Shown one piece after another: positions 1 to 64,000 of a stretch of 64,000 nucleotides of DNA. Made by a program: the position numbers and the translations under genes. Position 1 is the stretch's first letter. Every line of letters starts with the position of its first letter. A model generated the notes under the pieces. That model worked only from the letters and a program-made list of their open reading frames with translations. It was not told the DNA's origin and did no database searches. Origin of the DNA: a virus; the IMG/VR virus record IMGVR_UViG_3300045919_000631, positions 45,281-109,280 of that record. One strand, 5' to 3'.

Positions 1-518
1 ATACTCAAGAAGCGTGCATAAAGGGTAAAGATATTCACAGCATTATTGAAGGTTACATAAAAAATGACGCTTATGATATTGAAAACTTATCTTTGATAGA
101 CGAGTTTAAAAAAGTTTTTAACAAGGAAGAATTTAAAGTTTTTCATAGTGAGAAAATCTTGTTCAGTGACGAACATAAAGTAGCCGGCACTTCAGATTGT
201 ATTGCTGATAACATAAAAGGTAATACTTTTGATGTTTACGATTTTAAAACAAATAAAAATTTCCAATTCTTTAATAAATATAATGAGTACCTCTTAAAAC
301 CTCTAGAACATTTACAGAATTGTCATTTCAATGTCTACGCTTTGCAACTATCACTATACGCTTTTTTATATAGTAAAATGTCTGGTAAATCTGTTCGAAA
401 ATTAGCACTTTATTACTATGATGACACTAAGTTCAACTATATTAATGTCCCGTACATGCGTTGGGATATTGCTGTTTTATTAAAACATTATGGATCCAAT
501 CATCCTGAAAAAAGTTAA
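1..518 (+). CDS. PD-(D/E)XK (RecB/Cas4-like) nuclease, 5' end outside window
   Basis: The frame is open to the left edge, so only the C-terminal ~171 residues are visible. The segment shows the signature order of RecB/Cas4-type PD-(D/E)XK nucleases: a GKDIHSIIEGY motif (His of the first helix), then VAGTSDCIADN (the acidic D) about 50 residues on, VYDFKTNKN (the D-x-K catalytic strand), and the glutamine motif YALQLSLYAFLY. It is therefore probably a metal-dependent DNA exonuclease or processing nuclease. The TTG codon at 93 is not the real start, because coding continues upstream with the GKDIH motif. The exact family and role are unknown. Confidence 0.75.
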   Translation, partial: TQEACIKGKDIHSIIEGYIKNDAYDIENLSLIDEFKKVFNKEEFKVFHSEKILFSDEHKVAGTSDCIADNIKGNTFDVYDFKTNKNFQFFNKYNEYLLKPLEHLQNCHFNVYALQLSLYAFLYSKMSGKSVRKLALYYYDDTKFNYINVPYMRWDIAVLLKHYGSNHPEKS

Positions 519-756
519 GACGCTTTTGATGACTTGCACTGCTGATAATTGCAGCAGCGTTAAAAGCAAATTGATGACAATATTAAAACCAACTGAGGCT
601 GACTTAATGTATATTCATTTTTTGGATATTGAGCCTCATTTCATCAAAGAAACCTGCAAGATACCTGCATCTCAGGTAATTCCTCAATTTAACGATTACT
701 TTCAATCGAGCAATCCTGTGACATATTTGTATGTTGATGACTACTTAGAGACCTGA
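490..756 (+). CDS. hypothetical protein, 88 aa
   Basis: This small ORF starts with ATG and overlaps the end of the nuclease gene by 29 nt, so it is probably translationally coupled to it. The product is mixed alpha/beta and slightly acidic, with no signal peptide, membrane segment or motif I recognise. A late promoter for the next gene begins 8 nt after its stop. Confidence 0.55.
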   Translation: MDPIILKKVKTLLMTCTADNCSSVKSKLMTILKPTEADLMYIHFLDIEPHFIKETCKIPASQVIPQFNDYFQSSNPVTYLYVDDYLET

Positions 757-763
757 TAACGTA

Positions 764-771
764 ATTAAATA
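764..771 (+). promoter_or_regulatory. late promoter box for the 1065-aa fibre gene
   Basis: ATTAAATA lies 5 nt before GTG 777. The spacing selects this GTG as the start codon. Confidence 0.6.
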
Positions 772-776
772 ATCTT

Positions 777-3700
777 GTGCTATCAGGGTTAAATACATTA
801 AGTCCAGTATCATTTAATTACAATAACGACAGCGATTTATCTGTAAATCAGACGCCTTTTGCTACACAACAGGGGCTTAATCTCAATTTTGTAAGCCTTT
901 TAAGTTCGTGTCGAGACGAAGCTGTGTTAAATTATTCAAACACATTTTTATCCGACTTAATTGATATAAACGATTGCATGCAAATTGCAGCAAAGCAATC
1001 TATCCCCTTACGGTTTTCGACATATTTTGCATTTAACTCTTACCCATCAATTAATATAGCATCAAGCTATTTGCAAATTATTTCAAATCCTGGCAATATC
1101 TCAGCTTTAACGTTTGTCAACACGTTATGCGACTCATTAAATTCATATTTTGTATTTAGCGACGTTGATGGTATATCTTGCAAAATAAGCACAATAGATA
1201 ACTCTATTACTAAGTTTTTGACTGTCGACCCAGCAACAAGTGCTTGCATTTTTTCCGTTGAAACATCAGCAATAACAGCTATTAGTTCTAATCGATTTGA
1301 GTATGCATTAGATAATAGTGGATTCTTAAAACTTTTTTATAGAGGTGCTGGGACTCTTTGCACTGTATCTAAAGTTAATAACAGTCTTAGCGCTGTGCCC
1401 ATTGCTGTTATAAATCCGTTTAGTACAATTCTTACAACTTCATATAAACCAGTAACGCCTCCAAATATAAGAAATAACTTTGTTTATTATGATGGGATTA
1501 AAAACTTTAAAGTAAATTCTGCAAAATCAATTTCAACTCAACAGAATTACGCCGCGCATTACGAGCATGAGAGCCAGAGTAATTTTCAAAATAGTGTGTC
1601 AGCTGGTATCGATTTTTTTAAATTAAAAAACACTCTAAGCGATAATTATTGGATTAATGATACTTTGCCTTTTGATAAAAAAACAGTTCAAAGAAGATAC
1701 TCAAACATTTTATCAAAGCAAAATAGTGAAAAATTTGCGGCGGATTTGCAATTTAACTACGCTTACTACACAAAAGAGTATTATTTTGCTCCAGATATAA
1801 CAACTAAATTTACTTTACCTGACTCCTTATACCCATACCTGAATATTAATATTAATGATAGCAGCCTTGCATTGGCAGGATCATATGGTGGTATGTCTCC
1901 TGTATTTTCTGATAAAATTTTTAAGCAAAATGATGTCAATTTAAACTTGACAGATTTTAATAATTCAAACGGTCTGTATTTATTTTCATGGTTATATACA
2001 AGCAGTAATCAGCTCACCTCATATTGGGTTGATAGATATTATTACCCAAAAAGCACCTCACTGACAAATGCTTACACAGGTGCTTCATATCAAATTTTCT
2101 CTTACGTATCTGATTTATCTGCATATTTGTCTCTCAATAGTGTAAGCAATTTTCTATACTATGATATTAAGAGTTCGCAGGTATTAGAGCCTCTGGCAAC
2201 TTATTATTATTCAAGAATAGGATCAAATTACATCGAAAAGGTAGTTAGTAAATTTGCAACTGCCTTAAGTTCGTTAGATTCAAGTTACTTCACGATTAGT
2301 AACCCAAGTAACGCGTTCTCGGTTGCATTTAACTTAAATTGCGACCGTATCAGCAACGTTAAGACACCTTTATTAGTTGGTAATAACTTTGATGAAGGAG
2401 TTAGTGTATATAAAGGCGGAACTGAAAACATTTTCACTCCAGGCTATTTTATATCAACTGATAAGCTTATTAATTTTTATGATATTGATGATGCCTTAAC
2501 GTTTACATTAAACTTAAGCACATATGTTGGTAGCTCCGTAAAGATATTGGATGTAGTAAATACTGGATTTGACCATCCACAGAAAGTGTTTTATGTTAAT
2601 ACAGCAAATAGCTATCCAGGATTTATTGATTTTAGTCTTGATGGTAAAGTACTAAACAAAGTCGAGTTTTCAAACCTTGCTAATAAATTTGATGCAGGTA
2701 TAAGTGGAAAAACGTATATCGGTAATGCCAATATAATTTACTACAACACAAATGGAGCACTTACTAGCGCTTATAATTTTGATTATATCAATAATACTCA
2801 CGATTTAGGTACAGTATATGCTAACCCAAGCGGTTGCTTTGTATCTTTTAACAGCTCTCTTTGCGCGTTATCAGGCACACACGGTGTTGTTTTTGGTAAA
2901 TATGGTGTATCTAAAGCAAATAACGTGATTTATTTTAGAAATTTAGCAACAGGTATATATTCTGAATACGTTGCTTTAAGTACATCAAATGCTGTATTTG
3001 ACTTACAGTCTTATAACAACTTGTTGTATGTGCAAACTAATACAAAAGTATCAGCTATTGATTCTCTTAAAAACGTTGTAAGCACGTTTTATCTAAACAC
3101 GAGTGCTGTATCTGGGCTTGCAATTGATTTTATTAACAAAGATTTTTCTACAAAATTGCTAAGCTATTCTGTAGATATTAGTGGTCGCATTATTGTCGAT
3201 ACGTTTAATATTGATACCACAAAATTGGAGTCAACGTTTGCAACTAACTTAACTGCAATCTCTTCACAGTATCAAGAGATTGCAAATAATATCAACACAC
3301 AATTATTCACTCCAGTAAATTTCACAACTATTAATAGCATTAATAAATTTGATACTAATGATATCATTGTGCGTGCTGATTTATTTTCTGGAAATAATTA
3401 CAAGAATAAAACAACTCAAATAATTGGAAGCAGTATGACCAGCAATCAGCGTTTATTACTATCATTTGACCCGACAAATGGTATAATAAAATTGTATATT
3501 GATGGTGTGCTCACTAATTTTGCTTCAATTTCAGCTAATACATTTTTGAATAGTTACTTTCTTGCAAATACTTTCGGAGTTGGTGTACCATACATTGGAA
3601 ATATACCAGTGACTAGTTTAATTGCTTCTTGTAGTTGTGCTCCTATGGACTATCAATTAGCAAATTTTAAAGTGTATAACAATGCTTTAACTGATGATGA

Positions 3701-3974
3701 AGCAAAATTTGACTCACTATTGAATAAGCGTATTCAAGGCATAAATTTTGACGTACCACAAGGCACGCGCAATAATACAGATTCTATAGCATCATTTAAT
3801 AAATTCTTAATACCAGGCCGCAAAAATAACAACATAAAAGTGTATATCAAAAATTTGAATCTTAGTCAAGCATCGCAATTACAGCTTATCTCTCTTTTAC
3901 AGAGCAAGTTAGTTGATGTTTTACCAGCTAATACCAATAACGTAGAGTTTGATTTTTCAATAAACAATGAGTGA
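777..3974 (+). CDS. large structural protein with C-terminal LamG-like domain (fibre/baseplate)
   Basis: This 1065-residue protein is rich in Ser, Asn, Tyr and Thr, as is typical of phage fibres and baseplate appendages. At roughly residues 850-990 it has a concanavalin/LamG-like signature: a strand with IKLYIDGVLTN, then FKVYNNALTDDEAKF. Such domains often bind glycans. The last ~75 residues form a separate module (IKVYIKNLNLSQASQLQL). It is the first gene of a tight late operon (777-10747), overlapping the next gene by 8 nt, and starts at GTG directly behind a TAAATA box. It has no Cys-rich or enzymatic motif. It is probably displayed on the tail or baseplate; receptor binding is inferred. 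Confidence 0.6.
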   Translation: MLSGLNTLSPVSFNYNNDSDLSVNQTPFATQQGLNLNFVSLLSSCRDEAVLNYSNTFLSDLIDINDCMQIAAKQSIPLRFSTYFAFNSYPSINIASSYLQIISNPGNISALTFVNTLCDSLNSYFVFSDVDGISCKISTIDNSITKFLTVDPATSACIFSVETSAITAISSNRFEYALDNSGFLKLFYRGAGTLCTVSKVNNSLSAVPIAVINPFSTILTTSYKPVTPPNIRNNFVYYDGIKNFKVNSAKSISTQQNYAAHYEHESQSNFQNSVSAGIDFFKLKNTLSDNYWINDTLPFDKKTVQRRYSNILSKQNSEKFAADLQFNYAYYTKEYYFAPDITTKFTLPDSLYPYLNININDSSLALAGSYGGMSPVFSDKIFKQNDVNLNLTDFNNSNGLYLFSWLYTSSNQLTSYWVDRYYYPKSTSLTNAYTGASYQIFSYVSDLSAYLSLNSVSNFLYYDIKSSQVLEPLATYYYSRIGSNYIEKVVSKFATALSSLDSSYFTISNPSNAFSVAFNLNCDRISNVKTPLLVGNNFDEGVSVYKGGTENIFTPGYFISTDKLINFYDIDDALTFTLNLSTYVGSSVKILDVVNTGFDHPQKVFYVNTANSYPGFIDFSLDGKVLNKVEFSNLANKFDAGISGKTYIGNANIIYYNTNGALTSAYNFDYINNTHDLGTVYANPSGCFVSFNSSLCALSGTHGVVFGKYGVSKANNVIYFRNLATGIYSEYVALSTSNAVFDLQSYNNLLYVQTNTKVSAIDSLKNVVSTFYLNTSAVSGLAIDFINKDFSTKLLSYSVDISGRIIVDTFNIDTTKLESTFATNLTAISSQYQEIANNINTQLFTPVNFTTINSINKFDTNDIIVRADLFSGNNYKNKTTQIIGSSMTSNQRLLLSFDPTNGIIKLYIDGVLTNFASISANTFLNSYFLANTFGVGVPYIGNIPVTSLIASCSCAPMDYQLANFKVYNNALTDDEAKFDSLLNKRIQGINFDVPQGTRNNTDSIASFNKFLIPGRKNNNIKVYIKNLNLSQASQLQLISLLQSKLVDVLPANTNNVEFDFSINNE

Positions 3975-5424
3975 TATAAAAAAATATGAATTCAGTGACG
4001 GTTCTCTGTTTACGTTAACGGGCTCTAATTATATTGGGTACTTTAATATAACTGATAATGTTGCGTACGCTGGCAAATACACTCAAGATGTTGCATTAGC
4101 TAACAAAAGCAATGTTAAAACAGCAGTGACAATTTCTGATAAGTTTTTTAATAGATTAATCAATCAAAACATATCCTTGTCGTATAGCTTATCTGATTTT
4201 GTCTTTTATCCTGGAGAACTTCTTAACAAAAACTCAATCAATGTTAAATTAGAATATGCTTTCGAAAATTTTATTGATGTATACAGAGCCTGTTTTATGG
4301 CTTCATCAAATTTACCTTATAGTTTTCAAAATTTTGCAGCTTTATCGTCAACAAGTGGTGGACTTAGTATTGTTTGGGCAAACTCCGCAACGAGTTTTGC
4401 AGCAGGATTTTCCGCCTTAAGTGCTTTATATCCACAAATTCAATCATCTAGCCGTATTTGCTACGCTCCTAACAAATACTCAACAAATAAGACTCTAATT
4501 GTTGCAAATTCAGCATCACTTCATGTTTTTAAAGTTAATCAAAGCCAAAACACTTTCACGTTCGTATTTTCTTCAGCGTTTGTCGCAACTAATAATAGTC
4601 TTGACTATAATCAACTAACGTTTAAAAATATCACAAGCATAGCCCGTGATGGAAATTCTTTTTACGTTTGCGATGCTGGCAATGCAATTGTATATGCTTA
4701 TGATATTTCTGATGTCTTAGCTGAAGACCGTGCACTTGGCAAACAATTTAATCTCAAAAATTCAATAAATCATAACGCTTTGCTTATTCAGCCAACTATA
4801 GTTGAAGCATCAGAAAATTATGTGTTTGTGTATGATAGCTCTTCTAATTTAGTTTATTTTTATGATGCTAATTTTAATCATATTAATACGTATCGAAATT
4901 CAAAGTTTTTTAGCAAACATCCTGTTGTAGATTTGACTTACTATAAGCCATATAATCAACTATTTGCACTTACTCAAGATTTCAATATTGCTAAGATCAA
5001 TCTAGATACAAGCTCAACAATTGTTGCTCTTAATACTGCCTATACCGTATCCGGAGAGCTTGCTAAAAAGATTATATTTTCAAACTCTAATTCAGATGTG
5101 TTTTACTTGATGACGAACTCGTCTTTATATAAAAAGTTTGTATCAAACCCAGAACCAAACATCGGGTCTTTCTTTTTTAATTACAAATACGACACTGATC
5201 AAACTGCTGTATATTGGGATACATATTCTGTTAATTGGAGCGCGGCTAATATTAACTGGGATTACGGTCCAAAATCGGCATCTTTTAGTTCAGCCTCAGC
5301 AGTAAATATATACGACATTGATACCTTCAATTCTGATTTAAGTTCTGATGATATCATGCTATATGCATTCAATTCATTTTTGAACTATAATGAGATTACA
5401 GTATTTAACTCAATTTTAAAATAA
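3967..5424 (+). CDS. baseplate/fibre structural protein with NHL/beta-propeller-like repeats
   Basis: 485 residues. From about residue 150 to 400 it has repeating blade-like strands such as ITSIARDGNSFYVCDAGN, VEASENYVFVYDSSSN and YNQLFALTQDFNIAKIN, the pattern of an NHL- or propeller-type repeat. A Trp-rich stretch (YWDTYSVNWSAANINWDY) near the C-terminus recalls a Trp-spaced segment in T4 gp7, which also has propeller domains; that link is only suggestive. The ORF overlaps both neighbours (8 nt upstream, 1 nt downstream), so it is produced with the tail appendage operon. Confidence 0.5.
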   Translation: MSDIKKYEFSDGSLFTLTGSNYIGYFNITDNVAYAGKYTQDVALANKSNVKTAVTISDKFFNRLINQNISLSYSLSDFVFYPGELLNKNSINVKLEYAFENFIDVYRACFMASSNLPYSFQNFAALSSTSGGLSIVWANSATSFAAGFSALSALYPQIQSSSRICYAPNKYSTNKTLIVANSASLHVFKVNQSQNTFTFVFSSAFVATNNSLDYNQLTFKNITSIARDGNSFYVCDAGNAIVYAYDISDVLAEDRALGKQFNLKNSINHNALLIQPTIVEASENYVFVYDSSSNLVYFYDANFNHINTYRNSKFFSKHPVVDLTYYKPYNQLFALTQDFNIAKINLDTSSTIVALNTAYTVSGELAKKIIFSNSNSDVFYLMTNSSLYKKFVSNPEPNIGSFFFNYKYDTDQTAVYWDTYSVNWSAANINWDYGPKSASFSSASAVNIYDIDTFNSDLSSDDIMLYAFNSFLNYNEITVFNSILK

Positions 5425-5864
5425 TGGCTGACGTTTTTACAGTTCCAACAAACACCTCAACAGTAAATTTCGATATTTACCCGAGAACATCTGTTCAAAT
5501 ATCTAATTCAACAGACACAAGTGATGAGTATGTTAATACGGTTATTATTAATAAATCTCTTGCAAAGCTTTTATTGAATTATTCAGTGCTTATATCATAT
5601 TTTAACTATAAATTTACTGGTATATATACTCCTGGGACTGTGATTGTATCATCAGATATTAAGCCGTTATCTACACCACAAAAGCTGTCAATTGCAACAA
5701 TAATAGATGATAATTTCTTTGTGGGGATAAATGAAAAAACAGCTCCGCAAGTATTAACAAGAATATTTTCATCTCTGTTACAAGCTAACTCAGCAATATT
5801 ACAACAAACAAACATCGAGATATCAAATCTCGATGATGCACTGAAAGTCGTTACAGCACTATAA
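5424..5864 (+). CDS. hypothetical virion protein, 146 aa
   Basis: ATG overlaps the stop of the previous gene (TAATG). The N-terminal half is beta-rich (TVNFDIYPRTSVQISN) and the C-terminal half looks helical (VLTRIFSSLLQANSAILQQ). Its position between fibre-like genes suggests a small connector or baseplate component. No family was recognised. Confidence 0.5.
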   Translation: MADVFTVPTNTSTVNFDIYPRTSVQISNSTDTSDEYVNTVIINKSLAKLLLNYSVLISYFNYKFTGIYTPGTVIVSSDIKPLSTPQKLSIATIIDDNFFVGINEKTAPQVLTRIFSSLLQANSAILQQTNIEISNLDDALKVVTAL

Positions 5865-5866
5865 AG

Positions 5867-5874
5867 AATAAATA
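5867..5874 (+). promoter_or_regulatory. late promoter box for the collar-domain fibre
   Basis: AATAAATA sits 5 nt before ATG 5880, just after the preceding stop codon. Confidence 0.6.
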
Positions 5875-5879
5875 ATTTT

Positions 5880-6536
5880 ATGGCTCTTCCTAATTTAGCA
5901 GGTAATGCAATTAACACTTCATATGTTGGTGTATTGCACGTTAATGGTGCTAGTCCTTCAGCAATACCAGCTAGTGGCGTCACTGTTGTTTCTGATGGTA
6001 ATGGTAATTCAAGCTCTCTCAGTGTTGGTCGAGCTGGTAACGGAGCGACCGTAACCGGGACATTTATTGCAAACGGCTTAACATTTCCAGGATCTGGTGG
6101 TGGTGTAACAACTTTAGTTGATCTAATTTATCCGGTTGGTTCTATATACCTATCAGTGGCAGCAACAAATCCAGGAACGTATTTTACTGGCACGACATGG
6201 ATTGCTATCGCGCAAGGTAAAATGTTAATGGGCACAGGAACTGGCACAGATAAAAACGGCAACACTTTTACGGGATTGTCTGGTGATGATGTGTTAACTG
6301 GTGAATATACTCATCAATTAACGACAGGTGAAATGCCTGCTCACTCACATCAATTGAACACATTAGGTTTAGGGCAAGCAGATGGTAATACAACAAATGC
6401 GGATCAGGGTGTTCTTTTTAATTCTATTGGCATTTCGGGGGCTTCATCCAATTCAACAGGATCTGCTGGTGGTGCACTTGCTCACAATAATATTCCACCA
6501 TATTTTGGCGTTAATATCTGGCAACGAACAGCATGA
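5880..6536 (+). CDS. tail fibre with Gp10/Gp12-type C-terminal collar domain
   Basis: 218 residues. Residues ~1-75 are a Gly/Ser/Asn-rich shaft-like region. From ~80 to the end the sequence follows the phage baseplate Gp10 C-terminal / short-tail-fibre collar pattern: LIYPVGSIYLSV, GTTWIAIAQGKMLMGTG, GEYTHQLTTGEMPAHSHQ, then HNNIPPYFGVNIWQRTA. In T4 such domains trimerise, and the His-x-His pair (HSH here) coordinates metal in gp12. It has its own late promoter and overlaps the next gene by 4 nt (ATGA). It is probably a trimeric short fibre or appendage; its receptor is unknown. Confidence 0.8.
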   Translation: MALPNLAGNAINTSYVGVLHVNGASPSAIPASGVTVVSDGNGNSSSLSVGRAGNGATVTGTFIANGLTFPGSGGGVTTLVDLIYPVGSIYLSVAATNPGTYFTGTTWIAIAQGKMLMGTGTGTDKNGNTFTGLSGDDVLTGEYTHQLTTGEMPAHSHQLNTLGLGQADGNTTNADQGVLFNSIGISGASSNSTGSAGGALAHNNIPPYFGVNIWQRTA

Positions 6537-7900
6537 GCTACAATGTTATCATTTTTGCATCATTTCCTTCAACTATATTTGTCGACCCTCAGCAAGAGCT
6601 CGCCAATTATGGTAGCGTAAGCCATTATTTTAATTTACAACCAGCGTTTCAGACGGCAACAATTGTGCCGCATAATGTAGCATCCATAACATCGCTAAAT
6701 ATAACGAGCAACGGTGTTGATGACGGTAACTTTGATATTTTTCCTATAAAATATGCAAATGAAGATATTAACTTTGTTGTAAAACTTAAAGATATCAAAG
6801 GCTTTGATGTAAAGGACTATAAATTGCTGCCTTTAAGTAGTTTTACTTTTTCTCTTAGTTCTTCCGTAGGTGCAAATCTTTCGTCTGCATCTTTTCAGAA
6901 CAATATTGGAACCTTAAGCTCGTTAACGCAGGGTGGTTTCTTCAAAGGTCTACTTACATGTCCAGTCACTGCAAATAACGTTAAGATAAAAGCTATCTAC
7001 AATGACGGAATTATTAATTTAACTGGATCATCAGCTACATTTTCAATTTATAGTAGTGGCGGCCTTTATCAGCTGCGGAAAGTTAATGAAGATTTTGATC
7101 AAGCTAACGCTTTTAAGTATTTAGCCACACAGCCTGCGTTAATTGATAGACCTATGCTAATGGATCAGTTTCTCGGTCAAATAGTTGGCACTGCGACTGC
7201 TAATCCAAATACACTTGGTATTGAGGTGTATGAAAAAATTTCAAACTTTGTATCTAACTTAGAAGATATTGAGTATTGCAATGTTGATGCATTGAAGTCA
7301 TTGCTTGATTCAGTTAATGTCCCTTATGAAAACTTTGATTATGATTTACCGCCAAGTTTTAAACGCTTAGTTGATATATTATCTGTTAAGCACAAGCTAA
7401 TATTTGGGCAATCAAATCAATATCAAGGCAATTACAATCCAAAAGGGTTTGTTAATAGCGCGATATATGGATTAAACAGAGGCACTCAGTTAAATATCAA
7501 TAGCGCAATTTTATCTAGTGGAAGTCTTGCACAGTATATTTTAACTCATGAAAAATTTAGTGACACATATAACCTCGTTAGTACAGACCTTACAGGTATT
7601 TCTGGGGTACCATATATTCACGATACTGCCTATCCTCTCAGCGCTGTCTCTACTAATTGGGGCTGGTCCTTGGTACTTCCCGGAACTGTATCCGGAACAG
7701 GAGTGTCAAAATACTACGACTTCTACAAATATACCCCAGCTGTAGAGGGAACACTTCTGCAGAAATTTCTAGATTTTGATAATAGCAATAACACTCTGTT
7801 ACAAACAAACAGCACAATTAACGAGTTCACCAGACAAGGTGGTATTATAGACAACGTTTTGCTGCATAACATATACACAAACCTTGAAATATTGTCTTAA
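6533..7900 (+). CDS. baseplate wedge-associated structural protein, 455 aa
   Basis: Starts at ATG in an ATGA overlap with the fibre gene. The N-terminal ~180 residues look like beta-sandwich sequence. Residues ~190-330 (DRPMLMDQFLGQIVG through EYCNVDALKSLLDSV and PPSFKRLVDILSVKHKL) form a helical module that I associate with baseplate proteins of marine T4-like phages. This recognition is from memory and not a demonstrated homology. It may take a gp7-type role in the wedge, which would fit the operon, but that is inference. Confidence 0.5.
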   Translation: MSYNVIIFASFPSTIFVDPQQELANYGSVSHYFNLQPAFQTATIVPHNVASITSLNITSNGVDDGNFDIFPIKYANEDINFVVKLKDIKGFDVKDYKLLPLSSFTFSLSSSVGANLSSASFQNNIGTLSSLTQGGFFKGLLTCPVTANNVKIKAIYNDGIINLTGSSATFSIYSSGGLYQLRKVNEDFDQANAFKYLATQPALIDRPMLMDQFLGQIVGTATANPNTLGIEVYEKISNFVSNLEDIEYCNVDALKSLLDSVNVPYENFDYDLPPSFKRLVDILSVKHKLIFGQSNQYQGNYNPKGFVNSAIYGLNRGTQLNINSAILSSGSLAQYILTHEKFSDTYNLVSTDLTGISGVPYIHDTAYPLSAVSTNWGWSLVLPGTVSGTGVSKYYDFYKYTPAVEGTLLQKFLDFDNSNNTLLQTNSTINEFTRQGGIIDNVLLHNIYTNLEILS

Positions 7901-7903
7901 ATA
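7896..7903 (+). promoter_or_regulatory. late promoter box for the 788-aa structural gene
   Basis: CTTAAATA overlaps the TAA stop of the preceding gene and ends 5 nt before ATG 7909. Confidence 0.55.
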
Positions 7904-7908
7904 TTGTA

Positions 7909-10275
7909 ATGCTACTCACATCAAATAGATACTCAATCATTACTGTGCTTAATAGTGTAACAAACACTATTAATGATGATAAGTTTGATGCAAGAGTTCC
8001 TTTTTCATTTTTAGAGTTTCTTAACTACTCTAAAGCGCTAGATAACCACTTGATAAATCTGTCTGATTATCAAGATTACCTCAAAAAATGGAACGGGGTT
8101 ACTAATAATACGCAAAATGATTTACCGACACAAGTGCGTGAGCAGTTTATTGTTTTTTTAAAAACTGTCGCACTTAACTACACAACTTCGGAAGAAAAGA
8201 GATATCTATCAAATATTGATTACTCATCAAATGATGATCTTGAGATTGCTACCCCGTTCTTTGTTAACAAAGTAAAACAAGTAATTTTGTATTTTGCTGA
8301 TAAACGAGATACTTTTAAACAAACTCTAGCTATTGCAGCAAATAAAGGAACCAATCACGGAACTGAAGAGTTTATTCGAGCATTTATTATTGATAATTTT
8401 ATCGGTAATGAAAGTTCAACGCAATTTACAACTACAGATTCTACATCAGCAATTACTTCAAAACTGCATATTGAGATTGAGGAAGGGTATGATATCAATA
8501 ATGATTATTTTGATTTAGATCCGTATGAGGCACCAGCTTTTTATAATGCAGAGAATGATAGATCTGCGTATTTTTCGTCGAATACTAATAGCATTGACCC
8601 GGAAATTTTTCTTAATGGAGATCAAGCCATAATCAACCTCATAAATTATGAACAAGTTATCCTTGATAGTATACCAACTTTAGCTGTATTAATAAACACT
8701 CCTGATCTAACGTTGCTTGAAAATAGCGACTTCATAGACTATTCTAATCATACTAGATCAAATATTAAACTGCTACTAACAGCAAAACTCATACAAAAAT
8801 TTGTTGGCACTGATTTTTACTATCTTAGCACAAACACATTTGGCGAAACTTTGAGTGGACGTTTATTTGAAGCAACCTCACCGTACGCAAATTTATTAAA
8901 CTTACATTATCCATCAACATTAACAGTTCCTGCAAGTGCTACTTTATATGACCGTGATGTGGGTTTATTTTATCGGCCTTCTATTCAGAACATTTATTCA
9001 CTGCAGACCCCGTTTTCATATTCACTAAAATCATCTTTATGTGCTAACAGTGTGTACGTGTTTCCGGACCCTTCGAAATATGGAAACGTTTCTGGGGTTA
9101 GTAAGACTACGTTCAATTCACCGTTTTTATACGAACAGCATGGTGAGGATATTCAAAGAAATATTTCTTCAAATAACGCTTATGGCCACTCGTTTGTGAC
9201 TAATAACAATACAACTTTTGAAAGTTATAACTCAAGAGAACAAAACAAATTTAAGAGTGTGGCAAACAAGCTATATAATTCAGGAATAGCTACTACAAAT
9301 GTTTCTGACCCTTTTGGTAATGTTATTGTAGGTTTTAAGCAGCAGAATACTCTATTCATTAATAATTGGACCAATAACGTTAGTCTATCTTCTTGGGGCC
9401 TTGGGCTTTCTGCGTTAAATACAATTCCTTATACGAGTAATATCAAAACTGCAAACACCCTGCCGTTTTTAAATACATCTACAGCTCCGAGTAATATACA
9501 GGGATTAGCAACTCCATTATCTATATACGATGAGCGTGAAACAAATGGTGATTTTTACGTTTTTAATGCTTTATCGAGTCAATTTACTTCTCTCACTGCT
9601 GCTTTTAGTGATGTTCTAACAAAATATCCTACAGAGTCTAATTATATTAGATATGCATTACATAATGTTGAAATATATGATTCTACTTATGTATTCACTA
9701 CATTTGCTTATAAGCTTATAGATCGCATAGATTTTGATGGACAATTTAAAAAATCTCCGAGTGTTCCACTTAGTTTACATGTGTATAGCAATCATTTAGC
9801 AAGTAACGTGTTTAATGTTAGTAAAACTCTCAACGTAGCGACCTATACACTAGTTGATAATGTTTCAGCACAATATAACAACCGTCAATTTACTTTATCA
9901 TTTTATCAATACGACACAAGGCTTAATACTTGGAAGCAGTTGACATTTTTATCAAGTAATGTTTTTCAATATGCTGTTAACTCTAAATTAGACGCAAATA
10001 ATTTAAAGCTATCATATAACAGCCGTCAAGATGTGTATAATATTATTGTCGATTTAAAGGATTTAAATAGAAATATTTTTATACATAACTTGGTTTTAAA
10101 GATTGCTAACGGTCGTGTTGAGATAACAAAAGATATCCTATATGCTTGCACAAATAATAACTGCACGATTAATTTTTATGATGGCAGCAATAGCATTCAA
10201 AACGTTAATATTTTATCAAACGCTTTATCTAGCATACCGTACATAAGTACTTCAAATGGCACTTACCAATTTTAA
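7909..10275 (+). CDS. large baseplate/virion structural protein, 788 aa
   Basis: The N-terminal ~160 residues are helical: FLEFLNYSKALDNHLINL, then YTTSEEKRYLSNIDYSSN and TPFFVNKVKQVILYFADKRD, then the small motif NKGTNHGTEEFIR. I recall this arrangement from virion structural proteins of marine T4-like phages. The rest is beta-rich and Asn/Ser-rich. It is preceded by a late promoter and overlaps the next gene by 20 nt. It is likely a baseplate component linking the wedge to peripheral fibres. There is no enzymatic motif. Confidence 0.55.
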   Translation: MLLTSNRYSIITVLNSVTNTINDDKFDARVPFSFLEFLNYSKALDNHLINLSDYQDYLKKWNGVTNNTQNDLPTQVREQFIVFLKTVALNYTTSEEKRYLSNIDYSSNDDLEIATPFFVNKVKQVILYFADKRDTFKQTLAIAANKGTNHGTEEFIRAFIIDNFIGNESSTQFTTTDSTSAITSKLHIEIEEGYDINNDYFDLDPYEAPAFYNAENDRSAYFSSNTNSIDPEIFLNGDQAIINLINYEQVILDSIPTLAVLINTPDLTLLENSDFIDYSNHTRSNIKLLLTAKLIQKFVGTDFYYLSTNTFGETLSGRLFEATSPYANLLNLHYPSTLTVPASATLYDRDVGLFYRPSIQNIYSLQTPFSYSLKSSLCANSVYVFPDPSKYGNVSGVSKTTFNSPFLYEQHGEDIQRNISSNNAYGHSFVTNNNTTFESYNSREQNKFKSVANKLYNSGIATTNVSDPFGNVIVGFKQQNTLFINNWTNNVSLSSWGLGLSALNTIPYTSNIKTANTLPFLNTSTAPSNIQGLATPLSIYDERETNGDFYVFNALSSQFTSLTAAFSDVLTKYPTESNYIRYALHNVEIYDSTYVFTTFAYKLIDRIDFDGQFKKSPSVPLSLHVYSNHLASNVFNVSKTLNVATYTLVDNVSAQYNNRQFTLSFYQYDTRLNTWKQLTFLSSNVFQYAVNSKLDANNLKLSYNSRQDVYNIIVDLKDLNRNIFIHNLVLKIANGRVEITKDILYACTNNNCTINFYDGSNSIQNVNILSNALSSIPYISTSNGTYQF

Positions 10276-10747
10276 TACTCTCATCTTAACGTTGTCTTCA
10301 ACACCTCCAGTTGCAAACACTAATGCTATGTTTGTTTTATCTGCTGCAATTCAAGGAATAACTCAGGTTCAACTCAATTACAATCTATTAAGTGCTTTTT
10401 CTTCTAAGATGTACAAAACAACTTTAAATTGGACCTCAAGCGCAACAGCGGCGGTTAACGCGTCTTATGATAACTCAACTTTGCTTCCTTTTAATTCAGC
10501 ATATACCAGCTACGTATATTCTCCATCAACGTCAGGTATAACAACAAAGCAAGCTGCGTTCAGTGTTTACTTTGAAAATGGTGCTATTCACACTTTTCGC
10601 GTTGGTCTCTTTATTTTAGGTGATAGCTTAATTGATCTTGACTTGAATGTCTTGAATGTTCAGAATATTGCTCAGCTTGGCTACAGCGTATTAAACGTCC
10701 AATCCAATAAACAAAACGTTGTTTTTAACGTATCCGATTTACGCTAA
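10256..10747 (+). CDS. small structural protein, 163 aa
   Basis: The last gene of the plus-strand appendage operon. It starts at an ATG inside the preceding gene and converges with the minus-strand lectin-like fibre, overlapping its last codons by 9 nt. The product has beta-strand periodicity ([20 protein letters not shown]), no Cys and no membrane helix, consistent with a small fibre or baseplate decoration domain. The function is unknown. Confidence 0.5.
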
Positions 10748-12664
10748 ATAATTAGCAGTAACGTCTTTAATATAAAATGGTGAGTGGCCAGAATACCCTA
10801 CACCAAATTTAAGATTCGTTGGAATTGCGCTCAACGCAAGACCGGTATTGATTGATGTTACAAGATTATATTTGTTATTTTGCAGTGCATATACATCTAT
10901 CTGCTGCATATAGCGGCGAAGGCCGACACGAACAGTTCTTTCAATACTATCAAGCCCGTAAAACGTTGCAGGATTAACTGCAGCAGATGAAATGTAATTA
11001 AAGTTTGTACCTGTTCTTAATGCAATTTGACTTGGAATTAATCCTGTCAAGCCTGTTGTAAACGCTGCTATTGAATTTTTTTGACTAAAAGCACCAGTAA
11101 CGTCAAATCCAAGTGCCATATAAATTCCAGAAATTGATGATAATGGTGTTGATGTATTATTACCAACTGTGGTTAATCCTGGTCCGCATGCGCCACCAGT
11201 TAGTGTTTGAACATTGGCATCTATAAAGAATACACTAAAACCATAAGTACTGATTGTTGAAAATCCTGTTGACAATAAATTGAAAGTGAACCCAATTGTA
11301 AAATCATAATTTGCTTTAAATGCTGATACAAACAACATTGAGCTGCAATACAATGGATATGTCGGTGTCGGTGTTGGAGTCGGTGTAGGGGTTGGAGTCG
11401 GTGTCGGGGTCGGTGTTGGTGGGCATGGTACAACTAACTGATCACCGTTTTGAGCCAATAGTGGATCAGATAACTCATCTGTCAGTGGGCATACAGTTGG
11501 TGTAGGTGTGACAGATGGTGTTGGAGTAGGGGTCGGTGTAGGGGTCGGGGTATTAGTAGGAGTCGGAGTAGGGGTCGGTGTTGGAGTATTAGTAGGGGTC
11601 GGTGTAGGACTTAAAGGAGGTGTAGGTGTCGGCGTGGGGGTTGGAGTCGGTGTTGGAGTATTAGTTGGAAGCGGAGTCGGTGTAGGTGTCGGAGTAGGAA
11701 CAAACGGAGTCGGTGTTGGAGTATTTGTTGGTACTGGTGTTGGAGTTGGAGTTGGTGTCGGAGTACCAGGTACTGGTGTTGGGGTAGGTGTTGGGGTAGG
11801 TGTATTAGTCGGTGGTGGAACCGGAGTCGGTGTGGGCGTTGGGGTAGGTGTACTAAATACTGGTGTTGGAGTAGGTGTTGGAGTCGGTGTATTAGTTGGA
11901 GTGGGGGTTGGAGTCGGCGTGTTTGTGGGCGTCGCTGTTGGTGTGGGAGTAGGAGTCGGGGTATTAGTAGGGGTTGGAGTCGGTGTAGGTGTCGGAGGAT
12001 CGGTATTAGCTGTAAACTCTAATAGAGCATCAGATAATATTGAAACGTCGGGGTTTTGTGAAAGAGATATACTCGTTGGAGTTATTGTAAAATTAGTTTT
12101 TGGATTACTAATTGTATCTCCATTGATATTAAAATTGGAACCAAAATAGATTCCACCTGACGTCATGTTCTTAGAATCAGCTGATGTTACCCAATCACCA
12201 CTTCCAATACCATTAACGTTTGTACCTGCTAAAGCTAGGCCAAGTGGACCGCCAGGAATAGAACTTGATAATGTCCAACCTCTGTATGAACCATTTTGAA
12301 AAGTTGCGGTTCCTCCAATAATATCAATAGAAAGATTGACTATTAAAAGAGTGGAGTCGATTGATCGACCAGCTGATGCTGTTATTGCAGATTTACCTGT
12401 TGGTAAAGTAACATCAGCAAACATTGTTGTGCTGACACCATCACCAACAATACTGCCTTGTGATACACCATCAAAGTATAAAGTATACGCAACATCAGTT
12501 GGAATAGGTGTTCCAAAAGCATATATTTTATAACGAATTGTGCTTCCAGCGCTATACCCAACTGTCATTATAGCACCAACAATATTGTTTAATGCTTGCG
12601 ATAATGTTGAGGATGATATTGTACCAATACCCTCAATATGGTCAAATGTAGCTCTTGTTGACAT
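10739..12664 (-). CDS. Pro-Thr-repeat protein with C-terminal lectin-like domain (adhesin/decoration)
   Basis: 641 residues in three parts. Residues ~1-220 form a beta-rich N-terminal domain ([20 protein letters not shown]). Residues ~222-433 are a long PT-repeat linker ([12 protein letters not shown] type), interrupted once by a Cys-flanked segment ([13 protein letters not shown]...VPCPP). Residues ~434-641 resemble an L-type-lectin/concanavalin-like sandwich ([52 protein letters not shown]). ATG lies 1 nt after the gp6 stop, so it is translated with the baseplate wedge genes. A rigid stalk carrying a sugar-binding tip is the most likely reading. The function is inferred. Confidence 0.6.
11361..12000 (-). 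repeat. degenerate hexanucleotide tandem repeat encoding Pro-Thr
   Basis: On the plus strand this reads as GTN-GGN hexamers for about 640 bp, broken at ~11425-11500. Third bases are freely varied (gtc/gtt/gta/gtg, ggt/gga/ggg/ggc), while the encoded Pro-Thr alternation is kept. The long antisense Val-Gly ORF here is a shadow. Confidence 0.85.
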
Positions 12665-12665
12665 A

Positions 12666-14477
12666 TTATTCTACAATGATATTATCAAGAATAGTCTTGT
12701 TGAACAAGAACGGAAATTTAAAATACGGCAGTTGAATATCAGTAGATTTCACTTGAATGTCTGTTGAATAGTTAGGATTAAACACCAGTAAAGTCAACCC
12801 ACTTGAATTGATAACTAATCCATCGTCTAAAATTCTTCGCATACTATAATTTGCTACACCTGCAACGCTAAGGATTTGCGATACTAAATCACTCAAAGAT
12901 ACAAGCTGACCAAGCGTGCAATTATCTGGAGCAAAATAGTTTTGAAAGATTGTATTCACACTATTTTTAATACTGTTTGAATCTACTCTAGCATCAGATG
13001 TCTTTGTTATTACTATGAAAGTTGTCTTTGCAATATCAGGAGTTAATGTCTCGCCGGATCCGGCTAATCCTAGCGTAAATGCTGTGTATATAGGATCTTG
13101 AGGCACAAGCTCCATATTTAGAGCTTTCAACGGATTCATTGTTGATATTATCGCGTTTTTTTGTGAATTTTGTAAAAAATACTGAGTGTTACTACTATCA
13201 ACACTTTGGATGCGAGGTACAGCAAAAATATAAACGTTGTTGTCTTGTCCAGCATGTGCAAAATTTACTTCATTTGACAAAAATCTAGGATCTCCGTTTG
13301 GTGATGCTAAACCTAGGTCGTAAAAGTATTTAATATAATTCTCTATAAATGAGTTATTATTAACTGCCTTAACATCAATTACAATGTTTGAAAAATTCTT
13401 TGATATAAAAGTCTTAAAATCATCAGATGTCAGTAAACGATTTTGGCTAAAAAACGTCTTCGGAGAGTTTACTCTAATTTCATCAACTGTCTCTTTTTCT
13501 CTTGAAGATGAAGATGCGAGATTATTTGAAAAGCTTATATTAGTTGCAAGATTAACGGAGATATAATTTAGTGTTGATGAAAATACGTCTGCAGATATCT
13601 TATTGAACTGAGGAGACTGAAAGAAATTAATTGTTTGGCCGTTTAATTGATTGGCTGATATAACACCAGATGCACCATCGCTTTGGAGATAATAAACATA
13701 AACTTGGTCATTTGTATTTAATTTTTTGCCAAATACTCCGTTACCAAATTTAATTTCATAAAACTCGTTTTCGTTCAATCTAAGCTCATATTTTAAAGCA
13801 TCTCCAGATTCTAAAAATAAAGAACTTGTCGGCACATACTCATTATATTTACCAGTTGTTGCATCAAGCACATATACTCCAAACCCTCCATCAATAAATA
13901 GTGGATTATTGGTTACAGTGTCTTTAACGACGACAGTTACTGTTTCCCAATTTTCACCTGTTGCAAACTGCGCAGGATACTCAATCCATTTGCCTTGTTT
14001 TAATAAATTTTCTTCATATAGCGTTGCCAGGTCTTCAGTTCCTGATAATGTCTTGCTGAAAGTTATATCGGATGGGAAAGAAAAATATATACCATTAACA
14101 TCAAAAAACGAATATCTCGGGAGTGTGTATATACCAGTAGGAATATCTGATCCCGCTGTTGCCTCAAACGCTAAAAGCCCTGTTTGAAAACCTGTTGGCT
14201 TATAATTCATAAGCTTTACAAGTTTGTTCATATTCTCATATAAAGCTGCTTGGTCAAATTGAGCCTCTGCTCCTGTATTATTAAGATAGAACAAAAGATA
14301 GTGATAACTTAGTGCTATAACATCCATTATAGCGCTGATATTACTCCCTTCAAAATTTTGATCAGTAAAGACCCCACCTTGCGTTAGCCTGTCTCTAATT
14401 AAACTTTTGAGCGTAAGTGCATCAAAGGTTGCGTAACCGTTGCGTGGTAGTGTGAGATCTGTGAAAGTTGTTGCCAT
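12666..14477 (-). CDS. 6: baseplate wedge subunit gp6 (Baseplate J-like)
   Basis: 603 residues, close to T4 gp6 (660). The N-terminus has the family pattern: a [17 protein letters not shown] helix, then [21 protein letters not shown] and [17 protein letters not shown]. The middle contains the J-type core strands ([21 protein letters not shown]). The gp6 dimer ring ties the wedges together around the hub. The gene follows gp25 by 3 nt and precedes the PT-repeat fibre by 1 nt, matching the T4 gp25-gp6 order. Confidence 0.88.
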
Positions 14478-14480
14478 TTG

Positions 14481-14960
14481 TTAATTTTTGAAGAAGCCTG
14501 TTTTATCTAAAGTACCTTTAAAGCTTACTTGCTCAGTACTAAAAGAAGGGACACTTATATTAAAAGTTATTGTATATGATTGATTTTCTGAGTCAGGAGA
14601 AACATCAATGTTAATTATATTTACACGTGGTTCAAATTTTTGAACATTTTCAAATATTGTCGTACCTATGATTCGAGCCCGTGCGTCACTTACTGGAGCA
14701 AATAAAATATCTCCAAAATTAGCACCAAAAATGGGATTTAAGGGTTTTTGTCCAGGCGATGTTGTTATTATATTAATAATGCTGTTAAATATTGCACCGA
14801 GGTTGTTATTTACAATTACATCTGTTACTTGCTGCTTCTTATAAAGTTGATTGTTAAATGTTAGCCCTAATGTTAAATCAAGCTGCAAATCTGTATAAGT
14901 CTTAGCATTGCCTCTGCTAGGATTTATATTGTTTAAGATATCGAGCTTTAGGTTAGCCAT
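14481..14960 (-). CDS. 25: baseplate wedge subunit gp25
   Basis: 159 residues; T4 gp25 is 132. The GPW/gp25 family pattern is visible: YTDLQLDLTLGL near the N-terminus, NPIFGANFGDILFAPVSDARARIIG in the middle, then the strand EPRVNIINIDVSPDSENQSYTITF. gp25 nucleates sheath polymerisation at the baseplate core. The gene heads the minus-strand operon gp25-gp6-fibre, with CTAAATA 8 nt before the ATG, divergent from the promoter at 15003. Confidence 0.85.
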   Translation of the reverse strand: MANLKLDILNNINPSRGNAKTYTDLQLDLTLGLTFNNQLYKKQQVTDVIVNNNLGAIFNSIINIITTSPGQKPLNPIFGANFGDILFAPVSDARARIIGTTIFENVQKFEPRVNIINIDVSPDSENQSYTITFNISVPSFSTEQVSFKGTLDKTGFFKN

Positions 14961-15002
14961 GGCATAATTATTTAGGCCTAGAACAGAAAATCACAAAGAG
15001 AG

Positions 15003-15010
15003 ACTAAATA
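15003..15010 (+). promoter_or_regulatory. late promoter box for the 15017 gene
   Basis: ACTAAATA directly abuts a first ATG (15011), but an in-frame ATG at 15017 sits 6 nt away. Spacing elsewhere in the window favours 15017. Confidence 0.5.
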
Positions 15011-15016
15011 ATGATA

Positions 15017-15610
15017 ATGCAACGTAAATTTTTAACTTTGGTCGAGAACTCAATAGCTCGCTTTAGCAATGGCGGGTTTCTAGTGGGTGATGTTGTTAAA
15101 TTTGCTCCTAGTTTTAAGAGCAAAGAGTCCTTTAAAGAGCTTACCGATGATGTCAAAAAGTATATTACAGACTTCATGAAGACTGATAAGCCTTTACGTG
15201 TTGTTGATATCGTCACAAGCAAATTAACACCTGGACCAGGCAACAGCGATAATCGCGGTGCAAAGTTTTCTGTCGTGCTAGCAACCGAATTAGCGCCAGG
15301 TAGTTTTGATTTACAGAACAAAGTTACAGTGCCAGGTGATTTGTTAATTGCTGACAACCCATATCCAAATTTACCTCCAATTGCAAATAGTCTCCGTAAA
15401 AAAGAGAAAATTAATTTAAAGCCAGTAAAACCTGAAGAGGATGAAGAGGTTGTCAACGCACCATATGACCAAACTCTTCAGAGTCAAATTGGAGACACTG
15501 TAAAACGTGGAGACCGGTCACTTGGAAATGTTAATGTTAAGATCCCATCCAAGTCGGTCAAAACGCCGATGACTGCAGGTAGCTATACTAAGATGTATGT
15601 TGGTGGCTAA
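15017..15610 (+). CDS. late protein with possible N-terminal capsid-targeting-like tag, 197 aa
   Basis: A single plus-strand gene between two minus-strand blocks, with its own late promoter. The N-terminus MQRKFLTLVENSIARF carries an L-x-E site after an amphipathic helix, a weaker example of the tag seen on other small late proteins here. The body (FSNGGFLVGDVVKF; VTSKLTPGPGNSDNRG; a Lys/Glu-rich C-terminal third) has no family I recognise. A short GTTGG/CCAAC inverted repeat followed by TTTT overlaps the stop codon and might terminate transcription. A virion-associated role is inferred only. Confidence 0.55.
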   Translation: MQRKFLTLVENSIARFSNGGFLVGDVVKFAPSFKSKESFKELTDDVKKYITDFMKTDKPLRVVDIVTSKLTPGPGNSDNRGAKFSVVLATELAPGSFDLQNKVTVPGDLLIADNPYPNLPPIANSLRKKEKINLKPVKPEEDEEVVNAPYDQTLQSQIGDTVKRGDRSLGNVNVKIPSKSVKTPMTAGSYTKMYVGG

Positions 15611-16527
15611 GCCAACTTTTGTAGAGCTAACATACAAGCAAAAGAATTAATTTCTTTGTCAGCCACAAAAACATCTCTATAAAGATGTTCACTAATAACT
15701 GAGATCAAATCAGGTTTAATAACTGAATTAATTTTGCTATCATTGTAAATGAAGTTCAAAAATTGGCGAAGTAGGCTGCTATAATCACCTTGAAACCTTG
15801 ATTCGTTTTCAATTAAAAACTTTCTTAGCTCTAGAGCTTTCTTATCCGCTAAGAACTTCCAAACACTAGCAAGCATTTCTGTATCTCCTATTTCGTTTGA
15901 AAGATTTAGAGTGCCGCTAACGCTATATCTTTGCAAACCACTGAGAACCTTGCGAATATCAGGGTAACAGTTTTTAATGTATTGGACAAGCAATCTCTTT
16001 TGACTTTCAGGGATTACTATTTTCTCTTTGTTAAGAACATCGACTGCACGTGATAAAACACCTTGAATTGGTGGAGTTAAATCGAATGCTTGAGCTCTGC
16101 TTTGCAAGGCTAACATTATCTTATGTTTAAAATTAGCTGTAAAGATAAAGCGTGTAAAGTTCTGATACTCCTCAACAGTATTGCGAAGTGCTCGTTGTGC
16201 GTCAATTGATAGCCCATCACATTCATCTAATATAACAACTTTTAATGCGCCATCAATGCTTTTTGTCTGAGCGAAGTTAGTTACCTTGTTTCTAATCGTA
16301 TCGATGCCATTTTCATCAGAAGCGTTAATATAAAGATACTGGCATTTGAGTATGTCTTGAACAATAACTCGTGCAAGTGTTGTCTTACCAATACCTGACG
16401 GACCCACAAAGATAAAATGTGGTATGTCACCTTTTAACGAAGAGAAATATGCTCTATTATCTGGAGATAAAATAATATCATTAAGCGTTTTAGGCTTATG
16501 ACGTTCTTGCCATAATGTTTCGAACAT
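15607..16527 (-). CDS. 44: sliding-clamp loader ATPase subunit gp44
   Basis: 306 residues, AAA+ clamp loader of the RFC-small type. Walker A is GPSGIGKTT at ~42-50, Walker B is VVILDECD at ~97-104, and a sensor-1-like segment FIFTANFKHKI follows. The fold loads gp45 onto primer-template junctions. ATG 16527 starts 1 nt after the dUTPase stop, so the upstream ATG in this frame is unlikely. Its T4 partner gp62 is not recognisable in the window. The C-terminal ~130 residues match the collar region only in overall helical pattern. Confidence 0.88.
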   Translation of the reverse strand: MFETLWQERHKPKTLNDIILSPDNRAYFSSLKGDIPHFIFVGPSGIGKTTLARVIVQDILKCQYLYINASDENGIDTIRNKVTNFAQTKSIDGALKVVILDECDGLSIDAQRALRNTVEEYQNFTRFIFTANFKHKIMLALQSRAQAFDLTPPIQGVLSRAVDVLNKEKIVIPESQKRLLVQYIKNCYPDIRKVLSGLQRYSVSGTLNLSNEIGDTEMLASVWKFLADKKALELRKFLIENESRFQGDYSSLLRQFLNFIYNDSKINSVIKPDLISVISEHLYRDVFVADKEINSFACMLALQKLA

Positions 16528-16528
16528 A

Positions 16529-16978
16529 TTATTTCTTATCTGATGATCCAAAACCTTTTTCGCCTCGAGCTGTTTCAGTTACTTCAGTTGCCCAATCAAC
16601 GTTGGCCTGGATTAGTGGGTATACAATAATTTGTGCAATTTTATTGCCTTTTGTCACTTGATATGGAATATCACTTTGATTATACAACTTAATGCCCATA
16701 TTTCCGCGATATGGATTATCTATAATTCCAAAATGTGGCTGTACTCCAAACTTAAATCCAAGACCTGAACGGCCTTCTACGCGAAACCAATAACCTGGTG
16801 TGATATACGCCAGTTGCAGGCCGACATCAACGATACCACTTCCTCTTGCATCAATAAGTTTGTCTTCTACTGCAACTAAATCCAATCCACTATCTCCGAT
16901 ATATGGGTCTGAATGATTATAAGCAGGGAGCATTGCATCTGGATGTGTCTTTACGAATTTAATTGTTACTGGAAACAT
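16529..16978 (-). CDS. dut: deoxyuridine 5'-triphosphate nucleotidohydrolase (dUTPase)
   Basis: 149 residues with all five trimeric-dUTPase motifs in order: DSGLDLVA, EGRSGLG, GIIDNPYRG, GNKIAQIIVYP and RGEKGFGSS. It hydrolyses dUTP to dUMP and pyrophosphate, keeping uracil out of DNA and feeding dTMP synthesis. The frame extends to a GTG at 16987 that abuts a TATAAT-like hexamer; ATG 16978 is preferred. It is transcribed ahead of gp44. Confidence 0.92.
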   Translation of the reverse strand: MFPVTIKFVKTHPDAMLPAYNHSDPYIGDSGLDLVAVEDKLIDARGSGIVDVGLQLAYITPGYWFRVEGRSGLGFKFGVQPHFGIIDNPYRGNMGIKLYNQSDIPYQVTKGNKIAQIIVYPLIQANVDWATEVTETARGEKGFGSSDKK

Positions 16979-17037
16979 ATATTTCACATTATAGAAGTTA
17001 GAACTATTAAATCAAGAAGATATAATAAGTAATTAAG

Positions 17038-17532
17038 ATGGAAGCACAAAACAAAGATATCAGTAATACCAATATTAGCGATACCGTTAATCAGCTTGTG
17101 GCTCAACTTCAGGCACCAGCTGGGAGAAAAGATGAAAAAGAGTTCTCTCTTAAAAGAGAAGAGCTTGAAGACTTTATTATTCAGCAATCAGGGCAACTTG
17201 TAAAAGGGAGTGTTGAATTTATTGAAGAGCTAAAAGAAATGCTCGTTTCTGCCCCAGAGGCAAAAGACGTTGAAGCTTTGTCTAAGTATGTCGCAGCTAC
17301 TGCAGCAGCTATAGAGAGTTTAAATAAAGTTTACACTGCTAATAAGACTGAAGCTTTAAAGATAAAACTCAAAAACATGGATATTGAGAGTAAGAAGCAG
17401 CTACAATCAGCAGATATTGGAAGCCGACTTGTTATGAATAGAGAAGAAATTCTTAAACGGCTTATTGATGATGCAAAGCTTATTGAAGCAGAGGTTACGA
17501 CAGTATCTCCATCGTTGACTTCTCGATCTTAA
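17038..17532 (+). CDS. 16: probable terminase small subunit (gp16-like)
   Basis: 164 residues, helical and charged. The central stretch LVKGSVEFIEELKEML...DVEALSKYVAATAAAIESLNKVYTANKTEALK follows the coiled-coil plan of T4-type gp16 (helix, spacer with two acids, then a helix ending N-x-x-x-x-N). Size matches T4 gp16 (164). Unlike T4, it is not next to gp17 but alone on the plus strand between dUTPase and the hub genes, and its 3' end overlaps the convergent gene by 38 nt. gp16 recognises DNA and stimulates gp17. The identification rests on pattern only. Confidence 0.55.
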   Translation: MEAQNKDISNTNISDTVNQLVAQLQAPAGRKDEKEFSLKREELEDFIIQQSGQLVKGSVEFIEELKEMLVSAPEAKDVEALSKYVAATAAAIESLNKVYTANKTEALKIKLKNMDIESKKQLQSADIGSRLVMNREEILKRLIDDAKLIEAEVTTVSPSLTSRS

Positions 17533-18382
17533 CAATTTCGTCTTTAAACGCATCAACTTTTACCTGCAGATGTTCCATATCAGTCAAGGTAAACTTAAAA
17601 AGAATTGCTTTGCGGTTAGGGTCTAAATCTTTTGGATTTATTTGTTTGAAGAAAGATATGAAATCGCTCAAGTCACCGAGAACACTCTTGAGTAAATTTA
17701 GTATCTGTAGCTGATTTACAATTGCTCGATTATAATATAGGATATCAGTTACTAAATTAGTGCCATGAGCTGTTTTAGCTGTGTTCACATTTACATCAAC
17801 TTGCAAGCCACTAAGACCACGCTTTAAAAGGGTGTCAGTATAGTAACTAAATGTTTTTAGCACCTTTAATTCATTTTGAGAAATTTTGTTATATAGTGAT
17901 GCTGATATTCCGACCGGTAAAAAATATTGTTTACTGTATGTATCGTAGTATGGAGATGTGTTATTATCAAGCACACATATAGTATTTGCTATATCCCCTG
18001 TATCATCAGAAAATTGTTTGAAATAGACGTTATTGTTGATAGCTGACTGAACACGAACCTGGAACTGTTCAGACATTGCAAAATATTTCTCAATGAAAAA
18101 TAATTTAAACGAATCATCAAGCTGTTTTTCACCGGCGGGATTTCCAAAAGCATCAAAATTAGGAACAGTGAAATTGGCATCGTTTAATGTTGCAAATAAG
18201 CCACCAACTGAACTCAACATATCATAGGAACTATTAGCTTTAGCAAACTCAATGCACTGATTAATTTCAGCAATATATGTTCCCATAGCTGAAAGTATGT
18301 TGGTGCTTGAGTTGTAAAAGGAAATGCTAGTTGCTTCTACAATATTAACGTAGTCAGGAAGAAGTGTTTGCTTATAGGACAT
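17495..18382 (-). CDS. tail/baseplate-associated protein of unknown function, 295 aa
   Basis: The last gene of the tail operon, overlapping the hub-like gene by 11 nt. It is mostly helical (SYDMLSSVGGLFATLND, KLFFIEKYFAMSEQFQVRVQ), with a coiled-coil-like C-terminus (MEHLQVKVDAFKDEIVKIEKS). Position suggests a hub or wedge component or an assembly factor. No homologous family was recognised. Confidence 0.5.
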   Translation of the reverse strand: MSYKQTLLPDYVNIVEATSISFYNSSTNILSAMGTYIAEINQCIEFAKANSSYDMLSSVGGLFATLNDANFTVPNFDAFGNPAGEKQLDDSFKLFFIEKYFAMSEQFQVRVQSAINNNVYFKQFSDDTGDIANTICVLDNNTSPYYDTYSKQYFLPVGISASLYNKISQNELKVLKTFSYYTDTLLKRGLSGLQVDVNVNTAKTAHGTNLVTDILYYNRAIVNQLQILNLLKSVLGDLSDFISFFKQINPKDLDPNRKAILFKFTLTDMEHLQVKVDAFKDEIVKIEKSTMEILS

Positions 18383-19940
18383 TTTCGTTAAATTTAAGAT
18401 CTGTGAAGTCGTACGTTTTTACTGCAATAATTTTGTTAACAAAATCAGTGTCATCAATAAAATGATATTCAATACCAATTATATAATATATTCCAAGGAA
18501 CTTATTATCGAAATCGTTGTCGATGTATTCACCTCTACGATCAACGCTAATAAATTTGCTAGTGTCTCTATGCATTGATCCACCAACAATTATTTCTACA
18601 CCTAGGTTTAAAGCTAAAGCATCTCTTAATAACTGATTTCGGCCAAATGATAAATGTGAATATGATTCAAATTTTGGGTATGTTGCAAAAACATTTTTAG
18701 AAGCATAATTTAACTTTTGAGTGATATTGGTTATAAAATTAGCTGCAGGTAATTGATCTTTTCCTTTCATTGTATCGACATACATCTCTTTGAAGTCTGC
18801 TTTAACGTTCAAGATATTACCATCAGAACCATTAATACTAAATTTCTTTTCATCAAAATCATATTGATGCACAAATGTAGATTTAATTTTTTGTTGCCAG
18901 ATACCACCTGGGCTATTAAAGAAATTTACCTCTCTGATGTCACTTGTTTCGCCCAATTCCAAAGCTTGTAATGGCTTGCGAATGTCATTCAATGACACAT
19001 TTGAAGTTGATTGACCGCCAGTTATTGTAAGATTTTCAATAAAATATTCACCACCCTGGTCATATGGAAAGCCTTTGATGTAAGCTTTCTTAAATTTAGA
19101 CGCCATACTTTCTAGGCTATATTCACCTGACCATTTATCTTTATCAAGAAAAGAAAAACTATTTTGTGAGTCTGCACTGACATGCAAATCCGCTATATAT
19201 GTAATATCATCCATTACAGTATTTGTGATTGGAGATGAATAAAATATTTTGCTTATACCATTTTCAAAGTATGGAGTAGTTTCAATATCTTTATTAATGT
19301 CAGTTGCAATAGAGTCGCGGCCTAAGATATCAGCAATAATGTTTTTAAGTAATTTGCCTGTATATGTTGCACGATCTTCATTTGATAAATTTGATATCTC
19401 ACCATCGACAAATCTGCTTGACGACAGAAAGCTTTGTCGCTCTTGAAAAAACTCTTGATCATAGTCAATTAAATCATATTTCTTACATTTTCCTTCTTTA
19501 TCTGACACATTATCTTCATTTTCTAGTGCAAAGATGTATCTGAATGCAAATTCTTTATTGAATTTTTCATTCGATACATCAAATGGGTTGCTATTATTAA
19601 TAATTGGAACTATTGTCAGCAGCAACAAATCTCGAGCATCACCGCGGGTGCGATACCCTCTCAATACACTAAAATCAGGAAAAAACTCTTTTTGAGATGG
19701 GTCGTTTTTAAATCTTTCAATAATATCTTCATCATTTTTGATGATAATGTATCCATCCATGAACGGGTTCCATACATTATTAGCAATATAAAGCTCTTTA
19801 ATGGCGCTTTTTTGTATGTCAACAGCTATACCATCAGGGTTATACATTGTTGCTCGAAAAAAATAATTTTTTCCATCAATTAAAGATATAAAGTTTGTAT
19901 AGTTATCTTTAACGTATTCAAATAAAGAGTCGTTTCTCAT
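18372..19940 (-). CDS. baseplate hub protein, gp27-like
   Basis: 522 residues; T4 gp27 is 391. The C-terminal part has the hub arrangement NQLLRDALALNLGVEIIVGGS, FISVDRRGE, FLGIYYIIGIEYHFIDD and NKIIAVKTYDF, comparable to the terminal barrel of gp27, where a strand after a G-V pair is followed by a V-x-E-x-H strand. It sits directly downstream of gp53 (4-nt overlap) in the tail operon. The homology is weak by eye, so the hub role leans on both position and pattern. Confidence 0.5.
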   Translation of the reverse strand: MRNDSLFEYVKDNYTNFISLIDGKNYFFRATMYNPDGIAVDIQKSAIKELYIANNVWNPFMDGYIIIKNDEDIIERFKNDPSQKEFFPDFSVLRGYRTRGDARDLLLLTIVPIINNSNPFDVSNEKFNKEFAFRYIFALENEDNVSDKEGKCKKYDLIDYDQEFFQERQSFLSSSRFVDGEISNLSNEDRATYTGKLLKNIIADILGRDSIATDINKDIETTPYFENGISKIFYSSPITNTVMDDITYIADLHVSADSQNSFSFLDKDKWSGEYSLESMASKFKKAYIKGFPYDQGGEYFIENLTITGGQSTSNVSLNDIRKPLQALELGETSDIREVNFFNSPGGIWQQKIKSTFVHQYDFDEKKFSINGSDGNILNVKADFKEMYVDTMKGKDQLPAANFITNITQKLNYASKNVFATYPKFESYSHLSFGRNQLLRDALALNLGVEIIVGGSMHRDTSKFISVDRRGEYIDNDFDNKFLGIYYIIGIEYHFIDDTDFVNKIIAVKTYDFTDLKFNENVL

Positions 19941-20296
19941 TGCAATTGGTTTTTTATACTATCTAAAACTGTTTTTATATATTGCTTGCGGAGAATTTTA
20001 ATTTTCTTTCCTCTTATTGATGAATCAAAAGGATTTTGAATGCCATTAAGAATGCAAATCAACCACCACAGGTATGTTGTTCCATATAATTGATAACTCA
20101 GCAAAGTAAGTGGAATATTATCAGGTAATGTAATTACGTCAAATACAGCTGGATTTAAATCAGCCGGTACTTGAATTTTCTTCATTATATTGTAAAAGTA
20201 ATGATTGTCACTAGTCAAATATACTTTAAAGATGTTCTCGTATCTATAAGACTCTAGTTGAGGAAGTTCGTCTATATAATTTTGATATGATGCCAT
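19937..20296 (-). CDS. 53: baseplate wedge subunit gp53-like
   Basis: 119 residues. The diagnostic core is PLTLLSYQLYGTTYLWWLICILNGIQNPF at ~60-88, matching the gp53 family pattern in which an A/S-x-x-x-YG-x-x-x-x-W-W motif precedes N-x-x-x-(N/D)P. gp53 links wedges to the hub. It lies between the tube-cap-like gene and the hub, with ATGA overlap to the latter. Confidence 0.72.
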   Translation of the reverse strand: MASYQNYIDELPQLESYRYENIFKVYLTSDNHYFYNIMKKIQVPADLNPAVFDVITLPDNIPLTLLSYQLYGTTYLWWLICILNGIQNPFDSSIRGKKIKILRKQYIKTVLDSIKNQLQ

Positions 20297-20297
20297 G

Positions 20298-21425
20298 TTA
20301 TTGTCCGTTTACTGTTACTGGTGTTCGAGTTAGTCCTGAATATAGAAAGTTTCTTGTATCATCATTTAAGCTTGTAAAGCTAATAGACACTTGATAAGCA
20401 TCTGGAATAATAGTTTTAATTGTTGATACTGTCTTTTGAGATTGCGTTACTGGTGGGATAGGAATAGTCATCATTCTTCTGCTTCCTAAAAATTTTACTT
20501 CAAGTTTATTAATATAAGCATAAGGAATAAACGTGGAGCCAGGAACGGTCAACTCATAAATTACCGGCAGATCAATAATGCTTCGAGTTATACGGCCGGG
20601 TCTATTTTGAAAAATTAGAGCAAACAGAAGCTGCCAATTAAGTGAGATATCATCAAATGTGCCTGTATTTAAAAGTGGAAAATTCACATCAAATGATGAT
20701 CCTTCTCCCATTTTAAATGCTTGGCTTCTTTCAATATAAGTACCTGGGCTTAAAGCACCTGTTGTAGATGCTAAAATTTCTGATACGGAAGATGCCATAT
20801 CAGATACTCCACTAAAAATATTTCCATCTTCTTTGTCTCCGAATGCATTTTTATCGCTCACATAATTATCAGAAAAATATGGCATTGCATAGTTAAATCC
20901 GGTTTGCTCTGTCAAGTATAAATATGTATACGGATCTAATACAGCATTACCAAATGTTGTGGCGTTTTTAATAATAGATAAATTGTTTCCAAGAGCTGTT
21001 TTAATTTGCTTTAGAGTATTGGAAGCAATATTTGTGGCAGTCTGCGCATTACCAACTGCTGGAGCACCTGTTTGCTGTAAAATATTATTGACAATTGCAA
21101 GACCAGTTTGAGTACTATCAACAGATGCAAATGTTGAATTTGCTAAATTGCTAACAATACTATTAATTGCTAATCGTTTTTCTGTTAAGTATATTACTGG
21201 TGTATCTGATCGAGAGGTCTTAGGGCTTTTAGTCCATGGAAAATCATTTACAATATCTATTGGATTTCCTGGAGTTGTTTGCTGCGCATATATATTATAC
21301 GACTGGTCATCAAAAGGATTTATACTTGTTGAGTCAAATTTTGAATAGACAGCCACTTTATCACGAACCAGCACAGGTAGTGTTGGTTGATGAGATAAAA
21401 ATTGCAATGCCCATAGGTTAGTCAT
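20298..21425 (-). CDS. baseplate tail-tube cap protein, gp48/gp54-like
   Basis: 375 residues. The C-terminal third (ISLNWQLLFALIFQNRP; FIPYAYINKLEVKFLG; IPDAYQVSISFTSLNDDTRNF) fits the pattern I associate with gp48/gp54-type proteins at the top of the baseplate. The N-terminal half contains a helical Ala/Thr-rich insert. It follows the tape-measure gene as in the T4 order 29-48-54. A TTAAATA box ends 6 nt before ATG 21425. Whether it corresponds to gp48 or gp54 cannot be decided here. Confidence 0.55.
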   Translation of the reverse strand: MTNLWALQFLSHQPTLPVLVRDKVAVYSKFDSTSINPFDDQSYNIYAQQTTPGNPIDIVNDFPWTKSPKTSRSDTPVIYLTEKRLAINSIVSNLANSTFASVDSTQTGLAIVNNILQQTGAPAVGNAQTATNIASNTLKQIKTALGNNLSIIKNATTFGNAVLDPYTYLYLTEQTGFNYAMPYFSDNYVSDKNAFGDKEDGNIFSGVSDMASSVSEILASTTGALSPGTYIERSQAFKMGEGSSFDVNFPLLNTGTFDDISLNWQLLFALIFQNRPGRITRSIIDLPVIYELTVPGSTFIPYAYINKLEVKFLGSRRMMTIPIPPVTQSQKTVSTIKTIIPDAYQVSISFTSLNDDTRNFLYSGLTRTPVTVNGQ

Positions 21426-21439
21426 TTATAATATTTAAG

Positions 21440-23380
21440 TTACGTGTTGGACGTTTGCAGTTCTCTGAGGGACATGCCTTTTGATGCATTGTTTACTATA
21501 GAATTGTTTGTTACTATGTTTGTCCCCATTTTCTTCATATTTTCAGCCATCTGTCGTAAAAACTTATTGCTCTCTGCAATCAATTCAACCTGACGTGATA
21601 GTAAAGACGTTGATGAACTTGATAGATCCTGAAGGATATCGTTGTTTTCCTCTGCTAATTTCAATGTTTCACCGAAATGTTTATCAAAGACACCACCAGC
21701 TTTAGCACCAATGATAGTATCATCTTTGCTCGGTTGAATAACTTTGCCGCTAGGTGTTTGAATAAAATCGTTTACTTGTTGGATTTGTGGTAATTTAGTT
21801 TTATCTGACTTTGCGGTCTGTAATTTATCATCCACTATAGGTCCCATATCTATGCCAAACGTTTTTGCTACTCTTGCTCGGAGTGAGAAGCCAAAAACAC
21901 TTTCAGGAATGAGCATTAATGCTTTTTTCTTTAACGACTCAACTAATTGACCGAAGGTATCTCTAAATTTTTCGCCAGAGCCTGCTGTAATTTCTTTTGC
22001 TTCTTTATAGCTTGATATTCCTGTTATTATATTTGATAATATTCCAAATCCTGGAACTGCCCAAGCCATTTTTAATAGCCCATCTTTTACATTTTCTAAA
22101 TTGCCACCTGAAGCTAATACCTCACCGAATCCTTCACCAAACATTGCAAAGTTTTTAACGAGTGGTAATTTATTCCACATCTTCCACAAGGAAGATGTCC
22201 ATGAGCCTATAAGATTTAACTTTGTAGCTGTTCTCTCTCCAGGATCACCTTTATTGCCTTTCCAATCTAGTATTGCATTGAAAGCGTCAAGACCAATACT
22301 TAGCGCTGTTCCTACACCAGGAACTAAAGATGTTATGCCACTAATTAAATCGATGGAGCCACCAACGATATCACCAGTTTTAAATCTTGTAGCAGCACTT
22401 GCCCACGATATAAAAGAACCAATTAGGGGCAATACCTTTAATGCAGGCTTAATAAGTTTTGAAGCACCACTGGCTGCCTTAGCAAACATTCCGAGATTTA
22501 ATTTACCAATTGCTTTGATTGGTGCATATAATAAACCTCCAAACGCTTTTTTGAATTCAGATGAAATTGCGCTTACCGCTTTTGATACAAACCCACCACT
22601 TGGGATACCTGCAGTAATTGCTTTAGATAAACCTGATAACATCGACGCAATAGGTTTCTTAACTTCTTTAATTAAATCAATTGCTTTACTCTTGAGACTT
22701 TTTGCAATTTCAGGAAATGACAATGTTGGTAGAAATTTACTGAGGTTGCTTTCTAAACTGCTTATTGCTTTTGAAAAAACTCCTTGAACTAAAGTAAATA
22801 TTGTCTTTGGTCCATATTTTGCAAGAAAGATTAATAACCCTTTTAATGGCCCGTTACTCATTAGTCCTGTTACCAAAGCCGCTAAACCTCCTAGCACTAC
22901 AAGAGCACCTCCTGTAAGTTTTTTGATAAGTGTCATGAACGGCAAATCCTGAACTGTATCATCTTCTTTTTCTTTTTTCTTTTTTGACTTGATTGACTTT
23001 AAAAAATCCTGAGCAGGTTTGCCGAATCCAGTTATGATTACAGGTTTTGGCTCTTCGACAATTTTTTCAGCGGCGGGAGCATCTTTTTTTGCTGTCTTTT
23101 TTACGAAGTCTAAAAACTTCTTAGTGATGTCTTGAAGAGGCTTCTCATCTTTTTCTCTCTTTTCTAATTTCTTTGGAGCAGGCTTTTCTTTTGTGGCTGT
23201 TACCACATTTACCTTTTTTTGCTCTTTTTTTGCCTCTTTTTTTGGTTCAAGTTTAATGGCCGCTACTTTCTTAGGAACAGCAGCATTTTTTTGCTTTTTA
23301 GCTGCATCAGCTATTTTAGCTGAAACAGATGTAAGCAATGCTATAGCTTCATTAATATCTTTAAACGGCTGATCTGCCAT
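21440..23380 (-). CDS. 29: tail tape-measure / hub protein (gp29-like)
   Basis: 646 residues. The N-terminal ~150 residues are Lys/Ala/Glu-rich and helical (AKKQKNAAVPKKVAAIK). A hydrophobic glycine-rich stretch follows at ~160-380 (GGALVVLGGLAALVTGLM; GLLIFLAKYGPKTIF; SLVPGVGTALSIGLDAF), then a helical C-terminus. This profile and its position before the tube-cap gene are those of tape-measure proteins, which set tail length and may enter the host envelope. T4 gp29 is 590 aa. A late box lies 5 nt upstream of the ATG. Confidence 0.75.
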   Translation of the reverse strand: MADQPFKDINEAIALLTSVSAKIADAAKKQKNAAVPKKVAAIKLEPKKEAKKEQKKVNVVTATKEKPAPKKLEKREKDEKPLQDITKKFLDFVKKTAKKDAPAAEKIVEEPKPVIITGFGKPAQDFLKSIKSKKKKEKEDDTVQDLPFMTLIKKLTGGALVVLGGLAALVTGLMSNGPLKGLLIFLAKYGPKTIFTLVQGVFSKAISSLESNLSKFLPTLSFPEIAKSLKSKAIDLIKEVKKPIASMLSGLSKAITAGIPSGGFVSKAVSAISSEFKKAFGGLLYAPIKAIGKLNLGMFAKAASGASKLIKPALKVLPLIGSFISWASAATRFKTGDIVGGSIDLISGITSLVPGVGTALSIGLDAFNAILDWKGNKGDPGERTATKLNLIGSWTSSLWKMWNKLPLVKNFAMFGEGFGEVLASGGNLENVKDGLLKMAWAVPGFGILSNIITGISSYKEAKEITAGSGEKFRDTFGQLVESLKKKALMLIPESVFGFSLRARVAKTFGIDMGPIVDDKLQTAKSDKTKLPQIQQVNDFIQTPSGKVIQPSKDDTIIGAKAGGVFDKHFGETLKLAEENNDILQDLSSSSTSLLSRQVELIAESNKFLRQMAENMKKMGTNIVTNNSIVNNASKGMSLRELQTSNT

Positions 23381-23385
23381 TTAAA

Positions 23386-23391
23386 TATTTA
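23386..23391 (-). promoter_or_regulatory. late promoter box for the tape-measure gene
   Basis: On the minus strand TTAAATA is followed by TTTAA and then ATG (5-nt gap). The core TTAAATATTTAA is palindromic. Confidence 0.55.
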
Positions 23392-23400
23392 ATTAGAGCA

Positions 23401-24138
23401 TCACACTACAAAAAAGTCGGGGACAAGCTCAATATAGCTATCAAAACCAGGTATTTTTGTTAAAGCCTTTTCAGCATCTCTAACACCGTTAATATATTCA
23501 ACAATTCGCACAAATTCAGCGCTATCAAGTGATTCAATGATAGAAACATTTTGATTGATGTTATCTTTCATTAGGATCTGCGATCCTGTGCTCTGTACTT
23601 CGATTTTTTCAATAAATTTAAAAATCTCATACGAGAATAAGTCGCTAATTAATGATTTGAGTTTGCTGCTATCTACGTTCTCGTCTTTGTATTTCTTGAG
23701 AAGAATGCTATTAATTCTATTATCATATTCTAGACTAGGAACTCTCACATGGAATTTAAAGTTTGTTGACTCAATAATTTTTGGCTCAGGAAGATGTGTA
23801 GGCTTATTAGCAGCCATAATTTCTTTAATACTAAAGGATACATTATCTTGTTCACCGCCATCTTTTAACTGCCCTCTCAATGCAAGAGCTAAATTTACGC
23901 GATCAATCGTGTTGAGATCTGACATCTTTTCAGAACAATTTGACTCAAGAATTTTATAGAAGGTTGTATTAAAAAATAATACTGATAAATTGCTATCAAT
24001 TGCAGTTTCAATAATTGTCTTTTGCTGAGCTAAAGTCAGCGCAAAGACTTCAACGTTTTTAGCCAAAGATGGGGCCCACACAGATGTTTTTGTTCTAATT
24101 TTTTTAATATCTTCTAAAATTTTGCTAATGTCGCTCAT
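23401..24138 (-). CDS. tail assembly/baseplate hub chaperone-like protein, 245 aa
   Basis: The gene precedes the tape measure by 20 nt. The product resembles T4 gp26/gp51-type hub assembly proteins in layout: VEVFALTLAQQKTIIETAIDSN near the N-terminus, a central basic-hydrophobic strand NFKFHVRVPSLEYDNRIN, then a helical FSYEIFKFIEKIEV. Upstream is TATAAATT, one mismatch from the late box, with a 5-nt gap to the ATG. The assignment rests mainly on position. Confidence 0.45.
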   Translation of the reverse strand: MSDISKILEDIKKIRTKTSVWAPSLAKNVEVFALTLAQQKTIIETAIDSNLSVLFFNTTFYKILESNCSEKMSDLNTIDRVNLALALRGQLKDGGEQDNVSFSIKEIMAANKPTHLPEPKIIESTNFKFHVRVPSLEYDNRINSILLKKYKDENVDSSKLKSLISDLFSYEIFKFIEKIEVQSTGSQILMKDNINQNVSIIESLDSAEFVRIVEYINGVRDAEKALTKIPGFDSYIELVPDFFVV

Positions 24139-24146
24139 ATTATAAT

Positions 24147-24959
24147 TTATACTGGCTCATCTATTTTTCCAGTATCTGCTGTTTTTGACTGCTGCTCAAT
24201 CTCTTCTTTATATTTTGTTATCATTACTTTAGTCTCAGCATACGGAGTGTTTTCTAAATCCACATAATTATATCCAAGATGTTTTCTCAAATGATACTCC
24301 AAATCGAGAACCGTTGAATAATCTCCATCAAATATTATTTTTAGAAAATTTAATATTGATGAATCGTATATACTTATCTGATAATCATTTAAAGCTGTTA
24401 CCTTATATTTGAAATCTCCATACATTTTTATAAGCTTCTCAATTGCATCCTTGACTGGGAACGCAATTATATGATCAACTAGTATATCTCGATTTTCGGG
24501 TGTAATGTCTTCGAAGTCTTCGTCATTAGCTGTGGTTATATTAGCTATACTATCTTTAATACAATCCATTATATTGCTACTTGCAATAAAATTGGCTGGA
24601 GGGCCTAGCTGCAATTTAAATCCATTGCATTCATACTCAAGCAAGTCGTATTTTTTATTGAAAGCTTGAAAAAACAAATCTACAGATGTTGTAATTTCTT
24701 TATCATCTAAAATTAATCGAATATCGTCCCCTATTGTTAGGCTTCGAATATAAAGCAATATAAGAGTTTTTTCAATCACATTTGCTGGCTTTTTTCCAAC
24801 AACTTGGCTATCAATTACATCGTTAAATACTCGCACTAATGAAGGCAAGTCATCTACGAAAAGCAATTTCTGACAAAGCTTTTTATACTCCATAAAAGAC
24901 ATCTCCTTAACTTGAAATGTATTTTGAGCAGTTGCGACCTTTGATACAAAATTATCCAC
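24147..24959 (-). CDS. tail assembly/baseplate hub-like protein, 270 aa
   Basis: Overlaps the tube-like gene by 8 nt and shares with the next gene a similar design: VKEMSFMEYKKLCQKLLFVDDL at the N-terminus, a central strand (FKLQLGPPANF) and a C-terminal helical part. Two consecutive chaperone-like genes ahead of a tape measure are common in contractile tails. I consider a gp26-type hub assembly role possible but unproven. Confidence 0.42.
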   Translation of the reverse strand: MDNFVSKVATAQNTFQVKEMSFMEYKKLCQKLLFVDDLPSLVRVFNDVIDSQVVGKKPANVIEKTLILLYIRSLTIGDDIRLILDDKEITTSVDLFFQAFNKKYDLLEYECNGFKLQLGPPANFIASSNIMDCIKDSIANITTANDEDFEDITPENRDILVDHIIAFPVKDAIEKLIKMYGDFKYKVTALNDYQISIYDSSILNFLKIIFDGDYSTVLDLEYHLRKHLGYNYVDLENTPYAETKVMITKYKEEIEQQSKTADTGKIDEPV

Positions 24960-25728
24960 GATGTAACTTAGTTAGTAAATTTGGAAGTGAAGTCAAATTA
25001 CTAGATATTTCGTAATAGCTGTAAAGAAACGGAACGTTATATTTGTCTAATTGCTCAGCATCATATGACAACTCTCTCGATCCTACATTTAACGGAACAA
25101 CATCGTGAAACGTCCAAATTTTTCGCGGAATCATTGATACATGCTCCACGGTCTTTGCATATTGCAAGATTGTGATAGTGCCTTTTGTATTTTTATTTCT
25201 TTCTGCTATATTTGAAAGATCTCGAGCAACGTATCCGTGATGGCTTGCTAAAATAAGCCAAGGTCTAATAATAAAATCAGCAAATGATGTATTCGTCTCT
25301 CGAAATTGAATTGTTAGCTGCTCATTAGCGTATGATTCACGGTCACCTATTACTGATCCAGTTATAAACCCTCTGTTATTTTCAATTGATGCTGCTTTAA
25401 CTGAAAGTGTCTCAGGTGGTATGTCAACTCCCTGAACATATACACAACCAATCAGTTTTTGATTTTCATTTGCTAGTAAAGCTGCTTTAGCTTTATCAAT
25501 ATTAAAACTATCTTTGCTGCCTGTTACTATCTCTAAATTTTGCAGAATAGATGTGCGCAAGCCAATAGGAATATCATCAAAAACTACAACCCATTGAGTG
25601 CGTAGCGGTATAGAGTTATGCCAAATAGATAAATTATCTAGGAATGAATCTCTAAAACTGATTAGAGGAATTGCTCCGTCTTCTAATCCAATTGTCGCGT
25701 TTGTGTCAGCGTTAAAGATACCAGGCAT
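24952..25728 (-). CDS. gp19-fold tail tube-like protein, 258 aa
   Basis: Has a tube-protein-like plan: VYVQGVDIPPETLSVKAASI (inner strand and loop), SYANEQLTIQFRETNTSFADFIIRPWL, then PRKIWTFHDVVPLNVGSRELSYDAE and VPFLYSYYEI. It is longer than the neighbouring gp19. Tube paralogues in this position may form the tube initiator or terminator ring at the baseplate. A late box lies 5 nt before the ATG. Confidence 0.5.
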   Translation of the reverse strand: MPGIFNADTNATIGLEDGAIPLISFRDSFLDNLSIWHNSIPLRTQWVVVFDDIPIGLRTSILQNLEIVTGSKDSFNIDKAKAALLANENQKLIGCVYVQGVDIPPETLSVKAASIENNRGFITGSVIGDRESYANEQLTIQFRETNTSFADFIIRPWLILASHHGYVARDLSNIAERNKNTKGTITILQYAKTVEHVSMIPRKIWTFHDVVPLNVGSRELSYDAEQLDKYNVPFLYSYYEISSNLTSLPNLLTKLHRG

Positions 25729-25733
25729 AGTAA

Positions 25734-25741
25734 TATTTATG
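25734..25741 (-). promoter_or_regulatory. late promoter box for the tube-like gene
   Basis: Minus-strand GCATAAATA is followed by a 5-nt spacer and ATG 25728. Confidence 0.55.
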
Positions 25742-25759
25742 CCTGGTAATAAAAATCAA

Positions 25760-26305
25760 TTATCCTGTTTTGCGCCAGAAATGATAAGCAATAGTAACAT
25801 CAAAGTTTTGAACTTCGCCAGTTGATGTAATATCATACTCTAGAGTTCCAACATTTCTAATGCTTACACCAACAAGCTGGATTTTTGATACTGGATCAAG
25901 CTGCTTATTTAATTGAAGTAAATCAATTGTAGCATTTCTTGTTGGTATGAAATAATTTCCTGTGCTTGATGCATCACTAAACGTGTTTTCGCTTACTTGT
26001 AAAAACTTTTGGCGTAGTGCTTGAGCCTCATCACCATAAAAGTTAATTTTATATTCAGCGCTTCCTTCATACTGAACAACGCCTGGCACGTTAAATTTCA
26101 ATCCCATATAAGGGGTCTCGATATTAACGATGCTTTTACCTGGCACAGATGCTGTACGAGCATATACTAGCTCAGTTTCATTGAGCACTGTTGGGCTGTT
26201 TTCACCGAAATTAATGCTAAGTACTCTAAACAAATTTGTTCGAGCAAAATCTTTACGTTGTGCTTGGGTGTAAAACTGCTGAATTGTTTGGATTGTTTGT
26301 GCCAT
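25760..26305 (-). CDS. 19: tail tube protein gp19
   Basis: 181 residues; T4 gp19 is 163. The family pattern is clear: ARTNLFRVLSINFG, VYARTASVPGKSIVNIETPYMGLKFNVPGVVQYEGSAEYKINFYGDE, then IQLVGVSIRNVGTLEYDITSTGEVQNFDVTIAYHFW. It stacks into the inner tube through which DNA passes. It lies downstream of the sheath gene as in T4, with a late box 5 nt before ATG. Confidence 0.85.
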   Translation of the reverse strand: MAQTIQTIQQFYTQAQRKDFARTNLFRVLSINFGENSPTVLNETELVYARTASVPGKSIVNIETPYMGLKFNVPGVVQYEGSAEYKINFYGDEAQALRQKFLQVSENTFSDASSTGNYFIPTRNATIDLLQLNKQLDPVSKIQLVGVSIRNVGTLEYDITSTGEVQNFDVTIAYHFWRKTG

Positions 26306-26310
26306 GATAT

Positions 26311-26316
26311 TATTTA
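26311..26316 (-). promoter_or_regulatory. late promoter box for gp19
   Basis: Minus-strand TAATAAATA, then ATATC, then ATG 26305 (5-nt gap). Confidence 0.55.
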
Positions 26317-26514
26317 TTATCCGAGTATTAGTTGACTATTGGCTGACGTATCTTTGCTATCAAGTAAAATGTTCTTAATATTAATTTCACTGCGATTATA
26401 CCAAGCCCCATTTATTTTATAACCAATTGATGTAGACTCTTCAATAGTACCACTTCTTTCAAGTGGATCATATTTTGTAGTGTAGAATACTGTTTGGCCT
26501 TTTGATGCGCTCAT
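26317..26514 (-). CDS. small protein between sheath and tube, 65 aa
   Basis: The first ATG (26514) is 4 nt after the sheath stop, giving MSASKGQTVFYTTKYDP. An upstream TTG in the frame would overlap the sheath gene. The product is polar with a short beta-like centre (GYKINGAWYNRSEINIKNIL). No family was recognised. It sits between two major tail genes and is probably expressed with them. Confidence 0.5.
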   Translation of the reverse strand: MSASKGQTVFYTTKYDPLERSGTIEESTSIGYKINGAWYNRSEINIKNILLDSKDTSANSQLILG

Positions 26515-26518
26515 AAAA

Positions 26519-28894
26519 TTATCCAACTAGCTCGTTAAAATTGACTCCCGTGCGTGTTGCATTGAAGTTTACTAAAATAAACTCTGCTGTACGGACCGGT
26601 TTTAGGTATATATCAACAACTAATTCATTTGCATCAATAATATCTGGAGTATTATTACGAGTGTCACAAACAATCATATAGTCGTATAATCCTTCCGTAT
26701 TCTTTGCGTATTCAAAGATTGGAGTAAGAGTATTAACTAGATTTGTTCTTGTTAAGAGAGTGTTTGGCTCAAATACGTAATATTTAGCAGCAGCTGCTGT
26801 AGCTTTTTCAAGAGCTAAGAATAAACGACGAACATTGATTCTATCAAACACGCTCGGGCGCTTTAAGAGAGTCTTTTGTCCGTAAATTACTAGACCTTCA
26901 TTTGCAAAATATGCAACAGGGTTTGTGCTAATTTTATAGAGCTGATCGCGTTGTTTTTGTTTTGGATACAACGCAGCTCCTGTAACACCTTTTACAACTC
27001 CTCTATTAAACCCAGCTGGTGCTTGCCATGGTTGCGAGTTAGAATCTGTAAGAGCCATTGCTGCGGCAGCAAAGCCTGAAAATGGAACATATACTTGACC
27101 ATCTAACACACCATCATATGCTTGAACCCAATTATCATACGTTGTAGCGTAACTTGTATTAACAGTTGCAAGAACGTTGCGAATTGCGTTATAAACATTC
27201 TGTGAGAAATTATTGGCAACATTGTCAAGTGTTTTGAAGTTTTGACCTTGTACGAAGATTTCTCTTGGAAGATCTGCAATGAACAAGTGATCTTTTCTTA
27301 CAAATTCAGCAAATTGAGCAAATCTTTGGAATACTGAATTCCAATCTGCTGCAAATGCAGCAGCATCTGCGGGCCAAACTGTGATATCTGCGGCGGCTAA
27401 TCCGCTTATAGCGCTCACAAATACATTATCATCAAAGTATTCTGTGCCTGTCTGGCCGCTTAGATAATTTTTGACAGCATAGATTGTTGAAAGGCCACCA
27501 TCAACTGTGATATCAAGGTTATAGAGATCTGCATTTTCTGCAATACTAAACATTCTATCAAGCTTTAATGGAATTGCACCAAGATATTTGTTTTGTGGAT
27601 TTGTATCTGCAAATGCGCCGACTGTGAATAAGCTATCTGCAGCATTTAAGTATGCCCAAGAAGATGTCAATGTTTTGATTAATGACTGTGTTTGCTGATA
27701 GCTTGTGCTACCATACGCTCCAGACAATGTCACCAATGTGCTTGACAATAATGGTACGTTAGCGCATTTTGATGTAATAATGCGCACTTTATTTGATGGA
27801 TTACCTGCAACGTCTAACCAAGTTGCTCCATTTTTGTGAGATATGTAATCGTTGATTAACACTTGCACATTTGGAGAGTTATCTTCAACAGCTCCTAAAA
27901 ATAGATTAATTGGCTGGCCACCTTGCTGGCTATTTACTTGACGATAATAATCAAGTGAACCAACATATTTTTCAGCGAGAGTGTAATCAAGCTTGATTGT
28001 TGTTGGTGAGAATGTTGACTGCTTTAATTTAAACAATCCAAATGATATCATGTCATCGTTTGTTCTCGTATTAAGATCAAACTGACTTAAATTTTCCATC
28101 ACTTCAGAAATGCTTGCATTAATTTGACCGTAAGATGATGGAGTTGCATCTGATGCAGCTGAAAGAATGAAATTTAGACGAGATGCAGGTAATACTGTGT
28201 AGTTATATGTGCTTGTAGCAGAGTATGACACAGATTGAACATTTAAAATTTCATCAAAATTTGTTGCGGGCGTTGCGTTTGTATTGTCTGCTAAACCAAC
28301 GTAATATCCTTCGTATCGAGGATTTACTGTTGTTTGACCAATGTTTAAAACAATAATACCAGCATTGCCTAAATCAGAAAAAGAGTTAAAAGTTCCAAGT
28401 GGGCTATTTTTCCAAGAAAACCCGTTTTGCTGAACCAAATTATTATACTGAGTCTGGTTTAACTCGAAGTGGTCAGGTTGTCCGATCAAATATAATACAC
28501 CAGATGTGTATTGATTGAGAGTTGTAAGAGCCGTGCCATATGCATTACGGTCTTGAGAAATATCAACAGCTGTTACTGGATAAACTAATGCACCGAATGA
28601 ACTGCCAAATCCAACACCGTTGCCACTACCGTATGGGAGTCTGTATACGCTCACATTTGCCTGCGTTTTTAACAGCGGCTCAACTGTGTGATACAAATAA
28701 CGTTCTGCTGGGGTAGTAGGGCTACCAAAAATTTGAGTATATTCTGCAAGAGTCGATACTGTAATAACTTCATCAGTTGGTCCTGATGGAGCAAAACCTG
28801 CCGCTAAAATATTCGTACCCGATGGCAGCACTGGTTGCTGTTGCAACTCGTTTTCAGCAATTTGGACGCCTGGTGAAGTGATTGTAAGTGCCAT
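26519..28894 (-). CDS. 18: contractile tail sheath protein gp18
   Basis: 791 residues, longer than T4 gp18 (659). The N-terminus MALTITSPGVQIAENEL is the canonical sheath start (P-G-V-x-x-x-E), followed by AAGFAPSGPTDEVITVSTLAEYTQIFGSP. The C-terminal region shows KISTNPVAYFANEGLVIYGQKTL, DRINVRRLFLALEKAT and LTRTNLVNTLTPIFEYAKN, conserved in sheath domains I and IV. The extra ~130 residues probably form surface domains. A late box lies 7 nt upstream. Confidence 0.92.
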   Translation of the reverse strand: MALTITSPGVQIAENELQQQPVLPSGTNILAAGFAPSGPTDEVITVSTLAEYTQIFGSPTTPAERYLYHTVEPLLKTQANVSVYRLPYGSGNGVGFGSSFGALVYPVTAVDISQDRNAYGTALTTLNQYTSGVLYLIGQPDHFELNQTQYNNLVQQNGFSWKNSPLGTFNSFSDLGNAGIIVLNIGQTTVNPRYEGYYVGLADNTNATPATNFDEILNVQSVSYSATSTYNYTVLPASRLNFILSAASDATPSSYGQINASISEVMENLSQFDLNTRTNDDMISFGLFKLKQSTFSPTTIKLDYTLAEKYVGSLDYYRQVNSQQGGQPINLFLGAVEDNSPNVQVLINDYISHKNGATWLDVAGNPSNKVRIITSKCANVPLLSSTLVTLSGAYGSTSYQQTQSLIKTLTSSWAYLNAADSLFTVGAFADTNPQNKYLGAIPLKLDRMFSIAENADLYNLDITVDGGLSTIYAVKNYLSGQTGTEYFDDNVFVSAISGLAAADITVWPADAAAFAADWNSVFQRFAQFAEFVRKDHLFIADLPREIFVQGQNFKTLDNVANNFSQNVYNAIRNVLATVNTSYATTYDNWVQAYDGVLDGQVYVPFSGFAAAAMALTDSNSQPWQAPAGFNRGVVKGVTGAALYPKQKQRDQLYKISTNPVAYFANEGLVIYGQKTLLKRPSVFDRINVRRLFLALEKATAAAAKYYVFEPNTLLTRTNLVNTLTPIFEYAKNTEGLYDYMIVCDTRNNTPDIIDANELVVDIYLKPVRTAEFILVNFNATRTGVNFNELVG

Positions 28895-28901
28895 ATGCTA
28901 T

Positions 28902-28909
28902 TATTTATG
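28902..28909 (-). promoter_or_regulatory. late promoter box for the sheath gene
   Basis: Minus-strand CCATAAATA precedes ATG 28894 with a 7-nt spacer. Confidence 0.5.
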
Positions 28910-28925
28910 GTTTTCAAACCAAAAA

Positions 28926-29534
28926 TTATAACGGTACAGCAAAGAACTGGGAAAACGAAAACTTAAACCCTGATGTAATCTCATCTGGGTCTTTATAATC
29001 GTAGCTAATTCCATTTAGCGACACGGGAAATGCTTTTGTGTATGTAAATTGCATTACTGGTTTTTCAAACTCATCAAGGGCATACACTGTTAAGTCAGCC
29101 TGATATTTCTCGGGAGCCACTTTCTGTGGGTTTGCAATAGCATTTTGTGGAGTATCGCTCCGGGCATCATAATATGACACTTTTTGATCATTTAATATGT
29201 CTAGCCAGCGATATATAACGTAATAATTATTAAATTTGTTGTCAATTGTAAAGCCGACATCTATATCAGCATAAGGTTCTCTATTATTTGATGATACTTT
29301 AAAAGACTGGCCGCTATAGCCAGCTGTTATACCCGGTACTATAATTTCTGGAACAACTGACCCAAATACAGAGAATTGAAGTGATTTCTCGACAAATAAT
29401 TTTTTATCTCTCGAAGATAAATCACTTGTTGCTAAATCTTTTAGAGCTGCGGGGTAATTTAATACAAGCAGAAATTTATCTTTTCTGCTTTTATTAAGCT
29501 GTGATTGAATATTATTATCTATGATCTCACTCAT
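28926..29534 (-). CDS. tail tube-fold protein between terminase and sheath, 202 aa
   Basis: ATG 29534 overlaps the gp17 stop (ATGA); an in-frame start 15 nt upstream lies within gp17. The strand pattern DKFLLVLNYPAALKDL, FVEKSLQFSVFGSVVPEIIVPGITAGYSGQSFKVSSNN, then DVGFTIDNKFNNYYVIYRWLDIL matches a gp19-type tube fold with an extended insertion. I recall similar proteins next to gp18 in marine T4-like phages. It may cap the distal tube or act in the neck. Confidence 0.5.
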   Translation of the reverse strand: MSEIIDNNIQSQLNKSRKDKFLLVLNYPAALKDLATSDLSSRDKKLFVEKSLQFSVFGSVVPEIIVPGITAGYSGQSFKVSSNNREPYADIDVGFTIDNKFNNYYVIYRWLDILNDQKVSYYDARSDTPQNAIANPQKVAPEKYQADLTVYALDEFEKPVMQFTYTKAFPVSLNGISYDYKDPDEITSGFKFSFSQFFAVPL

Positions 29535-31222
29535 CGCATTGGCTTCCAACCCGAACTCATTAGATCAGCAATCTCATCTGGTTCTGAATTATTTGGTCCA
29601 ATTATAAATGGATTAACGTTTCCAGCACCGGATGAATCACTTTCATTATAGAATGAATGCGGGTTCGTAAAATACTTAATACCAAAATCAATTTGCTTTA
29701 TTAATAGCGGTCTATTGTTTGAGTCGTGTTTGAGAATTTCGAAATATCTCTGAACAATCGCTTCGTCAAGTACGAGCAACGCCCACACCATGCTCATTAC
29801 TCTATCGTCATTAATATTTGTACCTGTTCTAGCGCTCCATGTACCATTTGCGTTGCGCATAAAGTTTTTAAGCTCTTTTACAAGATTAACATCTCTAATT
29901 TGAACAACTTCGAGTTCATTTACCCAATATCTCATATTAGTGATGCCTGTAAATTTTGTGTTTGTGTGATTTATGATACCTAATTGATCTTTAGAGCGGC
30001 CAGCTGCTGATGCACCCCAAGATACTATATTTTCATATTGGTGGACGTTTCGTAAACTATCAACGACTTGCGCTCCGCAGCTATTTCGCTCAATACAAGC
30101 AAGTGGTTTACCCCATTGCGTTAATATTTCATATACCTTTTCAGTGAAATTATATGGAGATATGCTATTATTATGATAGCAAGCCACTTGCTTAATATTT
30201 GTTAACTCTGTAATATCAAAGATATTAACGACTGATGCATCTCTGTCAATTCCTTCTCCAACGTCAATGCCAGCTACATATATTTGACCATCAATTGGCT
30301 GTTCCCATATTTGATAGTGACCATCCTCCATTAGGTACTTTGGTTGCTTAATTTGCATGAGCAGTTTCTCGTACAATTCTTCATTTACTGTGCTTTCTCC
30401 AGCGTCAAGAAATTCACAGCCAAATTCTTGATTAAACGCTTCTTCACTGCCGATTGTGGCAATTGTTTGTTTTCTCCAGCGTTCATCTCTGCCAGGGACT
30501 TCATTCCAGAGAATTTTATCACAACTCCAACCGTTACTACCTTCCTCAGCTCCTTTATATAAAGTGTAAAACAAGTTTCCGGTGCCGTTTGCAGTTGATG
30601 CTATAAAAATTTTAGATTTTTTAGATGATGAAACGATTGGATAAACTGATTTCCAAAATTCCTCAACTAAATGAGAGTCAATAAATGCTAATTCATCCAA
30701 AATCAAACAATTGATAGATTGACCTCTAGCAGCTGTACCAGTTGTTGTAGATATGCCAATTTTGGATCCATTTGCTAATACCATTGAGGTTTTGCCATAT
30801 TCTTTAACGCCGGGCTTGAGCCAATTTGGTAACTCTTCATACGCTAAACGAATTCTTCGAAAAATTTCAATTGCGGTTCCTTCTTTATTAGCAACAATTA
30901 AAATGCTTTGATCTTTTAAAAAGCATGCAATCCATAGAGCGTAAATTGTTAACAATGTAGTTTTACCAATTTGGCGGCTGGCTAACAGCACAAAGAACCT
31001 TTCATCTCTCATCTTTCTAATAGCTCTTTTTTGACAAGGATGCAAAGCAATTTTTTGCTTGCCTTCATCTAGTGACACTATATAAAAGTAGTTTTCAGCA
31101 AAATACAGCAAGTTCTTATTGCATTTTGATATCTCTTGAACCATCTCTGATGTATATTCAAATTCCGCATCAGCAGTTGGGAGATTAGGATTATTTAGAT
31201 ATGTCTGTTTATTCTTAGTCAT
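29531..31222 (-). CDS. 17: terminase large subunit gp17 (packaging ATPase/nuclease)
   Basis: 563 residues; T4 gp17 is 610. Motifs: Walker A SRQIGKTT at ~82-89, Walker B CLILDELAF at ~172-180, the coupling motif IASTANGTGN at ~207-216, and an RNase-H-like nuclease with VAGIDVGEGIDRD (D320) and a later acidic residue after ACIERNSCG. It pumps DNA into the prohead and cuts the concatemer. It is the first gene of the tail block, with GTAAATA 12 nt upstream of the ATG, overlapping the divergent promoter at 31229. Confidence 0.95.
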   Translation of the reverse strand: MTKNKQTYLNNPNLPTADAEFEYTSEMVQEISKCNKNLLYFAENYFYIVSLDEGKQKIALHPCQKRAIRKMRDERFFVLLASRQIGKTTLLTIYALWIACFLKDQSILIVANKEGTAIEIFRRIRLAYEELPNWLKPGVKEYGKTSMVLANGSKIGISTTTGTAARGQSINCLILDELAFIDSHLVEEFWKSVYPIVSSSKKSKIFIASTANGTGNLFYTLYKGAEEGSNGWSCDKILWNEVPGRDERWRKQTIATIGSEEAFNQEFGCEFLDAGESTVNEELYEKLLMQIKQPKYLMEDGHYQIWEQPIDGQIYVAGIDVGEGIDRDASVVNIFDITELTNIKQVACYHNNSISPYNFTEKVYEILTQWGKPLACIERNSCGAQVVDSLRNVHQYENIVSWGASAAGRSKDQLGIINHTNTKFTGITNMRYWVNELEVVQIRDVNLVKELKNFMRNANGTWSARTGTNINDDRVMSMVWALLVLDEAIVQRYFEILKHDSNNRPLLIKQIDFGIKYFTNPHSFYNESDSSGAGNVNPFIIGPNNSEPDEIADLMSSGWKPMR

Positions 31223-31228
31223 TGCTTC

Positions 31229-31236
31229 TATAAATA
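31229..31236 (+). promoter_or_regulatory. late promoter, full TATAAATA, for the 31242 gene
   Basis: Perfect T4 late consensus TATAAATA, ending 5 nt before ATG 31242. The surrounding TATAAATATTTA is palindromic, so a second box points toward gp17 on the other strand. Confidence 0.7.
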
Positions 31237-31241
31237 TTTAC

Positions 31242-32231
31242 ATGTCGCAATCAAAGAATCTATTAGAGATATGGGATGTCTATGCTAACAGAGTTATCTT
31301 AGCAGAAAAGGCACCAGCTAAAAAAACTGATACTTTTTCTTCCAAACCCGGAAAAGGACCAGCTGCTCTAAACAGTAAAGAAGCACAAGCAATGGCTCAT
31401 AAAGACACGTCTGGGCCAAATAGCGCTAAGCCGCTTCAAAAACCTCTCGATGTTAAAGATGTAAAGACTAATCCAAAAGATGCTGTCTACGGAGTTCAAC
31501 GTTTTACCGTAGCAAACGGAAAATTTGATGAAAGTATAGAAAAAAGATCTAAAGCGGTAATAAATAATTACATGAAATCTATTTTCGATAAATTGTTTGA
31601 AGATGTTATGGGTGGCGACGATTCTGCTGATCTTAAAGCCCTTGGCGTTGATACAAAAGACGGCCTTGATGCAGGTCAACCAGGAGAAGAAGGAATGGGT
31701 GACGAGTCTGGTGATGTAACAGTTACATTAACAGCTGATCAAGTAGATTGTTTGCGTGCAATTTTATCTCAACTTGACGGTGATGATGCTAGCGGGGATG
31801 ATTTAGAGCAGGGTCTCGGCGACGAAGGCAGCCCTGAAACTGATGAAATTGGTAATCCAGGTGAAGAAGATTCTGAAGAAGAGGACAAAGAAGATGAAGA
31901 TGTCACAAAAGAATCAGTTGCAGCTAGCGTAGACAATAATGTTGATGGCAGTGGTAAAGTTTTAGGCACAGCAATTACAGATGAAGATAAGCTCAATAAT
32001 GGCTTTGTTAAAAAAGGTAATGCAGTTGTAAAGAGCACAGTTTCTAAGCTCGGTAAAAAAGGAAGTCTTGGTAACGGTAATGTAGCAAATGCTGTAGATG
32101 GTAGCGGTAAAGTTTTAGGCACAGCAATTACAGACGAAGATAAACTTTCAAGCGGAATGACAAAAGTTGGTAAAGGTGCAAATGTTGTCAAGACAAAAAT
32201 TGGTAAGCCAGGCAGCGATTTTTTCAGCTAA
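31242..32231 (+). CDS. acidic repeat-containing late protein, 329 aa
   Basis: Begins MSQSKNLLEIWDVYANRVILAE, a helix with L-x-E sites, then a Lys/Ala/Pro-rich stretch. The middle (~115-225) is extremely acidic (Gly/Asp/Glu runs such as EEDSEEEDKEDED), and the C-terminal quarter holds two copies of a VDGSGKVLGTAITDEDKL module. Acidic low-complexity proteins occur in prohead scaffolds, so a head-core or internal-protein role is plausible. It has a perfect late promoter and is followed by a strong terminator. No family was recognised. Confidence 0.55.
   Translation: MSQSKNLLEIWDVYANRVILAEKAPAKKTDTFSSKPGKGPAALNSKEAQAMAHKDTSGPNSAKPLQKPLDVKDVKTNPKDAVYGVQRFTVANGKFDESIEKRSKAVINNYMKSIFDKLFEDVMGGDDSADLKALGVDTKDGLDAGQPGEEGMGDESGDVTVTLTADQVDCLRAILSQLDGDDASGDDLEQGLGDEGSPETDEIGNPGEEDSEEEDKEDEDVTKESVAASVDNNVDGSGKVLGTAITDEDKLNNGFVKKGNAVVKSTVSKLGKKGSLGNGNVANAVDGSGKVLGTAITDEDKLSSGMTKVGKGANVVKTKIGKPGSDFFS
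31941..32003 (+). repeat. internal duplication, copy 1, in the acidic late gene
   Basis: Encodes VDGSGKVLGTAITDEDKL plus a few following residues. Nearly identical at DNA level to 32094-32156, including the stretch GGTAAAGTTTTAGGCACAGC. Confidence 0.8.
32094..32156 (+). repeat. internal duplication, copy 2, in the acidic late gene
   Basis: Second copy of the module, about 90 nt downstream of copy 1; differences are mostly synonymous. Confidence 0.8.
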
Positions 32232-32254
32232 TAGATTTAAAAAGAAAATAGATT

Positions 32255-32280
32255 AAAGCCGGCTTAGAGCCGGCTTTTTT
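32255..32280 (+). terminator. Rho-independent terminator
   Basis: AAAGCCGGC, loop TTAGA, GCCGGCTTT, then a T run. The strong GC stem lies 24 nt after the stop of the acidic late gene and stands out in this A+T-rich sequence. Confidence 0.9.
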
Positions 32281-32288
32281 ATGGTTCG

Positions 32289-32296
32289 ATTAAATA
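32289..32296 (+). promoter_or_regulatory. late promoter box for the 32302 gene
   Basis: ATTAAATA ends 5 nt before an in-frame GTG (32302). It follows immediately after the terminator at 32255-32280, restarting transcription. Confidence 0.55.
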
Positions 32297-32301
32297 ATTG
32301 C

Positions 32302-32670
32302 GTGGATTCTTTTAAAAAATATTTTACCACTCAAATTGGGCCTAAGCACAGACACCGAAAAGACTTTACTACAGCCACTGGCAGTAAAGGCTATCAACGT
32401 CAGCAAGTAAATTTAGTTCCGCGATTGGCTCAAAATAATGCTTCAGATTTTTCTGGAGCACCTTCTTTTGTGGAAAAAAATCACAAAATTGAAACTCTAA
32501 AAAAGGCTCCTGGTAGATTTTTCTGTGATGGGAAAGATGTAGATTTCATTACAAAAACCTACTTAAAAGGTTCTGCAATTAAGCCTGGAGAAATAAAAAT
32601 GCTTGGTGGTAAGATGGGGATTAAGTTTTACCAAGATGCTAAAACCGGCAAATATATAATTGAAAAATGA
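32302..32670 (+). CDS. hypothetical late protein, 122 aa
   Basis: The frame also has an ATG at 32281, but that codon touches the terminator T-run and precedes the promoter box. GTG 32302, 5 nt after TAAATA, is the better start. The product begins MDSFKKYFTTQIGPKHRHRKDF, is basic, and ends with a small beta module (KMLGGKMGIKFYQDAKTGKYIIEK). Its stop overlaps the next start (ATGA). The function is unknown. Confidence 0.5.
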   Translation: MDSFKKYFTTQIGPKHRHRKDFTTATGSKGYQRQQVNLVPRLAQNNASDFSGAPSFVEKNHKIETLKKAPGRFFCDGKDVDFITKTYLKGSAIKPGEIKMLGGKMGIKFYQDAKTGKYIIEK

Positions 32671-32723
32671 CCTTCAACGAGCTATATACTATCCTTGAAA
32701 ACGACTTCATGAATGGCTTAGAT
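32667..32723 (+). repeat. 57-bp direct repeat, copy A (5' end of the 32667 gene)
   Basis: Identical to 33976-34032 except one base (GAG versus GCG at codon 5). The two copies flank gene 14 and lead into unrelated protein bodies. Confidence 0.95.
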
Positions 32724-33110
32724 GACGTTGATAAAGAAGCGTTTTTCTATAAAATCAGAGTTAATCCAAACGACTTTGAAAAGTGTGGGGAAGGTTGGGT
32801 CGCTAAAAGTCTTAAAAATAAACCAAAAAGTTTAGAAAAAGATTGTATCATGTTTGTTGATGGCACTAAAGTGTGGTGGAAAAACGGAGAGCGCCATCGC
32901 GACGATAGACCTGCTATAGAATATGCTAGTGGCACTAAAGAGTGGTGGAAAAATGGGAGACTTCATCGCGATAATGGACCTGCTATAGAACGAGCTAGTG
33001 GCTCTAAAGAGTGGTATAAAAACGGAAAATGTCATCGCGACGATGGACCTGCTATAGAACGAGCTAGTGGCTATAAAGAGTGGTGGAAAAACGGAGTAAA
33101 AATTAAATGA
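32667..33110 (+). CDS. tagged protein with tandem WWKNG/HRDDGPA repeats, 147 aa
   Basis: The N-terminus MTFNELYTILENDFMNGLD is an amphipathic tag with an I-L-E site, nearly identical to that of the 33976 gene. From residue ~66 a 23-residue repeat occurs three times plus a partial: W-W/Y-K-N-G, H-R-D-(D/N), G/R-P-A-I-E. This repeat family, distantly MORN/YwqK-like in look, recurs in phages and other genomes with no settled function. Start and stop both overlap neighbours (ATGA), placing it in one operon with gp14. Confidence 0.6.
   Translation: MTFNELYTILENDFMNGLDDVDKEAFFYKIRVNPNDFEKCGEGWVAKSLKNKPKSLEKDCIMFVDGTKVWWKNGERHRDDRPAIEYASGTKEWWKNGRLHRDNGPAIERASGSKEWYKNGKCHRDDGPAIERASGYKEWWKNGVKIK
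32862..33107 (+). repeat. 69-bp tandem repeat, about 3.5 copies
   Basis: Units begin at 32862, 32931, 33000 and 33069 (GGC act/tct/tat AAA motif). Copies 2 and 3 share long identical stretches such as GACCTGCTATAGAACGAGCT, pointing to recent amplification. Confidence 0.92.
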
Positions 33111-33976
33111 TCGACTATACCGGCAACTGTTTTCCAGGAATCGTTGACGATAGCACTTTTTGCTTTCGTTATAATGATAAAGCTACAAATGAAAATGAGC
33201 AATACCTTTTTCAAAGCTATTGGAATGAGCAAATTAATACATACGGTCAACGCACAACCTATTACGTCAATACCTACAATGTATTGAGCGCTGATAACAT
33301 TTATGGTGAGCAGCCGGCCCGACGCTTTGCTCCTGGTGTGAGCCTTATTATGGCAATTGAGTTGAGTGAAAATGCAAATACTCTTTCAAAATTTGGCTTT
33401 CAAGCTGATGATGAAATCACAGCATATGTGACAATATCAGGATTTTATAACGCTTTTAATTCTTTAGGATTGACATTGATGACAACAACCAGTGGAGTTT
33501 CAGGTAACGTCCTCGACACTCAAAATTCTCAAGATATTCGAACTGAAACATCAACAGTGTATGAAACTCAATTTAATCAGGTTCAGCCCAAAGCTGGTGA
33601 CGTTTTTGCAATGACAGAGTACGGCCAAGGACGTCCTGGTGGTCGAAGCGGTATTCAATTTGAAGTCACTGAAATTATTGATCAGGATATTACAAAAATA
33701 AATCAGCTCGGTGGCCATTACGTTTGGATGCTAAAAGCAAAACGCTTTGATTATAGCTTTGAGCCAGGGCTATCTGCTGAAGCTAAAAGCGATCAAGTAT
33801 TTGATAATTCATTTTCTGGTCAACTTAGCGGTGGTGTCGATGATGACGTTATTCCTACTCCAGTTGATACGTCAATCGATAAAAAATATCCTCTTAATAT
33901 CGACCAAACTAGCAAAACTGTTGTCTTTAATATGTCAGCTAATAATGATACAGCTGTCTATGGAGGTTATTACTAA
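33107..33976 (+). CDS. 14: neck (head-tail connector) protein gp14-like
   Basis: 289 residues; T4 gp14 is 256. The stretch FQSYWNEQINTYGQRTTYYVNTYN, DNIYGEQPARRF, then IELSENANTLSKFGFQADDEITAYVTISGF is the gp14 pattern (Q-x-x-x-E-x-I-x-x-YG, GE, S-KFG, D-E). gp14 completes the head neck so a tail can attach. It is unusual in being wedged between two tagged genes that share a 57-bp 5' repeat, with 4-nt and 1-nt overlaps to them. Confidence 0.68.
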   Translation: MIDYTGNCFPGIVDDSTFCFRYNDKATNENEQYLFQSYWNEQINTYGQRTTYYVNTYNVLSADNIYGEQPARRFAPGVSLIMAIELSENANTLSKFGFQADDEITAYVTISGFYNAFNSLGLTLMTTTSGVSGNVLDTQNSQDIRTETSTVYETQFNQVQPKAGDVFAMTEYGQGRPGGRSGIQFEVTEIIDQDITKINQLGGHYVWMLKAKRFDYSFEPGLSAEAKSDQVFDNSFSGQLSGGVDDDVIPTPVDTSIDKKYPLNIDQTSKTVVFNMSANNDTAVYGGYY

Positions 33977-34032
33977 TGACCTTCAACGCGCTATATACTA
34001 TCCTTGAAAACGACTTCATGAATGGCTTAGAT
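33976..34032 (+). repeat. 57-bp direct repeat, copy B (5' end of the 33976 gene)
   Basis: See copy A at 32667. Divergence begins sharply at codon 20. Confidence 0.95.
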
Positions 34033-34332
34033 CAGGTCGAAGATGAATTAAAATGGCATCTCCCGTTTTATGTGTGGGATAGTAGTCCAAAAACAATTAA
34101 CACTAAACAATTTAGCAGTATTGCAGAGCACTGGATGTCTTACATAAAAGAAATCCATAAAAAATATAAAACTGCGAAAGAATTTCGAGATGCTATTCTC
34201 GAAGGAGAGCCTCTCATGTTTGAGAGGACTGGAGATGGTATAAAATATTTAGACGGTTCTGTATATTCTTATAAAGTGGTCTTCTGCTCTAATATAGATC
34301 GTCTCAAGGAATTTGTCAAGACCTTGAAGTAG
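33976..34332 (+). CDS. tagged late protein, 118 aa
   Basis: ATG overlaps the gp14 stop (TAATG). Residues 1-19 (MTFNALYTILENDFMNGLD) duplicate the tag of the 32667 protein with one substitution; the body (FSSIAEHWMSYIKEIHKKYKTAKEFRDAIL) is different and helical. It converges with the minus-strand gene at 34316. The function is unknown; an internal head protein is inferred from the tag. Confidence 0.55.
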   Translation: MTFNALYTILENDFMNGLDQVEDELKWHLPFYVWDSSPKTINTKQFSSIAEHWMSYIKEIHKKYKTAKEFRDAILEGEPLMFERTGDGIKYLDGSVYSYKVVFCSNIDRLKEFVKTLK

Positions 34333-34555
34333 CTTTTTGAATCATCCAATTTTCGATATCGTATCGCATATCTTTTTCGCGATCAATGATGTATTTTTGA
34401 AACGCGAGTGGTTTAATCCAAGAACTATTCTTATCAGGGTTTAAACCGAGTTGCTCAGCTTTTTGACAAGCTAAATTTACTCCCTCAATTAAACAGGCCA
34501 TTCGAGCCAAAAAATCTATTCCATACTCTTCTTCTAAGTTACTTGTTACTGTCAT
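34316..34555 (-). CDS. hypothetical protein, 79 aa
   Basis: Helical small protein (DFLARMACLIEGVNLACQKAEQLG), overlapping the upstream gene by 17 nt and the convergent plus-strand gene by 17 nt. It is the last member of a four-gene minus-strand operon starting at 35690. No family was recognised. Confidence 0.45.
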   Translation of the reverse strand: MTVTSNLEEEYGIDFLARMACLIEGVNLACQKAEQLGLNPDKNSSWIKPLAFQKYIIDREKDMRYDIENWMIQKATSRS

Positions 34556-34964
34556 GTAATGATTGTAACACTTTTCCCATTAGGACAATTTTAGACCGAC
34601 GTTCATCATACGCATATTGTTTAGTCAGGTTAAAGCAAGTGATTAAGAGCTCCTTAATAGTTTTTTTGTTCTTTTGATAAATTACTAAACTATCTTTATC
34701 AAGTGTTTGAGGAGTTTCCTGATCTAATACATTTATAAGTGTATCAAACGCTATTCTAATTGAAGAGTTAATTTTATTTTTCTCTGTATCAATGCCTTCT
34801 TTTAAGAAAAGAAGTTCTTGGGGAGATAAATTGATATTTTTTTCAATACTTTTAACTAATTCATCAAAAGATGGTAATACCGCTTCTGGCTTTGTTACAA
34901 AAGCCACGGGCTCAACGTTTTTAAAATGAGCGTCATAAAATGATTGAGGTTCACCGTTGGCCAT
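34539..34964 (-). CDS. hypothetical protein, 141 aa
   Basis: Helical, Leu/Lys-rich (SIEKNINLSPQELLFLKEGID; KKTIKELLITCFNLTKQYAY). The start overlaps the upstream membrane-protein gene by 14 nt. No recognisable domain. Confidence 0.45.
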   Translation of the reverse strand: MANGEPQSFYDAHFKNVEPVAFVTKPEAVLPSFDELVKSIEKNINLSPQELLFLKEGIDTEKNKINSSIRIAFDTLINVLDQETPQTLDKDSLVIYQKNKKTIKELLITCFNLTKQYAYDERRSKIVLMGKVLQSLHDSNK

Positions 34965-35337
34965 CGTTAAAATAGATTGGTTCAGTTACGAGCAACGTTT
35001 TTACAACTGTTTCTGCTTTAATTGTCTTGTCACACTTTTTGCATTTGTAAAAAACGTCAACATCTTGCCTAATCTCAACTGGCTGTTTCACTTTTTCATT
35101 GCAAGGACATTCAATTACAGCTACGTGTTTAGATTTTAATGCATACTCCTCATTTTTAAGCTGCTGAGCCTTTAAAATTAAAGCGTTCTCAACTGTTTGG
35201 CGATATATTTCATATCCAATAGTTTGAAGCACTATTGCAAGCATAAAAACAAGCCAAAAATGAGAAGAAAATATAAGCCCAAACACAACACTTACAAAAA
35301 GCGTCAAACCTATCGAAAATACCGGAGATTTAAACAT
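34951..35337 (-). CDS. small membrane protein with C-terminal zinc-ribbon-like motif, 128 aa
   Basis: Two hydrophobic segments lie at ~7-24 (VFSIGLTLFVSVVFGLIF) and ~27-43 (FWLVFMLAIVLQTIGY). A cytoplasmic-looking part with CPC and, 20 residues on, CKKC follows, which could coordinate zinc. It starts at an ATG overlapping the previous stop. Possible roles include host-membrane modification late in infection; no family was recognised. Confidence 0.5.
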   Translation of the reverse strand: MFKSPVFSIGLTLFVSVVFGLIFSSHFWLVFMLAIVLQTIGYEIYRQTVENALILKAQQLKNEEYALKSKHVAVIECPCNEKVKQPVEIRQDVDVFYKCKKCDKTIKAETVVKTLLVTEPIYFNDGQR

Positions 35338-35690
35338 TAACCAATTTTATCTACAAGAGTGCTAATTTCAACTAATATTTTGTTTATCTCAGTTAATTTT
35401 TTCTTAGCTTCTTCTAAAATAGGGGCTTGGTTTTTCTTGAAAGCTGGGTTAACCATTGTGTTATCAATAATTTTCTCCATATTCATCACTGTTACATACA
35501 TATCTGATAAAATCTCATCGGTTCTATCAAGAGGATAAGGCTTTACATGAGGTGCTTGAGAGTTATCATCTCTATTATTTGCTCCCATTAGGGTCGACAC
35601 TTTATTAGCCTCAGGTGGTGTCTCTGTTTTCATTCCAGACATCTGGCGCTGACTATTCATTTTTTGATCCTCTGAAATGAGCTTTTTCAT
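35337..35690 (-). CDS. hypothetical late protein, 117 aa
   Basis: Polar, disordered N-terminal half (MKKLISEDQKMNSQRQMSG) and a helical C-terminus (EEAKKKLTEINKILVEISTLVDKI). The LISED near the start faintly resembles the late-protein tag. A late box with 5-nt spacing drives it, divergent from the 35724 gene. Confidence 0.5.
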   Translation of the reverse strand: MKKLISEDQKMNSQRQMSGMKTETPPEANKVSTLMGANNRDDNSQAPHVKPYPLDRTDEILSDMYVTVMNMEKIIDNTMVNPAFKKNQAPILEEAKKKLTEINKILVEISTLVDKIG

Positions 35691-35695
35691 TTAAA

Positions 35696-35703
35696 TATTT
35701 ATG
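35696..35703 (-). promoter_or_regulatory. late promoter box for the 35690 gene
   Basis: Minus-strand CATAAATA, then TTTAA, then ATG (5-nt gap). It faces the plus-strand box at 35709. Confidence 0.6.
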
Positions 35704-35708
35704 GGAGC

Positions 35709-35716
35709 AATAAATA
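35709..35716 (+). promoter_or_regulatory. late promoter box for the 35724 gene
   Basis: AATAAATA with 7 nt to ATG 35724. Confidence 0.5.
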
Positions 35717-35723
35717 ATAACAT

Positions 35724-36143
35724 ATGAGCAAATTTGGCAACAGATTTAAAAGCATTTTGAATGAGAAAGATGAAGAGATGTCTGATCAACAAGCCATGGC
35801 TCAGACACTTGACAAAGGATCGTCTATTGAAGACTTTAATGTGGATGCTCCTCCTGTGGATCACCAAGTTCAACCTTCAATGAGCGGCATTCAGAAGAAG
35901 ATGTACGATGAATTGAAGGAATGGATTGCAGAGCTTGATAGATTCGCTCAATATTTGAACGGTACAGAGCCAAATAGTGTTCAATCTCGATTAAATTCAG
36001 CTGAATCGGATACATTATTTGATAAAATCAGCACAGCTGAAACAAAAAAGATTGCTCGTGTTGCTGTAGAAATTTCTTCTTTAAGTGAAATGATGAAAGG
36101 CTATTTAGCCACAGTCAATGATCCAAAATATCGCTATTCGTGA
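35724..36143 (+). CDS. tagged late protein, 139 aa
   Basis: N-terminus MSKFGNRFKSILNEKDEEM fits the shared tag exactly (F at 4, hydrophobic at 8, I-L-x-E). The body is helical and acidic (MYDELKEWIAELDRFAQYLNG; IARVAVEISSLSEMMKGYL). It is a lone plus-strand late gene between minus-strand operons, converging with the primase gene by 10 nt. The function is unknown; packaging into the head is inferred. Confidence 0.55.
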   Translation: MSKFGNRFKSILNEKDEEMSDQQAMAQTLDKGSSIEDFNVDAPPVDHQVQPSMSGIQKKMYDELKEWIAELDRFAQYLNGTEPNSVQSRLNSAESDTLFDKISTAETKKIARVAVEISSLSEMMKGYLATVNDPKYRYS

Positions 36144-37177
36144 TTTTGGTTTTTAATCTCAATAAGTTTTATCTTAGCCGTTAGCCCAGAAAACGTATTA
36201 TCTAATACAAATTTCTGGGTTATTTCATCTTTACCCTGGTCTATACAAATATCATTAAAGTCTTTATACTTTTTTAGCTCTTTCGGCCATATAAAAACCT
36301 TCTCTCCTTGATCAACTAGAGTGGATGTCTTTTTAAATGCTGGTAAATCGCTCCATTGATTGTCTAAACACCAGATTCTTGTAAAGCTTGTTAATGAAGC
36401 AAGCTGATTTCGTTGATATTCACCAAAGCTTCTATCACTATCTTCCTGAATACCTACAACAGCTAGGCCATTTTTAATAAAATAACTATCAATTGGGCCT
36501 TCTAAAAGAAAGATATGTTCCGTATCAGACTTTACGTTTTCAATTCCAGCTAAACTCTTTTCTCCACCAACTTTGCTAATGTATTTTTCTTTTTTAAAAG
36601 AGTCGCTTTTTAATAGCGCACGACTTTGATAGAAGACAATGTTCCCCTCAAGGTCATAAAACGGTATAATTAACCTATTCTTATGCGTAAAGTCAGTAAG
36701 TGACAAATACATCGTTTTTGGCTTGTTAATTGCCGTGTTTAAGCGTCTTGACTTAATGAAATCTAAGCAAACCTTTACAATTGCATTGCTTTCATAAAAT
36801 TTAAGCTGACTTATATCACTTAAGTTAATACAATCATCTGGAAGAGATGGCGTTGCAACTTTTACTTCAGGCTTTTTATTAGCAATAACTGGAACATCAT
36901 CATATTCTCTTGACTTAATCTCATTTATGATGATGTTGAATGGTTTACCTGTAAGTTCAAGTAAGAAATTGAAGGCTTTTTTACTGTACCCGCAATTATG
37001 GCAGTAAGCTAACTCTTTTCTTGGTATGTAAAAGAATCTCGTCTTCTTTCCCCAGCTCTCACCTTCTTTACAAAAGGGGCAACTGCCATTATATACCTTA
37101 GTATGCTTATTATATGTTAGATGACTTACGCATTGATACAGATTCTGCACAATGTAGTCTTCGGGGATAGGAATCAC
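36134..37177 (-). CDS. 61: DNA primase gp61
   Basis: 347 residues (T4 gp61 is 342). The N-terminal zinc module has C33-x2-C36 and C59-x2-C62. The TOPRIM domain has FLLEGPIDSYF (E226, D230), followed by the acidic IWCLDNQWSD near 270. It synthesises RNA primers for lagging strands and works with helicase gp41. It starts at GTG, preceded by the small 37185 gene. Confidence 0.9.
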   Translation of the reverse strand: MIPIPEDYIVQNLYQCVSHLTYNKHTKVYNGSCPFCKEGESWGKKTRFFYIPRKELAYCHNCGYSKKAFNFLLELTGKPFNIIINEIKSREYDDVPVIANKKPEVKVATPSLPDDCINLSDISQLKFYESNAIVKVCLDFIKSRRLNTAINKPKTMYLSLTDFTHKNRLIIPFYDLEGNIVFYQSRALLKSDSFKKEKYISKVGGEKSLAGIENVKSDTEHIFLLEGPIDSYFIKNGLAVVGIQEDSDRSFGEYQRNQLASLTSFTRIWCLDNQWSDLPAFKKTSTLVDQGEKVFIWPKELKKYKDFNDICIDQGKDEITQKFVLDNTFSGLTAKIKLIEIKNQNHE

Positions 37178-37184
37178 CCAAATA

Positions 37185-37424
37185 TTATTGTCTGTAAGAA
37201 GTAGAAGTCAATGAATTATTTTGATTTTTCTTAAAATCTGCAATAACTTCACCGGTCTTGCTGTCTTTAATCGATACGGTACCCCTTTTAATGAGGCTAC
37301 CCGTTACCGGATCACTCCAAGCAACGTTTTCATATGTTTTTCCATTCTCTGTAAATGTAGTAACCTTTGGAAAAGCTGCCTGGCCTGAGAAAGGCGATAT
37401 AATCTTTACGGGTTCCATGAACAT
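37185..37424 (-). CDS. hypothetical protein, 79 aa
   Basis: Starting at ATG 37424, 5 nt after a TAAATA box that overlaps the previous stop, it reads MFMEPVKIISPFSGQAAFPK. The longer frame to 37535 would overlap the upstream gene by 107 nt and is rejected. Beta-rich sequence (ENVAWSDPVTGSLIKRGTVSIKD). No family was recognised. Confidence 0.5.
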   Translation of the reverse strand: MFMEPVKIISPFSGQAAFPKVTTFTENGKTYENVAWSDPVTGSLIKRGTVSIKDSKTGEVIADFKKNQNNSLTSTSYRQ

Positions 37425-37428
37425 ATAA

Positions 37429-37779
37429 CTATTTAGTCGTTGCTGTTGAGGATTTAACAGGATTACCGTGCTTTTTGTTGTGATAAAACTGCGCCTTGCA
37501 GATTTTGTATATATCAGCCGGTAAACATTGCACAAATTCTGCTATCTTATACTTTAAAGCCCATTCAAACTTGTCAACAGGTGAGAATCTATTGATATTC
37601 TTTGGAATAGATAGAAAATGATAGACATCATCATCTTTCTCCACAAATACCCACATTTCACCTACGTATGTACCTGTTCCTACTGCATAAGCCTGGGATT
37701 CTTTTGGGGCTTTAGTGGAATTATTAGGCTTCCACTTCATTTTTTCTATTAGTCTCTTGACCTTTGTTATATTAGACAT
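37429..37779 (-). CDS. hypothetical protein, 116 aa
   Basis: Basic protein with a helical start (KVKRLIEKMKWKP) and a beta-hairpin-like middle (VGEMWVFVEKDDDVYHFLSI). No recognised family. Adjacent to the primase and clamp genes in the replication cluster. Confidence 0.45.
   Translation of the reverse strand: MSNITKVKRLIEKMKWKPNNSTKAPKESQAYAVGTGTYVGEMWVFVEKDDDVYHFLSIPKNINRFSPVDKFEWALKYKIAEFVQCLPADIYKICKAQFYHNKKHGNPVKSSTATTK
37430..37435 (-). promoter_or_regulatory. late promoter box for the 37424 gene
   Basis: Minus-strand CTAAATA overlaps the stop of the 37429 gene; 5-nt spacer to ATG. Confidence 0.45.
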
Positions 37780-37824
37780 AGAAACTTAAAAATACTAATG
37801 AGATTCAAGGGATTTCAATGTGAA

Positions 37825-38214
37825 TTAACGGAAATTACCACCATTACCAACATGATATTGATAGAATTTCACGAGAAAAGAGTTAAGTGCATCCGCTTCT
37901 TGTTGATTGTGAGCAACAACCAGTGGACCAACTGGGTTTCCTTCAAAATCATACCCAAATATGATGAAATTGTTCATAAACTCTTGGTTTGTTGCCACTA
38001 GAGCATCGTTAATATCATCGCCTTTTTTGGCTTCTGATTGCTGTTGAGCTTGTTTTCTGAGAAAAATCTTTAAAGCGTCTCGAACCACTGCATCAACAGC
38101 AACTGTCGTATCTGAAACAGCAGGAACAGCAGAAAGTGCTGTTGTCTCTTTTTTTCTTTTTGGAGTCTTTCCAGGATCTTCTTTAGATTCCTCTCCTTTA
38201 TTTGAAACGAACAT
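37825..38214 (-). CDS. hypothetical protein, 129 aa
   Basis: ATG 38214 lies 5 nt after a TAAATA box. It reads MFVSNKGEESKEDPGK, then a Lys-rich linker, an Ala/Val helical segment (VDAVVRDALKIFLRKQAQQQ) and a beta-like C-terminus. No family was recognised. Confidence 0.5.
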   Translation of the reverse strand: MFVSNKGEESKEDPGKTPKRKKETTALSAVPAVSDTTVAVDAVVRDALKIFLRKQAQQQSEAKKGDDINDALVATNQEFMNNFIIFGYDFEGNPVGPLVVAHNQQEADALNSFLVKFYQYHVGNGGNFR

Positions 38215-38218
38215 ATCT

Positions 38219-38584
38219 TTATTTAATTTTAGCAAATGGATTATTGGCTATATTGTTATCAACACCTCTACTGATTAGATGATCTATGATAACCTCAATG
38301 CTTTCTGTTTTTAAAAACGTTCCAGATGGGAACTTTTGATTACCGTCTGATAACTCAAACAATACTTCATTTACTTCATTTTTATTTGAGTAACAAGTAA
38401 CAAACACTGATGCGACTCCTGGATCAACAAGCACTGTCCATCGTCTTGGGTCTGAACTACCATACGCATTAAAGATTTTAAATACAACAAATCCACTATC
38501 TTTAAGCCGCTTAATGAAGTAACCAGCTGTTTTGATCTTGTTAGATACTTTCTTTTGCTTAATTGTCCACGGGATCTGTTCCAT
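38219..38584 (-). CDS. hypothetical protein downstream of the clamp, 121 aa
   Basis: Begins one base after the gp45 stop and is probably translated with it. The sequence has a winged-helix-like basic N-terminus (KVSNKIKTAGYFIKRLKDSG), strands (WTVLVDPGVASVFVTCY) and a C-terminal helix (SIEVIIDHLISRG). A replication accessory role is suggested only by position. Confidence 0.45.
   Translation of the reverse strand: MEQIPWTIKQKKVSNKIKTAGYFIKRLKDSGFVVFKIFNAYGSSDPRRWTVLVDPGVASVFVTCYSNKNEVNEVLFELSDGNQKFPSGTFLKTESIEVIIDHLISRGVDNNIANNPFAKIK
38220..38225 (-). promoter_or_regulatory. late promoter box for the 38214 gene
   Basis: Minus-strand ATTAAATA, then AAGAT, then ATG (5-nt gap). Confidence 0.5.
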
Positions 38585-38585
38585 A

Positions 38586-39323
38586 TTAATTAATTAACGC
38601 AGACACGATATAAATCAATTTTGTATCTCCTCTTTTCATGTCTATCTTTAAAATACCCAATGTATTGTTAATGCTAACTTTGCAAGCATCGCTCTTGCTA
38701 AAGTTAACCAACCTAAATGTCTCAAAATTAATAGGAAGCGGCTTACTAATAGTTGATCCTTCAAGTTTATCAGATATAACCATTTGAAAGTTATCACTGT
38801 TGTGACGTGTCTTGTCACCTAATTCAGCGAATACTTTATTATCCTCGCAATAAATGTATATTTTATTAGTTTCTGTCGTAAACGAGCTTGCGCGTGTTAT
38901 ATTGTTTATAACTTCTGCTTGAACCACAAAACTTGTATCAAACACAATATCATTTATTTTTTTAATATTGATTAATGGCTCTTTAATAATGCCATCATCA
39001 AGCAGGTGATACTTAAATTTATAATGCGGGGTTGTATATTTGATACAATTGGACTCTAAAGTGAGATCAATCTTATCAGATTCTTCATCGTTAACGCAAT
39101 CTAAGACCCTTGTAAATTTTTTAATATCAGGGACGTTAAGTTTAACAACACTTTCGCAAATAGCTGGAAGCTCGGCATAAAGCACAAGCGTCTGGTCATT
39201 AGATGCTAAAAGAGCTGAAATTTTATCAGTCTCTATTCTAAAAGTCGCTTTATCGGATATACTCGACGCTGAGCCTAGTATATTTGAAATAAATTGCTTT
39301 TTATTTCCTATTGTTAATTTCAT
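38586..39323 (-). CDS. 45: sliding clamp gp45
   Basis: 245 residues (T4 gp45 is 228). Typical clamp layout with repeated beta-alpha-beta-beta modules: KQFISNILGSASSISDKATFRIETDKISALLAS at the N-terminus and the terminal strand LGILKIDMKRGDTKLIYIVSAL. It gives processivity to gp43 and, in T4, activates late transcription by contacting gp55 and gp33. A TATAAT-like hexamer lies 7 nt before the ATG. Confidence 0.85.
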   Translation of the reverse strand: MKLTIGNKKQFISNILGSASSISDKATFRIETDKISALLASNDQTLVLYAELPAICESVVKLNVPDIKKFTRVLDCVNDEESDKIDLTLESNCIKYTTPHYKFKYHLLDDGIIKEPLINIKKINDIVFDTSFVVQAEVINNITRASSFTTETNKIYIYCEDNKVFAELGDKTRHNSDNFQMVISDKLEGSTISKPLPINFETFRLVNFSKSDACKVSINNTLGILKIDMKRGDTKLIYIVSALIN

Positions 39324-39330
39324 TAAACTA

Positions 39331-39336
39331 ATTATA
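39331..39336 (-). promoter_or_regulatory. TATAAT-like hexamer before gp45
   Basis: Minus-strand TATAAT, 7 nt before the gp45 start; no clear -35 was seen. Confidence 0.35.
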
Positions 39337-39342
39337 GATTAG

Positions 39343-39858
39343 TTAATTTTGAGAACCATCTACTTTTTTTTTATATTCTCTCTTAGGCTTTGGAGCTGCG
39401 TCTAATTTTTGGGAAATTTCATTGAGCTTTTCAAAAAGCTCATCAAATGTATCGTTCATACGATCTTCCATGTCTTCAATTTTATACACTAAATCTTGAT
39501 ATTTTGCTCTCTTATCAAAATCAAACTCAAGCTGCGGAGTATCTTCCACTTTTATAGGATAAGATGTTGTGATTGTCGCTGGATCAATTGGAGTAACTGA
39601 ACCGACAACTTGCATAAAATTTACTTGTGAAGTAGCTTGTGGCTGGGTGGGTTGAATTACTGGCGGCTGGACCTGCGGTTGCGAAACAACTGGCGACGAT
39701 GTGGTCGTCGCCAGGAATTTTGCAAGATCATTTTTAACCACTTCAGCTCTCTTGCCGAGAGTGCTTGATGATGAGGTAATCATGCCATCGATTTTATTCA
39801 AATCAGACATGGTCCCCAACATTATGCCAGCAACGAGAGCTTTGTGATCTTCTTCCAT
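39343..39858 (-). CDS. protein with possible clamp-binding motif between SSB and clamp genes, 171 aa
   Basis: Begins 2 nt after the gp32 stop. A Pro/Gln-rich linker at ~57-75 leads to TPQLEFDFDKR at ~109, which resembles clamp-binding peptides (Q-L-x-x-F type). A predicted coiled coil (LVYKIEDMEDRMNDTFDEL) and a basic tail (KPKREYKKK) follow. T4 gp33 also tethers to gp45 by a short hydrophobic motif, so a late-transcription or replication adaptor is possible. No family was recognised. Confidence 0.5.
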   Translation of the reverse strand: MEEDHKALVAGIMLGTMSDLNKIDGMITSSSSTLGKRAEVVKNDLAKFLATTTSSPVVSQPQVQPPVIQPTQPQATSQVNFMQVVGSVTPIDPATITTSYPIKVEDTPQLEFDFDKRAKYQDLVYKIEDMEDRMNDTFDELFEKLNEISQKLDAAPKPKREYKKKVDGSQN

Positions 39859-39860
39859 CT

Positions 39861-40688
39861 TTAATTAGTATTTAAATCAGCGAGAAGTTTTTCAACTTCA
39901 TCATCGCTATCTACAGGAGCTGTCTTTTTAGAAGCTTTTGGGGACTCTTTTACTGGCTCATTCTTTTCTTCTTCGACTTCATCCTTAACAGTAGTGCAAT
40001 AGAAGTGCTCTGCAAGCATTTGCTTAAGCTCTTCAACGCTCCTTGCCGGAATAACACCAGTTAAATCAAACACGCTGCCATAGATCTTTTCAATCTTATC
40101 TTCTGTCAAGCCCTTAATTTCACCGGGCATGGAGAACTTAGATGCAACATAAGAAGGAAACTCACCTTGCTTATCAACTTTAATTTTAAGACTAACACCT
40201 TGATTACTCAGATCAAAAATCTTTGAACCAAGCTCTTCGGCGCTCTCACCATCAATTGCATCTTGGATAACGGTCTGCAACTGCTTGCCGTAGCGTAAAA
40301 TCTTTACTGTTCCGTTATTTTCTGGCTTAACGGGATCATTAACTACATATACGTTAACAAGCCATTTTTCAGCGCGACGAATAGTTTCGGCTTTTTTCTT
40401 GGCTGTTTCATCGCCTGTGCGAATAATGCGATAACGGTCTTCAGAGATTGGATCTCTTTGATTGAATGTCTGGAGACTTAATGCTCCAACATACTCTCCT
40501 GTAGAGAAGCTTGTCCAACCGTGCTGATAATAATGGAAAAACGTCTTAGACGCATCCTTTGCTGGTAAAAGGCGTACCGTGTAGGTATTGCCTGGTTCTG
40601 TCTTTAGAAAATCACCGGCGCCGCCAGTGCTTTTATCTTGCTCAAGAGCTTTTTTAATGCTCGCGAATGCTGATGTTATGTTACTCAT
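39861..40688 (-). CDS. 32: single-stranded DNA-binding protein gp32
   Basis: 275 residues. The N-terminal basic LAST-like segment is followed by an OB-fold core: GNTYTVRLLPAKDASKTFFHYYQHGW, RRAEKWLVNVYVVNDPVKPENNGTVKILRYGKQL. The acidic tail (DSDDEVEKLLADL) recruits partners in T4. The CPxC zinc ligands of T4 gp32 are absent. It is preceded by the best host-type promoter in the window (40721-40748). Confidence 0.9.
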   Translation of the reverse strand: MSNITSAFASIKKALEQDKSTGGAGDFLKTEPGNTYTVRLLPAKDASKTFFHYYQHGWTSFSTGEYVGALSLQTFNQRDPISEDRYRIIRTGDETAKKKAETIRRAEKWLVNVYVVNDPVKPENNGTVKILRYGKQLQTVIQDAIDGESAEELGSKIFDLSNQGVSLKIKVDKQGEFPSYVASKFSMPGEIKGLTEDKIEKIYGSVFDLTGVIPARSVEELKQMLAEHFYCTTVKDEVEEEKNEPVKESPKASKKTAPVDSDDEVEKLLADLNTN

Positions 40689-40720
40689 AAAAATTTAGAA
40701 ATATTAGAAATTAAAAATGT

Positions 40721-40748
40721 ATTATATGTTAGGTTGTTTGTTTTTCAA
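40721..40748 (-). promoter_or_regulatory. sigma70-type promoter for gp32
   Basis: On the minus strand, TTGAAA (40748-40743), a 16-nt spacer and TATAAT (40726-40721). Start of transcription is expected near 40714, giving a leader of about 25 nt before ATG 40688. It spans the end of the 216-aa gene. Confidence 0.65.
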
Positions 40749-41372
40749 GAGCTCGAAAATCGTTATGCACAATTTTCGAGCTTTATTGGAAGCGTAGTAT
40801 TTAGTTCTGTAAAAATTAATGTTATCGAATAAAGTTCCAAACATTAGGTTCTTTATATCTTTGTCATATGTTGCTAGGGTTGTATCGAATTTAGGAAATG
40901 TAAAAAGTGGATATAAAATAGTGTTTCGTTCTTTAAGATGTATTAAAAATGAATGAAGACTTTCGTTTTCTTCCTTCACCAATATATAGTCTTCAAACTT
41001 AGTTTTTCTTTGTTGGCAAAACTTAAAAATGTAGAGAAAGCTGTCTTTTATTTTTTTAACTGTTTGATTATGATCAGGATTGTTGGGTAAGAAATTTGTC
41101 TCATAATTTGTATAAGCTTTTATTGCTTTTTGAGTTGTAAAAAACTTTAAATCAAAATGCTTCTCATTGTATACAAAATATGGAGCTTCTAAGAAATCTT
41201 TAATGTTAATATTTGGGAACCTATTAAAGAAATTAGTAAGCCTTGCAACGTAAACATAATCCTCTCTTTCTTCGAACCCTTCAAAATCTTTTCTATACTT
41301 AAAAGGCTGATTATTGATCTTTCTCGATATTTCGAGATAACAGTTGTAGACGTACTGCTCCTGAGTTGTCAT
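40722..41372 (-). CDS. protein in gp59 (helicase-loader) position, 216 aa
   Basis: 216 residues, all-helical, Lys/Phe/Tyr-rich (FEEREDYVYVARLTNFFNRF; SDLFYIF-like helices near 110-125). T4 gp59, which loads gp41 onto gp32-coated DNA, is 217 aa, helical, and encoded directly ahead of gene 32, as here. I cannot align the two convincingly, so this is a positional hypothesis. It overlaps the previous gene by 4 nt. Confidence 0.45.
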   Translation of the reverse strand: MTTQEQYVYNCYLEISRKINNQPFKYRKDFEGFEEREDYVYVARLTNFFNRFPNINIKDFLEAPYFVYNEKHFDLKFFTTQKAIKAYTNYETNFLPNNPDHNQTVKKIKDSFLYIFKFCQQRKTKFEDYILVKEENESLHSFLIHLKERNTILYPLFTFPKFDTTLATYDKDIKNLMFGTLFDNINFYRTKYYASNKARKLCITIFELLKNKQPNI

Positions 41373-41599
41373 TGATGAATTAGTAGAGGCATATAAGGTG
41401 CGTAAACAATACCTGGGGTTATTGGATTATTTCGACGGTATTCATAAGCTTTTCTCTCGTTTTCAATAACGTCTAATCCTGCTATAAAATTATCGTCTTG
41501 TTCAGTCATGCTTTTAGGCCCACTACAGGTCTGCCTTATCAAACTGTTAATGATTTCTTTATCAAGCTCTTTTACCCTCACCATAAACGAATCTTCCAT
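41369..41599 (-). CDS. hypothetical protein, 76 aa
   Basis: Small polar protein (KELDKEIINSLIRQTCSGPKSM), coupled to the next gene by ATGA overlap. The C-terminus YAPYMPLLIHQ is hydrophobic. Sits between the helicase and SSB genes. No family was recognised. Confidence 0.45.
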   Translation of the reverse strand: MEDSFMVRVKELDKEIINSLIRQTCSGPKSMTEQDDNFIAGLDVIENERKAYEYRRNNPITPGIVYAPYMPLLIHQ

Positions 41600-41605
41600 C
41601 TCTTA

Positions 41606-41905
41606 TTAAAAGAGTTTTCCTTCTCGTCTGTTTATAACTTTCGTAATATATTTTGATTTAGTTATGGATGGTTCAAAAACGATAAATTTTCTCAGTGCTT
41701 CAAAATCGCTTGGTTCAGAAATTGATAACTTATATAAGGCTCTTAACTTTTCTTCTTGTAAAAGTTTAGTAAAAATTGTAGCAAAATTAATTTTTTTTCC
41801 GTAATATAGAAAACAAAACGTGCAAAAACTATAAAACGAATGAGCTAACTCTTCATCTTCTATGTGGGCTTGAGGCGAACGTGCTAAACTCTTTTCTTCT
41901 ATCAT
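41606..41905 (-). CDS. hypothetical protein, 99 aa
   Basis: Helical (ELAHSFYSFCTFCFLYYGKKINFATIFTKLL), with a TAAATA box 6 nt before the ATG. It could occupy the place of T4 gp33, but no gp33-like C-terminal clamp motif is visible. Function unknown. Confidence 0.45.
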   Translation of the reverse strand: MIEEKSLARSPQAHIEDEELAHSFYSFCTFCFLYYGKKINFATIFTKLLQEEKLRALYKLSISEPSDFEALRKFIVFEPSITKSKYITKVINRREGKLF

Positions 41906-41934
41906 TTACCATATTTAGCTTGACTTTAAATAGT

Positions 41935-43263
41935 TCAACCTTTGCTAAGCATTGTAAGAGTATTACTGATTGAATTGAGATCTCCTGTGTTATTTAAACT
42001 ATCATCCTCAAGCATTGTGAGTGTATGGTAATCCATTTTAAATGTCGATTTGCCGGCGTTAGTTCCAAATCTATTCTTCATCATACCTAAATTAATTGTG
42101 CCAAGCTCTCTTTCTTCGTCATTTTGAAAGATGCTCACGAGTACATCAGCCGTGGCTGCTAAACCCATGCTCTCACTTAATGTCACAAGGCCTGGGTTAT
42201 CAATGTCATATCCAGATCGATTTAACTGAGTTGCTGATATAAATGGACATTTAAAGGTATATGTCATTGCGCGAATTTGTTCTGTTGTGCCTTTTACCCT
42301 CTCATAACTATTATTGCCTTCTGTCGCTTTTACGAGATTAACATAATCAACAACTACTGCATCAATTTTTATGCCTTTAGAAATTATGCCTTTTATGAAG
42401 CCCTGTAACTGATGAACTGTAATTGTATTTGGAGGAAACTCCTTAATAATAATTTTACCAGACTTACCATCCTTATGAATTTCATCAATTTGTTGCTTAA
42501 GTGTCTGATTTTCACTTCGTAAATCTTTGATCGGAATATGAGTTATATTTGATGCAAGTCTCTTCGCATACATTAGTTCACTCATTTCGAGAGTAATAAG
42601 CAAAACTGTCTTATTTTGCTTTGCTATGTTTGTGGCAATATTGCCTAATATAATACTCTTACCGATATTTGTCTCACCCGCAAACACATAAATTGCTCGA
42701 CCATTTGTTAAGAACCCACCACCAAGTTTCTCATCAAGCCATTTCCAGCCAGTGGATATTGTTGGCTGATCCGTGCAGATATCGTCAATTAAGGTATCAA
42801 TATCTTTATAAAGGTCAATCCCGTCATCAGTTTTGAGACTGATATTACAGCTTTGTTCAAATTTATCTAAGATAAAACTTGTATCAACTTTACCGGCTCC
42901 AATATCTTCAGCAACTTCAAGCATCGTATTATAGATAGCTCGTTCTTTAATGTATCTCTCTGTATTTTCAACTAACTCATCGTTATTAAAATTTTTATCG
43001 ATGTTTGTAAATGTGCGAAGAACAACTTTAAATGACTCCCTGGTTTCTTCAGAATTTATATAACTCTTTAATTCAGTAGCTGTAGGAACGGATCCACGCT
43101 TTACGTAGAACTCCTTAATAATATTAAAGATAGCCTTAATATTTTTGTCTTTAAAATATGAAGGTTTTAAATGCTCTAAAATTGATGATAGATATTTTTC
43201 ATCAGTTAGTGCTTTATACACTATAATTGACTCATATTCATCCAAATTCAGTTTTAACCCCAT
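41935..43263 (-). CDS. 41: replicative DNA helicase gp41 (DnaB-like)
   Basis: 442 residues; T4 gp41 is 475. N-terminal helical domain, then a RecA-type ATPase: Walker A GETNIGKS (~196-203), Walker B AVVVDYVNL, and the helicase motif ISATQLNRSGYDID. It unwinds ahead of the lagging-strand polymerase and interacts with gp61. TACAAT lies 5 nt before the ATG. Confidence 0.92.
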   Translation of the reverse strand: MGLKLNLDEYESIIVYKALTDEKYLSSILEHLKPSYFKDKNIKAIFNIIKEFYVKRGSVPTATELKSYINSEETRESFKVVLRTFTNIDKNFNNDELVENTERYIKERAIYNTMLEVAEDIGAGKVDTSFILDKFEQSCNISLKTDDGIDLYKDIDTLIDDICTDQPTISTGWKWLDEKLGGGFLTNGRAIYVFAGETNIGKSIILGNIATNIAKQNKTVLLITLEMSELMYAKRLASNITHIPIKDLRSENQTLKQQIDEIHKDGKSGKIIIKEFPPNTITVHQLQGFIKGIISKGIKIDAVVVDYVNLVKATEGNNSYERVKGTTEQIRAMTYTFKCPFISATQLNRSGYDIDNPGLVTLSESMGLAATADVLVSIFQNDEERELGTINLGMMKNRFGTNAGKSTFKMDYHTLTMLEDDSLNNTGDLNSISNTLTMLSKG

Positions 43264-43284
43264 ATCAAATTGTAAAGTCTAATT

Positions 43285-43974
43285 TTAGACTGTCAACGTC
43301 TTACCAATATATTTTGAATATTTTTCCAAAAAGTATTTTTCGCCGGCGATCCATTCAGGTGTAAACTCTCTCAGGCCAGGTGATTGATGAATTACAGGAA
43401 CATCACCGACCACAATCGATACTTTATTAAGTGAGCAATCTAGCGAGAAATTTAGGTCATAGAAATGGAACTTAGCAGGGTTTGACTCATCAAATTTTAC
43501 TGAAACTGGCAATTTTTCAATATTGATTGCAATAAAAAGACCATCAATCATAATTGCTTGATGCGGTAAAGGACCAAATGATGTATAATAATAATCATTA
43601 TACATTCCATGAGCAACACAACCTTTTTGATCTTTTCTTTCTGAGATTAAGTGCCAAAGAACTGGAGATTTGATAGTAATTGCTGATGCACCCGCAAGGC
43701 CTAAAATAGTATATTGAGACAAATATTTTTGCACTCGTTCACGTAAATCGTAACAATTTATAATAACATCATCGTGAACTAAAATAAGAGCATCAATTTG
43801 CTCATCTCGAGCTTTTTTGATCGCTTTATTATATACAACAGCTAGAGATTCTTTATTTTCTCCGTAAAAATCTACATCACGTATAAAGTTATCAGATAGA
43901 TACGGAGACTGACGCATAAAAATTGTGTCAGATAAACTCTTTTTCTGTGAAGCAATTGCAAATCTAATTCTCAT
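43285..43974 (-). CDS. glycosyltransferase-like protein (GT-A, family 2-like)
   Basis: 229 residues. SLAVVYNKAIKKARDEQIDALILVHDDVII matches the nucleotide-sugar-binding N-domain of GT2-like enzymes with a D-D pair. AGASAI and HQAIMIDGLFIAINIEKL follow, then FHFYDLNFSLDCSLN, a pattern seen in GT2-type enzymes acting on glycans. Acceptor unknown. ATGA overlap with the DUF5664 gene; last of a four-gene operon. Confidence 0.68.
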   Translation of the reverse strand: MRIRFAIASQKKSLSDTIFMRQSPYLSDNFIRDVDFYGENKESLAVVYNKAIKKARDEQIDALILVHDDVIINCYDLRERVQKYLSQYTILGLAGASAITIKSPVLWHLISERKDQKGCVAHGMYNDYYYTSFGPLPHQAIMIDGLFIAINIEKLPVSVKFDESNPAKFHFYDLNFSLDCSLNKVSIVVGDVPVIHQSPGLREFTPEWIAGEKYFLEKYSKYIGKTLTV

Positions 43975-44285
43975 ATAAATTTTTTTCTATCATCCATTTC
44001 AGGCTTGTTTTGTTCAGTCCACATTGCGCACATTATATTCCATATTGCAGCTGCGGCATGGTCTTCATTTTGATCACCTTCAAACCATGAAGTTAAATGG
44101 CGCTGAGCACTGTCATAAAAAACTGAAAGCGGCATTCCATGCTTCCAATTATTTTCTCCGTATTTTCCGGCGCCTCCAACATAATGTTGCGCGACTCTTT
44201 TTAATTCTTTGTGAGGAACTAAACTTAGGCGAGGTTTACCTTTTGCGGTATCGCGTTGAGCTCCTGTTTCAAACTGCCTGTTCAT
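43971..44285 (-). CDS. DUF5664 / dATP-dGTP diphosphohydrolase N-terminal-type protein
   Basis: 104 residues. FETGAQRDTAKGKPRLSLVPHKELKRVAQHY, GAGKYGENNWKHGMPLSVFYDSAQRHLTSWFEG and DEDHAAAAIWNIMCAMW match the small phage domain of that name. Related all-alpha NTP pyrophosphohydrolases act on dNTPs, but activity of this stand-alone form is unproven. It overlaps the GNAT gene by 17 nt. Confidence 0.78.
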   Translation of the reverse strand: MNRQFETGAQRDTAKGKPRLSLVPHKELKRVAQHYVGGAGKYGENNWKHGMPLSVFYDSAQRHLTSWFEGDQNEDHAAAAIWNIMCAMWTEQNKPEMDDRKKFI

Positions 44286-44763
44286 CTAAAATATCTTTAA
44301 TAGTTTTCTCAAAAACTGCATCTTTTGTTCCAAACTCATTATCAATAATAGTTGGCTCCATTTTTAAAAGCTTTTTAAAGAAACCAACACCAAGGCTATT
44401 AATTTCAGAGTTAACGTAATATTTTGAACTTACGTCTGAATAATCATTTAAGACTTTTAATATTAAACCTGATGCAATCCCTTTTCCGCTATAGCCCTTG
44501 TCAGTAACTATATAATATGTTTTAATGACGTCTGGACCTTTATGATTAAAAGAATATGCATGTAAGCCTATGATTTGATCACCATCTTTTGCTAATACAA
44601 TAGGAAATAAATCCCACCAAGATACCATATTTGGGCAACGTGACCAAATCAATCCAAACGTGTTCATTACAAATGTATCTGTGTTATCATATACAAATCT
44701 CACCATTTCAAGTTTTTCTTGTTCGGTGGGGCCAACAACATACCTAACATTAAAATCGCTCAT
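44269..44763 (-). CDS. GNAT-family N-acetyltransferase
   Basis: 164 residues. The acetyl-CoA loop is DKGYSGKGIASGLILKVL (R/Q-x-x-G-x-A type) after a strand YYIVTDKGY; the fold continues with SKYYVNSEINSLGVGFFKKLL. Substrate unknown. Its placement between a glutamine amidotransferase and a DUF5664 protein suggests small-molecule or nucleotide-sugar modification. ATGA overlap at 44760. Confidence 0.7.
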   Translation of the reverse strand: MSDFNVRYVVGPTEQEKLEMVRFVYDNTDTFVMNTFGLIWSRCPNMVSWWDLFPIVLAKDGDQIIGLHAYSFNHKGPDVIKTYYIVTDKGYSGKGIASGLILKVLNDYSDVSSKYYVNSEINSLGVGFFKKLLKMEPTIIDNEFGTKDAVFEKTIKDILDEQAV

Positions 44764-45404
44764 ATCACAAAAAATGGTGAGTTCACTTTAAATTTGCCAA
44801 CTTCTTTTGTACCTTTTTCATCGAATTTATATATTAAGCCTTCTTTAATATCTTCAAATCCTTTTCCTTTAACTGACGAGAAGCTATTATTATCATAAAA
44901 TAATGTGCTCCCTTGACGCGCTAAAAATATATCAGATGTTTTGCTATTAAAAATCCATAAACCAAATGTACCTTCAAGCAGCTCTAACACTGTTGCAACA
45001 TTTTTAATAATACTTCCGCGGTGTTTTTGAAAGTGATTTAATAGTGCCGGAATAATGCTGCTGTCAACCACACCTTCATGCTCTGGTAAGTATTTCTTTT
45101 TGAGTGTTTCAAAATTTGTTAGAACACCATTGTGTGCTACAACCCAGTCACCGGCTTCAAAAGGATGTGAGTTATGTTCTCTATATACTCTTTCACTTGA
45201 AGTAGGTGCTTGATTATGACCTAAGTAAATAAATCCGTCTGGAAGATTTCGTTCATTCCAATCAAAATTGCCCGAGGTCTTATGATAATCATAAGATTCA
45301 CCATTTGAATATAAAATTCCTGAGGCGTAATTACCTCTACTTTGATTTACTTTATCAAGTATTTCAAACTTGGCTACATGAAAGCTTCCCCATATTCCGC
45401 ACAT
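44760..45404 (-). CDS. class II glutamine amidotransferase
   Basis: 214 residues. The N-terminal catalytic Cys2 (MCGIWGSF), a GHNQAPTS segment and VVAHNGVLTNFETLK are the Ntn-hydrolase glutaminase motifs of GlmS/AsnB-type enzymes. No synthase domain is fused, so the released ammonia must be delivered to a separate protein. TATAAT lies 5 nt before the ATG. Stand-alone class II glutaminases are common in T4-like marine phages. Confidence 0.8.
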   Translation of the reverse strand: MCGIWGSFHVAKFEILDKVNQSRGNYASGILYSNGESYDYHKTSGNFDWNERNLPDGFIYLGHNQAPTSSERVYREHNSHPFEAGDWVVAHNGVLTNFETLKKKYLPEHEGVVDSSIIPALLNHFQKHRGSIIKNVATVLELLEGTFGLWIFNSKTSDIFLARQGSTLFYDNNSFSSVKGKGFEDIKEGLIYKFDEKGTKEVGKFKVNSPFFVI

Positions 45405-45409
45405 TCCAT

Positions 45410-45415
45410 ATTATA
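45410..45415 (-). promoter_or_regulatory. TATAAT-like hexamer before the amidotransferase
   Basis: Minus-strand TATAAT with a 5-nt gap to ATG 45404. Confidence 0.35.
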
Positions 45416-45437
45416 AATGGTTTCCTGGAAAATCAAG

Positions 45438-45845
45438 TTAAGGAGCGATATAAGTCACTGTCAATCCATTATAAGCAATAACTGTTGAAACAGCAATATT
45501 TGCTGTAGTTAAACTGTTAGCATTAGCGTATATATTGCATGTTGTACCTGATGTTAGCCAAAAAGTAACAAAATTAGCAGCTGCTGTACCGTTCCAAACT
45601 TGGACAGATGAAGGTATAAAAGTTGGGTTACCTGCAGATAGTGTTATTGCTCTTGTATTACCAGAACCACCACCAACACTATATGTCAAAATTGCAGTCT
45701 TAAAAAAAGATTGTGTCGCTGAAAGGCCATCATCATAGCCAAAAACAGCAGATAACTGCGGAAAATTTGTGTCTGCGCTAAGAGAGACAAATTTCATGTA
45801 CTCGACTGTGGCTATATTATCGCGGACGTTGTTAATTACTGGCAT
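45438..45845 (-). CDS. hypothetical late structural protein, 135 aa
   Basis: Ser/Thr/Ala-rich and beta-like throughout (TAILTYSVGGGSGNTRAITL; NFVTFWLTSGTTCNIYANANSL), resembling small head or tail decoration domains. A late box is 7 nt before the ATG, divergent from the 45912 gene. No family was recognised. Confidence 0.5.
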   Translation of the reverse strand: MPVINNVRDNIATVEYMKFVSLSADTNFPQLSAVFGYDDGLSATQSFFKTAILTYSVGGGSGNTRAITLSAGNPTFIPSSVQVWNGTAAANFVTFWLTSGTTCNIYANANSLTTANIAVSTVIAYNGLTVTYIAP

Positions 45846-45852
45846 ACTAAAT

Positions 45853-45858
45853 TATTTA
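45853..45858 (-). promoter_or_regulatory. late promoter box for the 45845 gene
   Basis: Minus-strand ACTAAATA, 7-nt spacer to ATG. Confidence 0.45.
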
Positions 45859-45898
45859 GTCTACGACTGTGCAATATTAAAATATTGCGTAACCATTA

Positions 45899-45906
45899 AA
45901 TAAATA
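45899..45906 (+). promoter_or_regulatory. late promoter box for the 45912 gene
   Basis: AATAAATA inside ATTAAATAAATA; 5-nt gap to ATG 45912. Confidence 0.65.
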
Positions 45907-45911
45907 ATCAT

Positions 45912-47048
45912 ATGAATAATTTCTATAGTTGCAGCTGGGTTCAAAATACCAAAAACTTACCTAACTCTGCTGAAATGCTAGAAGAAAGCATTGCATCTGT
46001 ATTAAAAGATACAATGAAGAAAATTCAGGCAGCTAAATCAGGTGTTCCATACCGTGATGCACGACTATTCTTTTATCAATTTTTACAAGATAAGTATAAC
46101 GAAAAAATTCCTCAAGAATATAAAGACTTAGGACGCAAATTAGCAGGTAAAGAAGTGAACGCTCTTATGGGGGCTATGATGCTTGATGAAACATTGCCAA
46201 AGAATTTTATTGAAAAGATTGGCGACGAATTTAAAAAATATTCCGATGAAGAAGTGCCCGGCACGGATTATGATAGATTAAAAGCTTTTCTTAATAAAGA
46301 GGTTGGTGGGCGTGAATATCGAGGCGTTGCTCCTGGAGGTGAAAAACGCATGATGAAAGTTAATAATGAATTTGTACCTTATAAATCACCTGATGAAATT
46401 AAGTCTGCAATTACCCACACCTATGCAGAAAAAGATCTCAAAAAGGGATCGACGGGATATGAAACTTTAACACTCAATCTTGACCCAACGACGAAGTTTT
46501 CTTTTGAATCGGAGTCGCCTATGGGTACTCCAATTTATGTTGCATCAAAAAATGGTCTCAAGTTTAGAGTTACTCTAAAAGATGACCACGGTAAAGATAT
46601 TGAACTCAAAAATATTGGACCTGATGCAATTTCAAGTGTTGTCGTAACAAAACCAACAGAAAGTGAGACAGTTACTCTTCCAACACCAAATGAATATGAC
46701 GCTGAAGCACCAAAAATTGGTCGCGAAAAGTCTGTTGCTGATTTTCCAAATGGAGAACATGAAGATTGGAGCAAAGGTCCATTAGATCCTGAAGATTCTG
46801 CATATGGTCGTGAAGAAGACGCATCAGAATTTGCTAATAAAACAGATATGACAACCACTCAACACACTATGAGCGCAAGCCCAATGAACATTCAATCACT
46901 TCCTCATATTGAGATAGTATCTATTAAACCTCATAGAGAGTCTGTAAGACTCTCTCCTCAAGCAGTAAACAAACTAATGCGTGAGCAAATTCGTGCTAAG
47001 CAGCAGCACGTTTATGGCACAGAGCGTAAATACGGTCCAGGTCGCTAA
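45912..47048 (+). CDS. late protein of unknown function, 378 aa
   Basis: A lone plus-strand gene amid minus-strand genes, with a late promoter and an overlapping 3' hairpin. N-terminal ~130 residues are helical (SAEMLEESIASVLKDTMKKIQ; KLAGKEVNALMGAMML), the middle is beta-like (FRVTLKDDHGKDIELKNIG), and the C-terminus is polar and basic (LMREQIRAKQQHVYG). A head or prohead-core protein is possible. No family was recognised. Confidence 0.5.
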   Translation: MNNFYSCSWVQNTKNLPNSAEMLEESIASVLKDTMKKIQAAKSGVPYRDARLFFYQFLQDKYNEKIPQEYKDLGRKLAGKEVNALMGAMMLDETLPKNFIEKIGDEFKKYSDEEVPGTDYDRLKAFLNKEVGGREYRGVAPGGEKRMMKVNNEFVPYKSPDEIKSAITHTYAEKDLKKGSTGYETLTLNLDPTTKFSFESESPMGTPIYVASKNGLKFRVTLKDDHGKDIELKNIGPDAISSVVVTKPTESETVTLPTPNEYDAEAPKIGREKSVADFPNGEHEDWSKGPLDPEDSAYGREEDASEFANKTDMTTTQHTMSASPMNIQSLPHIEIVSIKPHRESVRLSPQAVNKLMREQIRAKQQHVYGTERKYGPGR

Positions 47049-47827
47049 GGTGCAATTTCTTTGCACTTATTTTTCTTATAGACCTTATCTATCTCTTTTT
47101 GTTGCAAATACTTGATCGGATCTTTGTATTTTGCATCAATAAAGCCTTTTAATCGTAGAGCACTCGATGGCGTCTCAGCATCTGCTAGTCCATCATCTCT
47201 TTGTGAATAGCAAGTCCATGTATTTGCAAAGTTCACTCCCATTTCAACACCAATCTTAACAATATCTGCTTTACTTTTGTCTAGAAGAGGAGCTTCAATT
47301 GAAATCTTATGTTGCCTATTAAGACCAACAACAACATTCATTGAATTTACAAAGTTTGTATCTCCATCCCAGTAGCCAGCCAACGAGTCTGCTTGAGCAG
47401 CACCGTACCAAACTTTATCAATTCCATTTGCTTCAGCATATGAACATGCAATTGATAAAAACATCATATTTCTATATGGAACATATGACTTTGGCTGTGC
47501 TTCACCGGCTATATCTTTAATATTTGGTGTTGCAATATCGTTATTTGTCAGTGACGACACAGGTGCTATGTCCTTAATGTAAGAAACATCAATAACTTTG
47601 CGGTATGTCATCACATTTGAATATAATCCTCGTAGCTCTTCTAGTTGCTGTTTTACACATTCAAGTTCTCTTTTGTGGCGCTGACCATAATCAAAAGAAA
47701 GGGTATAAATTTCTTTATACCCATTGCGAATTGCTAAGTGTAGCAATACTGAAGAATCCATTCCTCCACTAAATGCTAATACCAATTTCTTAGACATTCC
47801 CAATTTTACAATAGTTCCTATACTCAT
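47045..47827 (-). CDS. queC: QueC-like 7-cyano-7-deazaguanine synthase
   Basis: 260 residues. PP-loop ATPase motif LAFSGGMDSSVLLHLA near the N-terminus, then SFDYGQRHKRE, SYVPYRNMMFLSIA and APLLDKSKADIVKIG, all QueC signatures. QueC converts 7-carboxy-7-deazaguanine to preQ0, the precursor of queuosine and of deazaguanine DNA modifications in some phages. The usual zinc-binding C-x-x-C-x-x-C is replaced by ADAETPSSALRLKGF after TCYSQ. Start 47827 is in ATGA overlap with uvsX; ATG 47797 is also possible. Confidence 0.85.
   Translation of the reverse strand: MSIGTIVKLGMSKKLVLAFSGGMDSSVLLHLAIRNGYKEIYTLSFDYGQRHKRELECVKQQLEELRGLYSNVMTYRKVIDVSYIKDIAPVSSLTNNDIATPNIKDIAGEAQPKSYVPYRNMMFLSIACSYAEANGIDKVWYGAAQADSLAGYWDGDTNFVNSMNVVVGLNRQHKISIEAPLLDKSKADIVKIGVEMGVNFANTWTCYSQRDDGLADAETPSSALRLKGFIDAKYKDPIKYLQQKEIDKVYKKNKCKEIAP
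47047..47074 (+). terminator. probable terminator after the 45912 gene
   Basis: AAGGTGCAA / TTGCACTT stem with a 5-nt loop, followed by a T-rich run. It overlaps the stop codon and the convergent queC end. Confidence 0.45.
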
Positions 47828-48933
47828 ACTGCATCATCTTCAACCTCATCTGGAACTTCAGCTGCACCTCCTGTAGATGCCATTCCATATTTCCACTCTG
47901 TCTTAATGCGTTCCTCAATTCCTGGTACAATAAAATTGTCCCAAAGCTCAATATCATTTTTCCAGCGACCATATTGACCAATTTTATCTCCATTTGGCTT
48001 TGTGTATGTGCTTCCGCTTTGGTTGATGACACCAAGCCCAACTGCTAAATCAAGTAAACCATAGTATTTAGCAAGACCACTTTCAAAGCTTAGATACATC
48101 TCTCCTTCAAGATATTGTTTTGCAAAACGGTTCTTTGCTGTTAATGCTCTAAGAATTACTCCAGGATAGCTTTTTTGCCCCACAGCTAATTTTGATTCAA
48201 TATGCTTATCTTCTTTCATTGGCTTGCGAGCCAATTGAACTGTTACTGACGGAAGATAGACTGCAGCACGACCGCCTGGCATTTCTTTTACAAGAGAAGG
48301 AAACATTGCAGATGGATCATCAAAGATATGATTTGTTGCAAGAATCGTTGTCTTGGTTACAGCAGCTAATTGCGTTGCTGTTCTCAGTAATGATTTAACT
48401 GCCTTTGCTCTACTTCCCATATCAGCAGAAACATTACTCTTTTCCATTCTGTTGATTTGAATCTCGCTTTCCATATTACCAAGCGAATCAATTGCTACTA
48501 CAAACTTATCAGTAATACCTTTTTCTTGAGCTTTCTTCAAGAAAGACCAAAGAGTGTTTCTACATTCTTCAAGGCTAAATGATGGAACATATTTAACCAG
48601 ACTTGAATCTAAACCTAGAGCCTCTGCTCCTTGAGCATCAATTGCGTTTTCACTATCAAAAACGACAATCGTTTTACCTGCTTTCTGTGCATTAGCAAGA
48701 ATTTTTTGAATGATATATGACTTACCGGTCATAGATGGGCCTGCAAATAAAGTTAATCTATTTTTTGGAATCCCGCCAAAAAGAGAACCGGAAATAATGC
48801 CGTTAAGCACCATTGATCCGGTGTCCCACCAACCCTCTACATTTGAAAGTGCTCCATTTTTCAGAAATGAAGCATATGGATTTAACTTATCAATTTCACC
48901 TAAAATTTCATCGAGATCAGCGTCTTTGGCCAT
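47824..48933 (-). CDS. uvsX: RecA-like recombinase UvsX
   Basis: 369 residues (T4 UvsX is 391). Walker A GPSMTGKS at ~65-72, the KTIVVFDSENA strand, Walker B FVVAIDSLGNM, and the loop-2-like ILATNHIF. It forms filaments on ssDNA for recombination-dependent replication with UvsY and gp32. The acidic C-terminus EVPDEVEDDAV is typical. TATAAT lies 5 nt before the ATG. Confidence 0.92.
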   Translation of the reverse strand: MAKDADLDEILGEIDKLNPYASFLKNGALSNVEGWWDTGSMVLNGIISGSLFGGIPKNRLTLFAGPSMTGKSYIIQKILANAQKAGKTIVVFDSENAIDAQGAEALGLDSSLVKYVPSFSLEECRNTLWSFLKKAQEKGITDKFVVAIDSLGNMESEIQINRMEKSNVSADMGSRAKAVKSLLRTATQLAAVTKTTILATNHIFDDPSAMFPSLVKEMPGGRAAVYLPSVTVQLARKPMKEDKHIESKLAVGQKSYPGVILRALTAKNRFAKQYLEGEMYLSFESGLAKYYGLLDLAVGLGVINQSGSTYTKPNGDKIGQYGRWKNDIELWDNFIVPGIEERIKTEWKYGMASTGGAAEVPDEVEDDAV

Positions 48934-48938
48934 CCCGA

Positions 48939-48944
48939 ATTATA
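48939..48944 (-). promoter_or_regulatory. TATAAT-like hexamer before uvsX
   Basis: Minus-strand TATAAT, a 5-nt gap (TCGGG), then ATG 48933. Confidence 0.4.
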
Positions 48945-48955
48945 ATATGAAACTT

Positions 48956-49207
48956 TTAAGATTCCATTATTTTTCTTGACTCTTGCAAGATTTCTTGAGC
49001 GCGCTTTTGACGTGGTCCTGCAGTATTGTTTGTCTCAATAATAAAGTCCCGCCATGATAGAAATACACGACGAATCTTTTCGAGTTCTTTGTTAGCAACT
49101 GTTTTGTCGCCCTTATCGGTGCCATCAACAATGCGTAACATTACTAATGCTGTTCCAACTAAGCCATCTTTTTGACCTTGAATAAAGTCTGGTGAATTTT
49201 GTGCCAT
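48956..49207 (-). CDS. hypothetical protein upstream of uvsX, 83 aa
   Basis: Helical, charged (NKELEKIRRVFLSWRDFIIETNN; RAQEILQESRKIM). No family was recognised. It follows the terminator at 49243-49266 and is the first gene of the uvsX-queC unit. Confidence 0.45.
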   Translation of the reverse strand: MAQNSPDFIQGQKDGLVGTALVMLRIVDGTDKGDKTVANKELEKIRRVFLSWRDFIIETNNTAGPRQKRAQEILQESRKIMES

Positions 49208-49242
49208 ATTAATATATAATGCTCAACTAACTCAAATCAATA

Positions 49243-49266
49243 AAAAACCCTCAGTATTGAGGGTTT
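49243..49266 (-). terminator. Rho-independent terminator
   Basis: Perfect 10-bp stem AAAACCCTCA/TGAGGGTTTT with a 4-nt loop. Read on the minus strand it ends in a T run just after the 49272 gene, separating the polymerase unit from the uvsX unit. Confidence 0.88.
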
Positions 49267-49271
49267 TAGAT

Positions 49272-49520
49272 TTAAGCTAAATTAAGCTGTTTTGTTAGAG
49301 CGTCTAGAAGAGACTCATTAGTCCACTGTGGATTATCGTAATTTGCATCACTCAAATCATTTACTTTAATACGTCCTAAATCGCTACAATAAACATAGAC
49401 CGTTTTTTCAGCTACGTTATCTTGAACGCTTTGGATAGTAATTGTCGAAACTTGCTTTACTTCAGCTGCACGAACAACAATTGACTTACTTGAACTTAGA
49501 GTGGCGATAAGAGTGCTCAT
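49272..49520 (-). CDS. hypothetical protein, 82 aa
   Basis: Beta-rich (KSIVVRAAEVKQVSTITIQSV; EKTVYVYCSDLGRIKV). A TAAATA box lies 6 nt before the ATG. It is directly followed by a strong terminator. No family was recognised. Confidence 0.45.
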   Translation of the reverse strand: MSTLIATLSSSKSIVVRAAEVKQVSTITIQSVQDNVAEKTVYVYCSDLGRIKVNDLSDANYDNPQWTNESLLDALTKQLNLA

Positions 49521-49536
49521 ATAATTTATTTATTAT

Positions 49537-49908
49537 TTATTCATTGAATAACTTTACAACTTCAGGTGCTACCTCAGCTTTAGCATCAGCAAAATTGAAA
49601 GACTGATTTACTACTCTGTCATATTGGCTAATAATCTTTGGATCAATATTAAAACCTTTCCCTAAAGCAATTGCAGATTTGCAATATTCATATGCAAAGT
49701 TTCTCTTAGTGGTTGGAGTCGATTCAATAAATTCACCGAGAAATAGAGGAACAAGCTGCACTGTTAGTTGATTATTTTGCTGGGTATGAACAATAATCAT
49801 TGTTGGGTTCTGAACTGTAATTGTGGTTGGAGTAGCTGCTGATACAACTTCTTCACCGATAATATTGCGGCCGTTTTGATCAATAAAAGTAACGTAATTT
49901 TTAGACAT
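49537..49908 (-). CDS. hypothetical protein downstream of the DNA polymerase, 123 aa
   Basis: Two-part: an N-terminal beta-barrel-like half (YVTFIDQNGRNIIGEEV; PTMIIVHTQQNNQLTVQLVPLF) and a helical C-terminus. Lies 29 nt after gp43 and may be co-transcribed. No recognised function. Confidence 0.45.
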   Translation of the reverse strand: MSKNYVTFIDQNGRNIIGEEVVSAATPTTITVQNPTMIIVHTQQNNQLTVQLVPLFLGEFIESTPTTKRNFAYEYCKSAIALGKGFNIDPKIISQYDRVVNQSFNFADAKAEVAPEVVKLFNE

Positions 49909-49937
49909 ATCTTATATTAAGATAAAACGATATAAAA

Positions 49938-52511
49938 TCAAGATAATAAATTGAATAGATTTGTCTGCGTTAATGTTCCAGGTTGCTGAGCTTGCCAATT
50001 TACATTTTCGTAAAAACGTTCAACAATTGAGAACACGTGGCTATTAAACATTCTATCGAAATCGATGCTTAATTTTGATTTAAACTCTTCTGGAAACGTA
50101 TACTTGTAGCCAATTGCATTAATATTAAATGGATTTGGCCTCATTACATAGAAGTATCTAACTTTATCACCTGATGCAATTTTTTCGTATTTGTTATCAA
50201 GCTTGAATCTTTCAAGTAAAGTATTGTAATAATATGCTGCTTTTGCATGGACTGTCATTCCTTTAGCAGTATCGAATTCATCGCATTGATCTTCTTTTTC
50301 CTCAAACCCGTTTAACCCTGATACTAGCGAAATAGTCTCAATTGGAAGACTTTTAAATATTTCATACGTTTCATTCAACACTTTACTTGTCTCAACAATG
50401 TTTTGTGTTGTAAGCATCGTTTCTATAATTTTTTTGACATATGGCCTAACCGCAACAGGCATAGTACTTCTCACAACCTCAACACCTGTATATTTAAATT
50501 TGTTGCAGGGTATTCCTTCATCATCTAATACATGAAGAACATATCTTTTCTTGCCAACAAAAAGACCCGTATCAGCTATAACTTCTCTTTTAAAAACGAA
50601 TCGACAATCTTTAGATCGAAATTCTTTGACACCCCATATCTTAATATTTTTATTGAGATAGTCTTCAATTTCCTGAACAAGTTTTAACGTCTCTTGAGAT
50701 AGCTTTTCTTCATTTTTAAATTTAATGTCGTTGCTAACAAAGAATGGACTAATTGATATGTAACTTGAATCTGTGTCATTATAGATAATACACTTATCTA
50801 GAGTATTATCATCTACATCTTTGATACGCTCTTTAATAAACTCCTTTAATAAGATATTAGATTGTTTGATTACTGATTGACCAGTTAGCGTAACTGATGA
50901 TGCAATATTATCGTCACCCATTGGAGCGTGCTTATTTCCGAAGTATCCATATAGACCATTTACAAGAACTTTAATGCATAGTTGTTTACCATTTAATTGA
51001 GTAATTTTGGTGTTAATATTTTTAGCTTCAACAGTGTTTTCAGAAAGAGTAGAGACGTCTTTCTTGTATTTCTTTAATTGCTTTTTAATTTCTTGGCGTT
51101 GAGCCGCATAATAATCAAGAATTTCTGGCATTAGTCCTTTATTTTTCTGGGAAAATAGAACGTTTGCTTTGCTTACAGCTATTTGCTCTTTTTCAAGAAA
51201 AATTGCATACTTCTCTGGAGTTAATGTAAACACTTTGCCGCTTACATGTTTTATACTGATTGAATTAGTGTCTGTGTTAGATATAACGCCAATTTTTGTC
51301 TCTGGCGACATATTCAAACTAATCATAACGTTTGGATATAGAGAGTTAGCATCAAAAGATACTATCTTTTCTTGAAAGTTAGTTCTTGGTTCAGCAACAT
51401 ATGCACCTGGATTTACTGAATCATCAGAGTCTCGGATAAATGTCGGTATTCTCTGATTTCTAAAACGAGCTCGAACTGCAGCCGCGCCATTGATAACAGC
51501 TAAAGTACTCATTGCATTTTCAAATGTGGTTAGACCAACGTATGCAAGTAGTCTAACTAACTCAATATACTTTAGTTTGTCATCTAGCTTACGGAGAAGT
51601 TTTACGTCTACAATATTATACTCAATAAATTTTTGCCAATTAGTATCAGCTAATGTCGCTAAACTCATACCACCAATATCAACTTTTTTCTCACCGAGCT
51701 CAGTTTCAGCAATGCTATTGAGTTTGAAACTTTCACGCTGACCTAAACAAAATCTTTTGTAAATGTCAAGATAATCTACGACACTGACCCCTTCAATATA
51801 CCAACGAATTTGATCGCGGCCAAACTGACCTCTTATTGAGCGCGAAGTTACTCGCTTTGCAGGTGATAATCTCTGTACAAATTCCTCGCCGAGAAGATTT
51901 GCTACTCGATTAATGACATACGGAATATCGAACGTCTCAGAATTCCAACCGGTCAAGATATCTGGATAATCCTTTTCAATATACTCAATAAATTTTATTA
52001 AAATGTCTCTCTCATTGTGACATTTCTTGTATATAACATCAGGATCATTATTCACAAAGTCTCCTGCTGCCCAAGTAAAATACTTATTAGCTAATGAGTC
52101 GTAAATTGTAATAACATTAATTGGTTCTTTAGCTTCTTCTGGTCTTGGGAACTTATCAGGGGCATACACCTCAATATCAAGAAACACTATCTTAATCGGA
52201 TGCTGACTAAATTTTAAATCTTCGTTTTCTTTCCAAAAAGTATCGACGAGATATTGCTGAACTGGCGGCAAGTTTTCAAAAATTCTTACAACTTCCGTAT
52301 CTTTAATAAACTTATATCTATCAAACTGAGTTCTAAATGATCTCTTTACGAGCTTAGTTCCAAAAATTGACTCAGCAATACCTCCACTACCTTCAACATA
52401 GATATAAGGTTCATAAGAAGCTTTTACTTCTATACGCTTACCATCTGTGTCCCAGGTAGACAATACGATTCCACGCTCTTTGTGATCGTAGTAAGCATTA
52501 CGGTAACTCAT
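49938..52511 (-). CDS. 43: family B DNA polymerase gp43
   Basis: 857 residues (T4 gp43 is 898). The exonuclease motif I is VFLDIEVYAP (D112, E114), exo II lies around LTGWNSETFDIPYV, motif A is VSFDANSLYPNVM, motif B contains GLYGYFGNKHAPMG, and motif C is IYNDTDSSYI (Asn where most have Gly). The C-terminal NLFNLLS likely docks on the clamp. One uninterrupted ORF: no intein or split. Confidence 0.95.
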   Translation of the reverse strand: MSYRNAYYDHKERGIVLSTWDTDGKRIEVKASYEPYIYVEGSGGIAESIFGTKLVKRSFRTQFDRYKFIKDTEVVRIFENLPPVQQYLVDTFWKENEDLKFSQHPIKIVFLDIEVYAPDKFPRPEEAKEPINVITIYDSLANKYFTWAAGDFVNNDPDVIYKKCHNERDILIKFIEYIEKDYPDILTGWNSETFDIPYVINRVANLLGEEFVQRLSPAKRVTSRSIRGQFGRDQIRWYIEGVSVVDYLDIYKRFCLGQRESFKLNSIAETELGEKKVDIGGMSLATLADTNWQKFIEYNIVDVKLLRKLDDKLKYIELVRLLAYVGLTTFENAMSTLAVINGAAAVRARFRNQRIPTFIRDSDDSVNPGAYVAEPRTNFQEKIVSFDANSLYPNVMISLNMSPETKIGVISNTDTNSISIKHVSGKVFTLTPEKYAIFLEKEQIAVSKANVLFSQKNKGLMPEILDYYAAQRQEIKKQLKKYKKDVSTLSENTVEAKNINTKITQLNGKQLCIKVLVNGLYGYFGNKHAPMGDDNIASSVTLTGQSVIKQSNILLKEFIKERIKDVDDNTLDKCIIYNDTDSSYISISPFFVSNDIKFKNEEKLSQETLKLVQEIEDYLNKNIKIWGVKEFRSKDCRFVFKREVIADTGLFVGKKRYVLHVLDDEGIPCNKFKYTGVEVVRSTMPVAVRPYVKKIIETMLTTQNIVETSKVLNETYEIFKSLPIETISLVSGLNGFEEKEDQCDEFDTAKGMTVHAKAAYYYNTLLERFKLDNKYEKIASGDKVRYFYVMRPNPFNINAIGYKYTFPEEFKSKLSIDFDRMFNSHVFSIVERFYENVNWQAQQPGTLTQTNLFNLLS

Positions 52512-52519
52512 TACCGTCC

Positions 52520-52525
52520 ATTATA
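52520..52525 (-). promoter_or_regulatory. TATAAT-like hexamer before gp43
   Basis: Minus-strand TATAAT 8 nt before ATG 52511; no good -35. Confidence 0.3.
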
Positions 52526-52535
52526 AATCACTTCC

Positions 52536-53756
52536 TTAGTTAAATCTACTTAGATTTTTTCTAGATTTATCACCAAATGGGGTTGTATATAGTTCAGTAT
52601 AGCAATCAATATTTTGATCAAGTTCAAGCCATCTTGTATCTGCATATTGACGAGCTGCTTTACAAGTTGCGCGATATTTATCGACGTCTCTTAAAGTGCT
52701 CGTTATTCTGTCAATCATTTCATCACCTGTGTTAAATTTAATTGGCGCATTTTTATAGGTGCAAAGATCTTGGCAGGCAATTGGAATTCCAAAAGCGCTT
52801 GACTCTATGTATTTTAGGTCGCTCTTAGATTTGTTAAAATTGTTATTTTGTAGCGGAGCAACCATCATATTGACGTTAAGATCGCTAATAGCTTGGCCAT
52901 ATTCATATAGCCTTTTCCATTGATGGAATTCAATCTTACCTGAACGAACTAAATCAATTAAAGGCAAAGGAAATGCACCGAGAAACACCCACTGAAATTT
53001 ATCAGATGTTCTTCTAATAACATCGTTTACGTGCTCAAAATCATCTTTTTGCTTAACTCTATTATCAACATCAAAATGAGCTCCAGATCCAGCATATAAA
53101 ATGCGTGGGCGTTTTTTATACTTATCAAGGTTATTCATGTTTTTGGTGAGATCGTAATAGTGGCCTAACCAAAACTTTGGCATAAAATTTGGAATGACTG
53201 TAATGTTTTTATTGCCAGTTTTGCTCATGTAATAATCTTTCATGAAATCGCAAGTAACGGTAATTTCATCACACATAGCCATAATAGCTTGAGCAGACTC
53301 TCTAATTTCAGGATTTTCAAATGCTGGCTTATATTTGTTGTAGTCTGGAATATCTTCCTTAAAGCAAAGATCATCAATTTCATACATGATCTTCATACCA
53401 TTCTGTTTCTGAACCTCTTTTAAGAATTTTACAAACTCTAGTTGCTGTCTCGTAGCTTGGCGTTGAATTCTAACACCTTTAGCGGCGACATAATATTTTG
53501 GATCCAGGTTCATTACTGTAGTCCCATGGCATACAGCTTTACTGTGAGCATTTAATACCTGCTCAGGCCAAATCAGTCTCCAGTGACCACAGCCGCTATA
53601 ATCCGCATAATAACTCAAAAATCTAGGTAAACTCAGCTCAACTGGTGCATCAGGTTGTGGCTTTTCTGGTGTAGGAGCTTGGCCACCAATATTAAGAGGT
53701 ATAGATGCCGCAAAACCTTTTGACTGAAAAGGTAGGTTGCTATTAGTTATAAACAT
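52536..53756 (-). CDS. GT-B glycosyltransferase-like protein, 406 aa
   Basis: ATG 53756 (MFITNSNLPF) is preceded by TATAAATG, one mismatch from the late box, with a 5-nt gap; the TTG further upstream is rejected. The C-terminal half shows a GT4-like layout: RPRILYAGSGAHFD, KFQWVFLGAFPLPLI, then KSDLKYIESSAFGIPIACQD, the donor-binding E-x(4)-G-x-P region. The target is unknown (host surface glycan, virion or DNA base). It is inserted between gp43 and gp46. Confidence 0.72.
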   Translation of the reverse strand: MFITNSNLPFQSKGFAASIPLNIGGQAPTPEKPQPDAPVELSLPRFLSYYADYSGCGHWRLIWPEQVLNAHSKAVCHGTTVMNLDPKYYVAAKGVRIQRQATRQQLEFVKFLKEVQKQNGMKIMYEIDDLCFKEDIPDYNKYKPAFENPEIRESAQAIMAMCDEITVTCDFMKDYYMSKTGNKNITVIPNFMPKFWLGHYYDLTKNMNNLDKYKKRPRILYAGSGAHFDVDNRVKQKDDFEHVNDVIRRTSDKFQWVFLGAFPLPLIDLVRSGKIEFHQWKRLYEYGQAISDLNVNMMVAPLQNNNFNKSKSDLKYIESSAFGIPIACQDLCTYKNAPIKFNTGDEMIDRITSTLRDVDKYRATCKAARQYADTRWLELDQNIDCYTELYTTPFGDKSRKNLSRFN

Positions 53757-53795
53757 ACTAACATTTATAACTTGCAATATATTAATCCACGATTA

Positions 53796-55601
53796 TTAAC
53801 TGCTTATAGTTGATACTTTTCGGGTAATACCATTCTTTTTTTCAAGATAAATAATATCCCCTGTGGCTGCTTTAATGCTTTCTTTACGGTGACTAATTAC
53901 AAGAACGCATTCATTATACTTATCACAACGTTCTTTTAGTATATTTAGCACAATTTCAACACCTTTTTCGTCAAGGCTGCTATCAAATAATTCATCATAT
54001 ATGCTAATATTATAATATACATCACCTTGAGCCTTGCGCATATCCATAAATGCAAATAAACAAGCAAGATCAATTGCTTTCTTTTCTGCGCCAGAAAAGT
54101 TGTTGTAAGATGAGAGTTTGCCTTTTTCGTTTAATATTTCTTCTTCAAAATATTCATTGAATACGCAAATACTATTACTATCAAGCTTTTTGAGATAGCT
54201 ACCAAGTTTTGCATTAAAACTCTGTAGGATCTTTTTTACGAGATAACTCTTTACACCTTCTTCACTCACCACAAATTTAACAGTATCTAAAACATTGATG
54301 ACCTTTTTGATGTTATCTAATTCATTTTTAATGGTGGTAAGTTTTTCAGTATTTACTTTGATAAGTTCATCGAAAGTATCTCCAGTGGAGTCAACGGTTA
54401 AAATACTATCTTGTAACTGTTTATTAACTTCAAGTAAGCCTTGAATTTGGTTATCAATTCCTGCAAGACTATTAAGTTTGTTTTGTAATTCTTGTCGATC
54501 TGAAACAACTTTAGAGCGAGCTTTTATAATAATGTCGCTTTCGTTTCTTAAACGATCTCTTTCAATTTTTTTTGCCTCAACATCTTTGTTTAGGGTTTCA
54601 ATATCAATTTTTATTACAGCTTTTTTGTTGATTAAATCATCTTTATCACAAAGAGCTAATGGTCTCAAACACGTTGGACAAATATCTTCAGATGTACCTG
54701 CTTGATCATAATCTCTCTCTCTTTGTCTTTTTTTGCTATAAATTTCTGTAAACTCAATCACTGCAGCTTCCACTTTTTCAGGGTTTAGCTTTTTGTTTAA
54801 CTCTTCAATTTGTCTTAATTTAATATCAATAGAGCTTTGAATATCAGATTGCTCTGTTAATTTACTACGAAAAATATCGATTTTTGCAATATTAGCATCA
54901 ATTTTTTGCTGAATTCCTGCAGCTTTTCCTTCCCTTTCAATAATACTACTTGCTTTCTTCTTTTGCAAAGCGTCTACCACGTCTTTAACTTCATCGTGTT
55001 TTGCAATTTCGATATCAAAGCTGTTTTTTACTTCGTTATATTCATCCCTGAGCTTTGTAAGCATTTGGGAAAAAATCTGTAAATTAAAAATTTGCTCAAT
55101 AAACTTACGTTTTTCAACTTTTCCTTTAGCCATAAAAGGAATTGTGCTATTAAGTGTCATTATGACACAATTTTGAAAAATTTCTTGCGAAGATGATAAA
55201 ACTTCAGAAATATAATCATTTGTGTTTGATATGCTATCTCTTGTCTTATCTACAGTATTTTTAAAAACGTATAGCTTAGACGGGTTTAATTGTCTAACAA
55301 TAACAAAATCATCATTACCGATACTTGAGTTGACATTAAATTCTAACTGCACCTCACACTGATTATTAGTAACATTATTGCTAATTAAATCTTTTTTAAT
55401 ATCTCTCAAACATACTCCAAAAATTGCAAAATATATTGCATCAGCAATTGTAGATTTACCGACACCATTGCGGCGGTCTTCTTTATCTCTGTTAACGCCA
55501 GTTATAATGTGAACTCCTTTCTTGAAATCAATCACAACCTCTTCATCACCTATAGATAAAAAGTTCTTTATTTTAAGCTGCTTAAATGTTACGTATTTCA
55601 T
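53796..55601 (-). CDS. 46: recombination endonuclease subunit gp46 (Rad50/SbcC-like)
   Basis: 601 residues (T4 gp46 is 560). N-terminal FQ-type start and Walker A with GVNRD...NGVGKST, long coiled coils, a zinc hook CPTCLRPL near ~315, and C-terminal signature NNFSGAEKKAIDLACLFAF with Walker B SIYDELFDS. With gp47 it resects DNA ends and degrades host DNA. It overlaps gp47 by 4 nt. Confidence 0.92.
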   Translation of the reverse strand: MKYVTFKQLKIKNFLSIGDEEVVIDFKKGVHIITGVNRDKEDRRNGVGKSTIADAIYFAIFGVCLRDIKKDLISNNVTNNQCEVQLEFNVNSSIGNDDFVIVRQLNPSKLYVFKNTVDKTRDSISNTNDYISEVLSSSQEIFQNCVIMTLNSTIPFMAKGKVEKRKFIEQIFNLQIFSQMLTKLRDEYNEVKNSFDIEIAKHDEVKDVVDALQKKKASSIIEREGKAAGIQQKIDANIAKIDIFRSKLTEQSDIQSSIDIKLRQIEELNKKLNPEKVEAAVIEFTEIYSKKRQRERDYDQAGTSEDICPTCLRPLALCDKDDLINKKAVIKIDIETLNKDVEAKKIERDRLRNESDIIIKARSKVVSDRQELQNKLNSLAGIDNQIQGLLEVNKQLQDSILTVDSTGDTFDELIKVNTEKLTTIKNELDNIKKVINVLDTVKFVVSEEGVKSYLVKKILQSFNAKLGSYLKKLDSNSICVFNEYFEEEILNEKGKLSSYNNFSGAEKKAIDLACLFAFMDMRKAQGDVYYNISIYDELFDSSLDEKGVEIVLNILKERCDKYNECVLVISHRKESIKAATGDIIYLEKKNGITRKVSTISS

Positions 55602-56635
55602 GCTGATTTTTGCATCAATTCAATAGTGTATTCAATAACTTCTTTTTTATTTTGTATATCTAACATATTGACAAATTCTTCAATAGCTGTTTCAAGCGAT
55701 ACAGATGTTAAATCATAAACTTCTTCATCATTGACTCTAATTTTGTTATAATTGACATCGTGATCCACGCGCAACTCTATAGGGCTGTATGAGTTCATTT
55801 TACCTAGCAAAATATCGAGATGCTCCGTGCTTATATTTTTATCAACTACTAATTTGATTATATTATTAGGAATAAATTCACTAAATACATCAATGCTTTT
55901 AAGTGTTATTAGCTTAGATAGGTAAACTACTATATGTTTTGGAGTTAATGAGTTTTCAATGAATTCATATTCAAGAGTATCAGTATCAAGAATATAGTAA
56001 CCTTTTTTCTGATAAGCATCGCCGAAATCCATTTCGAATGGATTTCCAACCATTACAATACTACCTTTATTTCCGAACTTTTTTTCATCTCTTGAGTGAA
56101 AGTGGCCGGAAAATATGAGCTTTGCTTTTGTCAAAAGCGCTTCAGGGTCATCACCTTTTTCGCAAATATGATGCGCGTTAAATCTAAAATTGGTTAATTC
56201 AAAATGACCCAAAATTACATCACTATCGGGTATTTCAAATATTTTTGTACCCCACGGGCAAAATGTAAAAGTTTTATCACCATATTTGCGGGTTGTTATT
56301 TTATCGTAAACAATAATATTTTCCGATCCTTTGAAAATTGATAAGCTGTGTGTATCTGCATTATCTTTAAAGTAGCAATCATGATTTCCTGGTATCATTG
56401 TGACTGTTTGACCTAATTTAAATCTTCTAGTAATATCAGCACTCTTATGAAGAGTTTTAACACTAATTTCATCGCGGTAATGAAACCAGTCACCTAAGAA
56501 AATCATTTCACTTATGCCGCGACTATTTTTATCAGCTAAAAACCAATCTATCCACTGCTCAGATAGATTTAACCAAAAATCACTGTTTTGATGGACTCCT
56601 AAATGTATATCTGAAAATATTGCAATTTTACTCAT
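55598..56635 (-). CDS. 47: recombination endonuclease subunit gp47 (Mre11/SbcD-like)
   Basis: 345 residues (T4 gp47 is 339). Metallophosphoesterase motifs in order: FSDIHLGVH, LGDWFHYRDE, PGNHDCYF, ILGHFELTNF and FSGHFHSRDE. Manganese-dependent nuclease partner of gp46. It overlaps the gp55 gene by 8 nt. Confidence 0.93.
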   Translation of the reverse strand: MSKIAIFSDIHLGVHQNSDFWLNLSEQWIDWFLADKNSRGISEMIFLGDWFHYRDEISVKTLHKSADITRRFKLGQTVTMIPGNHDCYFKDNADTHSLSIFKGSENIIVYDKITTRKYGDKTFTFCPWGTKIFEIPDSDVILGHFELTNFRFNAHHICEKGDDPEALLTKAKLIFSGHFHSRDEKKFGNKGSIVMVGNPFEMDFGDAYQKKGYYILDTDTLEYEFIENSLTPKHIVVYLSKLITLKSIDVFSEFIPNNIIKLVVDKNISTEHLDILLGKMNSYSPIELRVDHDVNYNKIRVNDEEVYDLTSVSLETAIEEFVNMLDIQNKKEVIEYTIELMQKSA

Positions 56636-57074
56636 CGTTTACTTCGTCATCATCGGAATCAGGTTTAATGTAAATGTTGGCATCTGAACTTTTTGACATT
56701 TCTTCAGCGTAAAATTTACTCTTGTATTCATCGAGAGCCTGATTGTGTCTCTTTTCCTTTTTGATCCGATTTATAAATGCATGAAAAGCAATAGTGGTAA
56801 AATATGAAAATGGATTGTACTCAGATGTTACATCAAATTTTTTGTTCTTAACAGCTGTGTACATTTTAACAAGTGCATCACCTACCATGTCTTCACGATA
56901 GGTGTAGTTAATAAAATTGGATGAATAACTTAAGCCGTGTGCTATTTTATTGAGAGACTCAGCTAATTGATCTAAACAGGTACCCTTTGTGTAGTACTCC
57001 ACTAATTGTTGCTTAAAGATACTCGGATCAACGTAATATTCTGTTTTCTTCGGTTTAGGACCGCGTTTTGCCAT
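56628..57074 (-). CDS. 55: late-transcription sigma factor gp55
   Basis: 148 residues (T4 gp55 is 185). SSNFINYTYREDMVGDALVKMYTAVKNKKFDVTSEYNPFSYFTTIAFHAFINRIKKEKR is a sigma region-2-like segment. gp55 directs host RNA polymerase to TATAAATA promoters with gp33 and the gp45 clamp. This agrees with the many TAAATA boxes in the window. TATAAT 6 nt upstream suggests early or middle expression. Confidence 0.85.
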   Translation of the reverse strand: MAKRGPKPKKTEYYVDPSIFKQQLVEYYTKGTCLDQLAESLNKIAHGLSYSSNFINYTYREDMVGDALVKMYTAVKNKKFDVTSEYNPFSYFTTIAFHAFINRIKKEKRHNQALDEYKSKFYAEEMSKSSDANIYIKPDSDDDEVNDE

Positions 57075-57080
57075 AAAACA

Positions 57081-57086
57081 ATTATA
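57081..57086 (-). promoter_or_regulatory. TATAAT-like hexamer before gp55
   Basis: Minus-strand TATAAT, 6 nt to ATG 57074. Confidence 0.35.
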
Positions 57087-57088
57087 TC

Positions 57089-58528
57089 TTATGAAACCTG
57101 CTTTTCAACAACTGTTGTTTCAACATAGCCAATTTTTTCTTTATTGTATGTTTCTTTACGTTGAATACTATGATTGATACCATATTCAAGCTTATCAGCA
57201 ATATCAATAATCGATAATCTAGTTTTATTGCTATTAAGCCTTAACCCTCTACCAATTGATTGAACAGTTCTAATAAAACTCTTACCTCCAGCGGCAAAAA
57301 TAATCATATGTAGATTTTTAATATTAACACCGGTCGAGAATATAGCACTTATAGCAATACATACAACGTTATTATTTGCTTCCATTTCTTGAATAACTTT
57401 AGCTCTTTCTTCTACTTCAACCTCTCCTCGAATAAAATATATTTTCTTGTCTTTAATATTTTCAGAGTTAATTAGCGTATCATATATAATATTACCGTGA
57501 GCAATATGGTTTACCATGATTAAAATGTTGTTATTAAATTTTTGACAAATAGCTGAAATCATTTTATTTCTATAGCTGCTATTATGTATAAAGTTTAACT
57601 CATCTCTAAAGTTTTTGATCTTATCAAGCTCTTCTTTATTCGTGTATTTTACGTTTAAAATATTAACAGTGACTCCCGTTAAATATTTTTCTTCTCTTAA
57701 GTCAAAACTGCTTTTTTCGTAAAAAACTCTACCAAGCTTACCAATAATATTCCATTCATCAATCTTTGTATCTGGTAAGGTGCCAGTTAATCCAAATTTA
57801 TGTGGTGTTTTAATTTGAGCTAATAGCTTATTGACTTTATTTGCTTTTTTTAATTTATGACACTCATCGATGACCATTAAGTCAATATTTTTAAGCCAGT
57901 CAGTTTCTTTGTATTGACTCTGTAATATTCCAAGATTTGCAATTATAACATTGCGCGAAAGATCAGGTTCTATTGAGCCAGTCCATTTAGTAAATGTGAA
58001 TGGGACATTATATGATTCAAAGTCTTTAAATGTTTGAGATACAAGGCCTAAATCAGGTACAATCAATAGACATTTAATATTTGAGGATTTTACCCAAAAA
58101 GATGAAATAAGAGATGCTGTTGTTAATGTTTTACCACCACCCGTGCCGATTTTAATTATACCACGACCAAATTGTAAAGCTTTTTTAACTGTCTCAAATT
58201 GAAAATCTCTTAATTTAAGGCTACATTTATCATACACTTCAGTTACATTTGTATCAGGTTTTGCTGCTTTTGAGAGTTCTGAATCTATAATTACTTCAGT
58301 TTCTGGATGAGCCGATTTTAGCCAAATAAGCAATTCATATATCATCCCAATTTCAAACAACCCTGTAGGAGTCATTAGATATAATCTTTCTTTTGCCCAC
58401 TTGTTGCCCATCTTTCTCATAAAGAAAGCGTTGGTATTTTTTACACTAAAATGCTCACGCATTTCATCAAAATGATCACCAGTCACTCTACCGAGTCTTC
58501 GGTTTGGTAGATATTCAAATTTGGTCAT
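57089..58528 (-). CDS. uvsW: DNA/RNA helicase UvsW
   Basis: 479 residues (T4 UvsW is 502). SF2 motifs: RDFQFETVKKALQFGRG, GTGGGKT (Walker A), DLMVIDECHKLKK (DECH box), GLTGTLPD (motif III) and QSIGRGLRLN (motif VI). It resolves R-loops and branched intermediates and helps the switch to recombination-dependent replication. Its start overlaps the UvsY stop by 1 nt, as in the T4 pair. Confidence 0.92.
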   Translation of the reverse strand: MTKFEYLPNRRLGRVTGDHFDEMREHFSVKNTNAFFMRKMGNKWAKERLYLMTPTGLFEIGMIYELLIWLKSAHPETEVIIDSELSKAAKPDTNVTEVYDKCSLKLRDFQFETVKKALQFGRGIIKIGTGGGKTLTTASLISSFWVKSSNIKCLLIVPDLGLVSQTFKDFESYNVPFTFTKWTGSIEPDLSRNVIIANLGILQSQYKETDWLKNIDLMVIDECHKLKKANKVNKLLAQIKTPHKFGLTGTLPDTKIDEWNIIGKLGRVFYEKSSFDLREEKYLTGVTVNILNVKYTNKEELDKIKNFRDELNFIHNSSYRNKMISAICQKFNNNILIMVNHIAHGNIIYDTLINSENIKDKKIYFIRGEVEVEERAKVIQEMEANNNVVCIAISAIFSTGVNIKNLHMIIFAAGGKSFIRTVQSIGRGLRLNSNKTRLSIIDIADKLEYGINHSIQRKETYNKEKIGYVETTVVEKQVS

Positions 58529-58923
58529 TATATCTGTTCAAGCTGCATAATTTTAGTTATGTTTCCAATATCATATGTAAGTGATGAAAATATTTTTTCA
58601 GTCTTTTCTAAAAACTCGATTAAAATCTTTTCATCAGCTATTTGTTTGTTAATAGATTTAATTAACTCGGTTGAGTCTGATGCTTTATCAGCCGCAACGT
58701 AGGATAGCTTAACTATTGATTGATGTTGAATCTCATTGACAACTCTTTTTTTGAGATCTTCTTTTTGGTTTTCAAGATCTATGAGATTTCGCTTGTGCCT
58801 TATAAGGCGACTTACCCAGAAGTGCTTTTTTCCTGGTGCTTTCAATGACATCTCTTTTACGTTCATTTCGTCAATCTTGAGATCAATCTCAATCTCTTTA
58901 ATGTATTTCTCTAAAAGCTCCAT
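58528..58923 (-). CDS. uvsY: probable recombination mediator UvsY
   Basis: 131 residues (T4 UvsY is 137). The N-terminal D-x-x-ID motif (IEIDLKIDEMNVKEMSLKAP), a basic helix (RLIRHKRNLIDLE) and C-terminal helix FLEKTEKIFSSLTYDIGNITKIMQLEQ match the UvsY family plan in marine T4-likes, and it is adjacent to uvsW as in T4. It loads UvsX onto gp32-coated ssDNA. ATG 58923 is chosen: ATG 58941 abuts the late box, so it would lie upstream of the expected RNA start. Confidence 0.72.
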   Translation of the reverse strand: MELLEKYIKEIEIDLKIDEMNVKEMSLKAPGKKHFWVSRLIRHKRNLIDLENQKEDLKKRVVNEIQHQSIVKLSYVAADKASDSTELIKSINKQIADEKILIEFLEKTEKIFSSLTYDIGNITKIMQLEQI

Positions 58924-58934
58924 GATTAATAATA

Positions 58935-58974
58935 ATATCATTATTTATAATATCAATATTATAAATAATGATAT
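58935..58974. promoter_or_regulatory. 40-bp perfect palindrome forming a bidirectional late promoter
   Basis: Two 19-bp arms (58935-58953 and 58956-58974) are exact inverse complements around a CA spacer. Each arm contains TATAAATA, one reading toward uvsY and one toward the GIY-YIG gene. Confidence 0.85.
58961..58974 (+). repeat. 14-bp direct repeat, left flank of the GIY-YIG gene
   Basis: ATAAATAATGATAT, repeated exactly at 59647-59660. The copies bracket the endonuclease ORF. Confidence 0.85.
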
Positions 58975-59650
58975 GAAACGATTTTTTGTTTACGGTATAT
59001 ATGATTCAAGCAACATAATTCGATACATAGGTAAGGGAACCAATAAAAGACATAAAGCTTCTGTTAAGTATAGTAAGAACCCGTTAGTAGTTAAGTTTTT
59101 AAAAAATGATACTTATTCTGTCTCTATTTTAGCCTCAGAGTTATCTGAAGTTGATGCATATAAAGAAGAGATGAGACTTATACATAAGTATGGGCGTATT
59201 ATTTTCAATACTGGTACTTTATATAATATCAGCGAGGGTGGACCTTATTCATTTATTAAACAAAAACATTGCAATAAACGTCGAGATAGCTTTCCCACAC
59301 CCGGTACTAGTATTGAATTAATCAATATCAAGACGGGTGAAATTAAAAAGTTTATAAGTATCCATCAAGCTGCACGATCATTAAATACAAGCCCCGTGTA
59401 CGTATATTACCTACATACTGGTAAATGTAAGTCCATTTTAAAACAAACTTGGAGATTAAACAATGATCGACCTTTTTCATCAACCAATAGCAAGTCGATA
59501 GCACTCAAAAATATCAAAAACGGCAAAATAATGCGTTATTACTCTCGAAAAGCAGCTGCAAAAGATCTTAATATTAATATAAACTTTATCACTCATTTAG
59601 CGACAGGTAGAATACCACATCTAAATGACTATAAATTAGTTGATGAATAA
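58973..59650 (+). CDS. free-standing GIY-YIG homing endonuclease (Seg-like)
   Basis: 225 residues. The catalytic domain shows FVYGIYDSSN...IRYIGKG (GIY-YIG), a downstream basic segment NKRHKASV, and the Glu of KEEMRLIHKYG. Two NUMOD/helix-turn-helix-like DNA-binding repeats follow: IELINIKTGEIKKFISIHQAARSL at ~115-160 and SIALKNIKNGKIMRYYSRKAA at ~170-222. ATG 58973, 5 nt after TATAAATA, is the start; the upstream extension of the frame runs antisense through uvsY. Confidence 0.85.
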   Translation: MKRFFVYGIYDSSNIIRYIGKGTNKRHKASVKYSKNPLVVKFLKNDTYSVSILASELSEVDAYKEEMRLIHKYGRIIFNTGTLYNISEGGPYSFIKQKHCNKRRDSFPTPGTSIELINIKTGEIKKFISIHQAARSLNTSPVYVYYLHTGKCKSILKQTWRLNNDRPFSSTNSKSIALKNIKNGKIMRYYSRKAAAKDLNININFITHLATGRIPHLNDYKLVDE

Positions 59651-59660
59651 ATAATGATAT
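59647..59660 (+). repeat. 14-bp direct repeat / late box, right flank of the GIY-YIG gene
   Basis: Second copy of ATAAATAATGATAT, overlapping the endonuclease stop. It contains a TAAATA box 17 nt before ATG 59671, farther than usual. Confidence 0.7.
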
Positions 59661-59670
59661 CAAAAAGTCC

Positions 59671-59916
59671 ATGAGTCTCTACGAGAATACATTTAAAAAG
59701 ATTATCAATGAAAACGGGGCTGGGTATGTACCTTCTGCTCCAAACACATCAGGAAGCGGTGGTGCTTTTGGTAATGCTGCTAGTATTGGAGCTGCTGGTT
59801 GTGCTTCTGGCACTCCTGGCACTGATACATATGCAACTGGAGACTTTAGAATGCCTGGGGTATTTGGGGCATATACTCGTAAAGGTAAAATTAAAAAGAA
59901 AAAGAAGAAAAAGTGA
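59671..59916 (+). CDS. tagged Gly/Ala-rich late protein with poly-Lys tail, 81 aa
   Basis: MSLYENTFKKIINENGAGY fits the shared N-terminal tag (I-N-E site). The middle is Gly/Ala/Ser-rich and low complexity (GSGGAFGNAASIGAAGCASG), and the end is KGKIKKKKKKK. A short protein with a removable tag and a polybasic tail could bind DNA inside the head; this is inferred. The stop overlaps the next start (GTGA). Confidence 0.55.
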   Translation: MSLYENTFKKIINENGAGYVPSAPNTSGSGGAFGNAASIGAAGCASGTPGTDTYATGDFRMPGVFGAYTRKGKIKKKKKKK

Positions 59917-60374
59917 ATCTCGGACATTGGCAAAGCAACCTTCAAATTGATGAATCAAATATACCTTTTGGGTTTATTTACTTGATTACTAATACAGTGA
60001 GCGGTAAAAAGTATATTGGTAAAAAACAAATGAAATCAGTTTTAAAGAGAGAGCCGCTCAAGGGTAAGAAAAACAAAAGACATTTTGATATAGAGACTGA
60101 TTGGCGTGAATATACATCATCTTCTAATGATCTTAATGAGGATATTCAAAAGATAGGCAAAGATAAATTTACTTTTGAAATTATCAAATTATGTGACAGC
60201 AAGTTTGATTTAGCTTTTTCAGAAGCAAAGTTGCAATTTGAGAATGATGTGCTGCTCCGAGATGATTTTTATAATGGAATTATAAACTGCAGGATAGGAA
60301 AAGCCCCTAGACTTTTTGTAGAGAAGTATTATAATAAAAAATCTTGCAATACGAGCTCGCAGAATATGGTATAA
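59913..60374 (+). CDS. GIY-YIG domain protein, 153 aa
   Basis: Starts at GTG overlapping the previous stop. The domain reads FGFIYLITNTVSGKKYIGKKQ, then a polar insertion with DWREYTSSS, then KFTFEIIKLCDSKFDLAFSEAKLQFENDVLL with the catalytic Glu and a final Asn (DDFYNGIINCRIG). No DNA-binding repeats follow. Similar short proteins occur widely in T4-like marine phages, so it may be domesticated rather than a mobile homing enzyme. Confidence 0.72.
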   Translation: MNLGHWQSNLQIDESNIPFGFIYLITNTVSGKKYIGKKQMKSVLKREPLKGKKNKRHFDIETDWREYTSSSNDLNEDIQKIGKDKFTFEIIKLCDSKFDLAFSEAKLQFENDVLLRDDFYNGIINCRIGKAPRLFVEKYYNKKSCNTSSQNMV

Positions 60375-60898
60375 CTTTAATTGACTTCAATAAAGTCTTT
60401 ATTAAGGAGGTTCAAGTCGATATACTTGATGACTTATTCAAGTTTAAATTATTAGGTAAAAATTTAGCAAACTCAGACGTCAAGAAGATTTTTTATCACC
60501 ATATTGTTTATAGGATATGTGAAGATTTATTGGCTGTTAGATTTAGCAAACCTATTATCATTTTTAATCACACTCAGCTTGATGATTGCTTTATTAAGAA
60601 TTATTTTAAAGAAGACAGCCTTTTAGATTTTTTAGTGGCTTTTATTAATAAACTCCAAACAATGTTGCCTATAAAAATATACAAAAGTAAGCTAAATATA
60701 GAGACATTGCAGCATTTACAAAAAACTCAAGATGCTAGAGCTCAAATGATGATAAATGCTTTAGTGCAAAAGAGTAACACGTTTGATAGTTCTTCATATA
60801 GTTTTGAAAAGATAAAGAGATTCACAAAAAAATATGAGTTAACCTTTCTTAACAGCGATTACTTCAATAGAATAAAAACAAAACAAATATTGATTTAA
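60344..60898 (+). CDS. hypothetical protein, 184 aa
   Basis: The only usable start is TTG 60344, overlapping the GIY-YIG gene by 31 nt. Next ATG is ~106 codons in. Helical, Lys/Phe-rich (VDILDDLFKFKLLGKNLANSD; FLVAFINKLQTMLPIKIYKS). No family was recognised. The stop (TAA) overlaps the late box of the next gene. Confidence 0.5.
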   Translation: MQYELAEYGITLIDFNKVFIKEVQVDILDDLFKFKLLGKNLANSDVKKIFYHHIVYRICEDLLAVRFSKPIIIFNHTQLDDCFIKNYFKEDSLLDFLVAFINKLQTMLPIKIYKSKLNIETLQHLQKTQDARAQMMINALVQKSNTFDSSSYSFEKIKRFTKKYELTFLNSDYFNRIKTKQILI

Positions 60899-60904
60899 TA
60901 AATA
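60897..60904 (+). promoter_or_regulatory. late promoter box for the 60910 gene
   Basis: AATAAATA, 5 nt before ATG 60910. Confidence 0.65.
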
Positions 60905-60909
60905 ATACT

Positions 60910-61239
60910 ATGGATACCTTTACAAAGAAAATAGATAAAATTTTAGAAAACATTAAAGCTGGAGAAACTGTTATCTATAATTCTGATGGTGATCATGAAG
61001 AAGAGGAAGAAGGTTCAGCAACATCTTCAATGCCTGGAACAGAAGATACTCAAATGGGTGCCGCAGCTACAAGCAGCAATATTGTTAACCCTGTTGATAT
61101 GGCGCAACAATTAGCTACAAAAGCTAAAAATCCACAAGCAATGCAAGCACAAACTCAAATGCATGCAGCGTATACAAAATTAATGCAAGGGTTGGCTCAA
61201 AAGCTATCAACTACAGCAGGCAATTTGAATAAAGCTTAA
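60910..61239 (+). CDS. tagged small acidic late protein, 109 aa
   Basis: MDTFTKKIDKILENIKAG carries the tag (I-L-E). An acidic patch (DHEEEEEG) and an Ala/Gln/Met-rich helical C-terminus (MAQQLATKAKNPQAMQAQTQ) follow. Probably an internal or scaffold-associated head protein; no homologue was recognised. Two nt separate it from the next tagged gene. Confidence 0.55.
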   Translation: MDTFTKKIDKILENIKAGETVIYNSDGDHEEEEEGSATSSMPGTEDTQMGAAATSSNIVNPVDMAQQLATKAKNPQAMQAQTQMHAAYTKLMQGLAQKLSTTAGNLNKA

Positions 61240-61240
61240 T

Positions 61241-61549
61241 ATGAAGTTTCTTAATCGAGTAAATAAAATTCACCGTTATATTGTTGAAGATGGTCAGGAT
61301 AACCCTCAACAAAATCAGCCTCAAGCAGAACAACCGCAAGCTCCAGCAAATCCAGAACCTCTTTCTGCAGAAGGTGAAGTTATGTTAGTTCGCTTGCTAA
61401 AAAAAGCGCTTGTAATTGATATCAAACCTGAAGACGCTGAAACAATTCAGAAAATGGGTGATGTTAATGAAAATAATTGCCGTCAGGTTTTAAATGAATT
61501 AATTACGTTGATTAAGCTCTACTCACCGGTAGATATTAACAAAATTTGA
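61241..61549 (+). CDS. tagged late protein, 102 aa
   Basis: MKFLNRVNKIHRYIVEDGQDN carries the tag with an I-V-E site, then a Gln/Pro-rich linker (QQNQPQAEQPQAPANPEP) and a helical domain (EVMLVRLLKKALVIDIKPED). Its stop overlaps the TTG start of the nuclease-like gene, so the two are probably made together. Confidence 0.55.
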   Translation: MKFLNRVNKIHRYIVEDGQDNPQQNQPQAEQPQAPANPEPLSAEGEVMLVRLLKKALVIDIKPEDAETIQKMGDVNENNCRQVLNELITLIKLYSPVDINKI

Positions 61550-62592
61550 TCACAGATATTTACAAAGAAAAACGCCACGAACTAGCTGTTAATGGTGAGC
61601 AGTTTTTGATTAATTCAGAGCAGCTAAACGCTGTAATGCAAATTGTATCCGTCAATAACGAGATGTTGCATGTTTTATCTGAACAGATTGAGAGCTTTAA
61701 TATTCCAAAATTACATGCTTATAATCTTTCACGTATAATACTATCATCAGTAAATTCCGATGATGCTGTTAATTATCTATTTGATAGAAGAGTAACTCTT
61801 GATGATATTAATAGACGAAATTTATTTGATGTATTTTTAGATTACAATATTGGTGAAGATCTTATTAGCGATTTAATGAGATATACTTGGGAAGCAACCC
61901 CAGCTATCGGAAAAGGTGAAGTATTTTTTGCTTTAATGTTTAAAGATGCATCAAAAATAAATGATCACGGAGATGTGATCATTGGAGATGAAGTCGTTGA
62001 TATTAAAGGTGATGGTGCACGTTTAAAAGGACAAACCGGGTTTGGAATGGGCCATGAAGCTGGTGACTTTTGGCACGGTATTCTTTCTTCTCGTGATGTT
62101 TTTAATCAATATGCAACAGCGTTACCTGCCAAAGGATCAACTGCTTTTAATTTAACATCTGGTAATTTTGCTCTTGATAGACTCGGGCGCGTGGTTGGTT
62201 TTACTATTGATGATGTAATTGACCTATGGAAGCAAGGGTTAATGCGAGTATATGACCATTCATCGTATACCGACTTTAAGTTTATTGATAGAGCTTATGA
62301 AACAGGAAAACTTGATGAGGAAAAGCTAAGATTAGGGTTTATTAAGTTTTCTATTAGATATTATTTTAAAGTTGAACAAGTCGATAAAATCGTTGTAAGC
62401 AAATTCTCATTAAGAGAATCTGATACATCCATTGATAGTAAAAGAATTGGATATGTTGCAATTCTCTCTAAAAATGATGTATTGACTGATGAATATATTC
62501 AGTCAATTGCAAAATATACTTTACCTAGTTTTTCTGCGAGTGCAGGTTCTCAAGGCGGGGCTTTAGGAATATCTATTAAAGCCCTGGATTAG
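61546..62592 (+). CDS. PD-(D/E)XK-like protein, 348 aa
   Basis: Starts at TTG overlapping the previous TGA. The N-terminal ~110 residues are helical. At ~125-165: AIGKGEVFFALMFKDASK, then GDVIIGDEVVDIKGDGARLKGQ. This Glu-helix, G-D-V, V-x-D-x-K-G-x-GARL arrangement looks like a PD-(D/E)XK active site. A similar motif appears in virion-associated proteins of cyanophages as I recall. DNA cleavage is not proven. C-terminal part: YYFKVEQVDKIVVSKFSL. Confidence 0.55.
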   Translation: MITDIYKEKRHELAVNGEQFLINSEQLNAVMQIVSVNNEMLHVLSEQIESFNIPKLHAYNLSRIILSSVNSDDAVNYLFDRRVTLDDINRRNLFDVFLDYNIGEDLISDLMRYTWEATPAIGKGEVFFALMFKDASKINDHGDVIIGDEVVDIKGDGARLKGQTGFGMGHEAGDFWHGILSSRDVFNQYATALPAKGSTAFNLTSGNFALDRLGRVVGFTIDDVIDLWKQGLMRVYDHSSYTDFKFIDRAYETGKLDEEKLRLGFIKFSIRYYFKVEQVDKIVVSKFSLRESDTSIDSKRIGYVAILSKNDVLTDEYIQSIAKYTLPSFSASAGSQGGALGISIKALD

Positions 62593-62998
62593 TATGATTG
62601 ATATTCACACCACCACGGACTGGAGCGTTTGATTGCAAAGATTGCTCAGCTTGATGAAGAACATCACTTAAATTATTAACTGCAAGTTCTAATTTCTTTA
62701 CCCAATCTCTTTGACCACCGACACTTGGAAGAAGGTTAACTAATTGTTTTGATTTTGTGAGTATATCAGCAGCGTGATTTTTAATTTGCGCTTTGCAATT
62801 ATCATCACTCTCTTTTGATGCTAATCCTTTATCTGGAATATTAGGAGATTTACCAGGGGCTCCATCAACAGATGGAATTCTTTGCATTGCACCACCTCCA
62901 CCGACTTGACCAGTGCCTGGCGTGTCAGGACCCATACCAACGTCTTCACTAACACATTTTAAGTATGCTTCAAAAAGATATGCACTTTCGTTATCCAT
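62576..62998 (-). CDS. late protein with possible tag, 140 aa
   Basis: MDNESAYLFEAYLKCVSEDVG has L-F-E and V-S-E sites near the start, then a Gly/Pro-rich linker (GPDTPGTGQVGGGGAM) and a helical C-terminus. It has a late box 5 nt upstream and converges with the PD-(D/E)XK-like gene (17-nt overlap). Confidence 0.5.
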   Translation of the reverse strand: MDNESAYLFEAYLKCVSEDVGMGPDTPGTGQVGGGGAMQRIPSVDGAPGKSPNIPDKGLASKESDDNCKAQIKNHAADILTKSKQLVNLLPSVGGQRDWVKKLELAVNNLSDVLHQAEQSLQSNAPVRGGVNINHTNPGL

Positions 62999-63003
62999 AT
63001 CAT

Positions 63004-63009
63004 TATTTA
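63004..63009 (-). promoter_or_regulatory. late promoter box for the 62998 gene
   Basis: Minus-strand TTAAATA, then ATGAT, then ATG 62998; shares its edge with the plus-strand box at 63009. Confidence 0.6.
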
Positions 63010-63016
63010 ATAAATA
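63009..63016 (+). promoter_or_regulatory. late promoter box for the 63022 gene
   Basis: AATAAATA, 5 nt before ATG 63022. Confidence 0.65.
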
Positions 63017-63021
63017 ACTTA

Positions 63022-63387
63022 ATGAGTCTCTTTAATGAATTTGTGAATGCTATCTTACTTGAAGATGGTCCTACAACAGATTTTAAAGAGTTGCCTGAAT
63101 CACCTCCTTATGGATTCATTGTTGATCCATCAGGTAAATTTACTGCAATAAGAAACTTTCAAGGTCATGCAGCTGCGGTGTATGTGCATTATACTAAATA
63201 CTTTATAGATTCTCCTGAGGGTGGTGTACCTGCTTGGACTACTATGGAGCGAAATGGTTTTATTAGGCTTGTGTGTGATAATGATGTTTTATTAGCTAAT
63301 ACAATAAAACCAACAAATGCTGCACGAAGAACAGCTCAAGATATAGCAAGATGGTATAATTTAAATTACGTCGAAGAGGGAGAATAA
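63022..63387 (+). CDS. tagged late protein, 121 aa
   Basis: MSLFNEFVNAILLEDG is the clearest tag in the window (F4, F7, I-L-L-E). The frame extends upstream but the late box fixes ATG 63022. The body is compact and beta-containing (YGFIVDPSGKFTAIRNFQGHAAAVYVHYTKYF), with a helical end (AARRTAQDIARWYNL). No family was recognised. Confidence 0.58.
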   Translation: MSLFNEFVNAILLEDGPTTDFKELPESPPYGFIVDPSGKFTAIRNFQGHAAAVYVHYTKYFIDSPEGGVPAWTTMERNGFIRLVCDNDVLLANTIKPTNAARRTAQDIARWYNLNYVEEGE

Positions 63388-63390
63388 ATA
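63383..63390 (+). promoter_or_regulatory. late promoter box for the 63396 gene
   Basis: AATAAATA overlaps the previous stop codon; 5 nt to ATG 63396. Confidence 0.65.
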
Positions 63391-63395
63391 AATTT

Positions 63396-63644
63396 ATGTC
63401 TGCTTTTGATACCTCAGTTAATAACATTTTAAAGCAATATGTCTTTGAAAATCTCCCAGCACCAGATAATACAGTAAGCCAAATATCTTTAGCTGATTTC
63501 GATGAAAAATATAAAACAGAGATGGAATTGTTAGCTAAGAAATTACAGGATGAAAATCAAATGAAAGAGGATGATGCAAAAGCGTTGGCTAGACACACTA
63601 TTCTTAGTGATTTGGCTAACCAAGGCGTTACCATTAAAGTTTGA
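63396..63644 (+). CDS. late protein with tag-like N-terminus, 82 aa
   Basis: MSAFDTSVNNILKQYVFENL keeps the hydrophobic spacing of the tag but with V-F-E in place of I-L-x-E. The remainder is helical and acidic (FDEKYKTEMELLAKKLQDENQ; DDAKALARHTIL). No family was recognised. Confidence 0.5.
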   Translation: MSAFDTSVNNILKQYVFENLPAPDNTVSQISLADFDEKYKTEMELLAKKLQDENQMKEDDAKALARHTILSDLANQGVTIKV

Positions 63645-63690
63645 TAATCAGATAGTTGATTAACTAGTTACCCGATCTAAATTATTAGGT

Positions 63691-63900
63691 ATGAGTAATA
63701 TTACAGAAAACACAACACAGTTAACGACACTCTTTGCTGATTTCAGCGAAAACATTCAAAAGTTCACCGAAAAGGATAATGCATCAGCAGCTTTTCGTGC
63801 CCGCAAAGCTCTTCTAGAAATTGGAAAGCTTACTCGTGAGGTTCGTAAGCAAATTCAAGAGCGAAAGAAAGCTCTTAAAGCAGCTCCTGCAACAGCCTAA
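63691..63900 (+). CDS. histone H1-like (Hc1-type) small DNA-binding protein
   Basis: 69 residues: FADFSENIQKFTEKDNASAAFRARKALLEIGKLTREVRKQIQERKKALK. The pattern (F-x(3)-K-x-N-x-A-A-x-R-A-R-K-A-L-x-x-L-x-K-L-x-x-x-x-R-K-x-I-x-x-x-K) matches short bacterial Hc1/histone-H1-like proteins. They are helical DNA-compacting factors. CTAAATT lies 7 nt before ATG. Virion- or nucleoid-associated; function inferred. Confidence 0.55.
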   Translation: MSNITENTTQLTTLFADFSENIQKFTEKDNASAAFRARKALLEIGKLTREVRKQIQERKKALKAAPATA

Positions 63901-63902
63901 AC

Positions 63903-63910
63903 AATAAATA
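63903..63910 (+). promoter_or_regulatory. late promoter box for the 63916 gene
   Basis: AATAAATA, 5 nt before GTG 63916. Confidence 0.55.
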
Positions 63911-63915
63911 GTTGA

Positions 63916-64000
63916 GTGATTTCATTCAAACTTTTTATTGAAAACGCTCTAGGCTTAATAGAAACAGTAACTTTTAAAGAGTTAGGCCCCATTGACGCTA
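63916..64000 (+). CDS. tagged late protein, truncated at window end
   Basis: Starting at GTG 63916, 5 nt after the late box, the visible 28 residues read MISFKLFIENALGLIETVTFKELG.... They resemble the start of the 63022 protein (F4, hydrophobic spacing, L-I-E, then F-K-E-L). The frame is open to the edge. It is too short to say more. Confidence 0.45.
   Translation, partial: MISFKLFIENALGLIETVTFKELGPIDA

Follow-up and report, generated by a model that had tools for sequence, protein, structure and literature searches.

Capsid-targeting-like N-terminal tags in an island of small late genes beside uvsW of a T4-like phage, including an apparent mimic of the gp23 arm

The right-hand end of a 109-kb fragment from an uncultured T4-like myovirus, analysed here as a window of 64,000 nucleotides, raises the question of whether a short N-terminal sequence can mark proteins that are carried inside the phage head. 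Small late genes are clustered there as a block, and their products share an N-terminal tag that, as judged from sequence, resembles the head-loading tag of T4. For the T4 capsid-targeting sequence (CTS) of IPI-IPIII and Alt, both targeting to the core and cleavage by gp21 have been shown (PMC9026906, PMC9958956), and the existence of extra CTS-bearing proteins in T4-like phages is an inference already made in the T4 literature (PMC9026906). The likeness lies in a short amphipathic plan, a propeptide of about 10-19 residues ending in [LI]-x-E, ahead of small, diverse bodies; in contrast to T4, the tagged genes here are far more numerous, are clustered beside uvsW, and have other bodies and mostly N or D at P1'. 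No close DNA relative of the window was found in the phage collection searched. The island of tagged genes, which begins at the right end of the window, is found again adjoining uvsW in relatives, with a SegE-type endonuclease in the equivalent place. The UvsW-type helicase of the window gives a 30% match to the annotated uvsW of S-SM1, and the uvsW copies beside most of the mini-gp23 genes described below are 46-59% identical (40% for the L123 and L124 copies).

All of the open reading frames listed in the earlier note are present, with N-termini as quoted there (Table 1; genes are named by their leftmost coordinate). The tagged proteins on unrelated bodies that it counts, at least eight, do carry tags, although the count is somewhat inflated, since 32667, 33976 and, outside the window, L002 857-1453 have one N-terminal module and are not independent cases. 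A regular expression for the tag matched 17 of the 143 N-termini in the 109-kb fragment against a shuffle mean of 6.9, with none of 300 shuffles as high, and a position-specific scoring matrix (PSSM), for which the 40 training tags came from other genomes and included those of orthologues of some proteins of the fragment, selected 13 against 1.4 in shuffles (maximum 5 across 500). A stricter PSSM, built from 17 tags of proteins without recognised orthologues in the fragment, gave 6 against 1.5 (equalled by 1 of 500 shuffles), 11 against 3.1 and 18 against 8.4 (each equalled by 0 of 500) at three successive thresholds. The scan that had been proposed thus places the tag above background genome-wide. 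Phage SPO1, taken as a control, had no such excess (1 against 1.6 in shuffles), and a second regular expression (pattern B, two hydrophobic residues before xE) was without enrichment in the fragment. A late-promoter-like TAAATA site lies immediately upstream of 35724 as well as of the four genes so marked in Table 1, but does not discriminate tagged genes (8 of 26) from others (28 of 117; p 0.46).

Table 1. Features of the window; a slash within a sequence marks the putative cleavage point, and ranks are among 143 N-termini.
Feature	Coordinates	Strand	Details
Conserved 199-aa protein, MIMQRKFLTLVE/N	15011..15610	+	tagged orthologues
Conserved protein divergent from gp17, second N-terminal plan (LxEIWxxYxxxxxxE)	31242..32231	+	many orthologues
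Repeat protein, tag MTFNELYTILE/NDFMNGLD	32667..33110	+	N-terminus common with 33976 and L002 857-1453
Protein with MTFNxLYTILENDFMNGLD N-terminus, different body	33976..34332	+	N-terminus common with 32667
Divergent neighbour of 35724, MKKLISED	35337..35690	-	orthologues with longer tags MQSTIKFKDFVKLLGE, MRYTGKFNDFVRLLEE
Tagged protein MSKFGNRFKSILNE/K, core gene of clade	35724..36143	+	24-member family alignment, [LIVMF]xE in all
UvsW-type helicase	57089..58528	-	fixed left neighbour of island
Mini-gp23	59671..59916	+	81 aa; tag MSLYENTFKKIINE/, gp23-type mature N-arm, polylysine tail
Capsid-targeting-like tag of mini-gp23	59671..59712	+	ends at IxE site
SegE-type GIY-YIG endonuclease	59913..60374	+	PF19835 E 7.8e-32; fixed neighbour of mini-gp23
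Tagged acidic protein, MDTFTKKIDKILE/N	60910..61239	+	rank 5; TAAATA before ATG
Tagged acidic Pro/Gln-rich protein, MKFLNRVNKIHRYIVE/DG	61241..61549	+	tagged orthologues
Conserved island protein, without clear tag	61546..62592	+	same-position counterparts in G012, G022, L114
Island protein, second N-terminal plan, MDNESAYLFEAYLKCVSE/DVGMGP	62576..62998	-	TAAATA before ATG
Tagged protein MSLFNEFVNAILLE/DG	63022..63387	+	rank 8; strict-model rank 16; TAAATA before ATG
Weakly tagged protein MSAFDTSVNNILKQYVFE/N	63396..63644	+	rank 23; strict-model rank 7; TAAATA before ATG
Histone H1-like (Hc1) protein, untagged	63691..63900	+	PF07432 E 6.9e-14; orthologue in G012
Retropepsin/Zn_protease-like protein start, VISFKLFIE/NALGLIE	63916..64000	+	GTG start; contig end cuts ORF

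Several tags are individually near background (61241, 63396, 33976 and 15011 rank 22, 23, 26 and 28, respectively); it is the orthologues, rather than single sequences, that carry the case. Tags MKKFLKQYNSILE and MRFNDLIAAKFGNLLE are borne by orthologues of 61241; those of 15011 begin MARKFLKLIE/N, MNKFVKLYE/S and MKRKFLKLIE/Q, and those of 31242 have TATAAATA upstream. Within the island, the counterpart of 60910 at the equivalent position in L114 has the tag MDLFTEKANNILKYVLKE, same-position counterparts of 62576 have LNE or VNE ahead of GLGP, and the protein truncated at the contig end (63916) has an orthologue in G012 (8865-9302) and a counterpart in L114 that begins MLSYQLFFE/RALGLVE.

The best reading, and in our view a very probable one, is that the tags are T4-type capsid-targeting propeptides. 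Whilst neither gp21 nor gp23 was found in the 109-kb fragment, both are present in the relatives G008, G017 and G022, where the sites could be compared as the earlier note had suggested: the gp23 site is CL[RN]E/A or CIGE/A, and the gp22 N-termini (MDIKQILSEA, MDKITDILQEKA and ..KSILKEA) are like the tag plan, with N, D or K at P1' in the tags of the fragment as against A in gp23. A cyanophage protein, S-SM1 T4-GC190, was detected in purified virions by mass spectrometry (PMC3037559). Its N-terminus, MKKFSAFLNE/A, scored best among the S-SM1 ORFs scanned with tag models whose training sets included it. Its counterpart was not seen in the fragment but is present in relatives, where the same cytidylyltransferase-like class is also tagged (MLPFKQFLIE in G022 and MLNFKTYFLLE in L114). 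The interpretation in the earlier note is supported in part: capsid targeting with gp21-type cleavage has good indirect support, from the gp22 plan, the alignment with the gp23 site, a pair of tagged genes in L133 (below), the recurrence of the island and the S-SM1 virion protein, though gp21 itself is missing from the fragment. Late in infection, the amphipathic tag of 9-18 residues would bind the prohead core, where the gp22-type scaffold has a similar N-terminus; a gp21-type protease would then cut after [LI]-x-E, and the mature bodies, diverse as they are, would stay in the head, with any ejection to follow from there. In the giant phages phiKZ and SPN3US a prohead protease likewise removes N-terminal propeptides from packaged head and ejection proteins, although these propeptides are mostly long and both protease and shell are different (PMC10052503).

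Tagged proteins could also be scaffold or core components resembling gp67 and gp68, destroyed in maturation rather than retained as cargo. The bodies of 60910 and 61241, which are small and acidic or of low complexity, like T4 gp67, are consistent with this, but other island members are globular and enzyme-like or DNA-binding (Hc1, retropepsin-like, cytidylyltransferase-like, DUF6267), and we consider a core role for the right-end genes unlikely. The Hc1 protein, which the earlier note had overlooked, matches PF07432 at 51.9 bits (curated cut-off 23.5). The G022 counterpart of 63916 gives E 6.9e-6 against PF05618, its 26.5 bits falling below the cut-off of 27, and a search of named phages for this G022 protein returned no match. 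By eye, the product of 61546 is possibly PD-(D/E)xK nuclease-like; Pfam and PHROG searches gave no match for it, and single-protein scans of IMG/VR, at the sensitivity of the tool, found no relatives of 61546 or 63022. A motif scan for bodies like that of 63022 likewise found nothing. A longer ORF from 62965 could be drawn for 63022, but TAAATA sits just ahead of the ATG at 63022, so that the start given in the earlier note is probably right.

A second feature missed by that note is that the product of 59671 appears, from its sequence, to be a mimic of the gp23 arm. Behind its tag runs an arm sequence (NGAGYVP...DTYATGDFRMP) that aligns locally with gp23 at z 15.6; hhalign of 13 mini-gp23 proteins against gp23 N-termini gave a probability of 98.8 and E 1e-16, and in the alignment the E of the tag falls on the maturation site of gp23, CL[RN]E/A. 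Among known systems, the N-fist/N-arm of T4 gp23* and gp24 (PMC9958956) come close: the mature part matches the N-terminal arm that gp23 has in the same lineage, and lies at an equal position relative to the cleavage site. G022 is the only contig here with both mini-gp23 and gp23. Unlike these capsid proteins, mini-gp23 does not extend into the conserved capsid domain but closes with a strongly positive, probably DNA-binding polybasic tail; PF07068 is unmatched in the fragment, and mini-gp23 is not gp23 proper. Orthologues adjoin uvsW across lineages, with the short ORF intact and the polybasic end present in all aligned members. The products span 76-165 aa. Those of the G012 type have a lysine-rich insert between tag and arm, and their site closest to the arm is EED/N, not a clean LxE. 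A search of the PDB with the mini-gp23 profile and S-SM1_197 gave no credible match, and tblastn against named phages gave none either, a result made uninformative by the BLAST low-complexity filter.

A tagless counterpart occurs in 287 cyanophage records as T4-GC426 / phrog_696, annotated 'major head protein', the N-terminus of which copies the gp23 arm and is followed by a basic stretch; in P-TIM40 it is identical to the phage's own gp23 at 20 of 25 residues (z 18.8). It differs from mini-gp23 in starting at the mature-arm sequence, in its longer C-terminal part and in lying near gp61, not uvsW, and the phrog_696 profile matches the S-SM1 and P-TIM40 proteins whereas 59671 has no PHROG match. 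As far as the literature and databases searched show, the architecture of a gp23-arm mimic is undescribed.

After removal of the tag, the 59671 protein would present a mature gp23* N-terminal arm joined to a polybasic tail, and on the simplest view would act as a tether between gp23-arm sites, where it would dock, and the packaged DNA, a function that we put forward only tentatively. With similar reserve, short of calling it probable, we suggest that T4-like phages encode a dedicated mature-arm mimic, delivered to the prohead by a tag here and tagless in cyanophages, which would enter the prohead and occupy gp23-arm sites, its polybasic tail anchoring DNA or the protein filling empty arm sites, and its arm kept matched to the resident gp23. 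Alternatively, mini-gp23 may be directed at gp21 rather than serve as a tether, imitating a substrate and so timing the protease or limiting its activity. Mini-gp23 does reproduce the cleavage-site context and P-prime side of gp23, and in T4 a gp21 inhibitor (Inh) is encoded near uvsW. Such a role would, however, account neither for the conservation of a polybasic tail nor for an arm that is complete as far as D[FM]RxP, and the cyanophage form has no tag or cleavage site; we regard this role as decidedly unlikely.

It is more doubtful still that the tags are amphipathic helices of a general kind, such as might bind membranes or partners, in which [IL]xE is incidental. The motif is admittedly short and degenerate, and several members score near background. 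Against this, a terminal [LIVMF]-x-E is kept in every aligned member of two unrelated families, 24 of 24 for 35724 and 13 of 13 for 59671 (strict [LI]xE in 21 and 10, respectively), even though in most members its position moves between residues 11 and 14. The profiles of the two families align over the tag only (E 1.7e-4), and in L133 two adjacent genes with unrelated bodies have the identical tag MRTFDKLVNSIIENNVA, so that one propeptide-like N-terminus is found on otherwise unrelated proteins. An AF2 model of 35724 (pTM 0.43) has a tag helix at residues 4-14, a disordered linker and a helical hairpin; a fold search with this low-confidence model returned one uncharacterised phage homologue only. 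The coincidence of the mini-gp23 site with the gp23 maturation site, the same plan in gp22, the S-SM1 tagged protein in virions and the lack of excess in SPO1 also argue against generic helices, which makes them a very unlikely explanation. That mini-gp23 derives from a gp23/gp24 paralogue as a fragment in decay or a by-product, with no function of its own, is most improbable of all: it aligns solely with the gp23 N-terminal region and T4 gp24 sheds a 10-residue N-terminal peptide much as mini-gp23 would (PMC9958956), but its intact ORF and polybasic end, maintained beside uvsW across lineages, and the separately conserved tagless form speak against decay.

With the tags read as capsid-targeting propeptides, they provide a sequence rule for choosing proteins that are probably carried inside the heads of T4-like phages of uncultured bacteria. 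Candidates for such cargo include one protein resembling histones, another resembling retropepsin and, in the relatives, enzymes of the cytidylyltransferase-like class. The arm copy in T4-GC426 / phrog_696 explains why hundreds of cyanophage genomes carry this protein under the odd label 'major head protein', and the apparent gp23-arm mimic suggests that a second protein uses the binding sites of the capsid arm, which would bear on how the capsid is stabilised and its DNA held.

The IMG/VR record under study (G000), a linear fragment of 109,280 bases of which the window spans 45281-109280, is a divergent T4-like myovirus. Its terminase shares just 33-39% identity with those of the best-matching named phages, and an IMG/VR scan with this protein returned 80 loci at 55-73% identity. 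Neither gp21 (prohead protease) nor gp23 (major capsid protein) was found in the G000 fragment; both were found in three relatives (G008, G017, G022). Shine-Dalgarno motifs are nearly absent across the whole fragment, and TAAATA late-promoter-like sites end 2-13 bases 5' of the ATG in 36 of 143 genes, including several tagged ones; for ATGs of any kind in the window the figure is 1.8%. Together these features suggest that late mRNAs are near-leaderless.

Coordinates of features in the window and in related loci
Feature	Sequence	Position
gp17	window	29531-31222
gp18	window	26519-28894
gp32	window	39861-40688
SegE-type GIY-YIG gene	window	59913-60374
Histone H1-like Hc1 protein (PF07432)	window	63691-63900
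Tagged 609-aa protein	L114	6243-8072
Third tagged small polybasic protein	L133	1942-2208
T4-GC426/phrog_696	S-SM1 (L140)	17805-18353
T4-GC426/phrog_696	P-TIM40 (L136)	21621-21989
NDFMNGLDxVExE-like N-terminal module	L002	490-837, 857-1453, 14102-14380, 14383-14652
NDFMNGLDxVExE-like N-terminal module	L003	1656-1904
NDFMNGLDxVExE-like N-terminal module	window	32667, 33976
WYKNGKxHRDDGPAIE-type repeats	L002	857-1453
WYKNGKxHRDDGPAIE-type repeats	window	32667-33110

The ORFs and N-termini listed in the earlier note are all present. Its proposed family of at least eight proteins sharing a capsid-targeting-like tag is above chance as a group; 32667 and 33976 (named, like other ORFs here, by window position) count once, and most tags are non-significant taken singly. 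A regular expression of the tag plan matched 17 of 143 G000 N-termini against 6.9 in shuffles (0 of 300 as high), i.e. 12% of N-termini versus 4% of internal windows (17% versus 5-6% in the relatives G022 and G012). Trained on 40 tags of other genomes, a position-weight model found 13 N-termini versus 1.4 in shuffles, with no excess in the SPO1 control (1 versus 1.6). Because these tags were picked by eye and contained orthologues of some G000 proteins, the model was rebuilt on 17 tags from proteins without recognised G000 orthologues, giving 6 versus 1.5, 11 versus 3.1 and 18 versus 8.4 expected.

Among 24 aligned members of the 35724 family (the G000 protein and 23 orthologues, 25-59% identity), all 24 carry [LIVMF]-x-E at residue 13 or 14, and the 35690, 15011 and 61241 families behave similarly. 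In locus L133, two adjacent genes with unrelated bodies share an identical 17-residue tag encoded by nearly identical DNA; adjoining them is a third tagged gene (MTFNEFFYLE↓TDQSAAIQGNIFGDF, the arrow marking the putative cut). MTFNxLYTILENDFMNGLD is common to the 32667 and 33976 proteins, whose bodies differ; together with L002 857-1453 they were counted a single time, rather than three times, as evidence of the tag. The NDFMNGLDxVExE-type module is preceded by MTFNELYTILE in some proteins and not in others, and the tabulated repeats are MORN/YwqK-like by eye.

Past its tag, the 59671 protein (mini-gp23) resembles gp23 downstream of the maturation site (NENGAGYVPSAPNTSGSGGAFGN...TDTYATGDFRMP versus REAGPGWNPPVPNTAGTAGAFGN...TDTYATGDFRLP in L110 gp23). 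Its own orthologues aside, gp23 is its best match among the collected proteins (z 15.6), and a profile of 13 minis matched one of 10 gp23 N-termini with probability 98.8 (E 1e-16). Members in IMG/VR (76-165 aa) combine tag, arm and polybasic end, and adjoin uvsW wherever the flank is long enough to show. The L133 mini best matches G017 gp23 (136 versus 103 or less for others), the G000 mini matches L110 gp23 (211), and in G022, the sole genome with both proteins, its own gp23 is near the top (79; L110 84); by these matches, mini arms track lineage. During expansion in T4, the N-fist/N-arm of gp23* shifts outward, and it makes contact with neighbouring subunits (PMC9958956); no description of a gp23-arm mimic was found in the literature searched. 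Unlike G000-type minis, the cyanophage analogue, present in 287 records, lacks the tag: P-TIM40_191 starts MSAGNGGFSGSAAATGPVAGFDPML versus MSAGTAGFSGSSTATGPVAGFDPVL after LTE↓AAPT in its own gp23 (z 18.8), and S-SM1_197 shows the same likeness to its own gp23 arm. Cyanophage T4-GC426/phrog_696, annotated 'major head protein', is gp23-like in its N-terminal arm only; after this arm come a basic stretch and then a different body.

The island of tagged genes recurs at 69.6-92 kb of G022, in reverse orientation at 8-25 kb of G012, and in L114. There, the genes after uvsW and a 131-aa gene are, in order, the 59671 orthologue, a GIY-YIG gene and the counterparts of 60344, of 60910 (in G012 and L114), of 61241 and of 61546, and then those of tagged cytidylyltransferase-like and/or DUF6267-type proteins. 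Next come the 62576 counterpart, which is encoded on the opposite strand, and the gene of a retropepsin-like protein, the one that the window end truncates at its start. Tags in these islands include MKTFKEYVMQE, MLPFKQFLIE, MRSFKEFFYE, MLNFKTYFLLE and MVKFVEFFNE. The GIY-YIG gene holds the same place beside the mini in all relatives examined, and from this it seems not to be a roaming homing gene. The Hc1 gene inside the island is untagged and has an orthologue in G012; the 609-aa L114 protein has a cytidylyltransferase-like domain in its second half (PF01467, 3.5e-11).

In G008, G017 and G022, the scaffold protein gp22 opens with the tag plan (MDIKQILSEA, MDKITDILQEKA, ..KSILKEA) and the gp23 site reads CL[RN]E↓A or CIGE↓A. 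T4 gp21 cleaves after L/I-x-E, and residues 1-10 of IPIII are enough for head entry (PMC9026906). The strongest external support for capsid targeting comes from T4-GC190, a cytidylyltransferase of cyanophage S-SM1: it begins MKKFSAFLNE↓A, and mass spectrometry of purified virions detected it (PMC3037559). Cleavage is the least certain step, since P1' of the tags is N, D or K versus A in gp23 and an insert separates tag from arm in G012-type minis. We infer a pathway in which tagged proteins would be expressed late, the tag would bind the core and be cut off by gp21, and the body would be retained; the same inference extends to packaging, DNA tethering and ejection.
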